Assembly: GCF_943169845.1 (NCBI RefSeq) | Contig: NZ_CALPBW010000007.1 | Coordinates: 1 to 64,000, forward strand | DNA from: Peptoniphilus rachelemmaiella | Lineage (GTDB): Bacteria > Bacillota > Clostridia > Tissierellales > Peptoniphilaceae | Direction of reading: 5' to 3' | Length of the DNA stretch: 64,000 nucleotides | Part shown: positions 1-64,000 of the stretch, piece by piece | Layout: each line of letters starts with the position of its first letter | Numbering within the stretch: position 1 is the stretch's first letter | Position numbers and translations under genes: made by a program | Notes under the pieces: generated by a model | The model's input: only the letters and a program-made list of their open reading frames with translations | Databases searched by the model: none | What the model was told of the DNA's origin: nothing

Positions 1-95
1 TTGCAATCAATGGTAATCAGGCGTCTTTCTTCTGAAACACCGGTGACCTCGACATCTTGGATTCCTAAAAGTAATGTGGTAATATTGTTTTGCAC
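1..95 (-). CDS. Partial N-terminus of a possible ISL3-type transposase
   Basis: An open frame begins at a GTG (93-95) and runs off the left edge, giving about 31 residues that start MQNNITTLLLGIQDVEV. A strong ribosome site (AAGGGGGG, at 101-110) sits at normal distance and decides the GTG start. The short pattern LLxIxDVEVxxV...ERxxTIxC recalls the beginning of ISL3-family transposases, before their zinc-binding cysteines. That assignment is from memory of the family and rests on very little sequence. A promoter-like pair lies just upstream at 125-153. Confidence 0.45.
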   Translation of the reverse strand, partial: MQNNITTLLLGIQDVEVTGVSEERRLITIDC

Positions 96-124
96 TTGTT
101 TGCCCCCCTTTATTATTTTGTGGT

Positions 125-153
125 GATATAATTTTAGGTGATAGGGAAAACAA
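125..153 (-). promoter_or_regulatory. Candidate sigma-A promoter for the left-edge gene
   Basis: On the minus strand TTGTTT (148-153) and TATATC (125-130) are separated by exactly 17 bases, and the GTG start lies about 30 bases downstream. Confidence 0.35.
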
Positions 154-170
154 GTGCTATCTTTTTGCAT

Positions 171-209
171 AAAAATATCCATTGAGGAGGTTACTCCCCA
201 ACGGATATT
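171..209 (-). terminator. Terminator of the haem operon
   Basis: A 16-bp stem (174-189 with 194-209, two G-U pairs, loop of four) follows the last ABC exporter gene and is followed on the minus strand by TTTTTAT. It is the natural end of the long operon. Confidence 0.7.
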
Positions 210-226
210 ATAGAGCCTTTTTTAAA

Positions 227-1873
227 TTACGAGACCCTGTCTGTCTCTAAGTGAATGATTCGATCCGCCACGGTTAAAGAGGAGGGGCGATGGCTCACCA
301 TGAGCACCGTCTTCTTCCCCGCCGTCTCTTTCAGAGACCGCAAAATCATGGCTTCATTTAAGCTGTCCAGATTTGAGGTCGGTTCATCCAAGAGCAAAAA
401 GGGTGCGTCGTGCAAGAAAGCCCTGGCCAGGCCCAAGCGTTGCCGTTCCCCCGATGAGAGGCGGCTGCCCATTTCACCGATTTTCGTGTCGTAGCCCTTC
501 GGGAGGGAAAGGACAAAATCGTGGACGGCGGCGCGGCGACAGGCCGCTTCCATTTCCTCGTCAGTCGCATCCAATCGGGCCAGACGCAGATTCGTGGCAA
601 TGGTGTCGTTAAACAAATAGGTTTCCTGGGTCATAAAACCTTCCTGCGCTCTTAAGGCGGCTGTTTCGATGTGGCGAATGTCTTCGCCGCCAATCTTCAC
701 GCAACCTTCATCCACGTCCCAAAAGCGCATGAGCAAGCGAAGAATCGTGGATTTTCCGGAACCGGATTTTCCCTGCAGGGCGAGGATTTCCCCTTTCTTC
801 ACATCCAGATTCATGCCACGTAGTATGGGAGCGCGGTCGTAGGAGAAATTCACGTCATCCAGCGCGGCGCCGGTGAAGTCTACGGAACGCCCTTTCTTTA
901 CTTCCTTTACTTTCGGTTGCTCGTCTAAAATATCCAAGACGCGATTGCCGGCGGCAAAGGTAGGCTGCAGGGTGTTGCCCAATGCGGCCAGAGCGAGCAC
1001 GGGGCCGTAAGAGGAAAGAATGTATGCCACCGACGCAAGAAGCATGACGGGATCTTCCGTGCCCCTCAGATAAATCATGCCTGCCACCACCATCAGGCCC
1101 AGGTGCAAGAGACTTAATACCAAGCCCGTTGTGGCCATGCCGAAAGCCGTTTCGTCTTTCAATCGACCGTTGGCCTCGATGCTTTCTCGACTTATGGTTT
1201 TTAATTTCTTTAAATAGATATCTTCGAAGCGGTACTGCAAAATTTCTCTCAGACTACGCAGGCCGTCTAAGACAAAGCCGCTTAATTGACCGCTGGCATT
1301 TCGCGCATCGAGACCAAGGTTTTTATTTCGCTTGGAAAGATACAAAGGCAGTGCCACGCCGACGACGGTGTAGCCAAAGGCGGCATAGAGCGCCAAGAGC
1401 GGCTCCGCCTTCGCGAGAAAGACCACGGAGAGAAGGGAGAAAATAAGTGCAATGGCTGCCGGAGAAATGGTGTGGGCGTAAAAGACTTCCAGCAATTCAA
1501 TATCGGAGGTAATCAATGTAATGAGATTGCCTTTATCTCTCCCCTCCAGTTTCGCCGGCGCCAATTCTCGCAAGGATGCAAACACCTTGCTCCGCAAAAT
1601 GGCGAGAAGTTTAAAGGCGATGTGATGATTACACAACTGCTCACCATAGCGCAAAGGACCCCGAAGAAAGCCGCAAATCAGAATGGCCGCCACCAAAGAC
1701 GGGGCAATCCACCCATCGAAATAGGCCGATGCCAAACCGTAGGCCGTTAAGGCGGAAATGGCCGTTGCCGAGAAAAAGCCCAACACGCCCAGGGTAATGG
1801 CCAGTGTCATAACCGGGGCCAGGGGCTTGACCATGCCCACGAGCCGCCCCATCACTTCCAATGGTTTACGCAT
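227..1873 (-). CDS. CydC-like ABC exporter subunit (permease-ATPase)
   Basis: Half of a heterodimeric ABC exporter of about 548 residues. The N-terminal half has about six hydrophobic segments. The C-terminal half is an ATPase with Walker A GKSGSGKST, signature LSSGERQR and Walker B FLLLDEPTSNLD. I chose the ATG at 1871-1873, which has the ribosome site GAGGAGGTGAGG directly upstream; it overlaps the stop codon of the preceding exporter gene by 8 bases, so the two are translationally coupled. The pair resembles CydDC, which in E. coli is needed for cytochrome bd assembly and has been reported to transport haem or thiols. Its place at the end of a haem-uptake operon suggests a haem- or porphyrin-related substrate, but this is inference. 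A generic drug or peptide exporter remains possible. Confidence 0.8.
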   Translation of the reverse strand: MRKPLEVMGRLVGMVKPLAPVMTLAITLGVLGFFSATAISALTAYGLASAYFDGWIAPSLVAAILICGFLRGPLRYGEQLCNHHIAFKLLAILRSKVFASLRELAPAKLEGRDKGNLITLITSDIELLEVFYAHTISPAAIALIFSLLSVVFLAKAEPLLALYAAFGYTVVGVALPLYLSKRNKNLGLDARNASGQLSGFVLDGLRSLREILQYRFEDIYLKKLKTISRESIEANGRLKDETAFGMATTGLVLSLLHLGLMVVAGMIYLRGTEDPVMLLASVAYILSSYGPVLALAALGNTLQPTFAAGNRVLDILDEQPKVKEVKKGRSVDFTGAALDDVNFSYDRAPILRGMNLDVKKGEILALQGKSGSGKSTILRLLMRFWDVDEGCVKIGGEDIRHIETAALRAQEGFMTQETYLFNDTIATNLRLARLDATDEEMEAACRRAAVHDFVLSLPKGYDTKIGEMGSRLSSGERQRLGLARAFLHDAPFLLLDEPTSNLDSLNEAMILRSLKETAGKKTVLMVSHRPSSLTVADRIIHLETDRVS

Positions 1874-3602
1874 AGACCTCACCTCCTCGGTACTGCTCAA
1901 GCTCCGCCTGTGTCTTCCACAGATCGCCATACATGCCGCCCTTTTCCAGCAATTCCTCGTGGCGGCCTTCTTCCACCAAGTGCCCCTGATTCAGAACCAA
2001 GAGCCGCCCGGCATCTTTCACATTGGCCAGACGATGGCTGATAAATAAAACCAAGCGGGTTTCGGCCAAGGCGCGAATTTCGCCCACGATTTTTTCTTCG
2101 CTTTCCACATCGATATTCGAGGTCACTTCGTCGAAGATATAAATAGGCGTGTCGTGTAAAAGGGCCATGGCGAGGCTAAGCCGCTGGCGTTGACCGCCTG
2201 AGAGATTGCTGCCGCCACTTTGAATCATCGTATCCAACCCCGCTTCCCCGGCGAAGTACTCTTTCAGGTTCACCCGATCCAAGCTGTCCCACATGGCTTC
2301 TTCCGACGCGCGAGGATTGGCCATGGCCAATAGCTCCCGTACACTTGCGCCCATTATATAGCTTTCGGCACCTAAGTAGGTCACGTTATCCAAAAGGCTT
2401 TTTTCTTTCGTTTGGGAAAGCTCCACATGGCTAAAGGCCAGAGATCCGGTGTAGCCCTTTAACTGCTTCGACAACACGGCGGCCAAAGTGGATTTCCCCG
2501 AGCCCGATGGCCCGACAATGCCCACAAGCTGCGGTCCCTTGATGTCGAAGGACAATTGATCCAGGGCTTTTTTCTCGCCGTCGTAAGACAGACTCAAGTT
2601 CTCCGCCGTCAATTCATCGGCAGCTGCCATGGACAATGTGCCGTCCTCTTCCTCTTCCAGGGCCAGAAGGTCAAACATTCTGTCCGCCGCCGCCATGCCG
2701 TTCATGGCGATGTGGAAAAAGGAGCCCAATTGACGCATGGGCAAAAAGTAATCCGCCGATAAGAGCAAGATAAACAGGGCGTCAAAAAAGTCCAACCGCC
2801 CGGCCATACAAGCCTTTAAGCAAACGACCAAGGCGATGGCTGCGCCGCCGTAGGCAACCAGGTCCATGACGATAATGGAGTTAAGCTGCATGGTTAAAAC
2901 CCGCATGGTTTGCACGCGGAAGGATTCGGCGGATTTTTCCATTTGCCTGTGGCGATAAGGATCGGTGCCGTAGATCTTTAAGGTGGTAAGGCCCTGGAGG
3001 TTTTCTAAAAACTCGTCCCCGACATCGGTGTATTCCGTCCAGTATTTGGCGAAGGTTTTTTTTGCAAAAGTCTGAATCAAGGCGATAGCCAAGGGAATCA
3101 GGGGCACGCCGATTAAAAGCACAATGGCCACGGTCCACGACATGGAACCGATGACAAAAAACAGAAAAATCGGCGCGATCATACTGTAAAAAAACTGGGG
3201 CAAATAGGCGGAAAAATAAATTTCCAATTGGTCGATGCCTTCGCCGATAATCTGTACCGCCTCCGCCGAGCGCAATCGCTCTTTGTAGTACACGCCGAAG
3301 CCCATGAGCTTTTGAAAGAGACGTGTGCGCATTTTTTCTTTCACCGAAGCAGAGGCGCCATAAGCGAGGCGCACTTCTTTTTTCGCCACGACAAAGCGCA
3401 GGAGATAAATAATCAAACTGCCGGCTACGGCAAAGGACAAGGGCTTTTGCCAAGCACTTTCCGTAAAAAACAGGCGCAAGGCGTAGACCATAAGTCCCGT
3501 CGCCAAACTATTGAGAACCAAGAGCAGGAATTTCAGCCCAACGACCTTGGCGATGGCTTTTTTCGATTCGCTGAAATAGCGGAGTAATCGCTTATCGATC
3601 AA
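1866..3602 (-). CDS. CydD-like ABC exporter subunit (permease-ATPase)
   Basis: Partner of the next gene, 578 residues. The N-terminal half has about six membrane segments. Its middle carries stretches typical of CydD-type exporters: YLPQFFYSMIAP near residue 140 and LQGLTTLKIYGT near 215. The ATPase has Walker A GPSGSGKST and signature LSGGQRQR. Walker B reads IYIFDEVTSNID, so the catalytic Glu is present but the usual Pro is Val. The start is a TTG with ribosome site AAGGAGG six bases upstream. A terminator-like hairpin separates this gene from the NEAT gene before it, so the exporter pair may be expressed at a different level from the rest of the operon. The exported substrate is unknown. 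Confidence 0.8.
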   Translation of the reverse strand: MIDKRLLRYFSESKKAIAKVVGLKFLLLVLNSLATGLMVYALRLFFTESAWQKPLSFAVAGSLIIYLLRFVVAKKEVRLAYGASASVKEKMRTRLFQKLMGFGVYYKERLRSAEAVQIIGEGIDQLEIYFSAYLPQFFYSMIAPIFLFFVIGSMSWTVAIVLLIGVPLIPLAIALIQTFAKKTFAKYWTEYTDVGDEFLENLQGLTTLKIYGTDPYRHRQMEKSAESFRVQTMRVLTMQLNSIIVMDLVAYGGAAIALVVCLKACMAGRLDFFDALFILLLSADYFLPMRQLGSFFHIAMNGMAAADRMFDLLALEEEEDGTLSMAAADELTAENLSLSYDGEKKALDQLSFDIKGPQLVGIVGPSGSGKSTLAAVLSKQLKGYTGSLAFSHVELSQTKEKSLLDNVTYLGAESYIMGASVRELLAMANPRASEEAMWDSLDRVNLKEYFAGEAGLDTMIQSGGSNLSGGQRQRLSLAMALLHDTPIYIFDEVTSNIDVESEEKIVGEIRALAETRLVLFISHRLANVKDAGRLLVLNQGHLVEEGRHEELLEKGGMYGDLWKTQAELEQYRGGEVYA

Positions 3603-3624
3603 TTCTATCCTCCTTTCCTTCGGA

Positions 3625-3652
3625 AAATAAAAGGGCCGGCGAAGGTGCCGGC
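3625..3652 (-). terminator. Internal hairpin terminator between NEAT gene and exporter pair
   Basis: A GCCGGC/GCCGGC stem (3635-3640, 3647-3652) is followed on the minus strand by CCCTTTTATTTT. It lies only 7 bases after the stop of the NEAT-stalk gene and 23 bases before the next start, so it probably attenuates rather than isolates the exporter genes. Confidence 0.65.
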
Positions 3653-3658
3653 TTCCTT

Positions 3659-4516
3659 CTATTTTTGAATAATGACTTGGCGATTGGCTCCGTTCCAGTC
3701 CACTTTGGCACCGGAAAGTTCGCCGATGGCGCGAATGGGCACCATGGTGCGGCCGTTTTGAATCATGGCGGCTACATCGATGGCTGTTTTCTTGCCGTCT
3801 GCACGGACAATGGTCTTCGATCCGATGACCAGCTTCATGCTGCTTGCGCCTTCGCCGACGGTAACCGTGCGGGTCTTTTGATCCCAGCCTACTTTCAGGC
3901 CCAGGGCTTCGGAGATAAAGCGTACGGGCACCATGGTGCGACCGTCTTTAATAAATGCCGGGCTGTCTGTTTTGACTTCCTTGCCGTTGACCAAAATGGT
4001 AATGGCGTTTTTGTTGGCTTTCGGTGCAGCGGGAGCCTTTTTCGATTCGGCGCCTTGAATCATTTTTGCTTGAGACCAATCGAAAACCAGGCGCGCCTTT
4101 TGTTCGCCGGCACCGGGGGTGCCACCTTGCATTTGATCCATGACATCCACCCATACAGCGACGTCTACGAGATTATCTTTTCCGCTTCGCACAAAGCTGA
4201 AGCTCTTCGTGTATTCCCCTTTGCCTGCGCCTTTGACCGCTTCTTCACGGCCCGGGGCGGTAACAAAGAGATTGGTTAAATTCCCTTCTTGATTCATAAA
4301 ATTCAGGGGCTTGACATACACTTTATAGGTGAACTTGCCCCCTTCTTCCTTCACTTCCGCAACGGGAGAAAGGGCTTTGTTGGCCATGGATTCTTTTTCG
4401 GCTGTGGCGTGTTTTAATGCCACGGGGACTTCATAGGTTTTGCTCGATTCGGCGCGGGCCACATTAGGTGCCAGTAAGCATACAAGGGCCAGGGCCAGGG
4501 ATAAGAATTTTTTCAT
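3659..4516 (-). CDS. Secreted NEAT-domain protein with copper-amine-oxidase-type stalk
   Basis: 285 residues with a signal peptide (about 1-22). A NEAT haem-binding domain (about 25-150) is followed by two copies of the Cu-amine-oxidase N1-like stalk motif (about 167-285, with GRTMVPVRFISEALG and GRTMVPIRAIGEL). The NEAT domain carries SMANKAL (Met44) and VWVDVM (Met126), the two positions that in Shp-type domains supply methionine haem ligands. It has no SLH or LPXTG anchor, so it may be a soluble haem carrier or be held by the stalk domain. It starts at an ATG with AAGGAG upstream, 11 bases after the preceding NEAT-SLH gene. Haem binding is inferred from the family. Confidence 0.85.
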   Translation of the reverse strand: MKKFLSLALALVCLLAPNVARAESSKTYEVPVALKHATAEKESMANKALSPVAEVKEEGGKFTYKVYVKPLNFMNQEGNLTNLFVTAPGREEAVKGAGKGEYTKSFSFVRSGKDNLVDVAVWVDVMDQMQGGTPGAGEQKARLVFDWSQAKMIQGAESKKAPAAPKANKNAITILVNGKEVKTDSPAFIKDGRTMVPVRFISEALGLKVGWDQKTRTVTVGEGASSMKLVIGSKTIVRADGKKTAIDVAAMIQNGRTMVPIRAIGELSGAKVDWNGANRQVIIQK

Positions 4517-4527
4517 CGTCGTTCTCC

Positions 4528-6840
4528 TTATTTCATATCTTTGGTATCAATGGTGTACAACACTTGTGCGGCTTGGGCGCGGCTGAAACTTTCCTTCGGT
4601 GCAAAATTGCCGTTGCCCATGCCGTTCAAGAGACCTTGGCGGGTCATCTTCTCGACAGAATCCTTCGCCCAGGAAGAAATCTTTGTTCCGTCATGGAACT
4701 GTCCTTTCGCTGCGGAGGCGTACGCTTTTTTCTCATGGCTCAGGAATTTATCTAAGATCACGGCCATTTCTTCGCGGGTGATGGTGCGGTTCGGCTCAAA
4801 TTTGCCGCCGCCTGTGCCCTGAATCATGCCGGCAGATGCGGCCCAAGCCACATAGGGGGCGTAATACGCATCGCCCTTTACATCCTTAAAGGCTGTGGAT
4901 GCGCCGGAAGGCGTGATGCCTGCTTTTCTTCCGAGAATCGTGACAAATTCTGCGCGGGTGATGGCGCGGTTCGGTGCGAAGCGGCCTTCCCCTTCTCCTT
5001 TAAAGTAGCCGCGGGCCACGCTGTGGGCGATGGCATTGAGGGCCCAGTGATCGGCGCCGATATCCTTGAATTGCGTCAAAACAGCGTTGCGTTCTGTTTC
5101 ACTTTTCGCCTTGAGGGCTTCTTTTTTCTTTTCTTCAGCGGACTTCTGCTCTTCTTTTTTCTTGTCTTCCGTTTTTTGCTCTTCTACCTGTTTTTCAGGC
5201 GTCTTCACTTCACCATCTATGCGGCGCGTTTCTCTGGCGCTGTTCCAGTCAAATTGCAGATAGGCATCTTGTTCCCCTTTACCGGGGCCACCTTGAATTT
5301 TGTCCATGACATCCACCCATAGGGCGATTTTTTGGGATTGCACTTTGTCATTGAGCGTAAAGGACCAGAGGCCGTCGCCGTGATAGGATGCGCGGCGTTT
5401 CCCGCCGTCGTAGTAAAAGAGATTGGTCAGGCGGCCTTCCATATTGTTCATCTTCATGGGCTTAAATTGAACATAGTAGGTGTAGCGGCCGTTGTAGACA
5501 TCCACGGTGGCAGAGGAGCTCAAGGCGGAAGATGCCATGGACTTGCCGCCACCGACTTTGGTCAATGCCACAGGGAGTTCGTAGCGCAGGGTTTGACCCT
5601 TTTTCTTTTCGTCCTTCTTGTCGAGGGGATTTTCATCCTTGGGCTTGTCTTTGTTTTCATCCTTGGGGACTTCCTTTTGTTTGAGTTCGCCGTGCCAGCT
5701 GTAAATGGCCGCTTCCAGTTCCCGAACGCGCCCTTTCGTCAGCTTGTCGCCTTCAATTTCTTTCTCCGCCGTTTGCAAAAGATCCTTTAATTCCTTTTGC
5801 GATTTTTCCGTATAGGAAGAGGGATCGACTTTTTTCTTTTGATCGATCAGTGCCTTCAAATTGCCTATATCCATCTTATCGGCAGGCTTGGAGTTTCCCA
5901 TAAAGAGGGCAAAGGCTTCGCCTGCTTTTTTCAGATCTTCATCTTTTTTATCCGTAGCTTTTAATAGAGCGGCATTTTCATCGAGATTCTTTTTCAGTGC
6001 TCCTTTATCGGCAAGCTTTGTATCCTTTAACTCCGAGGCAACGGTTAAAAATCCTTCGTAAACTTTTTTAGCCGTATCGTCCATGCCCTTTGTTTTTTCA
6101 CCGAGGGCGAGGAGGAAGTTCAGTTCACTAACTTTTAAAGTGAGGTCTTCTTCCTTGGCCGATGCATCTTGTAAAAGGGCATCTGCTGCACTTGCGGTGG
6201 CATTGAGTGCCATTGCTACGTCACCGTCCCAGCCGTTTTTGTCCTCGCCATTGGCTTTTTTAACGGCTTCGTCCAAGGCTTTTTTCGCCTTTTCAAGGGC
6301 CGTTTCTTCCTTGGGTTTTTGTCCGGGTGTTTCCGGCTCCTGCGATGCCTCGCCTTTTATTTCCTTGTACTTCGAAATTTCGAGGAAAGCTTCCTTTTCT
6401 TTTCCCTCCATGACAGTAATGGCAAATGCCAGCTTAATCGGATTCTCAGGTTTTGAATCAAGGGTAAAGGACCAGTCATTTCCCTTTTGTTGAGTCTCAG
6501 ACTTAGTTCCATCCTTGTAGTAGTAAAACTTACCAATGAATTGACTGGATTCCGGTTTTATCGAAATGGTAAATGTCCACTTACCATCCTTTTCCACAGC
6601 CGTTATTTTCTCTATATGGTCCTGAGCCATGGATTTATTACCCGGGCTGTCAGCCCTCTTTAATTTCCAGTCCAAATCATAATGCTTTTCCTTTGCCGCA
6701 GCTTGTTCTCCGTCGGCAAAAGGTTGTGCGTAAATACCTTGGGGCATTTCCGGTGCCTTGGCCAATACATTAATCGGCGCCGCTAAAAAACCGGCACTCA
6801 TCATGGCCGCCATGGCCAAACTTGTCGAACGAATTTTCAT
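4528..6840 (-). CDS. Cell-wall haem-binding protein: two NEAT domains and SLH anchor
   Basis: 770 residues. The start chosen is the ATG at 6838-6840 (MKIRSTSLAMAAMM, a clear signal peptide), whose ATGA overlaps the flavodoxin stop; the longer open frame upstream is only read-through of that gene. Order: signal peptide (1-29); a NEAT-like domain (about 35-165, Met71 in KSMAQ and Met144 in TVMEG); a helical Lys/Glu-rich spacer (about 170-405); a second NEAT domain (about 415-540, Met435 in KSMASSAL and Met512 in WVDVMDKIQ); a charged coiled-coil linker; and three SLH repeats (about 590-770). SLH repeats bind secondary wall polymer, so this is probably a wall-anchored haem relay placed between the distal receptors and the membrane proteins. 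Confidence 0.88.
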   Translation of the reverse strand: MKIRSTSLAMAAMMSAGFLAAPINVLAKAPEMPQGIYAQPFADGEQAAAKEKHYDLDWKLKRADSPGNKSMAQDHIEKITAVEKDGKWTFTISIKPESSQFIGKFYYYKDGTKSETQQKGNDWSFTLDSKPENPIKLAFAITVMEGKEKEAFLEISKYKEIKGEASQEPETPGQKPKEETALEKAKKALDEAVKKANGEDKNGWDGDVAMALNATASAADALLQDASAKEEDLTLKVSELNFLLALGEKTKGMDDTAKKVYEGFLTVASELKDTKLADKGALKKNLDENAALLKATDKKDEDLKKAGEAFALFMGNSKPADKMDIGNLKALIDQKKKVDPSSYTEKSQKELKDLLQTAEKEIEGDKLTKGRVRELEAAIYSWHGELKQKEVPKDENKDKPKDENPLDKKDEKKKGQTLRYELPVALTKVGGGKSMASSALSSSATVDVYNGRYTYYVQFKPMKMNNMEGRLTNLFYYDGGKRRASYHGDGLWSFTLNDKVQSQKIALWVDVMDKIQGGPGKGEQDAYLQFDWNSARETRRIDGEVKTPEKQVEEQKTEDKKKEEQKSAEEKKKEALKAKSETERNAVLTQFKDIGADHWALNAIAHSVARGYFKGEGEGRFAPNRAITRAEFVTILGRKAGITPSGASTAFKDVKGDAYYAPYVAWAASAGMIQGTGGGKFEPNRTITREEMAVILDKFLSHEKKAYASAAKGQFHDGTKISSWAKDSVEKMTRQGLLNGMGNGNFAPKESFSRAQAAQVLYTIDTKDMK

Positions 6841-7352
6841 CGAATACCTCCTTTTTCCAATTGTTCTGTGAAATACATTGCCGCTTCCTTCAGCTCCTCT
6901 TCCGTCGCCTCTCTGGATTTTTCCGATGCCTCTTTCATTTGCTCCCTGGCATCCTTCGGCACAAAGACGAGCAAATCGATGCGGGCGGCCAATTTTTCGT
7001 CTACTTTCCCGGGACACAAATAGGTTCCCAAGCTTTCTTTCTTGTGATCGGCGAGGCATTTCTCGAGGCCTTCCATGGCCCGCGCCCCGTGTTCGGAATC
7101 GGGCATGGCGCCCATGGTTAAAAAGAGACCTGTTTTTTTCGGCGCGCGATCCAAGATTTTCATCACCGCCTTATCGGGCAAGGCGCGATCGCACCATCCG
7201 CCGAGAAGGCCGTAGTCGTAGGCCGACAGATCCGGCTTGTCCTTCAGATCCAAAAGGGTCAAATCCCGATTTTCTTTCAGCGCGTCGTAAAGATACTCCG
7301 CCATGCGCTTTGTGTTTCCCGTCTTCGACGAGTAGGCTATAAATCCTTTCAT
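6837..7352 (-). CDS. Flavodoxin-like protein (Flavodoxin_3/BilS type)
   Basis: 171 residues, cytoplasmic, no signal. The N-terminus MKGFIAYSSKTGNTKRMAE contains the FMN-phosphate loop SSKTGNT. The middle (YDYGLLGGWCDRALPDK, FLTMGAMPDSEHG, GTYLCPGKVDEKL) matches my memory of the Flavodoxin_3 family, which includes BilS, the electron-transfer partner of bilirubin reductase. The ATG follows the ATPase stop directly (TAGATG) and the stop overlaps the next start, so it belongs to the haem operon. A role in supplying electrons for release or anaerobic breakdown of haem is likely. No radical-SAM haem lyase, haem oxygenase or BilR is in the window. HemG-type protoporphyrinogen oxidase is another flavodoxin-like possibility. 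Confidence 0.8.
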   Translation of the reverse strand: MKGFIAYSSKTGNTKRMAEYLYDALKENRDLTLLDLKDKPDLSAYDYGLLGGWCDRALPDKAVMKILDRAPKKTGLFLTMGAMPDSEHGARAMEGLEKCLADHKKESLGTYLCPGKVDEKLAARIDLLVFVPKDAREQMKEASEKSREATEEELKEAAMYFTEQLEKGGIR

Positions 7353-8120
7353 CTAATCCTCCTTGGGTTTTACAATGGACGCGCCGCCGACCTCGATCAA
7401 TTCCAGCTCCGTGCCGTAGAGTTTGCTGATGACGCGACTGTTCAGCACCTCCTTGGGATCGCCTTGGTAGACGATTTTACCGTGGTACATGCCGATGACT
7501 TCGTGGGAATAATTAATGGCCTGCATAATATCGTGGAGCACCATGACGATGGTGGTGTTGCGCTCTTCGTTGATTTTTTTCACCAAACGCAATATTTCCA
7601 GCTGATACTTAATGTCCAAATAAGTGGTGGGCTCGTCCAGCAAAAGAATATCGGAGCATTGGGCCAAAGCCATGGCGATAAACACCCGCTGCTTTTGCCC
7701 GCCGGAGAGGGTTCTGATTTCTCTCTGCCCCAATTCCGTGATGCCGGTCATTTCCATGGCCCGTTCGATTTCTTCCATGTCCTCTGCGGAATATTTCTGC
7801 AGGGGTTTTAAGTAGGGATTTCTGCCGTAGGAAACGTAGTCTTTCACCTTTAAATCGCCGATGATGCGATTTTGTTGATGGACGATGCCAAGCTCGCGGG
7901 CATAGTCTTTCGGCGGATAGGAGAAAATATCTTTTCCGTGCAAAAGCACCCGGCCGCGGCTCGGCTTCATTTGGCGGCTCAGTATTTTCAATAGCGTGGA
8001 TTTTCCCGAGCCGTTGGCCCCCATTAAGGTGGTAATGGCGCCGGGTGTCACTTTTAAATTGAGCTTGTTTAAAATCAAATGGCCCTTGGTATAGGCGTAG
8101 CTTAGGTTTTTAATCTCCAT
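7353..8120 (-). CDS. Haem/iron-complex ABC importer ATPase (FecE/HmuV type)
   Basis: 255 residues. Walker A GANGSGKST (near residue 34), signature LSGGQKQR (near 138), Walker B DILLLDEPTTYLD and a switch His in VLHD are all present. Length and motifs fit the ATPase of the FecCD/BtuCD importer class. Its ATG overlaps the permease stop by 11 bases. With the two genes before it, it forms a complete importer, probably for haem given the surrounding NEAT proteins, though siderophore uptake uses the same fold. Confidence 0.9.
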   Translation of the reverse strand: MEIKNLSYAYTKGHLILNKLNLKVTPGAITTLMGANGSGKSTLLKILSRQMKPSRGRVLLHGKDIFSYPPKDYARELGIVHQQNRIIGDLKVKDYVSYGRNPYLKPLQKYSAEDMEEIERAMEMTGITELGQREIRTLSGGQKQRVFIAMALAQCSDILLLDEPTTYLDIKYQLEILRLVKKINEERNTTIVMVLHDIMQAINYSHEVIGMYHGKIVYQGDPKEVLNSRVISKLYGTELELIEVGGASIVKPKED

Positions 8121-9126
8121 AGTTTTCGCCTCCCAGTTTCAACAATGCGATAAAGAAGGGCCCGCCGAAGACAGCCATGATCACCGCCGCCGGTATTTCG
8201 TAGGGATAGGCCGCGATGCGCCCCACCGTGTCCGACAGAAGCAAGACCAAACTGCCCAGGAGCATATTAAAGGGCAAGAGGTATTTGTGATCGCCGCCGA
8301 CGAGAACCCGGCCGATGTGGGGCACGATCAGGCCCAAAAAGCCGATGACGCCCGCTACCGCCGTGGTGACGGAGGCTAAAATAATGGCGATTAACGCCAC
8401 GATAAAGCGATCGCGATCCACGCGTACGCCCAGGGCGCGAGCGGTTTTGTCTTCCAGACTCAATAAATTCAACGAGCGGATGGTAAACAGCGCCGCCACT
8501 AAAAAGATAATGACGTAAAGGCAGAGAATGTGCACATCGCTCCAAGTTTTTTGCGCCACATTGCCTTCGATAATGGCCTGGGTGGCGCTTAAATTTCGCC
8601 CCATAACGGATTTAATGCCTTCGCCGATGCCGATAAAAGTCATGTTCAAGGCCACGCCCACGAGAATTAATCGCGTGGGCCGCACGCCGCCGTCCCATGC
8701 CAGGGTGTAGATCAAAAAGTAGGCGAAAAGACCGCCGGCGATGGAGAACAGAGGCGAGAAGCCCAAAAGGGCAGGCGACAGGGCCAGCACCATGGAGTTT
8801 ACGAAGTTTGCCGCTGCAGAAATGCCGATGATCCCGGGATCCGTTAAGGGATTTTTCATCACCGCCTGCAAAAGGGTGCCCGATGTGGCCAGGGCCGCAC
8901 CGGCTAAAATGGCGATAAAGACCCGCGGGAAGCGCAAATCGTAAATCCGCGCCACATCTCCGTCATAGGAGAAGAATAGACCGCGCAAAATTTGTCCCAC
9001 GCCTAATTTTAATGAGCCCTCCGTCAGGGAGAAGAAAAAGACCACGACCAGGAGGACGGCGACGGCGGCGAAGGAAATCCATCGCCTGCGTACTTTTTGT
9101 TTTAATTCGTCAGTTCCCTTGTCCAT
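8110..9126 (-). CDS. Haem/iron-complex ABC importer permease (FecCD family)
   Basis: 338 residues, strongly hydrophobic, about 9-10 transmembrane helices. Typical FecCD/BtuC stretches include PRVFIAILAGAALATSGTLLQ (near residue 70), NPLTDPGIIGISAAA and GLIVPHIGRVLVGGDHK, the last being the coupling region that contacts the ATPase. Its start overlaps the end of the substrate-binding lipoprotein gene by 17 bases. It probably acts as a homodimer, passing haem delivered by that lipoprotein. Confidence 0.92.
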   Translation of the reverse strand: MDKGTDELKQKVRRRWISFAAVAVLLVVVFFFSLTEGSLKLGVGQILRGLFFSYDGDVARIYDLRFPRVFIAILAGAALATSGTLLQAVMKNPLTDPGIIGISAAANFVNSMVLALSPALLGFSPLFSIAGGLFAYFLIYTLAWDGGVRPTRLILVGVALNMTFIGIGEGIKSVMGRNLSATQAIIEGNVAQKTWSDVHILCLYVIIFLVAALFTIRSLNLLSLEDKTARALGVRVDRDRFIVALIAIILASVTTAVAGVIGFLGLIVPHIGRVLVGGDHKYLLPFNMLLGSLVLLLSDTVGRIAAYPYEIPAAVIMAVFGGPFFIALLKLGGENYGD

Positions 9127-9994
9127 AAAACACCTTTTCTAAATCTCCCAGTGCCTCTTTGTAGGAAAAATTGGCACTCATACCAAATATCTTCGTATTA
9201 AGGTCATACACTTTATTTTCTTTTACGGCTCGGAAATGTTTCCAGACGTCGTTGTTTTTAAATTCATCTTGAAACATTTGATGCACCTTGTCGGGCATGG
9301 CGTGTGCCGTTCTGAGAATAATGTCCGGATCTTTTTCCAGCATATCTTCCGTATTGACCGTTAAAAATTGCTGATCGTCATCGGGGTAGACATTCTCTCC
9401 CCCGGCCAGCTTCACTAAACTGCCTGCATAAGACTTGTCCGTCGCCACCACATAGGACCCGGGAAGGCCCATGAGAATCAACACTTTGGGCGCGGGCCCC
9501 TTGTTTCGCGATTTAAAGTCCTTCATGAACTCCTCGTAATCTTTTACGAGGGCCGCCGCTTCTTTCTCCCGATTTAAAAGACGGCCCATGTCCTCGATGG
9601 AGCGATACATCCCCGGCACATTGGATAAATTCAAAAAACCGAAGTGAATGCCCGCCGCCTTATACTTCGGCAAGAGGTCGGGCATAAGGCTCGCCGGAGA
9701 AAAGACGTAGTCCGGGTTCATGGATGCTATTTTTTCCATATCCGGATTCATGGCCATGCCGATGGTGGGCAAGTTGGCGTATCGCGCCGGCGGCGATTCC
9801 AATTGCGATTCCGCAATGGCGACGAGATCCACATCCAGCTTGTCCATGATGTCGGCACAAGCCGCCGATGTAGTGATGATGCGGGCGTGGTCGCCGTCGA
9901 TGCGCTTTTCAGGTTTCGCCTTTTGATTGACACAGCCTGCCAGGAAAAAGAGAGCGAGGGCGACACTAAAAATCTTCAAAACTGAAGTCTTCAT
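9110..9994 (-). CDS. Haem/iron-complex substrate-binding lipoprotein
   Basis: 294 residues with a lipoprotein signal ending LFFLAGC (Cys about residue 20). Two ATGs are close together (10000 and 9994). The second is better spaced from GAGG and is chosen; the first would add Met-Thr. The body fits a class III periplasmic-binding protein of the BtuF/FecB type: ARIITTSAACADIMDKL in the first lobe, the segment NPDYVFSPASL, and GGENVYPDDDQQ. It overlaps the NEAT membrane-protein gene by 29 bases and the permease by 17. Probable role: accept haem from the Shp-like protein, as HtsA does in streptococci. Confidence 0.88.
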   Translation of the reverse strand: MKTSVLKIFSVALALFFLAGCVNQKAKPEKRIDGDHARIITTSAACADIMDKLDVDLVAIAESQLESPPARYANLPTIGMAMNPDMEKIASMNPDYVFSPASLMPDLLPKYKAAGIHFGFLNLSNVPGMYRSIEDMGRLLNREKEAAALVKDYEEFMKDFKSRNKGPAPKVLILMGLPGSYVVATDKSYAGSLVKLAGGENVYPDDDQQFLTVNTEDMLEKDPDIILRTAHAMPDKVHQMFQDEFKNNDVWKHFRAVKENKVYDLNTKIFGMSANFSYKEALGDLEKVFYGQGN

Positions 9995-10943
9995 CGTCAT
10001 CTTCCTCTCTTAATTCATTGAGCAGGCGCTTTTTCTGTGCCAAAACATAGAACAGGCCGCCGGCCGCCAGGGCGCCGCAAGTCACAAAGACCAAAATCGC
10101 CATCATGGATGCAAAAACAATCCGCGTCGCAGGCCCCCAAGGGGCTTTTTTCTTTGGCGTCTCGGTTTTGTCGCCTTTGGCAGCTTCGCCATTTTCAAGG
10201 GATTGTATCTCCGGCGAATCTTCCGTTAAAAGACCGTGTTCGTAACCGATGTCGCTTTCCGTATCGCCAAGGCCCGACGCGCCGCCGTGGGTGAGGGCAT
10301 CTTTATCGGCACTCCCTCCTTCTTGGGGCGGACTCTTCGGCGAAGAAGCGGGGGTTTTTGATGCCGAAGCCGCCGGTGCCGCTGCGTCCACTTTTGTCTT
10401 GGCGGGCGCTCCGCTTTTCGCCGGTGCCGCTTTTTGAGGCGCCTGCTTTGGCGCCGCCGCGCCTTGGGACAAAACGAAATCCGTATTGCCCGGCGTCATG
10501 TTTCCCATGTCGCCGTAAAAAATTACTTCGCGGCCCATTGCGTCGATAAACAGACTCAGGCGAATCACGCATTCCTTCGCCGGCAGTTGAAAGCGAAAAT
10601 CTTTCCATTCGCCGCCGCCTTGTGGCGAATCGTAGGATACATTGCTAAAGCCGCTTGCGCCGCGTTTTTCCGCGGCGATGCTTACTTTCGACACATTGTC
10701 CATCATGTGCAGGCGAATGGTTAACATCCGCTTGCCGCCCACTTCCTCGTAAAGGGCCTGGGGATCCAACACGCCTTCCGCCATGCCTTGGCCGATGCCT
10801 TCATTCTTTCCCGAATCTTCAATGGCCCCGGTGATCGGGTGGCGATAGGAAGCGTGCATGTCCACAATGGAAGGGCCTTCGGCAAAACTGATGTTAGGCA
10901 CCAGAAGAAAGATCGCCAAAAGAAGAGACAATAGCTTTTTCAT
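9966..10943 (-). CDS. Membrane-anchored single-NEAT protein (Shp-like haem relay)
   Basis: 325 residues: signal peptide (1-21), one NEAT domain (about 26-160), an Ala/Pro/Lys-rich extracellular stalk (about 160-270), one transmembrane helix (about 278-305) and a short acidic cytoplasmic tail ending EDDDEDFSFEDF. The NEAT domain has Met54 (GQGMAEGVL) and Met136 (LFIDAMG), matching the two axial methionines known in Streptococcus Shp. Layout and place just before the HtsABC-like importer are also those of Shp. Its ATGA overlaps the stop of the preceding double-NEAT gene. Predicted to hand haem directly to the binding lipoprotein. Confidence 0.87.
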   Translation of the reverse strand: MKKLLSLLLAIFLLVPNISFAEGPSIVDMHASYRHPITGAIEDSGKNEGIGQGMAEGVLDPQALYEEVGGKRMLTIRLHMMDNVSKVSIAAEKRGASGFSNVSYDSPQGGGEWKDFRFQLPAKECVIRLSLFIDAMGREVIFYGDMGNMTPGNTDFVLSQGAAAPKQAPQKAAPAKSGAPAKTKVDAAAPAASASKTPASSPKSPPQEGGSADKDALTHGGASGLGDTESDIGYEHGLLTEDSPEIQSLENGEAAKGDKTETPKKKAPWGPATRIVFASMMAILVFVTCGALAAGGLFYVLAQKKRLLNELREEDDDEDFSFEDF

Positions 10944-12775
10944 TGCGCTTCCCTCTCCCTTTCCGCTTCATAGATCACTTCGTCCATATACATGCGGTAA
11001 TACTTTCTCGTCATGTACGCGCCGCCGCCTAATGCGGCGAAGATAACCGTCAAACAAAAAATAATCAGACCCGGCCTCTCTTTCTCTTGTAATTCTTCTT
11101 CGTTCACGGGCGCCTTGGGGATGGATTCCCGGTCCGCGATCCCCGTGCCTTCGTCATAGCTGCCTTCTTCGAAAGACGGCGCCTCCCCGTCCGCCGGCGT
11201 ATCGTCAGGCGTCGACGGACTCACATTGGTGGGCTCACTCGTCGATGTTGTAGGCGATGAAGCGTTCAATGTTACAGGCTTCGTCCCCTGACTTTTCGGC
11301 GTCTTCACGGCCTTCACCTTCGCAGGCGGTTTAATCTTTAAGCCGCCGTTTGCGACGGGCTTTGCCGCGGTTTTCGCAGTTTTAATAAAGAAGGTGCCCA
11401 AGCTTTTTGTTTCAAAGTGAATGCTTCCCTCTTTTATTTTTGAGGTCAGTTTCTCTCCTTTTTCGTCGTAAATCTCCGCCACGGTACCTTGGAAGGGAAT
11501 GGCTACCGCCACGGGCTTTTGCGGCGAAAGATTTGTTCCCAAGGCTTGTACCGATCCCTTGTAATCTTTCGGAATCCTTTCAATGGGCCTTCGACAAGAA
11601 AGGTTGTAAGCCTTTGTGCCCGCAGGAAGATTGAGCTTCCCGAGAGCGGTTTGAAGATCCCGCCCCACAAGACCGTTGGCGTAAAATTCAAATGCTTCGC
11701 CAAAGCCTCCTGCCGGCACGGAGAGCACCACGCCTTTGTCTGCATAGCTGTGGGCCTCTGTAAAAGACGGTGCCTTCGGCCCCACCTCCGCCCGATGGGC
11801 CAAGGTGTGCTCGTCGGCCTGGATTTTTTTTACGCTTTGAAAATCCAATTTCAAGCGGGCATTTAAAGGCTCGTCACCCATCGGCGCCACTTTCGGATCC
11901 ACCTTCAGGCGAATCGTGTCTTTTTTCACATCCAGAGGCATGGCAAAGATACTCGGACGCGGCAATGGCTCTTTCTCCGGTTGCAGATCGTAGCAAAGAG
12001 GTCGTGCCGCGGAAAATCCGTCGTCGGTTTCGTAAAACACGCGGCTGAGTGATGCCTGTATATTCGAAACTTTCAAGGCCTTCGTCCCTAAAAACAAGGT
12101 TCCTTTGCCGTCTTTTACTAAAAGCTCCGCCTTGGGATCCAGAGCGCCGTTGCCCATGGACGGCTTGTCTTCCGTTTCGTGCCACAAAGCAACATCGAGG
12201 GAGTAGAGGCCGTCCTCTACATCTAAAGGCGACGACGTGGCTCCGGGCACATCAGAAGGCGGCGTTTTTTTCGCCGCAGGCTCCGCCTTTTCGCTGCCCT
12301 TATTTGGCCAGTCGACTTTTAAGCGGGCTTCCTGTTCGCCGAAGCCCATTTCTCCCATAACCGGCACGTAAAACTTCAAGTCGTAGATGGCGCGATTGGG
12401 ATCCACGGAAAAGGTGACGCTCTTCGGATAAAGCTTGCCCTTCACCCGCGGGTCGCTGCCCTTTTTCGGGTCGTTGTAGCTATCGTAATCCTTGTAATAG
12501 TCCACCACCTGAACGCCACGACCATCTACGGTGACTTCGCCTAAATAGCCGCGGGCGCCCATAAAGTCTAAGGGCAAAAATTCCAAGGTGAGCAGGCGTT
12601 CATTGCCCTTTTCAATCCATTTCGCCTCCGGCTTTAATGCCTTTTGCGCCATGGAAGGGGCGTTTTCTGTTTTCTTTAACAGCATCACTTTCGCTGTGCC
12701 ACCGCCCGCCCATGCGCCGCCGGGAATAAGTAAAACGGCGAGGACAAGCAGAAGTATGAATTTATATCGTTTCAT
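10940..12775 (-). CDS. Membrane-anchored double-NEAT haem receptor
   Basis: 611 residues: signal peptide (1-23); NEAT 1 (about 26-158, Met42 in PSMAQKAL and Met140 in YVPVMGEM); NEAT 2 (about 188-318, Met207 in PSMGNGAL and Met299 in KVAPMGDE); a region of about 130 residues without an assigned fold; a Thr/Pro/Ser-rich stalk; one membrane helix (about 570-590); and a basic/acidic tail. Because it is tethered to the membrane rather than to the wall, it probably shuttles haem between SLH-anchored proteins and the Shp-like protein. ATG start; 19 bases separate it from the DUF454 gene. Confidence 0.85.
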   Translation of the reverse strand: MKRYKFILLLVLAVLLIPGGAWAGGGTAKVMLLKKTENAPSMAQKALKPEAKWIEKGNERLLTLEFLPLDFMGARGYLGEVTVDGRGVQVVDYYKDYDSYNDPKKGSDPRVKGKLYPKSVTFSVDPNRAIYDLKFYVPVMGEMGFGEQEARLKVDWPNKGSEKAEPAAKKTPPSDVPGATSSPLDVEDGLYSLDVALWHETEDKPSMGNGALDPKAELLVKDGKGTLFLGTKALKVSNIQASLSRVFYETDDGFSAARPLCYDLQPEKEPLPRPSIFAMPLDVKKDTIRLKVDPKVAPMGDEPLNARLKLDFQSVKKIQADEHTLAHRAEVGPKAPSFTEAHSYADKGVVLSVPAGGFGEAFEFYANGLVGRDLQTALGKLNLPAGTKAYNLSCRRPIERIPKDYKGSVQALGTNLSPQKPVAVAIPFQGTVAEIYDEKGEKLTSKIKEGSIHFETKSLGTFFIKTAKTAAKPVANGGLKIKPPAKVKAVKTPKSQGTKPVTLNASSPTTSTSEPTNVSPSTPDDTPADGEAPSFEEGSYDEGTGIADRESIPKAPVNEEELQEKERPGLIIFCLTVIFAALGGGAYMTRKYYRMYMDEVIYEAEREREAQ

Positions 12776-12794
12776 GTCCCCATCCTTTGTGATC

Positions 12795-13172
12795 CTATTC
12801 CTCTGCAGTTGCCTCAGCTTGCGTGGGTATGCGCTTCAGGAAAATATAGTAGTGGAGCGCCAGTACGAAGACGATGGCCATGCGGGCGTGTTTCACGGGA
12901 ATCACGAAAAAGCAAATGGCCAGAAGCAAAGTAATGAGTGCGAGCACTTTATACTTTTTCTCTTTCGTCATGCCCTTGCCTTCCAACAGGGGCGCCACAT
13001 TGTTTTGATACAGAGGCAATTGGGTGAGCCATGTGTGAAATTTTTCCGAGCCCCGCGCAAAACATGCCGCCGCCAAAATCAGAAAGGGCGTGGTAGGCAG
13101 CACCGGCAAATACACGCCGATGAGGCCGATTCCCGTAAAGAGAAAGCCCAGAATCATAAATACTATTTTCAA
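12795..13172 (-). CDS. DUF454 (YbaN-type) small membrane protein
   Basis: 125 residues with two N-terminal and two C-terminal hydrophobic segments. The stretch GLIGVYLPVLPTTPFLILAA followed by CFARGSEKFHTWL is the hallmark of the DUF454/YbaN family, whose biochemical role is not established. The start is a TTG with AAAGGAG upstream. It sits between the regulator and the double-NEAT gene with 16 and 19 base gaps, so it is part of the haem operon. In other bacteria DUF454 genes are also found near haem genes, as I recall, but I cannot test that here. Confidence 0.85.
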   Translation of the reverse strand: MKIVFMILGFLFTGIGLIGVYLPVLPTTPFLILAAACFARGSEKFHTWLTQLPLYQNNVAPLLEGKGMTKEKKYKVLALITLLLAICFFVIPVKHARMAIVFVLALHYYIFLKRIPTQAEATAEE

Positions 13173-13188
13173 CTATCCGCTCCTTTAA

Positions 13189-14022
13189 CTAACACTGTGC
13201 AAGATTTAAAACCAAAAGATAATTCGCCTCGGCCCGGTGGCCGGAAAAGTTCACCGCCGCATGGGAGCGGAACCAGGTGTAAGACAACAGGACGCCGCCA
13301 CCTAAATAGGTCCACTCGCCGAAAACATCCAGAGGGATTTCCACTTGCCGATCCTTAAAGGGAATGGCATGGCTTTCGCCGTCTTTTTGGTAAACCAACT
13401 CTTTCACCGCACCGTGTTTCATATGCCCTTTGTGTTCTTTTTTCAGAGAACGGGTGGCAAACACCACATGGGGCGATGCGTCGATGACCAGATCCGCCTT
13501 GTGTTCAAAGACCTTGTTGGCCATGGAAGGGCGAATCGCCGCTTCATTTTCGTCGATGTGTTGTTGGAAAATAGTGAGATACACAGGATAAGTCTTCTTT
13601 TCCAAAATGTGAAGAAGAAATTCCCCGGGCACCTTCTGCCCCGGCTCCGGCAAATGTTCGAATAACTTCGATTTTTGCAACAGGAAGCAGGCGATGCAAT
13701 CCTCTCCCTTGCCGATAAGCTGCGAGGAGAAGCTCGTGGCCCGATCTTCTTCAAGGCCGAAAATGCCTTGCATGGTTAGGGCAAGCAATTGCTTTTCCCG
13801 CTCCAATTTATCTTTAATCAACATGCCGATTTCGGTGACGTAGTAATCATTTTTTTGTTTGTATAAAATCCCGGCCTTAACCATTCGGTCCAGCATTTTC
13901 TTTGCATTGGGCCGAGAACACGCAAAGATTTGACTTAAGTCGATAATCGTGCGACTCGGGTGCTCTTCGGTAAAGCACAGTAGATATTTTTGTTGTTGTT
14001 CTGTTAAATGTAAATCCGTCAT
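13189..14022 (-). CDS. Transcription regulator: DtxR-like winged helix fused to a NEAT-like domain
   Basis: 277 residues, no signal peptide or membrane segment. Residues 5-65 form a winged helix (TIIDLSQIFACSRPNAKKML helix-turn-helix, then DYYVTEIG wing). Residues 66-120 resemble the helical dimerisation part of DtxR/MntR regulators and contain Cys109-x-x-Cys112. Residues 143-277 look like a NEAT domain: YPVYLTIFQQ strand, RPSMANKVF (Met167 at the first haem-ligand position), AEANYLLVLNL final strand. Where other NEATs here have the second Met (VDVM), this protein has FRSH, with His254 within one residue. A cytoplasmic NEAT domain attached to a DNA-binding domain suggests a haem-sensing regulator of this operon. 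The NEAT call is by eye and should be tested by structure prediction. Confidence 0.75.
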   Translation of the reverse strand: MTDLHLTEQQQKYLLCFTEEHPSRTIIDLSQIFACSRPNAKKMLDRMVKAGILYKQKNDYYVTEIGMLIKDKLEREKQLLALTMQGIFGLEEDRATSFSSQLIGKGEDCIACFLLQKSKLFEHLPEPGQKVPGEFLLHILEKKTYPVYLTIFQQHIDENEAAIRPSMANKVFEHKADLVIDASPHVVFATRSLKKEHKGHMKHGAVKELVYQKDGESHAIPFKDRQVEIPLDVFGEWTYLGGGVLLSYTWFRSHAAVNFSGHRAEANYLLVLNLAQC

Positions 14023-14047
14023 AGCGTCATCCTTCCAATGAAATTAT

Positions 14048-14062
14048 TGATACGCTTTATCA
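14048..14062. promoter_or_regulatory. 15-bp dyad, candidate iron/haem operator
   Basis: TGATA-CGCTT-TATCA is a perfect inverted repeat. It overlaps the predicted -10 element of the regulator operon. The spacing equals the 7-1-7 Fur box (TGATAATNATTATCA), and similar dyads stand at 27030-27044 and 59473-59487. Confidence 0.55.
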
Positions 14063-14085
14063 TTGCATACACATTTTCATTGTAA
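14057..14085 (-). promoter_or_regulatory. Candidate promoter of the regulator/haem-uptake operon
   Basis: On the minus strand TTACAA (14080-14085) and TGATAA (14057-14062) are 17 bases apart, 35 bases before the regulator ATG. The -10 overlaps the dyad operator, and further TCATTG half-sites surround it. Confidence 0.45.
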
Positions 14086-14127
14086 GTTTTTATTGCCCGG
14101 CATGCAATCATTTTTTAATCATGGAAT

Positions 14128-14151
14128 GGGATGCGGAATCATCCGCACCCC
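14128..14151 (-). repeat. 10-bp inverted repeat after the NEAT subtilase gene
   Basis: GGGATGCGGA and TCCGCACCC(C) form a stable hairpin 8 bases after the stop codon. No T-run follows on the minus strand, so it may stabilise the 3' end or cause only partial termination, letting transcripts continue into the regulator operon. Confidence 0.45.
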
Positions 14152-14158
14152 TCCACAA

Positions 14159-17100
14159 TTAATTGGCTGCCTTCTGAATTTCTTTATAAGCCCAGTGATT
14201 GGCGGGAACATCTTTAAATTGCATCGTGCCGGGTCGACCGACCACTTTAAAGGCACGGTTTACAATGACGATAAGTTCCGCACGGGTTACCGTGCGCTCG
14301 CCGCCAAAGGTGCCGTCGGGGTAGCCTTGAATGATCCCCGCATTTTGCACGGCGCCGACGTAGCCGTTGTACCAAGCGCCGCCTTTTACGTCGTTGAAGC
14401 GGGCGTTTTCTGCCTTCAGATTTAAGATGCGGGTCATGATGGCCGCAAGCTCCGCGCGGGTCATGCTTCCTTCCGGTTGCAGACTGCCGTCGTTATAGCC
14501 ATTTAAAATGTTCAGGCCGTGGAGTCGAGCCACGCTATTTCCGTACCACTCTTTGCCGCTTACATCCTTCGGGAGACGATAGGCGTCGCTGTTTTGAATG
14601 AATTGATTCAAAATTTGAGCCACTTCCCCGCGGGTCACTTTCTTGTTCGGCTTAAAGCTGCCGTCGGGGAAGCCTTTTACATAAGCTTTTTCAGGCGCTT
14701 TCACCGTAAAGCTGTTTGCTTTTTGTTCCACATGCTTTGGTGCTTCCTTCTTCGCCTCAGGTTGTTTCGCCTCAGGCGCCGATCCTTGATGGCTCGGACG
14801 GTTAGAAGGTGCAGGCGATTCGCCTCTCGGCTCTTGGCGAGGCCAAGGGTTCGGCTTCGGCACGTCGGGTGTCGGCTCCGGCTTCGGCTTCGGCACGTCG
14901 GGTGTAGGCTCCGGCTTCGGTGTTTCCGTTACCAATTGATCCATGGCGTCGTAAACAGAGGTTACTGCTCGATCCATGGCCGATACATCGTTGCCTTCTA
15001 AAGCCGCCTTGGCCGAGTGAATGGCATCTTCAAGCTTGGCTTTCGATTCTGCCGTATAAGTTGCGGCGGCAAGTTTTCTTTCCGCTTTTTCAATGGCCTC
15101 TTTCAATGCCGTTTTTGCTTTTTCGAGGGCCTCGTCCACCTTCGGCGGTTTTTCTTCCGATTCTTCAACCTGCTTCATGTTGTCGATATCGTAGCTTAGC
15201 CGCATAACATCTTTATGGAAGTCGGGTGCGTTGCCCAGGACGTATTTCACTTTCACGAAATGTTCCCGACGAAGGTCTTTGCCCATGTCGATGGTGACAG
15301 AGGTTAAGTCTCCCATGGCATCGGTTACTTTGTTGATGACGGGCATGGCGTCCACTTTGCCCTCCATATCGGTAGAGGCAAAGAGAATGTCTTTCAAATG
15401 ACCTTCCAGGTTCCCAATTTGAAGAACCTTACAATTGACAGTGACGCGGTAATTGATCTTGCCCTCTTTGTCCGTTGTCTTGACCACCTTCGCAGGGGAT
15501 TTGAAGACGCCGGCGGCCATAGAATCTTGATCCTTGCTTGCGTGAAGTGCTCTAAAGGGAAGCTCGAAGATTTCTGTTTTCGCCGCTTCTTCTTGAGACG
15601 CTTTTTCCAGAAGAGCAATGGCTTCTTTTAAGGTCCTACGTCCGTATTTCAAACTATCTAAACTGGATTTTTCGTTATCGGCAATTCTCTGTACATAGGC
15701 GATGCGCTCTTGTAATTGCAGCCAGCTTTTAGGCGTATAATCGCTTTCTTTTAGCTCGCGCGCCGCTAAGAGCTCTTGCTTTAATGCTTCGCGCTCAGCT
15801 TCCCGCTCTTTCTTGCCCGTAATGGAGTGAAGCTTTGCCATGGCTTCTCGTAATTCCTGTGCCGCGCCGTTGACTTCCTCTTGTGAGGGGAAGGGGCGAT
15901 CCATAAGCTCTTCCGCTGCTTCCACTGCCAATTCCAAGCGACGGAAGGATTCCGACGTAAAGTCGCTCCTATTGTATTGAGCGTCCTTGTAAGCCTTCAA
16001 CGCTTCTTCCAGCACTTTTTTATCGACCAAAGCGGCGCCGTCTTTGCGCTTCAATCCGTCCAGGGCATCGTTAAGATCGTAAGTCGCATTATTGACCTTA
16101 TCCTGATTCTTTTCCCCGTCGGGTTTTTGAAGGATGGCTTTCGCTTTCTCTAAAGCTTTTTGTACTTTTTGCCACGTCTTATCGGTGTAGTCTTCAGCCT
16201 TTAAAGCTTCCGCATGTTCAATGGCACGCTTTAATTTCGATTGATCGAAGCTAGATTCGCCTTTTTTGCGCAGCTTGCTGAGGCCTTCGTTTAAGTTGTT
16301 GTAAACTTTGTCCACGTCGTCTTGGCTTGCATTGTCGTTGGCTATGGTTTGTTCCGCCATGGGCAGGTAAAGGTCGATGTATTGCCAGTGACGTAGATCG
16401 TCCTTCGTTTCCATGGCGTATTCCGACTTATGAGCCAGGGCTTCCCGTGCCTTGGCGACTAATGCGCGAAGTTTATTCTTGTCGACGTAGTTGGGATCTT
16501 TTTCCTCAAGGGGCTTGAGGGTGACGGTCCAAGCACTGGCACTGGTATTGGCAGCCCATGTTTTGGAACGATCACTTAGTCCGTAATAGCCGTCTTCCAT
16601 ATCTTGGAGTTCTACATTGGAGGGAATGAAGTTAAGGCGTACTTTCTTTTCCTTTTGTCCCGGTGCAAATTCTATATTTTGCTCCGTTCGGTATACGTCT
16701 TTGCCGATTAACTTTAAGCGAAGAGCGCCGTCATAACCTTTTCGGTTTAAGCGAACGTTTATTTCTTTGCTTTCGACTTTGTTAACGTTGACGCTCTTCG
16801 TCAACAGTTTTTGACTGTCCACGGTGAAATCTTCGCCGCCGTCGACCATGGCGTAATAGTCTTTCTGAATGCCGCTTACATCGATGGTGTAATTGCCTAA
16901 GGGCAGCTTAATGGTTTGAAGACCGGGGTTGACAATGGTCGGTACATATTCTTGGCCTTCCACGTCTTTATTTTTTACCACGAGGGACACGTTCACCTTG
17001 TCGGGATTGTTCAAGCTAATGTGAACATCTGCCGTAGCGACGGATTCAAAGTGCACTTCCAGCTCTTTCACAAGCTCGTCTTCTCCGATTTCAAATTCCT

Positions 17101-20100
17101 GGGCTTTCTTGCCGATTAATTTGTAGTTTCCGTCTTTCACGTTAACCACGAGTAAATGCTTTCCGGGAGAAAGATTATTCGGGTCTTCGATTTTTCCGTC
17201 GGGACTTTGTACCGTCCAAGTAAAGGCTTCGCTGGGTACGGCTTCGCTTCCGGCCAAAGCCTTAATGCGCACGCTCCGTTCGTTGCCGGTGCGTTCGCCG
17301 CTTGCAAGAGGATAGTGTACATCGTTGCGGGCTTGGTCGTTGATTTCCACTTCGTAATCTTCGATCTTTATATTTTTTAAGTCGAAAACATATTTCCCGT
17401 TTTCCATCTTGGGCTCGATGGTGTCTTTGCCTTTTTTCAAGCGCACAGAAAGAATGCCGGAGCCGTTTTCGTCGATGGATTCGACGGTGTAGGTGCTCTT
17501 GTCGGCGTTAAAGTATGCCTTCGTCACGCGAGGATACACTCTGTCCATGGTGATGGGGAATTCCATCACTTGGCTGTCCGCGCCGATGGATTTTCCGGCA
17601 GCGGCAACTTTTACCGTCATGTAGTATTTTCCATCGGGAAGGGGCTTACCCGATAAATCGTTGCCGTTCCATTGCCAGTGGGGCTTGGTGGTCATCATAT
17701 TATTGGCAAACATATTGCCCATTCTCGGATCCACGAAGAAGTTTTTCACGCCGTGATCTTCCGGGTTTTTGCTGTAATAAACTTGCTTGCCTTGATGATC
17801 TCTAATGGCGATTTCGACACCGCCGAAGTTTCTCAGGAAGGTCGCCATAAAGATGGCCTTGTCCGCTCTGCCGTCGCCGTTGGGCGAGAAGGCGATCTTT
17901 TCTTTATCGAAGACGGGATTGGCCTTCGTCGAGTTGGCTTGCGCACCTAATACGATAAGGTTTTTGTCGATTTCGCCGCCGATATTGGTGCCGTAGTAAT
18001 CGTCTTCTCCGCCTTTGTCATAGTAGTAGGAGCGCTTCTTCGCCTTCACTAAATCGTAAAGGGGTGTCTCCGCTATTTCCAGCTTGTCGAAATTGCCGTG
18101 GAATCCGACGAAAGGAGCCGACAAATTCACGCCGCCTTGCTCTTCGCAGAAGACAAAACCTTCCAGGAAGAAGCCGTTGGGCATGGTTTGCTCTAGCTTA
18201 TCCAAACCCGTTACGGGAAGTTCTACCGTTAATTCCAGGGATTGATGGGGTTCGACTGTGACGGTTTTCCTTTCGCTTTCGGAAATCTTTTGAGGACGCA
18301 AGACGATCTTGCCGCCTTCGACCTTGTCCGTATTTAACACGCCGTAGTAGGTGTAGGTCTTCGGTTTATCTGACAAATTGACGATTTTAAAGGGTACGGT
18401 GACCTTGTCGCCGCTTAAATTCTTGCCTAGATTGATGGAAGTTAAGCCGTGGGATCCTTCGATAAAGGCGGTGGTCGTAATGGCTTTATCCACTTGCATC
18501 AGGCCCGAGCCTTGTTGACGAGGCGAGGCATAGGCTCCGGAGTCCTTGTATTTGTAAGGTTGCGCCGTAGACATTAACAGTTTTTTAATGAGATCGTACT
18601 TCTTATCACCGTGAATATCAGAGAAATCTTTCTCTACCCGTTGTTTCACAAGGGCCACGCCGCCGGCGACGTGGGGTGCCGCCATGGAAGTACCGTCCAT
18701 GACGCCGTATTGATTGTCGTTCAATGAAGAAAGAATGCCGCCACCCGGCGCCGCAATATCCGGCTTCAGATTGCCATTAGGCGTTAAACCCCAAGAGGAA
18801 AATTCCGAGGGTTGGCCGCCGTCTTCACTTATACTGTAAACATACTCGTCGTTAAAACGAATTTGTGCTTGGGGATTTCTTTCGATGATGCTCTTTAAAT
18901 AAAGGCCGTCTTTCCTGTTAACAAAAGCGGCGGGAATGGTCGTCCCCGGCGCTTCCACTTGGATTAGAGGCATATCCGGCTCATTATCGTAAATAATAAC
19001 GCCTGCATACCCCTTGTCCCGGGCATTGTTAATCTTATCTGTAAAAGAAAGGGGATCGCCGGCAACAGGGCCCGGCTCGCCACGCTCGATTAAAGCGTAG
19101 GTGTTCCCGTCTCCGTTTTCTTTAAAGTCCTCTGGCCGCCCGTAACCGCAATCTTTTAAGGAAACCCATTGATCCGTTACCTTGCCAATGGCCGTCGGTT
19201 GGAAACTTAACACGCGATCGTCGCCCTTAATTTGAATGCCCTTTTTGGCCACCTGCATATTTTGAATGGAGGCCACGGAAAGAGAATTGGGGCTGACGGA
19301 GGGGTCGGCCAACATACCGATGTCCGGATTTTCCGCTTTCGGCTTAGCATTTGAGCCGGGAGAGTAGCCGAAGAAGCCGTTGTTCCCCGCCGCAATAGCT
19401 ACGAGAATCCCCGCTTGCTTTGCTTTTTCAAGGGCGCGCACGGTATTCGGGAAGACATAATCTTCCGTACCGGCAGGGGAGCCGATGCTGATGTTCATGG
19501 AATCCACGCCCAATTTAATGGCATCGTCAATGGCCTTGGTATAAATTTCCGCCGAAGTGCCGTTGCCGAACATGCCGCCGCCGAAAACGCGCATAAAGAC
19601 GATTTGTGCTTCCGGCGCCACCCCTTGAATTTTATTACTGTTCCCTGCCACAATGCCCGAAACGTGCATGCCGTGGCTCATGGGATCAAATTCTTTAATG
19701 GAAGTGGATTTGTTGGCGTAGTTGTAGCCGAAGGGGATCTTCGAGCTGAAGTACTCGCCGCGGGCGATGTCCAAGTCGCTGATCAACTTCTTCACTTCGC
19801 CTTGACTTTTGATGCGACCGCTATTTGGATCGCTGAGCTTCATGGCTTCGTGGTAAGGATCCACGCCGGAGTCGATGACGGCGATGACGCTGCCTTTTCC
19901 GGCGTAGCTTTTTTTCCACGCCTTGTTTGCTTCCACCATATTATTGGACGAGGTGTCCGTCTTTCCGAAGGAGCGGGGCATGATGGATTTTTTCGGCGCC
20001 TTAAACTGTTGGGAAATTTCCACAGAGGCGACGTCCGCCATTTTTTCAATGACGGGAATTTCTTTCCGCTGTACTTTCAAGGCGACGCCGGTGTAGGCCA

Positions 20101-20449
20101 CGTCGTAGGTTTCAACCACTTCGTAAGGAATCTTGGCCGCCTTTAAGCTATTGTAAAAAGTTTCCCGCGCCGCACGAGCATAGGCCACTTGGGCGCGAAT
20201 ATTTTCTCTTGTGTTTAAATCTTCGGCATCCACCGACGGTAATCCCGTTCTTTTTTCTCGCTTGCGCTCCTTTAGCGCCACGAGCAAGGTGATTTTTTCC
20301 GATGGATCTTTATCGCCAAAGGAGGCAGCTTTGGCCGCCCCATTGGGGGCGGCTGCAAAGCTGGGACTTATCATTGCTGTAAAGAGCATTAAGAAACTTA
20401 ATACCACAGGTATGACAAATCGTCTGATAGAAACTCCTTGTTTACTCAT
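14159..20449 (-). CDS. Giant subtilase (S8) with NEAT and SLH domains
   Basis: 2096 residues. Signal peptide (1-33); I9-like prodomain (about 50-150); S8 protease domain with Asp193 (VIDSGVD), His259 (SHGMHVSG) and Ser588 (GTSMAAPHVAG); a PA domain inserted at about 440-520 (AGVIIYDNEPD); Fn3-like C5a-peptidase/lactocepin-type modules to about 1300; four FIVAR-like helical repeats (about 1330-1615); a NEAT-like domain (about 1622-1765, DSMAAGVF); one more FIVAR-like repeat; a Pro-rich wall spacer; and three SLH repeats (about 1920-2096). The complete triad implies an active surface protease. The NEAT domain and the location suggest it cuts haem proteins such as haemoglobin and captures the freed haem. 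The second Met ligand of this NEAT is not evident. It starts 36 bases after the Shr-like gene, probably in one transcript. Confidence 0.9.
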   Translation of the reverse strand: MSKQGVSIRRFVIPVVLSFLMLFTAMISPSFAAAPNGAAKAASFGDKDPSEKITLLVALKERKREKRTGLPSVDAEDLNTRENIRAQVAYARAARETFYNSLKAAKIPYEVVETYDVAYTGVALKVQRKEIPVIEKMADVASVEISQQFKAPKKSIMPRSFGKTDTSSNNMVEANKAWKKSYAGKGSVIAVIDSGVDPYHEAMKLSDPNSGRIKSQGEVKKLISDLDIARGEYFSSKIPFGYNYANKSTSIKEFDPMSHGMHVSGIVAGNSNKIQGVAPEAQIVFMRVFGGGMFGNGTSAEIYTKAIDDAIKLGVDSMNISIGSPAGTEDYVFPNTVRALEKAKQAGILVAIAAGNNGFFGYSPGSNAKPKAENPDIGMLADPSVSPNSLSVASIQNMQVAKKGIQIKGDDRVLSFQPTAIGKVTDQWVSLKDCGYGRPEDFKENGDGNTYALIERGEPGPVAGDPLSFTDKINNARDKGYAGVIIYDNEPDMPLIQVEAPGTTIPAAFVNRKDGLYLKSIIERNPQAQIRFNDEYVYSISEDGGQPSEFSSWGLTPNGNLKPDIAAPGGGILSSLNDNQYGVMDGTSMAAPHVAGGVALVKQRVEKDFSDIHGDKKYDLIKKLLMSTAQPYKYKDSGAYASPRQQGSGLMQVDKAITTTAFIEGSHGLTSINLGKNLSGDKVTVPFKIVNLSDKPKTYTYYGVLNTDKVEGGKIVLRPQKISESERKTVTVEPHQSLELTVELPVTGLDKLEQTMPNGFFLEGFVFCEEQGGVNLSAPFVGFHGNFDKLEIAETPLYDLVKAKKRSYYYDKGGEDDYYGTNIGGEIDKNLIVLGAQANSTKANPVFDKEKIAFSPNGDGRADKAIFMATFLRNFGGVEIAIRDHQGKQVYYSKNPEDHGVKNFFVDPRMGNMFANNMMTTKPHWQWNGNDLSGKPLPDGKYYMTVKVAAAGKSIGADSQVMEFPITMDRVYPRVTKAYFNADKSTYTVESIDENGSGILSVRLKKGKDTIEPKMENGKYVFDLKNIKIEDYEVEINDQARNDVHYPLASGERTGNERSVRIKALAGSEAVPSEAFTWTVQSPDGKIEDPNNLSPGKHLLVVNVKDGNYKLIGKKAQEFEIGEDELVKELEVHFESVATADVHISLNNPDKVNVSLVVKNKDVEGQEYVPTIVNPGLQTIKLPLGNYTIDVSGIQKDYYAMVDGGEDFTVDSQKLLTKSVNVNKVESKEINVRLNRKGYDGALRLKLIGKDVYRTEQNIEFAPGQKEKKVRLNFIPSNVELQDMEDGYYGLSDRSKTWAANTSASAWTVTLKPLEEKDPNYVDKNKLRALVAKAREALAHKSEYAMETKDDLRHWQYIDLYLPMAEQTIANDNASQDDVDKVYNNLNEGLSKLRKKGESSFDQSKLKRAIEHAEALKAEDYTDKTWQKVQKALEKAKAILQKPDGEKNQDKVNNATYDLNDALDGLKRKDGAALVDKKVLEEALKAYKDAQYNRSDFTSESFRRLELAVEAAEELMDRPFPSQEEVNGAAQELREAMAKLHSITGKKEREAEREALKQELLAARELKESDYTPKSWLQLQERIAYVQRIADNEKSSLDSLKYGRRTLKEAIALLEKASQEEAAKTEIFELPFRALHASKDQDSMAAGVFKSPAKVVKTTDKEGKINYRVTVNCKVLQIGNLEGHLKDILFASTDMEGKVDAMPVINKVTDAMGDLTSVTIDMGKDLRREHFVKVKYVLGNAPDFHKDVMRLSYDIDNMKQVEESEEKPPKVDEALEKAKTALKEAIEKAERKLAAATYTAESKAKLEDAIHSAKAALEGNDVSAMDRAVTSVYDAMDQLVTETPKPEPTPDVPKPKPEPTPDVPKPNPWPRQEPRGESPAPSNRPSHQGSAPEAKQPEAKKEAPKHVEQKANSFTVKAPEKAYVKGFPDGSFKPNKKVTRGEVAQILNQFIQNSDAYRLPKDVSGKEWYGNSVARLHGLNILNGYNDGSLQPEGSMTRAELAAIMTRILNLKAENARFNDVKGGAWYNGYVGAVQNAGIIQGYPDGTFGGERTVTRAELIVIVNRAFKVVGRPGTMQFKDVPANHWAYKEIQKAAN

Positions 20450-20485
20450 TGGATGAGCATCCTCTCTTTCTTGCTTTTTTCACAT

Positions 20486-23400
20486 TTAGTTGGCGGCTTT
20501 TTGAATGTCTTCGTAAGCCCAGTGGTTTTCCGGCAAATCGCTGAACGCCTTGCGGGATTCCTTCTTGGGAATATTGAATGCACGGTTAATCATGGCGATA
20601 ATTTCCGCACGGGTAATGACGCGGTCTCCGCCAAAGGATCCGTCTTCGTAGCCGACGACGATGCCCGCTTCTTTAAGGGCACCGGCATAGCCTGCATACC
20701 ATGCGTTTGCGGGAACATCTTTAAATCCGCCTTGTTTCGGTTGAAGGCCTTTTAATCTGGCGATCATGGTAACCGCTTGTGCCCTGGTGACACCTTCATC
20801 AGGACGGTAATTGCCGTCGCCGTAGCCGGTGATTATACCTGCATTGATTAAGGTTTTAAAGCTGTCGAAATACCAATCCGTGGGGCGAATGTCTGCGAGG
20901 GCTTTTTGTAAATCGCCGCTGACATTTACAAAACGTGCCAGCATGGTGGCGATTTCCGAGCGAACCACTTTTTGATTCGGTTTAAAGCTTCCGTCGGGAT
21001 AGCCTTTGACGAAGGCTTCTTTCGGCACATTCAGCGTAAAGTTCGCCTTGGTTTCCGTCACCTTCGGTTTTTCAACCGGTTTACTTTCCTGAGGTTTCGA
21101 CGGAGCGGATTGAGAATTTCCGCCGGGTCTGTGCCCGCTCCAACCGGAAGAGGAACCGCTCGGCCTGTTTTTCTTATCTTGTGAAGGCTTCGGTTGAGGT
21201 TTCGGTTGAGGCGTCGGCTGCGGTGTCGGTTGCGGTGTCGGCTTTTGTACTTCTTTTAAGCCTGCCACCGCTTTTTCTAAATCGGCTTTTGCCGTGTTCA
21301 TGGCATCGGCATCGTTACCTTTTAATGCTTTTTTGGCAGCGGTCAATTGTTCGCTTACCGCTTTCTTCGTTGCGTCGGTGTAATCTTTGCCGTCTTTCAG
21401 CTTCGCTTCTGCCGCTTCGATGGCTTTGGTTAAAGCCGCTTTCGCTTTTTTAAGCTTGGCATCTTCTCCGCTAACTGCCGGTTTTTCCTCCAGGGCTTTT
21501 ACGGCATTTTCCAATGCAGCTTTCGCCGTGTTCATGGCATCGGCATCGTTACCTTTTAATGCTTTTTTGGCAGCGGTCAATTGTTCGCTTACCGCTTTCT
21601 TCGTTGCGTCGGTGTAATCTTTGCCGTCTTTCAGCTTCGCTTCTGCCGCCGCGATGGCTTTGGTTAAAGCATCTTTCGCTTCTTTAAGCTTGGCGTCTTC
21701 TCCACTAACTGCCGGTTTTTCCTCCAGGGCTTTTACGGCATTTTCCAATGCAGCTTTCGCCGTGTTCATGGCATCGGCATCGTTACCTTTTAATGCTTTT
21801 TTGGCAGCGGTCAATTGTTCGCTTACCGCTTTCTTCGTTGCGTCGGTGTAATCTTTGCCGTCTTTCAGCTTCGCTTCTGCCGCTTCAATGGCTGCCCTTA
21901 ACGCGTCCTTTGCCTTGGCAAGGTCCTCATCAACAGCCGTTTCAGGGGTTTTGAAGTCTACGGAGTAGCTAAATTCCGTTACGAAAGTACTCTTCGTAAG
22001 CATCAGGCGACGGGTTAATTTATAATTTGCACCGGGATCCAATGCGGCTTCAATGACAGGGTTTAAGCTGTCTACCGGATCGATTTCCGATTCCACATCG
22101 TTGTGGCCCTTGTTCTTTACAAAACCGTTATAGACGACAGTGGCCTTGTCGCCGTCGATCTTTTCAATGATATTTTGAATCTTCCAGTCCCAGCCGGTTT
22201 TATCCAAGACTTGTGCAATGCCTAATCGGTCGTTGCCCGTGACAATGCCGTACTTCTTGTAAATGGTGTTTTCCACAAAGGCTTTGTATTCGTCGGGGCT
22301 CTTGAAGAATTTCCAATCGTTAATATCTCCAATATTCCAGTAGAACATTTGAAGGAGATCCAAATCTTGGCTTACCTTTACCTTGCCATCCGCATAGTTC
22401 ACTTGTGCGTTGATGGCGCTGCGTTGGGGTTGGTAAAAGTTGTCGTGGGTGTCTTTAATGGTAACGCCCGCTTTTTTAATGGTAGCCAATTCGGCGTCCG
22501 TTAAGGTGGACTTCAAATAGTTGCAGGATACATCGAATTTGTTGAACCGTACCCGTTGACCGCTTGCCTTTTCCGCAATTTTATCGAAGGGAATGGCTTT
22601 TAAGAGATTGCCCTTGACGACTAAATTCGGATTTTTCGTGGCGTATTCATTGGCGTTGTCCGCCATGCGGAGCCACAAGCTCTCCGGCAAGGATTCAATT
22701 TCGTTGTTTTCCAAATCGAGAATGACCAGTCGGCTTAATTGATCCATGGCCTTGGGAAGCGCCTTCAGCTTGTTGTTGTTGGCTCGAAGTTCTTCCAGAG
22801 CTTTGTACTTGCCGAATGCTTCCGGCAAGGACCTTAGTTCATTGCCGTTGACATTAATGATTCTCAACCGTTTATACTTGTCTGCCAAAACGCCGTCCAG
22901 GCTGGTTAACTTGTTTTCGGAAGCATAGAAGGTTTCCAAACGACTTGCACCTTTCAAGAAGCCTTCAGGTAATTTTTCAATGCCGTTGTTAGACAAGTCG
23001 ATCTCTCTGATTTTTGTATTTTTCGCCAGTAAGTCCTTGTCTAAGTCTGTCAGCTTATTCCCTGACATCCATAGAGTGGAGAGGTCTTCGTTTTTGTCGA
23101 AAATGCCCTTAGGAAGGGTCTTGATCTTGTTGCCGTAAATATTAATATGGGTAAGGCCCGTCATCTTGTCGAAAAGCCCTTCGGGGATTTCGGTAATGTC
23201 GTTGCTTGAAAGCTCGATGCCCGCAACGCCGGGGCCGAGATCCTTCAGCATGGAAATATCCGGTGTCTTGGCAATTTTTTCTCCGGAAAGATCCAAGCGG
23301 CCGGTGGCCTTATACAATTCGTCAGGGGTAAGCTTGCCGTCATTGTTCGAGTCCTTTACCCCGGCTGCTAACAACTTCAAGGTAAGATTCTCATCGTTTC

Positions 23401-26400
23401 TCTTCTTTTGCGCTTCGGGATCCGTGGGATCGTCGTAGCCTTTAAAGCCTTTTTTAATGGGGGGGTTAAAGTGGAGGTCGGCCTTACGATAATTTTCAAA
23501 ATGACCGATTTGATCGGCGCTTCCTCCCATGATTTTTACAAGAACAGCGAGCTTTTGAATTTGATGCAAATCCTTCACTTCGCAAGTATAGATGGCTTGA
23601 TCTTGTTTTAAACCCTCGGTGGTTTTTTCGCCGGACTTAAATTGACCGTCGATCTTCATACCTAAGTCCAGTATTTGATCCGCCAGTTTACCTGCCCTCA
23701 AGGACAACATCATTTTGCCGTCCTTCACGACAAGCTTGGCACGATTGCCGATAATGCCGCTTACCATGGGAAGCTCTTTGGTTTTCCCTTCTTCAGTAGG
23801 CGTGAAATGAATGGTGTATTCGCCGTTGGGAAGCTTGTCCGTTAAATCGAAATTGTCGGTCTTGGCAGGTGTATCGCCGGCTTTTCTGTTTTCCCATTCG
23901 CTTCCGTCGGAGAAGACCACTTTAATGTGGGGGTTTTCTCCCGCAGCCACGACTGCATTCAAGAGTGCTTCTCCGCCGCCTTCATAGGTGGCGACTTCAA
24001 AATTATCCGTTACCATCGTCCAATATACAGTGACATTTTCAATGGCTTCGCCGCCGTTGACGAAGAACTTCGCTTCTTTAATTGCATCTGCAAATGCTTT
24101 TTGCCCGTCACGGTCGTCGGATTTCATATTCTTCAGACTGATCTTTAGGGCGTCGGAGCCTGCATAATTTTTTTCCGCCTTCACGTCCTTGATTTGGAAG
24201 CGCTCGTTAAGCTTCCTCGTATCCCCCGGCTCTTCTTTTACGCCGGAGGTGACAAAGTAGTAGCTGAATTTTTCCGCTTCAAAGACGATCTTATCGCCTT
24301 GGATCTTCACGTCTTTTACAAGCTCGGGTGCCGCTGCGCCCTCTTTATCGAAGTGGTAAACCTTCACGCTGTCTTTATCGTGTTTCCCAAGGGGAAGGCT
24401 TACTGCCACCTTGCGATTCGGTTGTTGTTTCGCATTGTTAAGCAGGAAGCTGATGTCAAAGGCCGTGACAGTCTTGGCTTTTTCGGCAACAGCTTTTACT
24501 GCCACATTGTCTTTTACAAATTGATCGCCTGCGACATCCGTAACCTTCAGTTCAACGCCCTCTTTAAAGGCACCCTTGGGGTATACAACGGATACCTTCG
24601 CAGCGTCGTCGGTTTTTTTGATCATCTTGTCGCTTGTAATGGCGTAAGTGGTAAAGGTGTTGGTGGAGTAGGTGATAAAGTTGCCTTCCACTTTGGGCTC
24701 TACTTTGTAGGTTCCCGTATACATTTGTTCGTCGTCTTCGTCGTAATTAGCATAGGCTTGGTATAAACCGACGCTTGTTTTGTTGTGTTCGCCCACGGGG
24801 AAGAAAAGCTTCACATTCTTAATGGTGCCTTGCTTTACTCCGTTCTTTACGAAGGACACGTCGTAGGCGGTAAAGTTCCCTGCTTTGTCGATTTCCTTGT
24901 CCGCGTTTTTATAGGTTTCAAAGAATTTCGCTTTTTCGACTTTTTCTACTTTAAGTTCCGTTCCCTCTTCAAAGACATCGGACATGTATTCCGCTTTCAC
25001 ACCTGTGGCAGCGTCCATTTTGGTGACGAGCTTGGGCGTTTCCGGTTGCGGTTTCGGTGCATTGGGATCTTCCACCGGCGTAATGGTCACGGTCTTGGTC
25101 GCCGTGGTGTTGTCGTTGTAGGTAATTTCCACTTTGATTTCGCTCTTGCCGTAAAGGGCTTTGGCGATTTCTTCGTCGTTGGAAATGTAGTGATCGGTAA
25201 CCATACTAAAACCAAAGGTCGATTTGTCGTATGCTTTTCCGTTGATCTTAATGGTCTTAATTTCGTTACCTACTTCTTTCGCCTTTTGAGCCGAACCGAA
25301 ATCCAATTCTAATTGAGGCGAGGATCCATTGATTTTAAAGATAATGTTTTGAATGGGGTATTCGTCTTTCTTTCCGGTTTCAGGGGCCGGCGTTTCGTGT
25401 CCGCTTTCGTTGGGCTTGTTGTCCCATACGGAGCCGTCGGAGAAGGTAACCACAATATGGGGATCATTGCCCGCTTCTTTTATTGCCTTACCAAGTGCCG
25501 GTCCTCCGTAGGGCGAGAAGCTAAATGCTTCAAAACATTCCTCCAAGCCGCGAGAAATACTACCTTGGACATTGGTGATTTTTTCGCCGCCATTGACTTG
25601 GAAACTGGCGTCCTTCATGGCATTTTCCAATGCCGTACTTTCCGCCATATCTGATTTAGGCGGAAGGTTTTTAAAGAAAATTTTCGGCTGACTGTAGTCG
25701 TAATTACCGGTATAGTTTTTAGTGAAGCCGATGCGTTCGATTTGGAAGCGCTTAGCCAATGTGTTTTCATTGCCCGGTTCCGGTTTTTGATTTTTGTCTT
25801 GCTCGGCGATGTATTTCTTTACATCGAATTTAATTTCTTTCGGCGCTACATAGCCCGCTTGGGTGTAGGTAATGGTGTTGCCGTCTTTAAAGCCGATGAC
25901 GATTTTGTGGGCCTTGTTGTCTAAAAGCTTTAAGCCCGTCATGGCAAATTCAAGCTTCCCGTTAAACAGCGTAAGATCTCTCGTGTCTTTCTTTGCATCG
26001 ATGAAAAAGTTGGTCCACTCCGGTCTTAAATCATTGCCTCCGTTATCGTCGACGAGAATGTAGCGAATGTTTTGGAAGTATTTTTCGTGCCATTTTTCCC
26101 TCGGGATATCGCTGGAAAGGGTTAGGGCATTGCCTAATTTTTCGGGCGTGCCCACGCCGTCGATCTCTAAACCTTCTGCCATGCCCCCGGTGTTCACTTG
26201 GCTGAGTTTTTCATTGGGGGTAGGTTCATTGTTCTTATCGACATAACCTTCTTCCCTCATCACGACTTCCGAGCTGTCCTTCATGATGATTTTAAATTCA
26301 TGGGCGGTGTTCGCGGCGAAGTTCTCTACAATGGCCTTCCCGTCTTTCATCTTATCCCATGTGCAGAAAATTCCGTTATACCACAGGAGATTGGGGAAAT

Positions 26401-26989
26401 TGTCGCTTCCTATGCGGTTCAGCGTCTTTCCGTCGATGACGACCTTCTCCACATTGTTTTTTAATAAGTAATTTAACGCGCCGCCGTTGTCGGAATCATA
26501 TTTGTATGACAATCGAACGCCGACATAGGTTCCTTTAGGGTCTGTGCTGGATTGTCCTGTTTCGATCGATGTGATCGTCAGGCCATCTGCCATTTTCTTT
26601 ATCTTTTCGTTTTTGATCACGCCTTTATAAAAGGTATAACCTTGCGCCGTGATCTCAATGGGATTTTCCGGCAGAACGAGGACATGATTGTCGATGATAA
26701 TCTTTTCTTCGTCTTCATCGAAAACAAATCTATAATTCTTTTCCCCGGTTGTGCTTCCCTCTTTGTAATAATACTGCCCATTTAACTTAATGGATTCAAT
26801 GCTTTGCATCCAATCACGCTGCGCTTGGCTGGGCTCGGCGCCGGCAAATCCTATTTTTAAAGCACCTGCCGATGTATCGAAGACGATGCCCTGAGGCACT
26901 TCCTTCGCCCCATTGGCGTGGACACTCCTTACAGGAAAACTTGTCAGCAACATACAAAAAGCCAACAAGAGTGCGATATGTCGTTTCAT
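20486..26989 (-). CDS. Shr-like giant haemoglobin/haem receptor with LRR, NEAT and SLH domains
   Basis: 2167 residues. Signal peptide (1-25). Several DUF1533/haemoglobin-interacting-type repeats follow (about 28-130, 135-265, 270-385, 415-535, 550-650, and another at 930-1035), with motifs such as IKLNGQYYY and ITAQGYTFYKG. There are two beta-rich modules of unknown type (about 660-925), a NEAT-like domain (about 1048-1180, LPMVSGII and VLVKIMGG) and an EF-hand-like loop (DSNNDGKLTPDEL). Leucine-rich repeats span about 1230-1456, then a domain of about 220 residues, three nearly identical 78-residue helical repeats (about 1690-1915), a PTPQ spacer and three SLH repeats. HID, NEAT, LRR and EF-hand parts together are the layout of streptococcal Shr, here enlarged and wall-anchored by SLH. 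ATG start with GGAGG upstream. Confidence 0.85.
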   Translation of the reverse strand: MKRHIALLLAFCMLLTSFPVRSVHANGAKEVPQGIVFDTSAGALKIGFAGAEPSQAQRDWMQSIESIKLNGQYYYKEGSTTGEKNYRFVFDEDEEKIIIDNHVLVLPENPIEITAQGYTFYKGVIKNEKIKKMADGLTITSIETGQSSTDPKGTYVGVRLSYKYDSDNGGALNYLLKNNVEKVVIDGKTLNRIGSDNFPNLLWYNGIFCTWDKMKDGKAIVENFAANTAHEFKIIMKDSSEVVMREEGYVDKNNEPTPNEKLSQVNTGGMAEGLEIDGVGTPEKLGNALTLSSDIPREKWHEKYFQNIRYILVDDNGGNDLRPEWTNFFIDAKKDTRDLTLFNGKLEFAMTGLKLLDNKAHKIVIGFKDGNTITYTQAGYVAPKEIKFDVKKYIAEQDKNQKPEPGNENTLAKRFQIERIGFTKNYTGNYDYSQPKIFFKNLPPKSDMAESTALENAMKDASFQVNGGEKITNVQGSISRGLEECFEAFSFSPYGGPALGKAIKEAGNDPHIVVTFSDGSVWDNKPNESGHETPAPETGKKDEYPIQNIIFKINGSSPQLELDFGSAQKAKEVGNEIKTIKINGKAYDKSTFGFSMVTDHYISNDEEIAKALYGKSEIKVEITYNDNTTATKTVTITPVEDPNAPKPQPETPKLVTKMDAATGVKAEYMSDVFEEGTELKVEKVEKAKFFETYKNADKEIDKAGNFTAYDVSFVKNGVKQGTIKNVKLFFPVGEHNKTSVGLYQAYANYDEDDEQMYTGTYKVEPKVEGNFITYSTNTFTTYAITSDKMIKKTDDAAKVSVVYPKGAFKEGVELKVTDVAGDQFVKDNVAVKAVAEKAKTVTAFDISFLLNNAKQQPNRKVAVSLPLGKHDKDSVKVYHFDKEGAAAPELVKDVKIQGDKIVFEAEKFSYYFVTSGVKEEPGDTRKLNERFQIKDVKAEKNYAGSDALKISLKNMKSDDRDGQKAFADAIKEAKFFVNGGEAIENVTVYWTMVTDNFEVATYEGGGEALLNAVVAAGENPHIKVVFSDGSEWENRKAGDTPAKTDNFDLTDKLPNGEYTIHFTPTEEGKTKELPMVSGIIGNRAKLVVKDGKMMLSLRAGKLADQILDLGMKIDGQFKSGEKTTEGLKQDQAIYTCEVKDLHQIQKLAVLVKIMGGSADQIGHFENYRKADLHFNPPIKKGFKGYDDPTDPEAQKKRNDENLTLKLLAAGVKDSNNDGKLTPDELYKATGRLDLSGEKIAKTPDISMLKDLGPGVAGIELSSNDITEIPEGLFDKMTGLTHINIYGNKIKTLPKGIFDKNEDLSTLWMSGNKLTDLDKDLLAKNTKIREIDLSNNGIEKLPEGFLKGASRLETFYASENKLTSLDGVLADKYKRLRIINVNGNELRSLPEAFGKYKALEELRANNNKLKALPKAMDQLSRLVILDLENNEIESLPESLWLRMADNANEYATKNPNLVVKGNLLKAIPFDKIAEKASGQRVRFNKFDVSCNYLKSTLTDAELATIKKAGVTIKDTHDNFYQPQRSAINAQVNYADGKVKVSQDLDLLQMFYWNIGDINDWKFFKSPDEYKAFVENTIYKKYGIVTGNDRLGIAQVLDKTGWDWKIQNIIEKIDGDKATVVYNGFVKNKGHNDVESEIDPVDSLNPVIEAALDPGANYKLTRRLMLTKSTFVTEFSYSVDFKTPETAVDEDLAKAKDALRAAIEAAEAKLKDGKDYTDATKKAVSEQLTAAKKALKGNDADAMNTAKAALENAVKALEEKPAVSGEDAKLKEAKDALTKAIAAAEAKLKDGKDYTDATKKAVSEQLTAAKKALKGNDADAMNTAKAALENAVKALEEKPAVSGEDAKLKKAKAALTKAIEAAEAKLKDGKDYTDATKKAVSEQLTAAKKALKGNDADAMNTAKADLEKAVAGLKEVQKPTPQPTPQPTPQPKPQPKPSQDKKNRPSGSSSGWSGHRPGGNSQSAPSKPQESKPVEKPKVTETKANFTLNVPKEAFVKGYPDGSFKPNQKVVRSEIATMLARFVNVSGDLQKALADIRPTDWYFDSFKTLINAGIITGYGDGNYRPDEGVTRAQAVTMIARLKGLQPKQGGFKDVPANAWYAGYAGALKEAGIVVGYEDGSFGGDRVITRAEIIAMINRAFNIPKKESRKAFSDLPENHWAYEDIQKAAN
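21258..21960 (-). repeat. Three tandem 234-bp repeats inside the Shr-like gene
   Basis: Identical blocks recur every 234 bases (for instance TGGCATCGGCATCGTTACC at 21301, 21535 and 21769). Each encodes a 78-residue helical unit containing KDGKDYTDATKKAVSEQL. Near identity at DNA level points to recent amplification. Confidence 0.9.
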
Positions 26990-27029
26990 TTATATTCCTC
27001 CTTCTGTCTATGGTTAAATAAGAGCCAAC

Positions 27030-27044
27030 TGATCGTTACTATCA
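27030..27044. promoter_or_regulatory. 15-bp dyad, candidate iron/haem operator upstream of the Shr-like gene
   Basis: TGATC-GTTAC-TATCA has the same 5-5-5 layout as the dyads at 14048 and 59473, with one mismatch between arms. It lies about 40 bases before the ATG, just downstream of a candidate promoter. Confidence 0.5.
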
Positions 27045-27046
27045 TT

Positions 27047-27075
27047 ATGTTAATTAAGCCGGTAGACTTTTTCAA
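27047..27075 (-). promoter_or_regulatory. Candidate promoter of the Shr-like gene
   Basis: Minus strand TTGAAA (27070-27075), 17-base spacer, TAACAT (27047-27052). The rest of the 26990-27223 gap shows two small dyads (27104-27118 and 27115-27140) but no gene. Confidence 0.35.
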
Positions 27076-27223
27076 TGGATTCGGTATAATTTTTTGCGTT
27101 ACCCTTGGTTAACGGAGAGGGAGTGATATCTCCTCTCATCATCCTTTTATTCCCATGATTTCAAGGTTTTGCCCACCGTAAACAGGGGGTTATTTTAATT
27201 TCAATTTTTACTTTTCAGCGGCA

Positions 27224-27252
27224 CAAAAAAAAAGCACCTCCGTAGAGATGCT
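27224..27252 (-). terminator. Terminator of the lipoprotein gene
   Basis: An 8-bp stem (27233-27240 with 27245-27252, loop of four) is followed on the minus strand by a run of nine or more T. Confidence 0.85.
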
Positions 27253-27275
27253 TTCGCTCTTTGTCATAAATTTTT

Positions 27276-27992
27276 TTACATTTTCACCGAGGTCAAGACG
27301 GACATGATGCCGTCGATGGCGTAGGAGCGGCGGCTCGGCACCTCGCCTTGTTTTCGCGGTTCTTTTTCCTTCACCGTGGCCACCAAATAATTTCCGTCTT
27401 TCGCGCCCAAGAGGAGCTGGTCTTTTTGCGGAAAGTCTTTGGGGTTTTCTTCGATGGTGCCTAAGATTTCGCCGGTTGCTTTAAACTTAAAGGCGATGCT
27501 GCCCTTTCCCTTCACCACTTCCACCCCTTCGATGCCGTCTTCTGGCCAATCCCAGGTGATGGCGGGACCAGTGAGGGTTTCTTTTTGCGTGATGTCACTG
27601 TAGGCCAGGTCCTTTCTGTCGAAGGTGCCCAGGACGAGAAGGTGCTTCTCTTCGTCATAGTAGACGATTTTTTTCTGCGATTCGAAGACCGTTTCCATGT
27701 TCACGTAGCGCTTATCGCCTTGGCGGATGACGGTGTCTTTTTGAATGGGAATTTGAATGATCTTCTCCTGCGTCGTTTTAAAAGACACATTGTCCTCGTC
27801 TTTCACGGGCAGGTAGCATGCCTTTTCCATGACCACGTCTTCGTCGATGAATGCCTTGCCGTCTTTTACGATGTAGTCCGACGGGTCCAGTAGCTGTCCG
27901 CAAAAAATCACCTGATCCACCGTTCGCGACGCCGGCGCCGTACAGCCTACCAAAAAAAGCAAGAACAGCGCGGCGAATAATCCTTTTTTCAT
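27276..27992 (-). CDS. Lipoprotein of unknown function
   Basis: 238 residues from the ATG at 27990-27992, which has GGGGGAGA upstream; a longer frame before it lacks a ribosome site. The lipobox is LFLVGC (Cys about residue 17). The mature part has beta-rich segments (VDQVIFCGQLLDPSDYIVKDGKAFI, then KRYVNMETVFESQKKIVYYDEEKHLLVLG) that recall a stalk/copper-amine-oxidase-like fold, and a C-terminal domain of about 120 residues with alternating strands. I do not recognise the family. It stands alone between terminators, so it is probably monocistronic, and nothing ties it to its neighbours. Confidence 0.75.
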   Translation of the reverse strand: MKKGLFAALFLLFLVGCTAPASRTVDQVIFCGQLLDPSDYIVKDGKAFIDEDVVMEKACYLPVKDEDNVSFKTTQEKIIQIPIQKDTVIRQGDKRYVNMETVFESQKKIVYYDEEKHLLVLGTFDRKDLAYSDITQKETLTGPAITWDWPEDGIEGVEVVKGKGSIAFKFKATGEILGTIEENPKDFPQKDQLLLGAKDGNYLVATVKEKEPRKQGEVPSRRSYAIDGIMSVLTSVKM

Positions 27993-28091
27993 TTCATCTC
28001 CCCCTTTTTTCTCATTATAGCAAAGGGTGCCGAAGAAAAAGAGTCGGCAAATCGAAGCTTTTCCTAAGATTCCATGCTTTGTTTGCAAAAG

Positions 28092-28114
28092 AAAAACGCC
28101 CGCCGAAGCGAGCG
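28092..28114 (-). terminator. Terminator of the nusG-rplA operon
   Basis: Stem CGCTCGC/GCGGGCG with a UUCG loop, then TTTTT on the minus strand, 16 bases after the rplA stop. Confidence 0.85.
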
Positions 28115-28129
28115 CCATCTTTTATTTTG

Positions 28130-28828
28130 TTAATCCATTAATTTAGAGCCGTTTACGCGGATCCCGGGGCCCATAGTGGAAGCCACGGTGACGGAGCGCA
28201 AGTAGCGACCTTTCGCTGCTGCCGGTTTCGAACGAATAATGGCAGACATTAAGGTTTTGAAGTTTTCGGTCAACTTTTCGGTGCCGAAGGATTTCTTGCC
28301 GATGGGTACGTTGATGATGGCCGCTTTGTCGACGCGGTATTCAACTTTACCTGCTTTGATTTCTTGCACAGCTTGCGCTACTTCAAAGGTAACGGTGCCG
28401 GCTTTCGGGTTCGGCATGAGGCCCTTGGGACCTAAAACACGGCCGATACGACCGACGACGCCCATCATGTCGGGTGTTGCCACGACGACATCGAATTCGA
28501 ACCAGTTTTCGTCTTGGATCTTCTTCATGAGCTCTTCGCCACCGACGTAATCTGCGCCGGCTTCTTCGGCTTCTTTTGCCTTGTCGCCCTTAGCGAAGAC
28601 CAAGATGCGTTCCGTACGACCGGTGCCGTGGGGCAGGACGACGGTGCCGCGAACTTGTTGGTCGGCGTGACGGGGGTCGACGCCGAGGCGAACGGCGAGC
28701 TCGATGGTTTCATCGAAATTAGCGACGGCGGTCTTTTGTACCAATTCAATGGCTTCGTTCACATCGTAAAGATTGGAACGATCGACGAGTTTAAGACTGT
28801 CTTGATATTTTTTACCTCTCTTAGGCAT
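28130..28828 (-). CDS. rplA: 50S ribosomal protein L1
   Basis: 232 residues, the usual length. Recognised from [16 protein letters not shown], the segment [21 protein letters not shown] and [21 protein letters not shown], all L1 signatures. L1 binds 23S rRNA at the mobile L1 stalk and represses translation of its own mRNA in many bacteria. It follows rplK by 42 bases and is followed by a terminator instead of the usual rplJ-rplL genes. Confidence 0.97.
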
Positions 28829-28870
28829 GTTTAACCTCCTTGTGGTTCAAACGAAATGGAATTTCTCCCA

Positions 28871-29296
28871 CTAACCTTCTACTTCGACGCCCATGCTGCG
28901 TGCCGTACCGGCGATCATGCGCATGGCCGCTTCGACATCGGCTGCGTTTAAGTCGGGCATTTTCGTTTCGGCGATTTGGCGGCATTGATCTTTGGTGATC
29001 TTGGCCACTTTGGTCTTGTTGGGCTCGCCGCTTGCTTTGTCGATGCCTGCCGCTTTTTTAATTAAGACGGCTGCCGGCGGGGTCTTGGTAATAAAGGTAA
29101 AGGAACGATCTTGGTAGACGGTCATGACAACCGGAATGATCATACCGGCTTGGTCTTGCGTCTTGGCGTTAAATGCTTTGGTAAATTCCATAATGTTAAC
29201 GCCGTGGGGCCCGAGGGCGGTACCGACCGGCGGTGCCGGCGTTGCCTTGCCTGCGGGGATTTGTAATTTAACGATTGCTATGACTTTCTTTGCCAT
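28871..29296 (-). CDS. rplK: 50S ribosomal protein L11
   Basis: 141 residues. Signatures include [20 protein letters not shown] near the N-terminus and the C-terminal [13 protein letters not shown]11 shapes the GTPase-associated centre of 23S rRNA and is needed for the RelA stringent response. It lies between nusG and rplA in conserved order; the ATG has AGGAGG upstream. Confidence 0.97.
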
Positions 29297-29354
29297 AGTA
29301 CACCTCCTAATGTGGTTTTGCGGGGTTTCCCTCCCACTCTTAATGTGCTTACGT

Positions 29355-29912
29355 TTATGCCTCGGTTAATTGGTTGACGTCCAATTCCACCAAGGTGTCG
29401 CGGCCGAACATGGAAATGGTGACTTTCACCTTTCGATTTTCCTCGTCCAGCTCTTTGACAATGCCGACGAAATCTTCGAAGGGTCCCGTCAGGACTTTGA
29501 CGCGATCGCCCACGACATAAGTATCCGACAGGGCTTCTTTTTTCGTCACGCCTAAGTGCTTGACCTCTTCATCGGAAAGAGGAATGGGTTTACTCCCCGG
29601 GCCGACGAAGCCGGTGACGCCTCTGGTATTTCTGACGACGTACCAGGATTTATCGTTCATAATCATCTTTACCAGGACGTAGGAAGGGAACATTTTGCGT
29701 TCCTTTAATTTCTTTACGCCGTCTTTTTCTTCGACGTAATCTTCCATGGGAACCTGGACATCAAAGATCATATCGCCGAGATCCTGATTTTTCACCATGG
29801 ATTCCATATTGTCTTTGACTTTGTTTTCGTGGCCGGAATAGGTATGGATCACATACCAATGGGCTTCTTCCTGACCGGCTTCGCCCCGGTTGCGATTTAA
29901 ATCATCTGTCAA
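29355..29912 (-). CDS. nusG: Transcription elongation/termination factor NusG
   Basis: 185 residues. NGN domain (about 18-125, [18 protein letters not shown]) and a C-terminal KOW domain (about 130-185, [18 protein letters not shown]). NusG binds RNA polymerase through the NGN domain and couples it to Rho or ribosomes through KOW. It is 19 bases after secE in the standard order. Confidence 0.97.
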
Positions 29913-29931
29913 TTGAAATCCTCCATACCGC

Positions 29932-30153
29932 TTATACGCCGAAAATCAGGCCCATAATATGGCTAAAGACAAAGTCTACGGCATAAATAAACAGGGCGGT
30001 TACGATGCTGACGAAGATAACGATTAAGCTATATTGGAATAATTGTTTTTTCGTCGGCCATACGACCCGCTTAAATTCCCTTCTGACACCGCGAAAATAT
30101 CTCGTTAAGGATTGTTTTTCCTCAACTTTCGGGGTAGTGGTTTTTTGCGCCAT
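29932..30153 (-). CDS. secE: Preprotein translocase subunit SecE
   Basis: 73 residues, the short single-span form typical of Gram-positives. The amphipathic part FRGVRREFKRVVWPTKKQL and one membrane helix (about 42-66) are diagnostic. SecE clamps SecY in the translocon. It lies 11 bases after rpmG and before nusG. Confidence 0.95.
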   Translation of the reverse strand: MAQKTTTPKVEEKQSLTRYFRGVRREFKRVVWPTKKQLFQYSLIVIFVSIVTALFIYAVDFVFSHIMGLIFGV

Positions 30154-30164
30154 CGTATCTCTCC

Positions 30165-30314
30165 TTACTTCGTCTCCTTATGAACCGTATGGGTCTTGCA
30201 GAATTTGCAATATTTCTTCATTTCCATACGTTCAGGCGTATTTTTCTTGTTCTTGTACGTGACATAGTTTCTTTGCTTGCACTCTGTGCATTCTAATGTG
30301 ACGCGATCTGCCAT
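30165..30314 (-). CDS. rpmG: 50S ribosomal protein L33
   Basis: 49 residues beginning [20 protein letters not shown] and ending THTVHKETK. Two CxxC pairs (ECTEC and CKFC) make it the zinc-binding form of L33. ATG at 30312-30314 with AGGAGG upstream. It heads the secE-nusG-rplK-rplA cluster. Confidence 0.95.
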
Positions 30315-30355
30315 CACACACCTCCTCTGGCTAAATTAATGGAAATAAACTCAAT

Positions 30356-30377
30356 AAAAAAGGGCTTGTATCAAGCC
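30356..30377 (-). terminator. Terminator after the hemerythrin-like gene
   Basis: GGCTTG/CAAGCC stem with a 3-base loop, followed by CTTTTTT on the minus strand. A T-run on the other side also permits plus-strand use. Confidence 0.75.
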
Positions 30378-30446
30378 GCTTTTTCCAGTTTTCCGGATTT
30401 GGTTTACGGAGTAATCCTATCAAATATCCGGCTTCCTGTCAATTGT

Positions 30447-31010
30447 TTAGGCGTTTTTATTTTCTAAAAGCCCTTCCCAACGGTCCAATTCCTTCAGGTA
30501 TTTTTCCCTGCGATGGGCATGTTCCGTTTCGAATGCTTTCGTCTCCCGGTCCACGGCTTCCAATCGCTCGGCGCTTAAATTTCTCTCGGCGAAGGGATAG
30601 ACCACGGCGTTTTCCCGCTCGGCGTGGGCCTCGAGCAAAAAGGCGTAGTTGTACATAAGGCCGAAGACATCGAGGAGATGCTCATCCGTCGGTTCTTTTT
30701 CCCACACTTGGCGCGCTTCGTCTAAATTTCTGACGATGTTTCGCGCCTGATCGTGTTCGGCAAACATGCCTTGGCGCACGATTTTTTCCGCCACGTCACC
30801 TAAATCCGACAGCATGTAGCGAAAGAGAATGTCTTCTTCCTTGCCGTGGTGATGGGCGTCGGAGTAGTTTCGAATAAATTCGATCATGGGAAGCACTTCG
30901 TCTTGAAATAATACTTCCCCTTCCAATGCCTTGATTAAATAGCGGCGAATGATCCCGGTAAAGCGCAGGATCTGTTCGTGTTCGTTCATGAGTACATCAA
31001 TTCCGTACAT
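30447..31010 (-). CDS. Hemerythrin-like (HHE) protein
   Basis: 187 residues, all-helical. The iron-ligand pattern of hemerythrins is visible: His in MNEHEQI, DAHHHGKEEDILF, FAEHDQ and EAHAERENAVVYPFAE. Such proteins carry a diiron site used for oxygen or nitric oxide handling or iron-sulfur repair. The start overlaps the 3' end of the flavoprotein gene by 14 bases (ribosome site AAGGAG inside that gene), so the two are translationally coupled and may form an oxidative-stress pair. Confidence 0.85.
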   Translation of the reverse strand: MYGIDVLMNEHEQILRFTGIIRRYLIKALEGEVLFQDEVLPMIEFIRNYSDAHHHGKEEDILFRYMLSDLGDVAEKIVRQGMFAEHDQARNIVRNLDEARQVWEKEPTDEHLLDVFGLMYNYAFLLEAHAERENAVVYPFAERNLSAERLEAVDRETKAFETEHAHRREKYLKELDRWEGLLENKNA

Positions 31011-32547
31011 GGTCTTTCTCCTTTTCGATGATTTTTTCCGCCACCCGCATGCCGTCCATGGCGGAGGATACGATGCCGCCGGCGTAGCCCGCCCCTTCCC
31101 CGGCGGGGTAAAGATTTTCGTGGCTTATGGACTCCAGTGTACTTAAATCCCTCGTGATTCGCACCGGCGAGGAGGAGCGGGTCTCCGGAGCCGTGAGCAT
31201 TGCCTTGTCGAGAAGGGCCGGGAAGCGGCGACCCATGTCCTTAAGCCCCTCGGTCAAGGCCCGGTCCAGCGCTTCGGGATAAATGGTGTGCAGATCCGCC
31301 TCGAAGGTGCCGGGCTTGTAGGTGGGCTCTACACCGCCTGTTTCTTCGCCGTAAAGGTAGCTGCTCACGCTTTCAACGGGCGCCTTGTAGCTGTTTGTCA
31401 TAGCGAAGACCTTCTGCTCGATCTCCCGTTGAAATGCCACGCCGGCGAGAACGCCTTCGCCGTAGGTGGTGTGATCGATGGTGACGAGAACGGCGGCGTT
31501 GGCATTTTTCCCGTCGCGGGCCTTGTAGCTCATGCCGTTGGTTACGACGCCGCCTGCCTCCGATGCGGCGGCCACCACCTTGCCCCCGGGGCACATGCAG
31601 AAGGTGTAGACGCCCTTCTCTTCCACCTTGGCGGTGAGGCTGTAATCGGCGGCGGGGAGGAAGCGGTGATTGTCCCCGTACTGGCTCTTGTCGATGGCGG
31701 CCTGTGGCTCTTCGATGCGAAAGCCCACGGCAAAGGGCTTCTGCTCCATGGCCACACCTTTTTCGTGAAGCATGTAAAAGCTGTCCCGCGCCGAGTGGCC
31801 CAAGGCCAGCACCACGTACTTGGAGCGAAAATCCCCTTTGTTTGTACTCAGGCTGTAGCCGTCATTTTCCTTGACCAGAGATGTTAGCCTCGTGCGGAAA
31901 TGGATCTCCGCCCCCATGGCCTCGAGTTCGCCTCTTAAGAGAACCAAAACTTTTCGCAGGGCATCGGTGCCCACGTGGGGCTTTTTCTTGTAGAGAATGC
32001 TTTCATCTTCCGCCAGGCGACTGAACAACGCGAGCACTGTGCGGCCACGGGGATCTTTGGAGCGGCTGGTAAGTTTGCCGTCGGAGAAGGTGCCTGCGCC
32101 GCCTTCGCCGAACTGCACATTGCTCTCGGGATCCAGCTTCCCCGTCTCCCAAAAAGCTTCCACTTTTTTTACGCGGTCTTCCACGCCGTCGCCACGCTCC
32201 AGAAGGATCGGCGCCATGCCCCGCTTGGCGAGAACCCAGGCGCAGAAAAGCCCCGCCGGTCCCGCGCCGACGACGACGGGCTTCTCCGTGGATTGAATGG
32301 GCGACAAATCGTAGGGCATCTCCTTCACGGGAAGGATTTGTTTGTTTTTACGCACCTTTTTATCCGTCGTAACGTCCACGGCGGCGATGAAGCGCATGGT
32401 GCGCCCCTTTCTGGCGTCGATGGATTCCCGGTGGCGGCTCCATGTGTAGTCCCCCGGCTTTAATCCGGTGATTTTTTCGATTTCGGCCTCGTAGGCCTCG
32501 GGTTTCGAGTCGATGGGCCGATGTAAATTGTTGATTCGATAGTTCAT
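30997..32547 (-). CDS. FAD-dependent dehydrogenase of the COG2509 type
   Basis: 516 residues. An N-terminal region of about 90 residues precedes the FAD-binding Rossmann motif VVVGAGPAGLFCAWVLA (near residue 91) and a second nucleotide-associated part (KYVVLALGHSARDSFYML). The segment NVQFGEGGAGTFSDGKL is typical of this family of uncharacterised, often NAD(P)/FAD-dependent proteins. The C-terminus holds NLYPAGEGAGYAGGIVSSA, the usual FAD-contacting end. The substrate is unknown. It is followed by, and overlaps, the hemerythrin-like gene. It lies after the purine operon terminator and so has its own transcript. Confidence 0.85.
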   Translation of the reverse strand: MNYRINNLHRPIDSKPEAYEAEIEKITGLKPGDYTWSRHRESIDARKGRTMRFIAAVDVTTDKKVRKNKQILPVKEMPYDLSPIQSTEKPVVVGAGPAGLFCAWVLAKRGMAPILLERGDGVEDRVKKVEAFWETGKLDPESNVQFGEGGAGTFSDGKLTSRSKDPRGRTVLALFSRLAEDESILYKKKPHVGTDALRKVLVLLRGELEAMGAEIHFRTRLTSLVKENDGYSLSTNKGDFRSKYVVLALGHSARDSFYMLHEKGVAMEQKPFAVGFRIEEPQAAIDKSQYGDNHRFLPAADYSLTAKVEEKGVYTFCMCPGGKVVAAASEAGGVVTNGMSYKARDGKNANAAVLVTIDHTTYGEGVLAGVAFQREIEQKVFAMTNSYKAPVESVSSYLYGEETGGVEPTYKPGTFEADLHTIYPEALDRALTEGLKDMGRRFPALLDKAMLTAPETRSSSPVRITRDLSTLESISHENLYPAGEGAGYAGGIVSSAMDGMRVAEKIIEKEKDHVRN

Positions 32548-32630
32548 GGGCTCAATTATCCTTTGTCTTTTTCAAAAGGTCAAGTTCAGTGTAGGGTATT
32601 TTCCGAAAAAAATCCGTAACCTATGTAACG

Positions 32631-32653
32631 AAAAAGCCTTCCCGCAGGAAGGC
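32631..32653 (-). terminator. Terminator of the purine operon
   Basis: GCCTTCC/GGAAGGC stem with a 4-base loop and a TTTTT tail on the minus strand, 9 bases after the purDL stop. Confidence 0.88.
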
Positions 32654-32661
32654 CTTTCCCA

Positions 32662-37605
<4,944 letters not shown>

Positions 37606-37614
37606 AATGCCTCC

Positions 37615-39141
37615 TTAATGTTTAAAGTGACGGACGCCGGTAAATACCATGGACAGTCCTTTTTCGTTACAAGCTTTGACGGAATCCTCGTCGCGAATGG
37701 AGCCGCCCGGTTGAATAATGGCGCTGACGCCCTTTTCTGCCGCCGCCTTGACGCAGTCGTCGAAGGGGAAGAAAGCGTCGCTGGCCAAGACGGAGCCTGT
37801 GAAGTCGCGATCGGGATTGTGGTTAAAGATATTTTCAAGGGCCCAGATGCGGCTGGTTTCGCCGCCGCCCACGCCAAGGGTCATGCCGTCTTTAATGAGG
37901 ACCACGGCGTTGGAGCGCACGTATTTTACCACCTTCATGCCGAAGAGGAGGTCCCGCTTTTCAGCTTCCGTCGGCGCCTTGTCCGTGACCACTTTGTAGT
38001 CTTCCGCCGCGTCGAGATCCGTGTCTTGTACCAAGACCTTGCCGCTTGCGAAGCGCATTTCTTTTTTCATGGCACCTGCCGCGTAATCCACTTGAATCAC
38101 CCGCAGATTCTTCTTTTGCTTAAAGACTTCCAGGGCCTCCTCGGTAAAATCTTTTGCCGCAACCACTTCCAGGAAGATCTTCACCATTTCTTCGGCACAG
38201 GCCTTGTCTACCGTGGTATTTAAAGCCACGATGCCGCCGAAAATGGAGAGGCTGTCCGCTTCAAACATTTTCTTGTAGGCATCCACAGCCGATTCGCCTA
38301 AGGCCACGCCGCAGGGGGTGGCGTGTTTTAAGCCGACACAGATAATGCCGTCTTTTTCTTCGTCGAATTCCCCGGCCAAATTCACCGCCGTGTTAAAGTC
38401 GTTGAGATTATTGTAGGAAAGCTCCTTGCCTTGGAACTGTTTCATGTGGCTGAAATAGCTGTTGACCATGGGATCGGAATAGACGGCGGCCTTTTGATGG
38501 GGGTTTTCCCCGTAGCGCAGATCCCCGTCTTTTTTCAGGCCGATGGTCAAGAGATCGTCATCTTCACCCGTCACTTCCTTGAAGTAGCGGGCGATCATGG
38601 AATCGTAGTAAGCGGTTTTGCTGAAGGCCTTCATGGCCAGCTTCCGGCGGAAGGCGAGGTCGTCTTTTCCTTCTTTTAATACGGCGAGCACATCATCGTA
38701 GTCGGCGGGATCCGTGACGATGAGCACGTCTTTGTGGTTTTTCGCCGCAGAGCGCACCATGGAGGGGCCGCCGATGTCGATGTTTTCGATCATGTCGGCT
38801 TCCGATTTCTTTTGTTTGTAGCTTTCTTCGAAGGCGTAAAGATTGACGCAGACCAAGTCGATGTTGCCGATGCCGTGTTCCTTCACCGTATCCACGTGGC
38901 TCTTTTCGTCCCGTTTATAGAGAATGCCGCCGTGTACCTTCGGATGCAGGGTCTTTACCCGACCGTCCAGCATTTCGGGAAAGCCTGTGTAGGCGTCAAT
39001 GGGCGTGACGTCGACGCCGCCTTCGGCGATGGTTTTCAAGGTGCCGCCGGTGGACAACAGGGTGAAGCCCAAATCCACCAGGCCCTTGGCGAAGCTTACA
39101 ATATTTGTCTTATCCGTGACGGACAACAGTGCGTATTTCAT
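37615..39141 (-). CDS. purH: Bifunctional AICAR transformylase/IMP cyclohydrolase
   Basis: 508 residues from the ATG at 39139-39141 (MKYALLSVTDKTNIV), preceded by GAGGAGG. Six extra codons upstream are only read-through. IMP cyclohydrolase domain (about 1-190, with LSTGGTLKTI and RVKTLHPKVHGGIL) and AICAR transformylase domain (about 195-508, with KHATPCGVALG and GGSIRDEDSVKACNEKG). It performs the last two steps to IMP. The start overlaps the purN stop (ATGA). Confidence 0.96.
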   Translation of the reverse strand: MKYALLSVTDKTNIVSFAKGLVDLGFTLLSTGGTLKTIAEGGVDVTPIDAYTGFPEMLDGRVKTLHPKVHGGILYKRDEKSHVDTVKEHGIGNIDLVCVNLYAFEESYKQKKSEADMIENIDIGGPSMVRSAAKNHKDVLIVTDPADYDDVLAVLKEGKDDLAFRRKLAMKAFSKTAYYDSMIARYFKEVTGEDDDLLTIGLKKDGDLRYGENPHQKAAVYSDPMVNSYFSHMKQFQGKELSYNNLNDFNTAVNLAGEFDEEKDGIICVGLKHATPCGVALGESAVDAYKKMFEADSLSIFGGIVALNTTVDKACAEEMVKIFLEVVAAKDFTEEALEVFKQKKNLRVIQVDYAAGAMKKEMRFASGKVLVQDTDLDAAEDYKVVTDKAPTEAEKRDLLFGMKVVKYVRSNAVVLIKDGMTLGVGGGETSRIWALENIFNHNPDRDFTGSVLASDAFFPFDDCVKAAAEKGVSAIIQPGGSIRDEDSVKACNEKGLSMVFTGVRHFKH

Positions 39142-39692
39142 AGGATGCCCTCCTCGCATAATCGAATGGCTGTTTTAAGTAATTGATGCTCCAAAACGAG
39201 CACCGTTTGTTGAATGGCTTCCGGCGACGATAATTTTTCGATGTCTACGGAAGATTGAAGCAAGATGGCGCCGCCGTCGACGGTTTCGGTGACGTAGTGC
39301 ACCGTAGCACCGCTTCGTTTTTCCCCGTGGGCGAACACGGCTTCGTGGACGTGCATGCCATACATGCCCTTGCCGCCGTATTTCGGCAGAAGGGCCGGAT
39401 GGATGTTAATGATGCGCCCGGCGTAGCGCGTCAATAGCTCCTTGCCGAGGATTTTTAAATAGCCGGCGAGGACGATAAAGTCGATCTGATTCTCTTCCAA
39501 GACGGCCATGAGGTCCCCGTCTTCTTCAACGAAAGTGGCCTTTCCCGCCTCCTTCGCCCGCACGAGGCCATAGGCGTCGCGGCGATTGGAGACGACCAGG
39601 GCGATGTGTGATTTGAAAAATCCTTCGGCTTCCGCATCTAAGAGGGACTGTAAATTGGTCCCGGAGCCGGAGATCATGACGGCGATTTTCAT
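39138..39692 (-). CDS. purN: GAR transformylase (folate-dependent)
   Basis: 184 residues. MKIAVMISGSGTNLQSLLDA and the catalytic region IINIHPALLPKYGGKGMYG with GATVHYVTETVDGGAILLQ identify PurN, which formylates GAR using 10-formyl-THF. The start overlaps the purM stop by 4 bases and its own stop overlaps the purH start. Confidence 0.95.
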   Translation of the reverse strand: MKIAVMISGSGTNLQSLLDAEAEGFFKSHIALVVSNRRDAYGLVRAKEAGKATFVEEDGDLMAVLEENQIDFIVLAGYLKILGKELLTRYAGRIINIHPALLPKYGGKGMYGMHVHEAVFAHGEKRSGATVHYVTETVDGGAILLQSSVDIEKLSSPEAIQQTVLVLEHQLLKTAIRLCEEGIL

Positions 39693-40723
39693 TTCAGCAC
39701 GGTCTTGCCTTCGCCCTTGGTGATTTCGCCGATCACCGTGGCTTTTTCGTCGGTCTTTTCATTTAAATAGGCCAGGGCTTTTTCCGCGTCGTCTTTGGAC
39801 ACGATAAGGACCATGCCGATGCCCATATTAAAGGAGCGATAGAGCTCTTCTTCGGCGATGGCGCCGGTGTTTTCGATGAAGGTAAAGAGATCGCCCTTGT
39901 CCCAGCTGCCCTTTTCGATGGTGCAGTTTAAGTCGTCGGACAAGATGCGGGGAATGTTTTCGATAAATCCGCCGCCGGTAATATTTGAGACGCCCTTCAC
40001 TTCCACTTCCTCCATCAGGCCCAAAACGGGTTTCACATAGAGGCGGGTGGGGCGAAGAAGCACTTCGCCGACGGTGCCTTCAAGGCCTTCCACCGTACTG
40101 TTAATGTCCAGCTTTAAGTGATCGAAGAAGAGCTTCCGCGCCAGGCTGTAGCCGTTGGAATGGAGGCCGCTGGATGCGAGGCCGATGACCACATCCCCCT
40201 CCTTCACTTTGCTTCCGTCGATGATTTTATTTTTATCGCAAAGACCCACGGCAAAGCCGGCCAGGTCGTATTCGTCTTCCGAATACATCCCCGGCATTTC
40301 CGCCGTTTCGCCGCCGATTAAAGCGCAGCCCGATTGGCGACATCCTTCGGCCACACCTTCCACGATCTTTTGCATTTTTTCAGCGGAGACGCGGCCCGTG
40401 GCCACGTAATCCAAAAAGAACAGGGGCTTCGCGCCTTGGCAGATCAAGTCGTTCACGCTCATGGCCACGAGATCGATGCCCACGGTGTCGTGAATGTCCA
40501 TCATTTGTGCCACCATAAGCTTTGTGCCTACGCCGTCGGTGGCGCCTAAAAGCACCGGGTGTTCCATGTCCTTGGCGGCGGAAAGATCATAGCCGCCACT
40601 GAACAAACCGATGTCGCCTAATACATTCTTGTCGTAAGTGGATGCGACGGCTTTTTTCATGAGTTCGACGGCACGATTGCCTTCGGTAATGTCGACGCCG
40701 GCGTCTTTGTACGATAAAGTCAT
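39689..40723 (-). CDS. purM: AIR synthetase (FGAM cyclo-ligase)
   Basis: 344 residues. Motifs LSYKDAGVDITEGNRAVE, HPVLLGATDGVGTKL, GGETAEMPGMY and NITGGGFIENIPR are characteristic of PurM. The enzyme makes AIR from FGAM, the product of the PurL half encoded downstream. 8 bases separate it from purF. Confidence 0.96.
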   Translation of the reverse strand: MTLSYKDAGVDITEGNRAVELMKKAVASTYDKNVLGDIGLFSGGYDLSAAKDMEHPVLLGATDGVGTKLMVAQMMDIHDTVGIDLVAMSVNDLICQGAKPLFFLDYVATGRVSAEKMQKIVEGVAEGCRQSGCALIGGETAEMPGMYSEDEYDLAGFAVGLCDKNKIIDGSKVKEGDVVIGLASSGLHSNGYSLARKLFFDHLKLDINSTVEGLEGTVGEVLLRPTRLYVKPVLGLMEEVEVKGVSNITGGGFIENIPRILSDDLNCTIEKGSWDKGDLFTFIENTGAIAEEELYRSFNMGIGMVLIVSKDDAEKALAYLNEKTDEKATVIGEITKGEGKTVLK

Positions 40724-40731
40724 AATGCCTC

Positions 40732-42078
40732 CTAAATAACCGTAGGGTCTACCGGGTAGTCCCCGTTAAAACAAGCGATGCAGTAATTGTCTACGCTCTT
40801 CTTTCCTGCGCGGGCCAGGCCGTCCATGGAGATAAAGGCCAGGGAGTCGGCGCCGATGTTTTCTTCGATTTCCTTAATGCTTTGGTTGGCGGCGATTAAA
40901 TGCTTCCTGTTCGGCGTGTCGATGCCGTAGTAGCAGGAATATTTTACCGGCGGCGAGGTGATGCGCATATGCACTTCCTTGGCACCGGCCTCCCGCAAGC
41001 GGTGAATTAAATTGCGGCTCGTGGTGCCGCGCACAATGGAGTCGTCCAACAAGACGATGGATTTGCCCTTTACCACGTCGCCTAAGGGATTGAGCTTAAG
41101 TTTTACCGCCATGTCCCGTTCTTTTTGGGTGGGCTTAATAAAGGTGCGGCCCATGTAGCGGTTCTTTACCAGGCCTTCGCCGTAGGGAATCTTTGCCGCT
41201 TGGGCATAGCCAATGGCGGAAGGAATGCCGCTGTCCGGCACGGGCACGACGAGATCCACATCACAGGGCGCTTCTTCCCACAAAATTTCGCCGCAGCGTC
41301 TTCTGAAGGTGTAGGCGTTAATGTCGTCCAGAGTGGCGTCGTTTCTCGCGAAGTAGACGTATTCGAAAATGCAGTTTTTCGGCGTATCTTCCGATTCGTA
41401 ATGATCGGAATGGATGCCCGTTTCGTCGATGACGAGAATTTCCCCGGCGGCGATGTCTCTGGTCATTTGGCCGCCGATAATTTCAATGGCGGCATTTTCG
41501 CTGGCCACGATGACATCGTCTTTGTCTCGGCCTAAAACCAAGGGGCGGAAGCCATTGGGATCCCTAAAGGCCACGACCTTGCCCTTGAGCAGCGCCGTTA
41601 CCGAATAAGCGCCCTTAATGACGCCCATGGTCTTTTTAATGGCGGCCACAATGTCGCCGTCGTAGTAGCGGGTAATTAAGTACAAAATTACTTCCGTGTC
41701 GTTGGTGGTTTGAAACATCATCCCTTCTTCTTCCAGCCGTTCACGAAGCACTTGGTAGTTCACCAAATTGCCGTCGTTGGCGATGGCGATGGTTTCCCCG
41801 CCGATAAAACCCATAATGGGTTGAATATTGTAATCGTGGGAACCTTCCGCCGTGGAATAGCGCACATGGCCGATGCCGATGTGTCCCGCCAGATCCCGTA
41901 AGCTTTCTTCCGTGTAGGCGTCGATGACCAAACCCATGGCCCGCTTTCTCAAAATCTCTTCCCCATTGTCGATGGCCATACCCGTAGCTTCTTGTCCCCG
42001 GTGTTGCAGCGAATTCATTCCGTAAAAAAGACTGGTTGCTACATTCGATTTGCTATAAATTCCAATTACTCCACACAT
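40732..42078 (-). CDS. purF: Amidophosphoribosyltransferase
   Basis: 448 residues, starting MCGVIGIYSK so that Cys2 becomes the N-terminal glutaminase nucleophile without a longer propeptide. The segments SLQHRGQEATGMA, GHVRYSTAEGSHDYNIQP, and the PRPP site VLLDDSIVRGTTSRNLI fit PurF, the committed first step of purine synthesis. It heads the operon and is preceded by an approximately 290-nt structured leader with an intrinsic terminator, which probably controls the whole operon. Confidence 0.96.
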   Translation of the reverse strand: MCGVIGIYSKSNVATSLFYGMNSLQHRGQEATGMAIDNGEEILRKRAMGLVIDAYTEESLRDLAGHIGIGHVRYSTAEGSHDYNIQPIMGFIGGETIAIANDGNLVNYQVLRERLEEEGMMFQTTNDTEVILYLITRYYDGDIVAAIKKTMGVIKGAYSVTALLKGKVVAFRDPNGFRPLVLGRDKDDVIVASENAAIEIIGGQMTRDIAAGEILVIDETGIHSDHYESEDTPKNCIFEYVYFARNDATLDDINAYTFRRRCGEILWEEAPCDVDLVVPVPDSGIPSAIGYAQAAKIPYGEGLVKNRYMGRTFIKPTQKERDMAVKLKLNPLGDVVKGKSIVLLDDSIVRGTTSRNLIHRLREAGAKEVHMRITSPPVKYSCYYGIDTPNRKHLIAANQSIKEIEENIGADSLAFISMDGLARAGKKSVDNYCIACFNGDYPVDPTVI

Positions 42079-42138
42079 AGTTTGTGTTTGATCCTTTCTA
42101 TCTAACGATACCTTCTTCGTTCGTGCAACTTTGTTTTT

Positions 42139-42183
42139 CTAAAAGGATACTTTTTCATCGGCTTCCCTAATGAAGCCACGCAC
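42139..42183 (-). CDS. Possible 14-codon leader peptide in the purF 5' UTR
   Basis: After the leader terminator, GGGAGG is followed four bases later by a GTG opening a short frame, MRGFIREADEKVSF, ending in TAG. A hairpin (GGCTTC/GAAGCC) lies within it. Translation here could affect leader folding, but the spacing is short and conservation unknown. Confidence 0.3.
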   Translation of the reverse strand: MRGFIREADEKVSF

Positions 42184-42201
42184 AAAACCTCCCATAAAAT
42201 G

Positions 42202-42229
42202 AAAAAAAGAGATACGGGTGCCGTACCTC
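42202..42229 (-). terminator. Leader terminator (attenuator) of the purine operon
   Basis: GAGGTACGG/CCGTATCTC stem with a 3-base loop, followed by TTTTTTT, about 125 bases before purF and after the predicted promoter. Confidence 0.75.
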
Positions 42230-42360
42230 TTTACATGCCTACACTGAGGGCGTAGCTTGGCCATTTTTTAACGCAAGAAAAAATAAGCTCGCGAAAAGCC
42301 AAGTGCTTTAAATGCAATTGAATGAATTCAAAACGGATCAACCCCACGCCCCCCTTTGTC
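42202..42360 (-). ncRNA. Structured purF leader RNA with intrinsic terminator (candidate riboswitch)
   Basis: On the minus strand, nested helices can form: GGGCGUGG with CUACGCCC (P1, about 42346-42353 with 42248-42255), a UUGAA/UUCAA hairpin, CUUGGC with GCCAAG (42298-42303 with 42256-42261), and CGCGAG with CUUGCG (42289-42294 with 42272-42277). A 9-bp terminator stem (42209-42217 with 42221-42229) with TTTTTTT follows. The 3' strand of P1 can alternatively pair CUAC with GUAG just downstream, giving a possible switch. I do not see the conserved cores of guanine, ZTP or THF riboswitches. Class unknown. Confidence 0.5.
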
Positions 42361-42366
42361 GAAATT

Positions 42367-42395
42367 ATTGTACCATATTTTTTTAGGCGGAACAA
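42367..42395 (-). promoter_or_regulatory. Promoter of the purine operon
   Basis: Minus strand TTGTTC (42390-42395), 17-base spacer, TACAAT (42367-42372). Transcription would begin near 42360. Confidence 0.65.
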
Positions 42396-42436
42396 TCGGC
42401 CGGGAAAAAATACGGGACGTGTCGGGAAAATCCATC

Positions 42437-42465
42437 TTGTCAGTTTCGATCAATCGTGAAATAAT
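42437..42465 (+). promoter_or_regulatory. Promoter of the patatin-like gene
   Basis: TTGTCA (42437-42442), 17-base spacer, AATAAT (42460-42465), 40 bases before the ATG. It diverges from the purine promoter. Confidence 0.5.
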
Positions 42466-42504
42466 GAAAACAAAACAAGATTTCGTCAACGAAAAGAGGG
42501 ATAC

Positions 42505-43335
42505 ATGCTTGGAATAATTGATGTAGGCGGCGGCATGCGCGACGTGTTCGGCGCCGGCGTATTGGACTATTGTTTGGATCATTGCATTCAATTCGACTAC
42601 TGCCTCGGCGTCTCAGCCGGTGCCAGCAATTTAATCGGCTACTTGGCACAGCAGCCGGGCCGCTCCAAAACCTTTTACACGGACTACGCCTTTCGCGACG
42701 ACTACATGGGCGTGAAGCACTACAAGGAAACCGGGGATTTCATTAATCTGGATTACATCTACGGCACCCTTTCCAATCACGACGGGGAATACCCCCTGGA
42801 TCTGGATCAGGTAAAGGCCTCTTCCGCGCAATTTGTCATCGTGGCCACCGATGCCTTCACAGGCGAGGCCACCTATTTTACAAAAGACGATTTGGCCCAA
42901 GACCGCTACGGCGCCATCGCCGCCTCGGCCTGCGTGCCGGTGGTCAATCGCCCCTTGGCGTTTCAGGGCGGCCACTACGTCGACGGCGGCGTCTCCGATC
43001 CCATTCCCATCGAGAAGGCGCAAGCCGACGGCGTGACAAAGACGGTGGTCATTTTGACGCGGCCAAAGGATTACTTCAGGCGCCCGCGGCGGGATCTCTA
43101 CTTCGTCCTGCGCCTCCGAAGAAAATATCCCGCCCTGGCCCGGGCCCTTTCCAAGCGGGCCGAAACCTACAACCGTCAGCTGCGCCGCATTTTAGCCGAC
43201 GACAACACCCTCGTCATCGCCCCCCAATCCACCCTTCACATGAAGACCTTGAAATTGGATCTGAAGAAAATGAACATCCTCTACGACGAGGGCTATAAAA
43301 AAGGCGCACAAATCGAAAAATGGCTTGCCCGCTGA
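42505..43335 (+). CDS. Patatin-like phospholipase family protein
   Basis: 276 residues, no signal peptide. Glycine-rich oxyanion segment DVGGGMRDVFGAGVLDY, nucleophile elbow GVSAGASN (Ser about 39) and catalytic Asp in YVDGGVSDPIP (about residue 160) form the Ser-Asp dyad of patatin-type acyl hydrolases. Length and layout match the bacterial RssA/YjjU-like group, which hydrolyse lipids of unknown identity. ATG with GAGGG upstream. It is one of only two plus-strand genes supported in the window, and the decayed IS begins about 50 bases after it. Confidence 0.9.
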   Translation: MLGIIDVGGGMRDVFGAGVLDYCLDHCIQFDYCLGVSAGASNLIGYLAQQPGRSKTFYTDYAFRDDYMGVKHYKETGDFINLDYIYGTLSNHDGEYPLDLDQVKASSAQFVIVATDAFTGEATYFTKDDLAQDRYGAIAASACVPVVNRPLAFQGGHYVDGGVSDPIPIEKAQADGVTKTVVILTRPKDYFRRPRRDLYFVLRLRRKYPALARALSKRAETYNRQLRRILADDNTLVIAPQSTLHMKTLKLDLKKMNILYDEGYKKGAQIEKWLAR

Positions 43336-43387
43336 TCCGGCACCGATAAACAATTCCATTTCCGACAAAAAAAGACCCGCGATAGAG

Positions 43388-43690
43388 TGACCCCATAAAG
43401 TTGGACTTAATCGAGCAAGCGAAATGCTTGCTCGATTTTGTTTTACATAATATTCGTTATATGCAGATTGCATCCGTTCACGGTATTGCTTTGGACTCAA
43501 GCCTCCTAACTTTTATTTGATTCGATCGTTGTTGTAATAGTGGATAAAGTTTTTAATAGCCCGGACGAGTTCTCTCCGGCTCTGGTAGATGTGACCGTCG
43601 TAGATTTCTCTTTTCAGTACACTGAAGAAGTTCTCCATGGGTGCGTTGTCGTAGCAGTTGCCTTTTCTCGACATGGCTTGAGTGGTCAGT
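43388..43690 (-). mobile_element. Truncated IS3-family copy (left bracket of the AT-rich block)
   Basis: Begins with the terminal repeat TGACCCCATAAAGTTGGAC (43388-43406) and matches the corresponding end of the copy at 49267 for about 300 bases. Similarity stops at about 43690, where AT-rich sequence begins. Only the C-terminal end of the transposase is left. Confidence 0.85.
43440..43690 (-). pseudogene. IS3-type transposase C-terminal fragment
   Basis: Encodes SRKGNCYDNAPMENFFSVLK and IHYYNNDRIK, the end of an IS3/IS150-type DDE domain, then meets a TAA where the second copy has GAA (in DRIKEKLGG). After the stop the same frame continues KLGGLSPKQYRERMQ. Upstream catalytic parts are missing, so it is dead. 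Confidence 0.85.
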
Positions 43691-43782
43691 ATGGAAAAAT
43701 TTAAATTTTTAGGAAGCCTCGTATGTGAGAATATGTTAATCAATAAGCATCTTATTATTTAATATATCATTCTGGAGCAAAG

Positions 43783-43807
43783 AAAAAACAGCCCTCAAAA
43801 GAGCTGT
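43783..43807 (-). terminator. Terminator at the end of the AT-rich block
   Basis: ACAGC.../GCTGT stem with a T-rich loop, followed by TTTTTTCTTTG on the minus strand. Confidence 0.6.
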
Positions 43808-43841
43808 TTAGATTGTTATTTTCTTGTTTTAGTCGCATTAC

Positions 43842-44099
43842 TTATATTAGATGACCTACAAACATTGCTATAGGCAGTAATAAGATTAACATAATATTCA
43901 ATACTATAAATAATCCGTCCTTTTCCCTTACCCCAAATATTAAACCTATTAGTCCAATAATTGGGCAGATAAACATGGATGTGAGTCCAGTTGGTCTTAG
44001 ACTTGTATAGCTTTCAAAGATGTCTATTGGCAGTAGGTAGGAAATCGCAAAAATCGTGAGTCCAAGTAGAAATAATTTTTTACTGATATTTTTCTTCAT
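43842..44099 (-). CDS. Small membrane protein of unknown function
   Basis: 85 residues with three hydrophobic stretches (about 9-25, 37-57, 62-83) separated by short loops, and a basic N-terminus MKKNISKK. I do not recognise it. It is AT-rich like the ABC/two-component genes beside it and ends the block. It starts 20 bases after a chimeric remnant, so it may once have been part of a second operon copy. Confidence 0.55.
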   Translation of the reverse strand: MKKNISKKLFLLGLTIFAISYLLPIDIFESYTSLRPTGLTSMFICPIIGLIGLIFGVREKDGLFIVLNIMLILLLPIAMFVGHLI

Positions 44100-44119
44100 A
44101 CTATTCTCTTTCTTTGAAA

Positions 44120-44485
44120 TTATATTGTTCGAATTAAATCTGTAGTCGGTCTGTTTAAAATTCTCTTTAAAGAAAAATGATAGATGATTAGATTAATACC
44201 ATAGACGACTAATGAAAATCCTAAGAAACTTTTATAGTCATAATATTTTATTAAAGTACTCATTCTTAAATTAGAAGCGATTATCGACATTATAAACATA
44301 ACTCCTAAACTTGTTATAATAGAAATTGTAACCGACTTTTCAAAGTAAAATTTAATTTTAAAAATCGCACCATCTTTTCCATTTTTTACAGATATATCTC
44401 CATTGTCTGCCTCAACAATTGATTTTGCCATGACAAGTCCTATGCCAAAGCCCTTAGAGTCAGGACTTTTGTAAAATCTTACTAA
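44120..44485 (-). pseudogene. Chimeric remnant: histidine kinase end joined to permease end
   Basis: The frame starts without a good start codon at about 44485 with LVRFYKSPDSKGFGIGLVMA, the F/G2 box of a histidine kinase, then continues AKSIVEADNGDISVKNG to the kinase C-terminus. Without interruption it becomes the last about 60 residues of an FtsX-type permease (KSFLGFSLVVYGINLIIYH, RPTTDLIRTI). Both parts are paralogous to the intact kinase (47697-48560) and permease (44508-46976) next door. A deletion between kinase and permease of a second, diverged gene set best explains this. Confidence 0.75.
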
Positions 44486-44507
44486 TATTCTTACTCATAA
44501 GTCCCTC

Positions 44508-46976
44508 CTAGTCAAATCCTCTTATCAAATCAATGGGATCGATCTTTAAAATATTTTGTAAAGTTGTCTTGTAAATTAAAATATTTATACCATAAATCAA
44601 AATCCCAAAAGCAAAGAAATATTTATATTCAAAATAAGACAACAAAATTTTCATATCCAATGTTGGAGATATTTTTGCAATTACAAATAAAGCAGCAAAA
44701 CTTACTATTAAAACTATTGCCAGTGATTTAATTTCTTCTAATATAAAATCTCTTGTATATTTGTTTTTCAGTTCTTCCTCATCTATTCCACAAGACACTA
44801 AAGATCCAATTTCTTTTTTCCTTGCCATTAAACTTAAATTAATAGAAGAATATCCATTAGTTATATTTAAAATAAAAATTATGCTTGCAATAAAAATTAT
44901 CATAAGTCCAAAAGTTTTTACGTCTTTCATGCGATTTGCTTCTACATCTTTGCTTGTAGTTAAATTATAAGTTTCATTGTAGGCAATGGAAGAATCTAAT
45001 CTCTCTTTAACTTCATTCTTTATATCGTCTAACTTATTTTCATCAACTTTCATTGAGAGTTCGTAGGTGTTTCTTCTCAAGTCATTGTTGTTTTTTAAAT
45101 AAAATTTATTCCATTCTTCTAAAAGTTTAAAGTATGTGTCAAAGTCAACATATAAATTCACATAAAAAGGTAGTCTTCTTTGCCTAAAGTCCTTTGTGTT
45201 ATCAATTAACCTATCTACTTTGATTGAATAATTGTAATTTTTCTCTTCTGTTATAGAGTAATTTAAAATACCCATATTTTTAAAATATTTTGTTGTTTCT
45301 GATCCATCAATTGGTGCATTTGGATTTACTTGGACCTTATTTAATAGCAAAACTTCTCCCTTTTTACCTCCTATTTTTTCAAAAGTTTGATCATCTAAAG
45401 CAGTTATAAATCCATCGAGATAAAAATCTTCGCCATTATCATAATATTTACGCATTTTTCCATCTAAATCAAGAGACCTAAACTCATCTGAATAATTTTG
45501 CTCCTTACTAAGAGAAATATATTTTTCAGTTGAAAGAAAGGCTCTGTCATTTTCTGTAGTCTTCATTATATCCTTTAAGACATTTGGAACTTCAGCTTCA
45601 TTTGAATGAATTGATATATTAATATTCGTATTGTAAGTGTAAGTATTTTTCACCCTATTGTACTTTGCCATAGAGAAAACTATCAAAAAAATTGATACAA
45701 TTATCATTCCAATTGCAGAAATATATCTCTGAGAGGAAATAGTTTTTAAATTATTTATCTTTAATTCCTTCCAAATATTTTTATTCTTCTTTAGTTTTAT
45801 ATTTTTGTCATTAAAATTGCCCTTTATACCATCAATTATATTTACCTTTGCGATTTTTTTAGCTGGAGCAAGTATTGCTATTAAAATTATAAAAAAGCAA
45901 ATTAACAAAACTACAAGTGAAAGCCTTGGCGAAAATTCTATATACTTGTACTTTTCCTCTTCCTCTACAATCCTTTGAATACCAAGATTGAGGAGGTTGA
46001 TTCCTCCATATCCGAAAACATGTCCCATAACTATTGGTAGAAGCGAAATTTTTAATCCATCTTTTAAAAGCAATTTATAAATTTGGTAATCTGTTGAACC
46101 AATGGACTTGTACATTGAAATTTCTCTTATCTTTCTTAGACCCCAAACTGTAAAAATATTTTTTACAAAAAATATAAAAATAAGTATTGTAGCAAATATT
46201 AAAATAGAGTCTACAATCACCTGCCTATTTTGTTGTAAAAGACTTCCATCAACATTATAGTAATCTTTCATTATTTCGCTAAATTCTAGTTCTACTTTAT
46301 CTTTATTCAAGGCAGATGCAATTTCTTTTTCTAAATTATCTTTATTACTATAGGCTTTTCTAAAATTATCAAATCTTACAAAGCTATTAGTCTTTGCATC
46401 CTTTCCAATGACAGTAGAAGCATAAAAAATCTTCATATTCTCATTGTAAAGATTTCTTGTGATACCACTTATTACATATTCTTTGCTATTTTTTCTTGCA
46501 AATTCTTCATCCTTAGTAACACTTGAAACTGGCTTTATAATTTTTCCATCAACTAATCTATTCCCAAATTCTACTTTTACCTTATCGCCAATTTTTAAAT
46601 TTTCTTTTTCTGCAAGACTTTTAGGTATGGTAATTTCGTTATCTTTTGTAGCAAAACTTCCCTCTTTTAACATATTATCTTCTAACATCTTGGTAAAAGC
46701 TTGGTCTGTATAATTTATCACTAAGACATTTTGAGATAGCTTGGCAGAATCATTTTCTACTGCAACTTCTCCCACTTCTTTAATGTTTTTTATTTCTTTT
46801 AATTTACTTGAGTCACCAGAAACTGTATCAGGCATAATTTTAGCATCATAAATTGATCTGTTCCTAAAATATTCATAATCAAACTTATTATTTACATATC
46901 CAAAGTAAACACTAAATGTAAAGAAAATTGCAGTTATAAAAAGTGAAAGTGAGATTGAGAGATTCTTCTTATTCAT
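44508..46976 (-). CDS. FtsX-type ABC transporter permease (peptide-antibiotic module)
   Basis: About 822 residues from the ATG at 46976 (GAGATGAGG upstream; the ATG at 46985 is an alternative). A first helix (about 10-28) is followed by an extracellular part (about 30-255), then three helices (about 262-390, with FTVWGLRKIREISMYKSIGS, the FtsX signature). Another helix leads to a second large extracellular part (about 435-690) and three C-terminal helices. FtsX/MacB-like permeases with large outside domains, paired with a linked two-component system, commonly sense and remove peptide antibiotics. Substrate unknown. The start overlaps the ATPase stop. AT-rich with AAA/ATA codons unlike the flanks. 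Confidence 0.82.
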   Translation of the reverse strand: MNKKNLSISLSLFITAIFFTFSVYFGYVNNKFDYEYFRNRSIYDAKIMPDTVSGDSSKLKEIKNIKEVGEVAVENDSAKLSQNVLVINYTDQAFTKMLEDNMLKEGSFATKDNEITIPKSLAEKENLKIGDKVKVEFGNRLVDGKIIKPVSSVTKDEEFARKNSKEYVISGITRNLYNENMKIFYASTVIGKDAKTNSFVRFDNFRKAYSNKDNLEKEIASALNKDKVELEFSEIMKDYYNVDGSLLQQNRQVIVDSILIFATILIFIFFVKNIFTVWGLRKIREISMYKSIGSTDYQIYKLLLKDGLKISLLPIVMGHVFGYGGINLLNLGIQRIVEEEEKYKYIEFSPRLSLVVLLICFFIILIAILAPAKKIAKVNIIDGIKGNFNDKNIKLKKNKNIWKELKINNLKTISSQRYISAIGMIIVSIFLIVFSMAKYNRVKNTYTYNTNINISIHSNEAEVPNVLKDIMKTTENDRAFLSTEKYISLSKEQNYSDEFRSLDLDGKMRKYYDNGEDFYLDGFITALDDQTFEKIGGKKGEVLLLNKVQVNPNAPIDGSETTKYFKNMGILNYSITEEKNYNYSIKVDRLIDNTKDFRQRRLPFYVNLYVDFDTYFKLLEEWNKFYLKNNNDLRRNTYELSMKVDENKLDDIKNEVKERLDSSIAYNETYNLTTSKDVEANRMKDVKTFGLMIIFIASIIFILNITNGYSSINLSLMARKKEIGSLVSCGIDEEELKNKYTRDFILEEIKSLAIVLIVSFAALFVIAKISPTLDMKILLSYFEYKYFFAFGILIYGINILIYKTTLQNILKIDPIDLIRGFD

Positions 46977-47649
46977 TATCCTCATCTCCCACTATTTTCC
47001 CATCGACAATTGTTATTACCCTTTCTGCCTCTAGGGCTATAGACTCATCATGGGTGATTACTATAATTGTCTGTTTTAAAGTCCTGTTAAAATATTTTAA
47101 AATTTCAATTATTTCTCTCGAATTTTCTCTGTCTAGGTTTCCCGTTGGTTCATCGGCGAGTACAAGAGACGGAGAATAGATAAGACTCCTTGCTATGGCA
47201 ACCCTTTGTTGCTGGCCTCCTGATAGTTCACTTGGAAAAGAGTTAAGTTTACTTTCTATACCCAATTTTTTAACTATATCTGAAAATTCATCTTGATTTG
47301 TTTTTCTTTTATCTAGTTTTAGTGGAAGTTCTATATTATGACGAACTGTTAAATTTGGAATCAAATTATAAAACTGGTAAATTAGTCCAACTTTTCTTCT
47401 TCTAAAGTAGGCTAATTCCTTGGAAGAATACTTTGATATGTCGTTACCATCTATATAAATCTTGCCATCATCTGGACTATCCACTCCTCCTATGATATGT
47501 AAAAGTGTTGATTTGCCAGACCCACTTGGTCCAACAATGGCCACAAATTCGCCTCTTCCAATTTCAAGGTTGACACCATCTAAAGCAATAACTTTGGAGT
47601 TTCCTACTCCATATTCTTTTCTTAAATTTTCTACTTTTAATATTTCCAT
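46969..47649 (-). CDS. ABC transporter ATPase (LolD/BceA type)
   Basis: 226 residues. Walker A GPSGSGKST (near residue 40), LSGGQQQR signature, Walker B LVLADEPTGNLD and H-loop VITHD are complete. This ATPase class partners FtsX-type permeases, here the next gene, whose start overlaps. It follows the kinase gene by 47 bases. Confidence 0.92.
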   Translation of the reverse strand: MEILKVENLRKEYGVGNSKVIALDGVNLEIGRGEFVAIVGPSGSGKSTLLHIIGGVDSPDDGKIYIDGNDISKYSSKELAYFRRRKVGLIYQFYNLIPNLTVRHNIELPLKLDKRKTNQDEFSDIVKKLGIESKLNSFPSELSGGQQQRVAIARSLIYSPSLVLADEPTGNLDRENSREIIEILKYFNRTLKQTIIVITHDESIALEAERVITIVDGKIVGDEDNE

Positions 47650-47696
47650 ACTTGCCTCCTTTTTATCAAAGAAAGCTTATTAAAGTAAAGTGATTT

Positions 47697-48560
47697 TTAG
47701 GTGACATTGTAAAATTTTATTTCAAATCTTGCTCCACTTCCAGTATTTGAAACAGAAATTTCCCCGTTGTTTTTTTCGACAATTGTCTTTGCCATGGCAA
47801 GGCCTATTCCAAAGCCATTTGAGTCGGGAGTTTTATAAAAGCGTTTAAAGATTTTTTTCATATTCTCTTTTTCTACCCCTCCGCCATTGTCTTCAATGAT
47901 TAAGCTCGTATAGAGTGGATTTTTATAAGATGAAATTATGATTTCATCACAAGTCGGTCTACTATCAGCATTTTTCATAATATTGATCAGAGCTTCTGCC
48001 AGCCAATAAAAATCTCCACAAATACTATTTTCCTTTAAACTTTTCTCTATTTCTACATTGGTAAATCTATTTAAGTCCAAACTGTCCATAGCATAATCCA
48101 CTAATTCATCTAAACGAATTTCTTCTTTTTTCATAAGATCTTTGTTGGCATCAAGGCTAGATAGTTTGAGTAAAATATCTGATAGAGAGTTTAATCTAAG
48201 GGTTTGTCTTTTTAAAATCTCTATGTCATCATTGTCCGGAAAGTTCATCTCCAAATTTTCTATGGAAAAAAGCATAGATGTAATGGGAGTTTTGATTTGA
48301 TGGGCGATATCTTCTAGGTATTCGATTTGCTTTTCGCTATTTTTTCTACTTGTCTCTTTGGCTTCTACTATTTCTATAAAAAGCTTATAAATTTTATCTT
48401 CCAAAATTGAAAAATCATCTTGCTTCATAGGAATTTTGTAGTCCTGATTTTTCATATTTTCTACCAGATCTATAAGCTCATTTATTCTATTTTTCTTTCT
48501 TGATTCTAAAAAATAATAAAGAAGTCCCAGACTTATTATCCAAAATACATATATCATCAT
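47697..48560 (-). CDS. Sensor histidine kinase (short-input type)
   Basis: 287 residues. Only one membrane helix (about 3-18) and almost no outside sensor loop, as in kinases that sense through a partner transporter. Phospho-acceptor box DIAHQIKTPITSM, N box INIMKNAD, G1 box EDNGGGV, F/G2 RFYKTPDSNGFGIGLAMA. ATG directly follows the regulator stop (TAGATG). Probably activated by the linked FtsX-type permease. Confidence 0.9.
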   Translation of the reverse strand: MMIYVFWIISLGLLYYFLESRKKNRINELIDLVENMKNQDYKIPMKQDDFSILEDKIYKLFIEIVEAKETSRKNSEKQIEYLEDIAHQIKTPITSMLFSIENLEMNFPDNDDIEILKRQTLRLNSLSDILLKLSSLDANKDLMKKEEIRLDELVDYAMDSLDLNRFTNVEIEKSLKENSICGDFYWLAEALINIMKNADSRPTCDEIIISSYKNPLYTSLIIEDNGGGVEKENMKKIFKRFYKTPDSNGFGIGLAMAKTIVEKNNGEISVSNTGSGARFEIKFYNVT

Positions 48561-49211
48561 CTAATCCATCCTATATCCAATTCCTCTAACAGTAGAAATA
48601 ACTCCCCTATCAAGCTTTTCTCTGATTCTCTTAATAGTTGATGTGAGGGTATTATCATTTACAAATTTATCCCTATCTTCCCAAAACATTTCTAACAGTT
48701 GACTTCTGGTATAAACTCGGTGAGGATTTTTAATAAATAAGACTAGGATTTCATACTCAAGTGGAGTTAGCTCTATTTGCTTACCTTTAAAATAAACTTT
48801 TGAATCATTTAAATCTATTTTTATATCCTTGTAAGTAATTATTTTGTCTTGACTTAGAGGTATTGTTCTTAAAACCGCATCAATTCTTGCCCTTAATATT
48901 GCAAGGGAAAATGGTTTAGTTAAATAGTCGTCTGCTCCTTGATCTAGAGATTCAATTATAAAATCTTCATCATTTCTTACAGTTGTTACAATAACTCTTA
49001 TGTCCTTATCTTTTAATCTTTCTATCAAATGTTGACCGTCTTTATCTGGTAGATTTATATCAAGTAGTGCCACATCCATGTCTACATTCATCTTATAGGT
49101 CGCCTCATAAAAAGATGATGCAACCTTTACTTCATAACCATTAGTAACTAAATACTTTTCCATTTGTAAGGCAATTTCTTTATTATCTTCTATAATCAAA
49201 ACACTCTTCAT
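48561..49211 (-). CDS. OmpR-family response regulator
   Basis: 216 residues from the ATG at 49209-49211, which has GAGAGGG upstream; seven further upstream codons lack a ribosome site. Receiver domain (1-115) with acceptor Asp in ALLDINLPDKDG and conserved Lys in YLTKPFS. A winged-helix output domain (about 125-216) carries ELTPLEYEILVLF and the ending STVRGIGYRMD. First gene of the four-gene RR-HK-ATPase-permease module. The IS end lies only about 55 bases upstream, so the native promoter may be displaced or supplied by the IS. Confidence 0.92.
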   Translation of the reverse strand: MKSVLIIEDNKEIALQMEKYLVTNGYEVKVASSFYEATYKMNVDMDVALLDINLPDKDGQHLIERLKDKDIRVIVTTVRNDEDFIIESLDQGADDYLTKPFSLAILRARIDAVLRTIPLSQDKIITYKDIKIDLNDSKVYFKGKQIELTPLEYEILVLFIKNPHRVYTRSQLLEMFWEDRDKFVNDNTLTSTIKRIREKLDRGVISTVRGIGYRMD

Positions 49212-49337
49212 TCTAACCCTCTCATGTATCAACTTTTATATTAAAAACAGACCCTTCACGGTAGAGTGACCCCATAAAGTTGGACTTAATCGAGTAAGCA
49301 TTTCGCTTGCTCGATTTTGTTTTACATAACATTCGTT

Positions 49338-49926
49338 CTATGCAGATTGCATCTGTTCACGGTATTGCTTCGGACTCAATCCTCCTAACTTTTCTTTGAT
49401 TCGATCGTTGTTGTAGTAGTGGATAAAACGTTCGATGGAACGCACGAGTTCTTGTCGGCTCCGGTAGATGTGACCGTCGTAGATTTCTCTTCTCAGTACA
49501 CTGAAGAAGTTTTCCATGGGTGCGTTGTGCCTTTTCTCGACATGCTTTGAAAGATGAGATGTTTTTTTAACATGGCTTGATAGGCGGTCATTTGGTAACC
49601 CCAACCGCGATCGGAGTGGAAGGTGCGGCGGTAGGGGCAGGTGTCGGTGCGCTTGATAGCTTCTTCTAAACCTTGCAGCATGGTGACGCCGTTGGGTTGA
49701 TCGAAAGGATGTAGCTGATGATTTCAAGATTATACAGGTCCATGACCTGAACCAGTCGTTGAATTTTCTTTTTGCTCACCACCCCTCCCCGGTTCTTCAG
49801 CTCCAGATGGATCCTTCGATAGCCATAGTCTTTGTGTTCGCACCGAATAGCCAAAACTTCGTCTCTTAAGGCTTGATCCTTATCTGCTTCGCTCCGCTTT
49901 TTCTGCCCGTACATAAATGAGGGCAA
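49338..49926 (-). pseudogene. IS3-type transposase orfB, broken
   Basis: Pieces in different frames: EHKDYGYRRIHLELKNRGG (HTH_21-like start), then a deletion in the first part of the catalytic core, FHSDRGWGYQ (second catalytic Asp), and APMENFFSVLRREIYDGHIY (catalytic Glu) to PKQYREQMQSA. At least two frameshifts and one deletion; cannot make an active transposase. Confidence 0.88.
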
Positions 49927-49935
49927 GAATCTTTC

Positions 49936-50515
49936 TTAGTTGGAATTGTTCTCGGAGTTTGGCGACGATCCTCGCCTTTTTTTCATTGCTTCTTCCCTCT
50001 CCAAACTCCTTAACTGTTCCCAGAACTTCTTTTGAATGGTGGGTTTCCGGTTTTCCACTTCTAATTTTTTGATGCGGTTTTTCAATGCCTCCCGTGTGGA
50101 TACATCAAGAGGCGCCTCCTTTGTTAGAGACTTCGATGCTTGATTGCGGTCATCTTTCTTCGTCACAGGTCTCCCTCGCTTGTGTGGTCGCAGACCCTCA
50201 ATGCCCTTCTCTCGGTACTGTTTTCGCCAGTTCACAATCATGGATGGATTCAGCCGAGTTCAAGGGCAAGTTGGCTATAGCTGCATTCGCTCGTTTCGTA
50301 ACGTGTGATGGCTTCTAACTTAAACTCTACACTGTACTCACGATTATTTCTAGAGCGTATTAACCCTTCATCGCCAAAATGTCTGTAATTATTCACCCAT
50401 AGTCTAAGAACAGATTTTCAATTTGGTATTTCATTGCCAAGTCACGGTAACTTGACTTCCCGGACAAGTATTCCTCGACAATTTCCTTCTTCAATTCATA
50501 ACTGTATTTTGTCAT
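49936..50515 (-). pseudogene. IS3-type orfA, broken
   Basis: Begins at an ATG at 50513-50515 (MTKYSYELKKEIVEEYLSGK), meets TGA after IENLFLDYG, continues as VEFKLEAITRYETSECSYSQ in another frame, then MIVNWRKQYREKGIEGLRP with RGRPVTKK. This is a double helix-turn-helix orfA cut by several mutations. Confidence 0.85.
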
Positions 50516-50582
50516 TAAAAGACCCCCAAAGGTTGGATTTCTTGGTCCAACTTTTGGGGGTCAGTTCACGAAGGACCTTTTT

Positions 50583-51212
50583 TTATTCCGGTTCCACCGG
50601 CGCATTTAATGTTTCGTTTTCGAAAAAGTCCGTGCCGTCTTCCACATTGCCTTGGAAGGCGCCGAAGGTGGAGATGTAGTTTTCTCCGTCGATCGTGTAA
50701 TGGACTTCCACCTGCAGGTATTCCAGAAAGTCTTTTTCGTATTGGCGGCCGTAGCGCTTGGTGGTGTAGCTGTAGCCCAAGTCCCCTTCGTCCTTTACTT
50801 CGTCGGTGATAATCCGCGTCTTCTGAGGATCGTCATCGTCCGATGCGTGGGCGATGATTTTAATGCTTATCTTTTTAGGCTTTACGGGCTTTTCATTTTT
50901 CTCGAATTGGAAAAAGATCCGGGGCTTTTTATTTAATTTGATACAGGGGATGTCGCCTTCGATCTTTCCGTGGATTGTATCCCGCACCTTCGCCAATTGA
51001 TTTTCCGTAAAAGCAAGATAGTCTTTTTCTTTAAAGGTGCGGACAATGGGCTTGCGCTCGTCCCATGCCACGACAGCATCCATGCGCACGCCGCCCACCG
51101 TTTCATTGCGCCGAAAGTCCGGCGTCGGCGACAAGGCATAAGACAAAAAGGCCGCAAAAGCCACCCCCGCCACAAAGAGAATCCCCAAGGCGATCAAAAC
51201 TTTCTTTCTCAT
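50583..51212 (-). CDS. Membrane-anchored protein of unknown function
   Basis: 209 residues. One N-terminal hydrophobic helix (about 5-27, MRKKVLIALGILFVAGVAFA) acts as signal anchor; the rest (28-209) should be outside. The outer part is beta-rich with charged patches (FQFEKNEKPVKPKKISIKII, YSYTTKRYGRQYEKDF) and an acidic end. I do not recognise a family. ATG with AAGGAGG upstream. The base composition is like the host, not like the AT-rich block, so the IS right end at 50563 marks the boundary. Confidence 0.7.
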   Translation of the reverse strand: MRKKVLIALGILFVAGVAFAAFLSYALSPTPDFRRNETVGGVRMDAVVAWDERKPIVRTFKEKDYLAFTENQLAKVRDTIHGKIEGDIPCIKLNKKPRIFFQFEKNEKPVKPKKISIKIIAHASDDDDPQKTRIITDEVKDEGDLGYSYTTKRYGRQYEKDFLEYLQVEVHYTIDGENYISTFGAFQGNVEDGTDFFENETLNAPVEPE

Positions 51213-51253
51213 AGCCCACCTCCTTTCCCTTTATATACCCTTTTCGCCGCAAT

Positions 51254-51274
51254 AAAAAACCGGCCCGAGGCCGG
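51254..51274 (-). terminator. Terminator of mgtE
   Basis: CCGGCC/GGCCGG stem with a 3-base loop then TTTTTT on the minus strand, starting 4 bases after the mgtE stop. Confidence 0.85.
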
Positions 51275-51278
51275 CATT

Positions 51279-52604
51279 TTACAGATTGATTAAGTGGATG
51301 GCCACTTCGAAGTAAATTAAGAGAGCGAAGGTGTCCACCAAGGTGGTGATGATGGGCCCTGCCATAACCGTCGGGTCCACGTGGACTTTGTCAGCAATCA
51401 AGGGCAGGATGCCGCCGATGATTTTCGACAAGGTCACCGTTAAAAGCAGAGTCGCCGATACGGTAAGGCTGATGGATAGATCGTGGTCGCCTAAAATGGT
51501 CATGCGAACAAAGTTTACCGCCACCAAAATGGTGCCGGTAATGAGGCCCACCTTCAGCTCTTTGCTCATGACGGAGAAAATATTTCTGAAGTGAACTTTC
51601 CCCGTGTAAAGGGCGCGGATCACCGTGGTGGAGGACTGGGTGCCGGCATTTCCGCCGGAGTCCATGAGCATGGGAATGTAGGCGGCGAGGGCCACGCTGG
51701 ATGCCAGCAAGGACTCGTAGCGCTGAATAATAAAGCCCGTCATGGTGGCGGTAATGAGGCAGATAATGAGCCAAGTGGTGCGGTCTTTGGCGATGGCAAA
51801 ACTGGAACGTTCCAAATAATCTTCGTCGGAGGTGTCCTGTACCCCGTGGATGTTGGACAAGTCCTCTTCGTACTCTTCGTGCATAATGTCGATGGCATCT
51901 TCCAAGGGAACCGTCCCGATGAGGCGCCCCTCGGAATCCGTGACGGGAATTTCCGACAAGTCGTAGCGGTAGGCGAGCTTCGCGACGATTTCCTGGTCGT
52001 CCGTAGCCAGGACGGTGCGAGGCAGAGGCCTGAGTATGTCCTCCACGGGCTGATCCATGTTGCGGAGCACATCGGCTAAAAAGACGTAGCCCAAAAGCAC
52101 CAGGGAATCGTCGGTAACCCAAATTTGCTCCAGCTTGTCCCCATCCAAGGTGGATGCCATGACCCGCTGATAGATGTGCTCCATGCCGGAAGAAGCCTTG
52201 GCGGAGACAAACTCCACGGTCATAATGGCGCCGACGCTGTCTTCCGGATAGCCTAATAATTTATTGACGATGACCCGACGGTCGCCGGTGACGAATTCGT
52301 CCATAAGCCGGCGCACCATGTTGGCGGGCAGCTCCTGCAAGGTATCCACCAACTCGTCTTCGTCAAGCTCCTGAATCAGGGTTCGTATGGCATCGTCGGT
52401 GTAGCTGTCGATTAATAGACGCTTCGTCTCCCCGTCGAGCTCCGCGAAAGTATCTGCCGCCTTGTCCTTGTCCAAAAGCTTCAGCCACAAAGCCACGGAC
52501 ACGGGATCCATGTCCTGAAGGCGATCCGCCAAGTCCACCGGGTCCATTTGATTAATTTCTAATTTTAAGGATTTAATTGCATCCACGTCGTAATTACGCG
52601 TCAT
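51279..52604 (-). CDS. mgtE: Magnesium transporter MgtE
   Basis: 441 residues from the ATG at 52602-52604 with GGGGG upstream. Cytosolic MgtE N domain (about 15-125, superhelical, MDPVDLADRLQDMDP), two CBS domains (about 130-250, SEIPVTDSEGRLIGTV), then five membrane helices (about 275-441). PTVMAGPIITTLVDTFALL carries the conserved Asp of the Mg2+ pore. MgtE is a gated Mg2+ channel closed when the N and CBS domains bind Mg2+. Single gene with its own terminator. Confidence 0.95.
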   Translation of the reverse strand: MTRNYDVDAIKSLKLEINQMDPVDLADRLQDMDPVSVALWLKLLDKDKAADTFAELDGETKRLLIDSYTDDAIRTLIQELDEDELVDTLQELPANMVRRLMDEFVTGDRRVIVNKLLGYPEDSVGAIMTVEFVSAKASSGMEHIYQRVMASTLDGDKLEQIWVTDDSLVLLGYVFLADVLRNMDQPVEDILRPLPRTVLATDDQEIVAKLAYRYDLSEIPVTDSEGRLIGTVPLEDAIDIMHEEYEEDLSNIHGVQDTSDEDYLERSSFAIAKDRTTWLIICLITATMTGFIIQRYESLLASSVALAAYIPMLMDSGGNAGTQSSTTVIRALYTGKVHFRNIFSVMSKELKVGLITGTILVAVNFVRMTILGDHDLSISLTVSATLLLTVTLSKIIGGILPLIADKVHVDPTVMAGPIITTLVDTFALLIYFEVAIHLINL

Positions 52605-52623
52605 CTCATCCCCCTTTCTAAAC

Positions 52624-52648
52624 AAAAAGGATCGAGCGCACTCAATCC
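52624..52648 (-). terminator. Second terminator downstream of the giant subtilase
   Basis: GGATTGAG/CTCGATCC stem with T-runs on both sides, so it can act on both strands. Confidence 0.65.
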
Positions 52649-52723
52649 TTTTTCTTTGTTTCTAATGAATAGCCAGATTATATCATAGGCCATGGAAAGA
52701 AGATAGTTTTCGCATATTTGCAC

Positions 52724-52752
52724 AAAAAAGACAGACCGGTCTTTCCGATCTG
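52724..52752 (-). terminator. Terminator of the giant subtilase gene
   Basis: CAGATCGG/CCGGTCTG stem followed by TCTTTTTTG, 11 bases after the stop. Confidence 0.8.
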
Positions 52753-52762
52753 CCTTTTGATT

Positions 52763-55700
52763 TTAGTGGCCGAATTGATAGATGACTTTTGCCAGTTGCG
52801 CGCGGGTGAAGTTTCCTTTCGGAGCGAAAGTTTTGTCTTCGTTTCCTTGTAGGATTTCGTAGCGGCTCATGTGCATGACCGCTTCTTGTGCCCACGAGGG
52901 AATGGTGTCAAAGTCGGTGTATTTCGGCACTTGTTTTGTTTCTTTCAATTGAATTTTTAAGGTGTTGGTGTATCGGTAGAGGATGGTCGCCATTTCGGCG
53001 CGATCCAGTGTTTTGTTCGGTGCAAAGCGATTGTCGCCTACGCCCAGGACGATTTTGTTTTCTGCTGCCCACGCGATGTAGGGGGCGGTGAAATCGCCTG
53101 CGTTCACGTCTTTGAATGGCGCAAATTGATATTTGCTTGTGTCCACGTTGGCGTAGCGTGCCAGGACGGTGACAAATTGTGCCCGTGTAACGGGGAGATC
53201 GGGCTTGAAGACGATGTCGCCTGCAATGTTGCTGAAGTAGCCTTTTGCCAAGGCGTCTCGTATAACGGCTTCCGCCCAGTGGCCGGTGAAATCGTCTTTA
53301 ATTTGCGATGCTTGGTTTCCATTGGCAGAATCTTGGGAAGCAGATCCGCGGTTCGGTGTAGAGGGGAACCAATTATGACTCGATCCGCCACGGCCGGGCT
53401 TGGTGCCGGGATTGGGCTTGGTTCCGGGATCAGGCTTCGTTCCGGGATCGGGTTTCGTTCCGGGAGCGGGCTTCGTTCCGGGATCGGGGTTGCTTTCCGT
53501 GTCTTTCCATTGTGCCGTAATGGTCATATCGTCCTTAATGGTGACTTCTGTGCCGGGTTTCGTCAATGTGCCCGATACGAGCCAGCCGGCAAATTCCTTT
53601 CCTGCCGGTGCTTTAAAGCCGTTTTCCGGCAAGATAATGCTAGAGCCTTTTTCTACATCCTTGGATTGTGCCGTACCTTGTCCGCCTGCTCCTTCGAAGT
53701 TTACAGTTATTTTTTCTATAGGTTTGGCGTTTTTGAATACGGCGGTAATCTCGAGATCTTTTGTTGCATCAAGGACTTCGCCCGGTTGACGCAAGCCTTT
53801 AAGGTCTTCGCTTGTCGCTGCCCGTGTGCTGCCACTTGTCGCTGCACGTGTGCTGCCCTGTGATCTCGATACGCCATACATAAAGGCGTTGGCTTCTTTT
53901 ACGCGCCATCCTGCAAAGACTTTGCCTTTCGGCGCCGTCAAAGTGCATTCCGGCAAGACGAAGTCTTCCCCTTGGACGACTGTAATGGGCGCCATGGTGC
54001 CTTCGCCACCATGGAATTGAATGGTGACCTTTGCGTTTGGCTTTTCCATAAGTTTGTCATCATCAGGATCGAAGCTCATAATTTTCACTGTCGTATTCCG
54101 CGCGTAGTCTTTTGCCACGACTTTGATTTCATAAGGAGCGTAGCCGTAATTTTCTAAGTCCGTGCCGGCGATATAGGGTTTGCCGTTAATGAAAATTTCT
54201 TTTTCTTGGATTTTTCCTTCTTTTTTACCTGTCCGTTCATCCGTAACGTTCACGTAAAGCTTTTTGTTGTTGCCATAGGGGATGGCCTGTGCATTGTCTT
54301 TGACTTCTTTTGTAATGGTAACCTCGGGTTTTACATCGTCTAAATAGATATAGTATTGGGTGGTGAGGGCACGTTGAATGATGTTGCCTTCGCTGTCTTT
54401 AATGTCGCCGGGCATGCCGTTTCCGGAGTAGTCTTTTGCCGCCCAATCCAGGCGATCGCCGTCTTCAAAGGGGACCTTCACTTCAAAGGGTCGGCTGTTG
54501 TCGCCCTTTAGATCGCCGTAGATCAAGTATTCGTCGACGATGCTTTCGTTAATACGCAGGTGCCAGTTAAAGCCGCCTTTATCGCCGACGACGCCTTTCA
54601 TCACCAAGGGGCTCTTGCGAACGTAAAGTTTGCTGTCAGCAGTGGGGTTGAAGAAGTTTTTATCCATATCCAATTGCACGGCGTCTTTATCGAAGTAAAC
54701 GCATTTGCCTTTTTCGGAAATGAGATTTTTCTCATTCAGTTCCACCTTGCCGTCCTTTGTAATCGCTTTACCATCTTTATCTAAGGCGATTTTGTAAACC
54801 TTGTAGTTTATGTGGTTAAAGCCTTGGAGAATATTGAAGCGGACATTTTCGTCTTTTCCAAAGTCCTCGCCCGGTTCGCAACGGGATGCGTCGCAGTAAT
54901 ATACGTCGGAGCTTAAGGGCTTTAAGCCGTTTTTGCCCGGGTTGAAGGCTGTGATCTTTACGGCGTAGCCTTTGTAGATCTTCAGTTCTTCCCGCATTTT
55001 AAAGACGGTGTTGCCGTTAACGTCTTTATCGGCGAAGACTTTGCTGTTTAAATCGCCGTTACTAAGTTCTTCAATACCGCCGACCTTGGATTCGACGGGG
55101 TGAAATGCTTTTTCGTCTTTTTTCTTCGTTTTGGGCATTCTAAAGAAAATGGGTTTGCTGTCGCCCTGTTGATCGACGACGAAGAGTTTAATATCCCGTT
55201 CGTAGTTGGTTCCCTTATCGTTATTGACATCGTCTTTGTTGCCGTAGAAATCGAAGGAAAGGGTATTCGCCTTGTCGTCGTAATTGAAGGTCATGACTTC
55301 GGCTCGTTTGCCGATTTTTATCATGGACGCCGATTGGTAATAAAGCTTGGCTTTTTTCGATACATTTTTCAGCGTACCGGATACGCGGAAGCCGCCGTCT
55401 TCATCGGGGGTGATTTTGCCGACATAGCCTTTCTTGTTCAGACCCTCCATGGTTTCCTTGGTGTATTCCATAGGATCTCCATTTTCATAGAAGAGGGGGT
55501 TGCCGTCGGCGTCCAGTTTGTTGTTGTAGTCGCCGTAATCGGTGTAGGGCTCTTCTTCGCCGCTAATAAAGTTGTATTTGTTATAGGTCTTGGGTTTCGG
55601 CATCTTCCGTAAATCGGAATCTTCTAATTTTCCTGTAGTGGAATGTGCTTTGTCCAAGACGATTTCAGGTGTGCCTTCGACTTTTTTGTCGTCTTCTTGT

Positions 55701-58700
55701 TTTTCTTCTTCCGGTTTGTTTTCAGGGGGTGCGGCAGTCTTTAGTTTGCTGCCGTCGATGGCGTACTTGTCATCTGCCGTGTAAGTCCCATCGTCCTTAT
55801 TTGCCTTTGCGTTTACTTCGTATTTCAGCTTACCGTCGGTAAGGTTTTTGTCGAATTTCACGCGGAAGGTGTCGGAGAAGTTGGTGGCGCCGTCGAGGGC
55901 CGCCAATTCCAGGGTTTTGCCTAGAAGATCGCTGTTGGCGCCTTTAATGACGTAGCGCGTTTCCCCGGTCTTTTCGTCGTAGCCTTTGTTGAGAACTTTT
56001 AGGCTCGGCTCTTTAATTAAGTCGCCGTCTTCATCCACAAAGGATGCGCCTAAGAACCAAAGTTTGTTGGAAACTTCTTTAAAGGCTTCGGGATGTTGTT
56101 TTTGATCGTAATTAAACCACGTCTTCGATTTGTCCGGGTTTTGGTGATAGGTATCCTTCGCCACAACCTTAATTTCATCGGGATTTGAACAATCAATGGA
56201 CAAAATCTTCGGCGCCGTATTGTCAACCTTTACGGGAACATAGGACACTTGATAAGAGTAATCCGGCGTGAGGCGGTATTGGAATTTGTAGAAGTATTGG
56301 CCTTCGGCAAGAGGGGTTAGGCCGGGTTCAATGTATTCTCCATTTAACTGCATTGCTTTCGGCGAATACACTTGGCCGTCCCATTGCATTTCGGGGAATA
56401 CTTTCATCTTGGATTTTTTTAAGCCCTTTGCCGTGTTGCTCTTACAGTTTAAAATACCTTTTATAAATTGTTGTACGGAAAGGACTTTAAGGTTCCGTTG
56501 GCCCTCTTCTTTCTGTTGGTTGACGATGGCCACCTTCGCATCGTAGGCGGAGCGTAAAATAAGGGGGGTCGGCGTTACCATTTTATCGGTGGTGTAGTCC
56601 TTGATAATTTGACTGTCGCCTGAGGTTTGTTGCGAAAAATCCTTGCTGTTATTCAAGGAGAAAAAGGCGGGATCTTGTTCAAAGTTCGGGTTGCCGTCTT
56701 CGGTGTTTTGAATAACGCCTGCCGGGTTAAAGAGGTCGATTCCGTGTTCGCCGCCGCGTCCGCGGTTCATGGTGCCGGGGCGTTTTAAGTTACCTTCGTC
56801 GTCGTAACCGACGATGCCTTTGGATTTGGAGCCTTCTTCCCACGCCCATTTGTCGATAATGGTTTCTTTGTTCCAGTCTCCTGCAAAGCCCATGACCGGC
56901 ATGGAAAGGGAAGGTTGTGCGTTTTCGTTTTTGCTGTCGGCGGCTTCTTTGGATTCAAAGCTCAAGAAGCTTTCCACAAATTGATCTTTCGCACTGCCAG
57001 TTTCCATTTTCGCCGCCAAATTGTAGCTGCTGTGGGCGGGGACGGTTATGGTTTCGGCGGCAAGATTCAGGCGGGCGCCTTCGACTTTTTTCGGGTGAAT
57101 TTCCGCTACGATTTTTTGTCCGTCTTGGCTCTTTTCGTCTTTGTATTCTTCGTCCAGTTTTTTCACCGGCGTTTCCCCGTCGGTGGTGACCGGACTTGCG
57201 GACACGTTAAATGTCAAGTCACGATCGGAAATATTGCACAGGGTGACGGTGAAATCTTTCGATCCGTCTTTAATTTCTCTGAGGGATGCGGAGCCGTAAT
57301 CGTTGGATTGGCCGTCGCCGCCTTTGGCTTTTACGGATACGATGACATTGTTTTTCAATGCTTTTTCCACGTCGATAATGCCTGCCCCTTGTTGACGCGG
57401 CGATGCGAAAAGCGTTTGATTTTGTTCATCTTTCGTCGTCGGGTCTTTCATGGGGCGCGCCGTATTTTGAAGCATGATCTTCGTCAAGGATACGAGGTCG
57501 ATACCCGATCCTTTAATGAGAGGATCTTTTTCAATTTGTTTTAAGCGCGGGCGAATCAATACGGTAGATGCCGATACCACGGGGGTCGCCATGGAGGTAC
57601 CGCTCATGTATTGATAGGTGCTTACGCCGTTAATGACATTCAGTGTGGAGTAAATGTTTTTACCGGGAGCGGATACGTCGGGTTTTAGGAGAAGGTCGGT
57701 ACGGGGACCCCAGGATGTGGAGCCTGCCGGCACTTCTTCGTCGCCCCATTTGATTTTGTCATTTAAAAATTCCACGGAGAGACGCTTTTCCTGTCCGATG
57801 GCGGGTTTGTGTGCGTCGAATGCCTTCATGTCGATGCGGTAATCGCCTTTTTTGTTTTGCTTTTCATCGGCAGTCGTTTGTTTGCCGGTGATCATATCCC
57901 AAAGATCCCTGCCGTCGTTGCCGGATACAGAGAAGACTTGTACTTGTGTACGTTCATCTTGTTCGTAACCCATGGCAGGGACATTTTCCCAGTCGTCGCG
58001 GTTGTAATAGTTTACGGTGTTCACGACGATAACGCCGACGGCGCCTTTGTTTTTAACCTTTTGGAAGGCGTATTTCATGTCGGTGGAGAAAATCCGGTCC
58101 ATGACGACGATTTTGCCTTTCACGTCTTTTCCGGCAATGTCTGCATCTTGGCATTTACCTAAGTAAATAAAGTCGTAATCTTTTTGGTTGAAGTGTTTTT
58201 TGTCGAAGAAGGCGCCGATTTGTGCATAGCGCATATCTTTTCCGCCGATCTTTACGCCGTTAAATTCCACGACAGTGTTTCTCGACGAGGCGACGGCGAT
58301 GGCATCTTCGTGTGCCGCCGTACGGGTGACGTTCCCCGTGTCAGTCATTTTAAGGGCATTGTTGCTGTAGCGGTCCCATGAGGAGTCCGACGCAGATGTA
58401 GCGTAGTTCCCCGTGGCGACACAAACGGGAATGTCGGCTTTCCTCAAGCCGCGAATGGCTTGCCAGTATTTTTCGCCTACGAGGCCCGTGCCTGTAAAGC
58501 CCGACGAAATGGAAATAACGTCGGCGCCATGTTGGATACAGTCTTCAAAGGCGTGGAACATGGTTTCGTCGCCGGCAAAGCCGTCGCTGGCATCGGAGTA
58601 CATTTTGTACGCCATTAATTGAGCATTGGGGGCAATGCCGCGGATCCCGTTTTTAGCCTGAAGATCCTGTTTCGTGGCGTTGGCTGCTAAAATCCCGGAA

Positions 58701-59431
58701 ATGTGCATGCCGTGGGGATCGTGATAATCGCTGCCGTCGTCGTACATTTCCTTCGTAATCGTGCCGCCGCTTAAATAGTTGAAGCTGCGGGGCACTTTCG
58801 GCGACAAGTAAAAGGGCTTGTCCTCAGGTTTTAAATTCTTTTCCTGCATTTTGGCGGCAGACAAGGCATCGTCATCTAAACGCATGTCCTTGTGCTTATA
58901 GTCCATCCCCGTGTCGATGTTGGCGATAAGCATGCCGCGGCCGTCGTAATGTTTCCCGATTTCGGGATTGGTGGCATTAATGGCCTTTAAGTAATCGGTG
59001 GCTTTATCCACTTTGACGACTTTGCGCGCGTTTTCCATTAAAGGCTCGAGGGTTCCGCACCGCTCCACGCTCTTGACCCCCTGCAAGGTTCGGATAACTT
59101 CCGCCTGTTCGGGATAGGTCTCCACGGAAACCGCATTAAAAAGGATGTGATAATCGTATAGAATTTTCACATCTTTCATCTTTTTTAATTTTTCCTTCAC
59201 CGGAGCACGCATCGCTTCCTGTGAAAATTCTACGATATAGGAAAATTTCTCGTTCTTCACTGCCACATTTTTCTGTGACGCTTCGAATTTTTTTACAATG
59301 GCACTGGCTTGCGGTGCTTTCTTATGAACCGTCGCCTCTTTAGTGCCGTCAACAGCTGCTGCAAGGGCGCTTTCAGCCGACGAAAAAATCATCGTCGCCG
59401 CCAAGAGCAAGCTAATTATCTTCTTCTGCAT
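52763..59431 (-). CDS. Giant subtilase (S8) with InlB-type repeats and SLH anchor
   Basis: 2222 residues from the ATG at 59429-59431 (MQKKIISLLLAATMIF, signal peptide 1-25; AGGAGG upstream). Prodomain (about 60-130), S8 domain with Asp173 (NIDTGMD), His240 (DPHGMHISG) and Ser613 (GTSMATPVV), and a PA insert (about 440-520, GVIVVNTVNYYN). Long Fn3-like and Big-like modules follow to about 1830, then two InlB/Listeria-Bacteroides-type repeats (about 1840-1925 and 1930-1995, KVFAGWRV and KEFAGWLV). A PGTKPD wall spacer and three SLH repeats (about 2045-2222) end it. C5a-peptidase/lactocepin-like design suggests an active wall-bound protease against host or milk-type proteins. A promoter with a Fur-like dyad precedes it, which would link it to the haem genes. 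Confidence 0.9.
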   Translation of the reverse strand: MQKKIISLLLAATMIFSSAESALAAAVDGTKEATVHKKAPQASAIVKKFEASQKNVAVKNEKFSYIVEFSQEAMRAPVKEKLKKMKDVKILYDYHILFNAVSVETYPEQAEVIRTLQGVKSVERCGTLEPLMENARKVVKVDKATDYLKAINATNPEIGKHYDGRGMLIANIDTGMDYKHKDMRLDDDALSAAKMQEKNLKPEDKPFYLSPKVPRSFNYLSGGTITKEMYDDGSDYHDPHGMHISGILAANATKQDLQAKNGIRGIAPNAQLMAYKMYSDASDGFAGDETMFHAFEDCIQHGADVISISSGFTGTGLVGEKYWQAIRGLRKADIPVCVATGNYATSASDSSWDRYSNNALKMTDTGNVTRTAAHEDAIAVASSRNTVVEFNGVKIGGKDMRYAQIGAFFDKKHFNQKDYDFIYLGKCQDADIAGKDVKGKIVVMDRIFSTDMKYAFQKVKNKGAVGVIVVNTVNYYNRDDWENVPAMGYEQDERTQVQVFSVSGNDGRDLWDMITGKQTTADEKQNKKGDYRIDMKAFDAHKPAIGQEKRLSVEFLNDKIKWGDEEVPAGSTSWGPRTDLLLKPDVSAPGKNIYSTLNVINGVSTYQYMSGTSMATPVVSASTVLIRPRLKQIEKDPLIKGSGIDLVSLTKIMLQNTARPMKDPTTKDEQNQTLFASPRQQGAGIIDVEKALKNNVIVSVKAKGGDGQSNDYGSASLREIKDGSKDFTVTLCNISDRDLTFNVSASPVTTDGETPVKKLDEEYKDEKSQDGQKIVAEIHPKKVEGARLNLAAETITVPAHSSYNLAAKMETGSAKDQFVESFLSFESKEAADSKNENAQPSLSMPVMGFAGDWNKETIIDKWAWEEGSKSKGIVGYDDEGNLKRPGTMNRGRGGEHGIDLFNPAGVIQNTEDGNPNFEQDPAFFSLNNSKDFSQQTSGDSQIIKDYTTDKMVTPTPLILRSAYDAKVAIVNQQKEEGQRNLKVLSVQQFIKGILNCKSNTAKGLKKSKMKVFPEMQWDGQVYSPKAMQLNGEYIEPGLTPLAEGQYFYKFQYRLTPDYSYQVSYVPVKVDNTAPKILSIDCSNPDEIKVVAKDTYHQNPDKSKTWFNYDQKQHPEAFKEVSNKLWFLGASFVDEDGDLIKEPSLKVLNKGYDEKTGETRYVIKGANSDLLGKTLELAALDGATNFSDTFRVKFDKNLTDGKLKYEVNAKANKDDGTYTADDKYAIDGSKLKTAAPPENKPEEEKQEDDKKVEGTPEIVLDKAHSTTGKLEDSDLRKMPKPKTYNKYNFISGEEEPYTDYGDYNNKLDADGNPLFYENGDPMEYTKETMEGLNKKGYVGKITPDEDGGFRVSGTLKNVSKKAKLYYQSASMIKIGKRAEVMTFNYDDKANTLSFDFYGNKDDVNNDKGTNYERDIKLFVVDQQGDSKPIFFRMPKTKKKDEKAFHPVESKVGGIEELSNGDLNSKVFADKDVNGNTVFKMREELKIYKGYAVKITAFNPGKNGLKPLSSDVYYCDASRCEPGEDFGKDENVRFNILQGFNHINYKVYKIALDKDGKAITKDGKVELNEKNLISEKGKCVYFDKDAVQLDMDKNFFNPTADSKLYVRKSPLVMKGVVGDKGGFNWHLRINESIVDEYLIYGDLKGDNSRPFEVKVPFEDGDRLDWAAKDYSGNGMPGDIKDSEGNIIQRALTTQYYIYLDDVKPEVTITKEVKDNAQAIPYGNNKKLYVNVTDERTGKKEGKIQEKEIFINGKPYIAGTDLENYGYAPYEIKVVAKDYARNTTVKIMSFDPDDDKLMEKPNAKVTIQFHGGEGTMAPITVVQGEDFVLPECTLTAPKGKVFAGWRVKEANAFMYGVSRSQGSTRAATSGSTRAATSEDLKGLRQPGEVLDATKDLEITAVFKNAKPIEKITVNFEGAGGQGTAQSKDVEKGSSIILPENGFKAPAGKEFAGWLVSGTLTKPGTEVTIKDDMTITAQWKDTESNPDPGTKPAPGTKPDPGTKPDPGTKPNPGTKPGRGGSSHNWFPSTPNRGSASQDSANGNQASQIKDDFTGHWAEAVIRDALAKGYFSNIAGDIVFKPDLPVTRAQFVTVLARYANVDTSKYQFAPFKDVNAGDFTAPYIAWAAENKIVLGVGDNRFAPNKTLDRAEMATILYRYTNTLKIQLKETKQVPKYTDFDTIPSWAQEAVMHMSRYEILQGNEDKTFAPKGNFTRAQLAKVIYQFGH
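53396..53490 (-). repeat. 18-bp tandem repeats coding for PGTKPD spacer
   Basis: About five copies of an 18-base unit encode PGTKPD-type hexapeptides just before the SLH domains, a wall-spanning spacer whose length can change by slippage. Confidence 0.8.
53811..53858 (-). repeat. Two 24-bp direct repeats in the first InlB-type repeat
   Basis: Two nearly identical 24-base copies (53811-53834, 53835-53858) encode GSTRAATS twice, an insertion inside a module that lacks it in the second copy. Confidence 0.75.
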
Positions 59432-59472
59432 CCAAAACCTCCTATGGTGGACCGCTAAACTATTCTTGGGAA

Positions 59473-59487
59473 CGATACCCATTATCG
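59473..59487. promoter_or_regulatory. 15-bp dyad, candidate iron/haem operator before the giant subtilase
   Basis: CGATA-CCCAT-TATCG is a perfect inverted repeat placed just after the -10 element, near the expected transcription start. Same layout as the dyads at 14048 and 27030. A second, weaker copy (TGATAATATTAATCG) is at 59613-59627. Confidence 0.5.
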
Positions 59488-59497
59488 TCCATTTGGG

Positions 59498-59526
59498 ATT
59501 ATAAGCTTCTAACTATTTCACGTCAA
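59498..59526 (-). promoter_or_regulatory. Strong promoter of the giant subtilase gene
   Basis: Minus strand TTGACG (59521-59526), 17-base spacer, TATAAT (59498-59503): nearly consensus. Confidence 0.8.
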
Positions 59527-59683
59527 GGGGCTTTTTACTTTATTGAAAACAAAGCAAGTCTTTCATTGGATGCGAATCATTATGATCGATTTTTTCGCGC
59601 GAACGGTATAGTTGATAATATTAATCGAAATTAATTTGTTCCTTTCTCGAAAATTCTTCGATTACTTTATCTTCTCTTAGAAT

Positions 59684-59710
59684 AAAAAATGCCTCCTTAT
59701 AAAGAAGGCA
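59684..59710 (-). terminator. Terminator after the small unknown genes
   Basis: TGCCTTCTT/AAGGAGGCA stem followed by TTTTTTATT on the minus strand. Confidence 0.75.
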
Positions 59711-59725
59711 TGCAAAAATTACACG

Positions 59726-59950
59726 TCAAGCACGATTGGTCGATGGCGAGGATTTCTCCAATACATCGATGGAATTAATTTCATCCGGAAAAAATAGAAT
59801 AAGATGATTTCCCACACTCACATCGATGCTTTCTTCTCCCTCTGGATTATTATTGGAATCCGCATAGCCCTCCACAAAGCCGATCCACTCGCCATCATCA
59901 ACGTCCACCAGCCTAATGGTTTTACCCCAATAGTTTATTAAATACGCCAT
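59726..59950 (-). CDS. Small protein of unknown function
   Basis: 74 residues, MAYLINYWGKTIRLVDVDDG at the start; the ATG at 59950 is better spaced from GAGGTGA than the one at 59953. The pattern GKxIRLVDxDxGxWxGxVExY followed by ESIDV and PDEINSIDVL suggests a small beta-barrel like Sm/LSM-type proteins, from pattern only. No signal peptide. It follows another small gene by about 40 bases. Immunity proteins of contact toxins often look like this, but no toxin gene is visible. Confidence 0.6.
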   Translation of the reverse strand: MAYLINYWGKTIRLVDVDDGEWIGFVEGYADSNNNPEGEESIDVSVGNHLILFFPDEINSIDVLEKSSPSTNRA

Positions 59951-59993
59951 CATTCACCTCATGCTTTTGCTCTATTAGGTTGATGTAGACTCT

Positions 59994-60245
59994 CTACTCG
60001 TCGTCACACATCCGAATTGCTTTTCTTAATGTGTCGTTTATTATTTCATCAATTCTTGAAGAAGCATCATATTCAACACCGATGTCCATAAATGATTCGT
60101 TCAGAAACTCCAAGATCGGTTTGTTCTCTCTATTTTTTTCCAGTCGTTCATAATCGTCTGCAAATTCGATTGCGAAGTATTCATTGATATTGTATGGCGA
60201 TTTTGATATAAGGGATAACAAAATCTCTCGCAACGTTTTTTCCAA
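59994..60245 (-). CDS. Small acidic helical protein of unknown function
   Basis: 83 residues, starting at a TTG with GGGAGAG six bases upstream. Mostly helical and acidic (EFADDYERLEKNRENK, SSRIDEIINDTLRKAIRMCDDE). No family recognised. Just upstream another frame (MAEPETWLVMYSEKRE, to 60301) overlaps it and could be the real N-terminus after a frameshift. Upstream again, 60302-60477 shows no convincing gene. Confidence 0.5.
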   Translation of the reverse strand: MEKTLREILLSLISKSPYNINEYFAIEFADDYERLEKNRENKPILEFLNESFMDIGVEYDASSRIDEIINDTLRKAIRMCDDE

Positions 60246-60477
60246 TGTTCACTCTCCCTTTTTTCGCTATACATCACAAGCCAAGTTTCGGGCTCTGCCA
60301 CACTTCTACCTCCGAAGCACAGCCCTTTTTTCTTCTATCCTCTACTGGGAAGATAAAAGCATCTTGTCCATAATGGAATGGATGATTTTTCTTCGTCACA
60401 TGCAAAAAATCGGGATCGAAGTCGGGAAATGGGGATCAACGCCCAACAAAGAGATGGCGTCGGACAGTGAAGGAAAA

Positions 60478-60520
60478 TGAAAAAACGGCTGATTTACGCC
60501 GTTAAACGTAATCAGCCGTT
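60478..60520 (-). terminator. Terminator of the tRNA gene
   Basis: A stem of about 14 bp (60484-60498 with 60507-60520) followed by TTTTTTC on the minus strand, 9 bases after the tRNA. Confidence 0.88.
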
Positions 60521-60528
60521 ATCACAAT

Positions 60529-60605
60529 TGGTCGAGATGACAGGATTTGAACCTGCGACCCCATGTCCCCCAGACATGTACGCTACCAAACTGCGCCACA
60601 TCTCG
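60529..60605 (-). tRNA. tRNA-Pro (anticodon GGG), CCA encoded
   Basis: Full cloverleaf on the minus strand: acceptor CGAGATG/CATCTCG, D-stem GCGC/GCGT, anticodon stem CATGT/ACATG with loop CTGGGGG (anticodon GGG), T-arm GCAGG-TTCAAAT-CCTGT, discriminator A and encoded CCA. Confidence 0.96.
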
Positions 60606-60761
60606 ATGCAATAATGGTATTATAACAACTTTGCCTCGCCTTTGCAAGTACATGATTCTATTTTTATTTTTCACATATTCACGCGGCTAAAGAATAGTCT
60701 TTTTATCCACGATGTTGTACAATAGTCGTGGTACATCTGATAGGAAAAAGAGGAGGGTACT

Positions 60762-61250
60762 ATGAGTGAGAGAGTAGACGGAAAGGCCATTTTGGAATTG
60801 TTGGCCAAAAATGAACTGGAGGTGGCGAAAGTCTATCGCTACCTTGCCGAAGAGGCAAATTTCGGCGATCTGTTTTTTGAATTGATGGCAAAAGAGGAAG
60901 ATCGCCACCACGATGTGTATTTGAATCTGGCGAAGCAGGCCGAAGCCGACGGCGGCTGGGTCGTAGAAAAAGACGACTACGACTACTTCCGCCTTCGCTT
61001 CGAGCGAAGTCTCTTGTCGAAACCGGAAGAGCTCGTGGAAAAGGCGAAGAAAATCCGCGACAAGATGGATGTTTTAGAATTGGCCGAGCGCATCGAGCGG
61101 GAAACCGTGGAAATCGTGCGGGAACTCCAAGACATCGTGCCTCGCTTTGCGCCAAAGGAATTAAAACTCATCGAACAACAGGAAAAGGCCCACTTGAAAA
61201 AAGTGACCCAGCGAATTCGCGACAATATGCTTAATGTAAGAGGCATGTAG
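60762..61250 (+). CDS. Ferritin-like/rubrerythrin-type diiron protein
   Basis: 162 residues, four-helix pattern. Possible iron ligands are Glu in NELEVAKVYRYLAEEA, Glu/His in AKEEDRHHDVYLNLA, Glu in ERIERETVEIVRE, and Glu/His in IEQQEKAHLKKV, spaced as in rubrerythrin-type ferritin-like domains. It lacks the C-terminal rubredoxin domain of true rubrerythrins. A role in peroxide or iron handling is likely. ATG with GAGGAGGG upstream and a TACAAT -10-like box (60718-60723). One of two supported plus-strand genes, with a shared terminator after it. Confidence 0.7.
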   Translation: MSERVDGKAILELLAKNELEVAKVYRYLAEEANFGDLFFELMAKEEDRHHDVYLNLAKQAEADGGWVVEKDDYDYFRLRFERSLLSKPEELVEKAKKIRDKMDVLELAERIERETVEIVRELQDIVPRFAPKELKLIEQQEKAHLKKVTQRIRDNMLNVRGM

Positions 61251-61262
61251 TCGCACGAAAAG

Positions 61263-61287
61263 AGCGTCCCGAGGGACGCTTTTTTTA
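61263..61287 (+). terminator. Bidirectional terminator between convergent genes
   Basis: AGCGTCCC/GGGACGCT stem followed by TTTTTTT on the plus strand; A-rich upstream bases also give a T-run on the minus strand, serving the GloB-like gene. Confidence 0.8.
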
Positions 61288-61980
61288 TTAGCTGCGGTCA
61301 CGCTCTTTTCTGTAGCGGACAAATTCGTCGAAATCGTCGATGACGAGGAAAGGATTCACCTGCTTTTCCTTTCCCATGGTGGTGGGGAGAGTGACGGCGC
61401 CCTCATCTCTCAGGCTCCGCACTCGCTCCAATTCGTTTTTCGTGGCGTCGTTTTTTAAATAGTTCACGCTCTGTTCAAGATTGGACAGGGAGTATTCGTG
61501 GGCGGAATAGATTTTTACTTCATCGTCCATGGCTTTTAAATCCTCCAGGGTCTTAAACATGGCTTCGTAATCGCCGCTGAAGACCCGCCCGCAGCTGGAG
61601 AGGAAGAGGGTGTCGCCGATAAAAAGATGCTCCTTCATTTTGTAGGCCACGTGCCCTTGAGTGTGGCCCGGCGTGGCGATGACATCAAAATTTTCTCCGA
61701 GAAGGTCGATTTTCTCGCCGCCTTTTACGATTTCCGTGGCCAGGCCCGTTTCCTCGGGGCCGTAGATCGGCGCCGGGTTAGATGCGATTAACTCTTTCAC
61801 GCCGCCGATGTGATCCGGGTGCTTGTGGGTCAAGAGCACGGCATCGAGATCGTAGCCCTTCGTCGCCATAAGCTGCAGGAGGAGATCCGCTTCCGAGGGA
61901 TCCACGACGACGATGTGCTTGTCTTTTTCGATGATCCAAATGTAATTATCCGACAGTGCCGGCAGGGGCATAATGTTCAT
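61288..61980 (-). CDS. Metallo-beta-lactamase-fold hydrolase, glyoxalase II-like
   Basis: 230 residues from the ATG at 61978-61980 with GAGGTGA upstream. Metal site THKHPDHIGG (HxHxDH), later His in TPGHTQGHVAYK and Asp in FIGDTLFLSSCGR. The C-terminal part (YSAHEYSLSNLEQSVNYL, then KEKQVNPFLVID) matches the helical substrate domain of hydroxyacylglutathione hydrolase. GSH-type substrates are uncertain in an anaerobe, so another thioester may be used. Confidence 0.85.
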   Translation of the reverse strand: MNIMPLPALSDNYIWIIEKDKHIVVVDPSEADLLLQLMATKGYDLDAVLLTHKHPDHIGGVKELIASNPAPIYGPEETGLATEIVKGGEKIDLLGENFDVIATPGHTQGHVAYKMKEHLFIGDTLFLSSCGRVFSGDYEAMFKTLEDLKAMDDEVKIYSAHEYSLSNLEQSVNYLKNDATKNELERVRSLRDEGAVTLPTTMGKEKQVNPFLVIDDFDEFVRYRKERDRS

Positions 61981-62072
61981 TTTATTCACCTCATTCACCT
62001 TATACCCTATTTCCCTCATCTTTCAAAGACGTTGTTGTTTCCTTTGTTCCCGACGTGCGATCGGTATTCAAC

Positions 62073-62094
62073 AAAAAAAGAGCCCTCGAGGCTC
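62073..62094 (-). terminator. Terminator of the AAA/VWA operon
   Basis: GAGCC/GGCTC stem with loop TCGAG, followed by TTTTTTTG on the minus strand, 5 bases after the stop. Confidence 0.8.
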
Positions 62095-62098
62095 TTTC

Positions 62099-63826
62099 TT
62101 ATTGCAAGCGTTCCACCACGCTCTTTAAATATTTTCCAACGACCACGGAGAAGCGCTCCAGGTCTTTGATGCGCACGAAGTCCGTGCCGAAGATGAGTCG
62201 TTCCTGATCCAATTCCTCGTCTTCGCCGGTAAAGACGCCTAAAACGGCGCGCTGCTTCAGTTTGCCCTGAAGCACTTCCGCCGCCGTGTCGTAGACCGCG
62301 TCTTCCCCTTCGTAGTCGACGACATCACCTTTGCCCGTATCCAGGCCGACGGAGAGCAAGTCGTTGGGCATGCCGTCGGAGAGGACGATGAGCACTTTCG
62401 TGTCCGACTCGATTTCTTCCATGGTTTCGAAGACGTAGCGCAGGGCGAAGCCGTCGCGATTGGATCCGCTGGCTTTGTAGGAGAAAATCTCGCGATTTTC
62501 TTTGCTGTCGTCTTTGTAGTCTCGGAAGATGCGAATAATTTGGTAATTAAAGAGATTGCAAAAGCCCATGACCCGCGTGGGAATGCGAAGTTGGGTTAAT
62601 GCCTCGGCGATGAGAAAGCCCTGAATGGCCACTTCCGCCTGCCGATCCTGTTGGGAACCGCTCATGTCAAGAAGAATGTCCACGGCAAAGGAATTTTCCT
62701 GCTCGAAGGAGTTTTTCTTGAAAATGCGGTCGTCGCCTAAAATGACGTGGCGCCACAAAAGGCCCGTGTCGATGGCGCCGTTGGCGGCCCGCACGGATTC
62801 CTGGGAGGAGTCGTCCAGCAGGTTTTTACGAATGATTTCTCTTAATTCAAAGATGGATCGTTCGTAAATGTGGCGGTCTTTTTCGTAGATAGCTTCGGTT
62901 TCTTGCCTTTGGGCGAGGATTTGATCCTCGAAAAACCGCGCTCCCATGTCGTTTTCGAAATTGCCCTTCGTGACGTGCAGGCGCATGCCTTGGTGCAGGC
63001 CCGTGGCGATGGTTGACTCGATTTTTTTTGCCTTGGCGGGAGAAAGGGTCTCCTTGCCGTAGTGTTTGCGTACCCGAGCCAAGGTGCGGGCTTCGTTGTC
63101 GGCGCGGGTCCTGGTAATGGATGCGTCGGATTCCACCACCTTCGACGTGTCCCGAATGACGCCGGAAAATTCCGCCGACTCGATGATTTCCGTGTCCTTG
63201 TCTTCGATTTGCTCCGCCTTGGTCTCCACGATTTGGCGGCGCTTCTTTTTCGGTTCCGGCTCCTCCGGCGGAGGCGGCACGTCTTTAACCTCGATCTTTT
63301 TTTCCACTTCGAAGGTTAAAGTGGGATTCACGTGGAAATGTTCCCGCCAAAGTCGCGCCAAGTACTCGTAAAATTCGCCTTCGCTTTTTAATTTGTCCCC
63401 GGCGATGAGCTTGCGCATTAAGGGCTCCAGGAACGTACCGGCGCTCATGGGCTTGCCCATGCGGTAGGCGGCGTATTGCATTTCAATTTCCTGCGCCAAG
63501 TCCCTTTTGTTTAAAAAATCCAAGGTGCGGTAGCGGGTTTTGTAACTATCTTTGGCCATGGCCTTGATTCCGGGCCGCTCGCTGTACAAGGTATTTTTCG
63601 TATACTGCAGGGCCAAGATCCGCGCCACGGCATTCATGTCCTTACCGTTGGTGACATTTTGCGTGTTTTTTGCCACGAAGTTCACCAGGCGATTTTTCGG
63701 AAAAGCCCGATCGATCATTCCCGATTCCGCCGCGTCGAAGCCGTCGCCCTCGCCGCTGTAGCGCCGCTGATAATTGCCGCCGACGGTCCAGTACACATTT
63801 TGTCGCCGCTTGTCCGTCCAGGTCAT
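62099..63826 (-). CDS. VWA-domain protein paired with an AAA+ ATPase
   Basis: 575 residues, cytoplasmic. A helical N-terminal part (1-190), a Pro/Glu/Lys-rich linker (PPPPEEPEPKKKRR near residue 190), another helical part, and a C-terminal von Willebrand A domain (about 385-575) with the metal-binding DMSGSQQ and later Asp in VLSDGMP. CobT/NorD-like proteins of this layout act with MoxR/CbbQ-type AAA+ ATPases to remodel or insert metal into partner proteins. Its start overlaps the stop of such an ATPase (ATGA). Target unknown. Confidence 0.82.
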   Translation of the reverse strand: MTWTDKRRQNVYWTVGGNYQRRYSGEGDGFDAAESGMIDRAFPKNRLVNFVAKNTQNVTNGKDMNAVARILALQYTKNTLYSERPGIKAMAKDSYKTRYRTLDFLNKRDLAQEIEMQYAAYRMGKPMSAGTFLEPLMRKLIAGDKLKSEGEFYEYLARLWREHFHVNPTLTFEVEKKIEVKDVPPPPEEPEPKKKRRQIVETKAEQIEDKDTEIIESAEFSGVIRDTSKVVESDASITRTRADNEARTLARVRKHYGKETLSPAKAKKIESTIATGLHQGMRLHVTKGNFENDMGARFFEDQILAQRQETEAIYEKDRHIYERSIFELREIIRKNLLDDSSQESVRAANGAIDTGLLWRHVILGDDRIFKKNSFEQENSFAVDILLDMSGSQQDRQAEVAIQGFLIAEALTQLRIPTRVMGFCNLFNYQIIRIFRDYKDDSKENREIFSYKASGSNRDGFALRYVFETMEEIESDTKVLIVLSDGMPNDLLSVGLDTGKGDVVDYEGEDAVYDTAAEVLQGKLKQRAVLGVFTGEDEELDQERLIFGTDFVRIKDLERFSVVVGKYLKSVVERLQ

Positions 63827-64000
63827 CGGAAGAGTTCACCTTTCGTCACGCCTTTTGCAAAAAGGGTATCGATGACATCTTCCACCACTTCTTTTTCGAA
63901 GCGGTCGAAGGATTTATTGACGATGCCCATGTTCAGGGCCTCTTTCACATCAAGCCCCCGCTCGATCATGGTAAGGGCGCCGAAAAGGCCACGCATATCC
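63823..64000 (-). CDS. C-terminal end of an AAA+ ATPase (MoxR/CbbQ type), partial
   Basis: 58 residues from the edge to the stop, DMRGLFGALTMIERGLDVKE and FEKEVVEDVIDTLFAKGV. This is the sensor-2/lid end typical of MoxR/CbbQ/CobS ATPases. The rest lies outside the window. The stop overlaps the start of the VWA gene, so the two make one operon. Confidence 0.75.
   Translation of the reverse strand, partial: DMRGLFGALTMIERGLDVKEALNMGIVNKSFDRFEKEVVEDVIDTLFAKGVTKGELFR

Follow-up and report, generated by a model that had tools for sequence, protein, structure and literature searches.

The available sections of two reviews (PMC11442138, PMC12670364) treat NEAT domains as part of surface receptors and carriers, and the haem sensors named there belong to the MarR (PefR and HsmR), TetR (HrtR, HatR and FhtR), Fur (Irr) and LysR (HbrL) families or are two-component systems (HssRS, ChrSA and HrrSA), besides HemP/HmuP; the word DtxR does not occur in either review. 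Here we describe a protein in which a NEAT-fold domain appears to be joined to a DtxR-type winged helix in the cytoplasm. A fold with which related bacteria bind haem at the cell exterior thus appears to serve here in the cytoplasm, and it is probable that the protein measures haem and controls the adjoining genes for haem uptake.

The gene was found at 13189..14022 on the minus strand of the window, by which we mean the whole stretch of 64,000 nucleotides of Peptoniphilus rachelemmaiella DNA that was analysed, and it was delimited by its open reading frame, its translation and full-length homologues. It is the first gene of its minus-strand run and is preceded by a gap of 136 bases (14023-14158). 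As pointed out in the initial annotation, made from the sequence alone, the 277-residue translation contains Cys109 and Cys112, the motif RPSMANKVF with Met167, F251-R-S-H254 and the strand AEANYLLVL, and it carries no signal peptide when read by eye, given that in both the sequence and the AlphaFold2 model the N-terminus is directly the winged helix. Searches of the whole protein against Pfam and NCBIfam gave weak winged-helix matches only, and with phmmer against PDB sequences the sole match was ScaR (E 0.13). The AlphaFold2 model of the full regulator, computed from an alignment of 23 family members, reached a pLDDT of 86.6 and a pTM of 0.71.

The genes downstream of the regulator lie on one strand with short gaps or overlaps, and the regulator gene does stand, as had been proposed, at the head of a haem-uptake operon with genes for NEAT, Shp, IsdE, FecCD and ATPase proteins. 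This minus-strand run encodes a DUF454 membrane protein (12795..13172, Pfam E 6.9e-33), a NEAT surface protein (10940..12775, Pfam NEAT E 8e-11), the haem-binding protein Shp (9966..10943, Pfam HemeBinding_Shp E 1.4e-44), the haem-binding lipoprotein IsdE (9110..10000, TIGR03659 E 7.5e-109, above the cut-off), a FecCD-type permease (8110..9126, Pfam E 1.5e-81), the ABC ATPase of the haem importer (7353..8120, Pfam ABC_tran E 1.7e-34), a flavodoxin (6837..7352, Pfam Flavodoxin_3 E 3.9e-27), a NEAT-SLH surface protein (4528..7059, Pfam SLH and NEAT), a protein with NEAT and copper-amine-oxidase-N domains (3659..4516, Pfam) and an ABC pair of two genes with the exporter-type fold (227..3602, Pfam ABC_membrane and ABC_tran). 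The first start of the NEAT-SLH reading frame is inside the flavodoxin gene, and its true start is probably later. The flavodoxin (6837-7352, minus strand) has 13 matches in the other loci compared and a BilS match below the cut-off; it may supply electrons for the breakdown or reduction of haem.

Upstream of the regulator, also on the minus strand, there is a gene (14159-20449) for a surface protein of 2096 residues with subtilase (S8), FIVAR and SLH domains and a NEAT match below the cut-off at residues 1624-1695, which may be a protease by which haem is released from haemoglobin. A further gene, at 20486-26989 (minus strand), encodes an SLH protein of 2167 residues that combines LRRs and a NEAT domain with a Shr-like haemoglobin-interacting domain.

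The C-terminal domain was examined through its predicted structure. Residues 134-277 were modelled alone with AlphaFold2, template-free and from an alignment of family members only, without extracellular NEAT sequences, giving a pLDDT of 85.2 and a pTM of 0.80. When this model was submitted to a VIA comparison, which took in 999 of the chains returned by Foldseek, rows 1-43 of the 50 listed were NEAT or Shp structures, the best being IsdX2 NEAT5 (Z 12.0 over 109 residues, 2.5 A) and the lowest of the 43 being Shp (Z 7.0), whereas the next row had a Z of 5.4. Foldseek itself gave nothing at E <= 0.001 and no NEAT match below E 0.1 for this model, its third row being IsdB NEAT1 (E 0.12, prob 0.87). 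DtxR and IdeR carry an SH3/FeoA domain. An FeoA/SH3 fold, the alternative against which the initial annotation had asked for the fold to be checked, was rejected for the C-terminal domain because the VIA comparison returned the NEAT fold, which agrees with the NEAT hallmarks first noticed in the sequence (RPSMANKVF with Met167, and AEANYLLVL).

Profile comparisons point the same way. A profile of 28 C-terminal domains matched a profile built from 54 extracellular NEAT domains encoded in those loci at 95.8% (E 7.8e-9, positions 6-99 of 147), and the subsets did so at 89.0% (23 close domains) and 92.8% (5 distant domains), whereas for the controls, namely six other families, a reversed profile and the N-terminal part of the regulator, the values did not exceed 2.7%. 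The Shp set, which was among these six families, reached 0.5%, though Shp shares the fold at Z 7.0. Against PDB sequences, four of the six matches listed for the 28-row profile were NEAT-bearing (IsdX1 and the streptococcal haemoprotein receptor among them, E 0.011-0.53), with one non-NEAT protein (E 0.24) ranked between them, and the profile of the close family only had no NEAT protein among its 5 matches. Pfam gave zero matches to the window's own C-terminal domain. Among relatives, 6 of the 11 distant or divergent regulators matched Pfam NEAT in the right place but below the cut-off of 32.8 bits, the highest score being 31.6 bits (E 2.4e-7), and no match was seen in L080, L116, L118, L119 and L120; of the 23 close relatives, 2 matched it below the cut-off, the better of them at E 0.0025. 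The assignment thus rests on the VIA second look and on the profiles of relatives, and these sequence comparisons and models support residues 134-277 being a cytoplasmic NEAT-fold domain, of which residues 142-275 (13198..13599, minus strand) were delimited from the model, VIA and the profile comparison as the presumed haem sensor.

The fusion of repressor and NEAT domain exists as first described, given the single 277-residue reading frame, the two modelled folds and the full-length homologues with both domains, which occur in 22 of the 130 family genomes; 4 further genomes of the 130 gave matches to plain MntR proteins only. A search at the level of the order (249 genomes) returned full-length regulators in the same 22 genomes, and a search of the class with a broader profile found them in 12 of 391 drawn genomes, of which 8 are from other families, and in addition one fragment that lies at the edge of a contig. 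At the level of the phylum they were found in 4 of 299 drawn genomes, two of which (G710 and G822) belong to classes other than that of the window, and nearly all other matches in these searches covered the N-terminal part only and resembled plain DtxR/MntR-type proteins. The survey for the same fusion that had been suggested at the outset therefore yields 34 distinct regulators from ten families of the phylum, counted as the window, 22 loci of named genomes, and two further sets of 5 and 6, with duplicate gene copies uncounted and without L008 and L024-L027, which are MntR proteins matching the N-terminal part only (L011 was omitted from A1, and the row of L036 was read from a non-start codon). 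The named relatives belong to Aedoeadaptatus, Peptoniphilus and Urinicoccus, with two MAGs besides; A. pacaensis is the closest of them, at 96% identity in the regulator.

A tree was built from the NEAT domains of 33 regulators (L120 omitted) and 30 extracellular ones drawn randomly from the 54. One branch, with a support of 100/99, split the two kinds, the root being arbitrary and long branches, L119 among them, being flagged. This split fits one fusion event. Of the earlier idea that the cell reuses its own haem-carrier fold, the NEAT fold has stood, and a recent copying of the operon's carrier domain seems unlikely, since the regulator domains all lie on one side of the branch.

The regulator also travels with haem-uptake genes. 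NEAT and/or Shp genes are beside it in 32 of the 34 cases, including all ten distant loci (L076-L080, L114-L116, L118 and L119), and among the 22 loci of named genomes the NEAT gene is directly next in 20 and Shp-IsdE-FecCD is present in 18. The exceptions to this layout are L035, L039, L041 and L042, with the haem operon absent beside the regulator in L039 and the ABC pair only in L041. Nine Peptoniphilus loci (L040, L043-L049 and L051) share the order DUF454, ABC pair, regulator, NEAT, Shp, IsdE, FecCD, ATPase and flavodoxin. Across the 130 family genomes, a Shp match was found in 21 of the 22 with the regulator and in 8 of the 108 others (Fisher p 1e-16, uncorrected for kinship, with G075, below the family cut-off, included among the 29 Shp genomes). 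In L121, where a Shp operon occurs without a DtxR-NEAT gene, a gene for a PRD/Mga-type regulator follows that operon (13583-15148).

In the gap upstream of the regulator we identified an inverted repeat, TGATA-N5-TATCA (14048..14062), which ends 25 bases before the start codon and was picked out by its conservation in five Aedoeadaptatus-group loci and by the locus scan. In the window's genus, alignment of the gaps placed the repeat upstream of the regulator; Peptoniphilus has it at two places, between the regulator and the NEAT gene and before the ABC pair. The presence of the ABC pair in the window's run and of the same repeat before it in Peptoniphilus suggests that the pair cooperates with uptake or assimilation rather than opposing it as an exporter. 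The arms of the repeat are constant while its spacer varies between groups, one spacer being common to five close species.

A scan of all 5-base arms with gaps of 0-11 in 20 loci ranked TGATA-N5-TATCA first, in 18 of the 20, against 6 of 20 for the runner-up; the two loci without an exact site in the gap (L038 and L045) have there a site with one mismatch. Exact sites numbered 27 in the 7,781 regulatory bases of 21 loci (21 kb only being taken from the window) and 0 in the other 418,500 bases, a contrast for which the regulatory stretches were picked by gene position after the motif had been sighted, so that the all-arm scan serves as its control, and in which many of the 21 loci are closely related. 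Eighteen of the 27 lie in the scanned gaps and the rest upstream of the ABC pair, in 9 of 14 loci. L035, L039 and L120 stood outside both counts. L035 and L039, which have no full haem operon, lack the exact repeat, as do L038 and the ten distant loci, where operator-like sites were indistinguishable from shuffled sequence; L120 has one exact site before DUF454. Within the window there are 4 sites with at most one mismatch (1 of them exact) against 1.00 expected, a number reached in 2 of 100 shuffles. The whole genome of the window (G000) has 8 exact sites, of which 7 lie elsewhere, whereas a control pattern has 4, and the motif alone is thus unspecific. No promoter is claimed, since the promoter scan gave a single promoter-like site, within a coding region, against 1.0 expected. 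One of the exact sites of G000, at C27:9462 (L131), is a perfect Fur-type box (TGATAATTATTATCA) and precedes a methyltransferase-like gene and one that resembles a gene for an iron-type substrate-binding protein, the genes being read by eye.

We read TGATA-N5-TATCA as the putative operator of the DtxR-NEAT regulator, with Fur as a serious rival. According to that rival the regulator is a DtxR-NEAT protein but the repeat is a Fur box, so that iron sets the expression of the operon through Fur while DtxR-NEAT acts elsewhere or only modulates, an arrangement compatible with haem sensing. The arms of the repeat are those of the Fur 7-1-7 consensus, to which the window's repeat conforms at 11 of 14 positions (p ~0.015 against shuffles), as does that of L030; G000 encodes two Fur-family proteins, and one of its 8 exact sites, that at C27:9462, is a perfect Fur box near what appears by eye to be an iron-type substrate-binding protein. 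The available part of a study of Clostridium perfringens likewise describes a NEAT locus with a Fur box and regulation by iron (PMC5026354). Against it, the 27 sites agree with the four inner Fur positions in 39 of 108 instances, which is roughly the level of A+T-rich DNA, and each of the six sites of the window's genus does so at 1 of 4. Moreover, neither motif rose above the shuffled level in five regions of L121-L123, three of the 8 Shp genomes without the regulator, whose Shp operons lack the repeat, and L041, a locus devoid of the haem genes, still has the repeat before the ABC pair and the regulator. We regard control by Fur as unlikely, yet as the alternative to be taken most seriously.

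The haem ligands predicted for the NEAT-fold domain differ in part from those first suggested. Met167, the lip-helix candidate (codon 13522..13524, minus strand), is Met in 32 of the 34 regulators, and His262 (codon 13237..13239, minus strand) is His in 32 of 34 and lies at the start of the last strand, which spans residues 260-273 in both AlphaFold2 models. The initial annotation had placed the second ligand at His254 of FRSH; that residue was rejected as a conserved ligand, being His in 4 of 34 regulators, and His262 is the likelier one. Tyr211 is kept in 34 of 34, and no Tyr ligand is evident in the C-terminal domain. Shp is a precedent for Met-type haem ligation, and the axial pair of IsdB is Met362/Tyr440. 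The classical axial Tyr of IsdA, IsdB-N2, IsdC and IsdH-N3 would fall at residue 260 of the regulator, which precedes His262 by two positions and shares its face; this placement is rough, being taken ungapped from the ends of the VIA ranges. In the available part of a structural account, Ser361, Met362, Tyr440 and Tyr444 of IsdB are at the haem (PMC6901573). From residue conservation, Met167 and His262 are the likely haem ligands. A second copy of the regulator in Urinicoccus massiliensis (L039), distant from haem genes, keeps both putative ligands.

The NEAT-fold pocket could instead sense an iron-free porphyrin, another tetrapyrrole or a haem breakdown product, or nothing in some lineages. 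Such a reading would accommodate the operon-linked regulator L050 (Urinicoccus massiliensis), which has neither Met nor His, as well as the flavodoxin of the run, which might serve haem breakdown; the Met is also missing from L120 and the His from L119. The retention of each of the two residues in 32 of 34 regulators would be easier to reconcile with ligation of haem iron than with a ring that lacks iron, and we find a ligand other than haem quite improbable.

The N-terminal part (residues 1-123; 13654..14022, minus strand) has the DtxR/MntR fold, in agreement with the winged helix and dimer region described at first. Residues 5-124 of the model aligned in VIA over 113 residues with 2h09, of the DtxR/MntR fold (Z 13.3), and Foldseek matched this part to DtxR, IdeR and MntR (E 1.8e-5 to IdeR). 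The metal site, by contrast with that of the plain MntR proteins compared, which keep the Glu-His pair and His77, as does the tandem partner gene of L080, is largely lost: among 23 close members the Glu of the MntR Glu-His metal pair is found in 0 and the His in 2, the position of MntR His77 is His in 0, and that of MntR Glu11 is Glu in 6. Both sequence and model support a DtxR/MntR-type winged helix and dimerisation region whose metal site has decayed. Because the metal ligands are mostly gone while Met167 and His262 are conserved, the metal switch appears to have decayed and the conserved two-residue site to lie in the NEAT part. The Cys109-x-x-Cys112 pair of the initial annotation is present in the window's protein, but it was rejected as a conserved site, Cys occurring in 4 of 23 rows at each position with the window's row counted.

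L080 (9832-10626) and L116 (8806-9678) each have a second DtxR-type gene in tandem with the DtxR-NEAT gene, matching Fe_dep_repr_C at E 6.8e-12 and 4.2e-10, respectively. Both have a C-terminal part of their own without the SMA motif, the second gene of L080 keeps the metal residues, and the two are perhaps metal-sensing partners.

The recognition-helix region of the winged helix bears on a further alternative, in which haem is bound by the NEAT domain of a protein that works as a chaperone or buffer for haem in the cytoplasm and uses the winged helix for dimerisation only. NEAT domains elsewhere do hand haem on, according to the available sections of the reviews (PMC12670364, PMC11442138), but the recognition-helix region keeps Cys35, Asn39 and Lys41 in all 23 of the 23 close members, and the inverted repeat tracks with the regulator gene, which leaves such a role very unlikely. 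That the protein is an ordinary metalloregulator of the DtxR kind whose C-terminal domain has diverged, for which the DtxR/MntR fold of residues 5-124 would speak, is scarcely credible given that the metal ligands are mostly missing and that the C-terminal domain compares with NEAT.

On the whole, it is likely that the protein is a one-component haem sensor and that DtxR-NEAT autoregulates haem uptake. Sequence comparison and modelling support the fold, the fusion, its conservation, its linkage to haem-uptake genes, the decay of the metal site and the tracking of the repeat with the gene, and we infer haem as the ligand, Met167 and His262 as its ligating residues, DNA binding and autoregulation. 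In the mechanism that we propose, imported haem would bind in the NEAT pocket between Met167 of the lip helix and His262 at the start of the last strand, and its binding would change how the two winged helices of the dimer are placed. That dimer would bind TGATA-N5-TATCA at 14048-14062 and control both the operon and its own gene, and a protein bound there could block transcription. Because the operon serves uptake, we favour repression by the haem-bound form, with uptake opening when cytoplasmic haem is low, as a guess a little better than even; haem-induced release is the alternative direction, possible but doubtful.

A broader reading, which we consider somewhat more likely than not, is that these proteins form a widespread and as yet undescribed class of intracellular haem sensors that arose by an ancient fusion of NEAT and DtxR, after which the metal site decayed, so that a metal switch was replaced by a Met/His haem switch controlling the NEAT-Shp-Isd uptake operons of many bacteria of the phylum. 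If this is true, the pairing of a cytoplasmic NEAT domain with a DtxR scaffold would represent a sensor of new design and would show how bacteria with Shp-type uptake hold haem within limits. The regulator, its ligand residues and its operator are here predicted together, and DtxR-NEAT might double as a genetically encoded haem sensor.

Among the literature matches listed, mostly open-access and without preprints, there was no DtxR-NEAT protein or other NEAT-containing regulator. As far as the literature was searched, the role of a haem-responsive one-component regulator is known, and the sensor domain and its pairing with this DNA-binding region, as predicted from sequence, would be new. The proposed role, haem-responsive control of haem homeostasis, is the same as that of the known haem-responsive regulators, none of which is described with a NEAT domain in the available sections of the two reviews (PMC11442138, PMC12670364); there, the named MarR and TetR sensors control efflux, and HemP/HmuP acts on uptake operons but is small and a different kind of protein. 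The NEAT loci under Fur control (isd and cht) are alike in cargo genes and have similar operator arms, but they are described, in the accessible part of the source, as controlled by iron through a Fur box (PMC5026354), whereas a dedicated regulator is encoded in the run described here. With the NEAT domains of IsdA, IsdB-N2, IsdC, IsdH-N3, IsdX1/IsdX2, Hal and Shp the regulator shares the fold, the Ser-Met-Ala lip motif and the layout of strands, but its domain is cytoplasmic, has no export signal, is joined to a DNA-binding region, falls on a separate branch of the tree and has, by rough placement, a near-invariant His262 near the place of the classical axial Tyr. With DtxR, MntR and IdeR it has the winged helix and the dimer helices in common; the metal ligands of these proteins have been lost in the regulator, and a NEAT fold stands in place of the SH3/FeoA domain of DtxR and IdeR.
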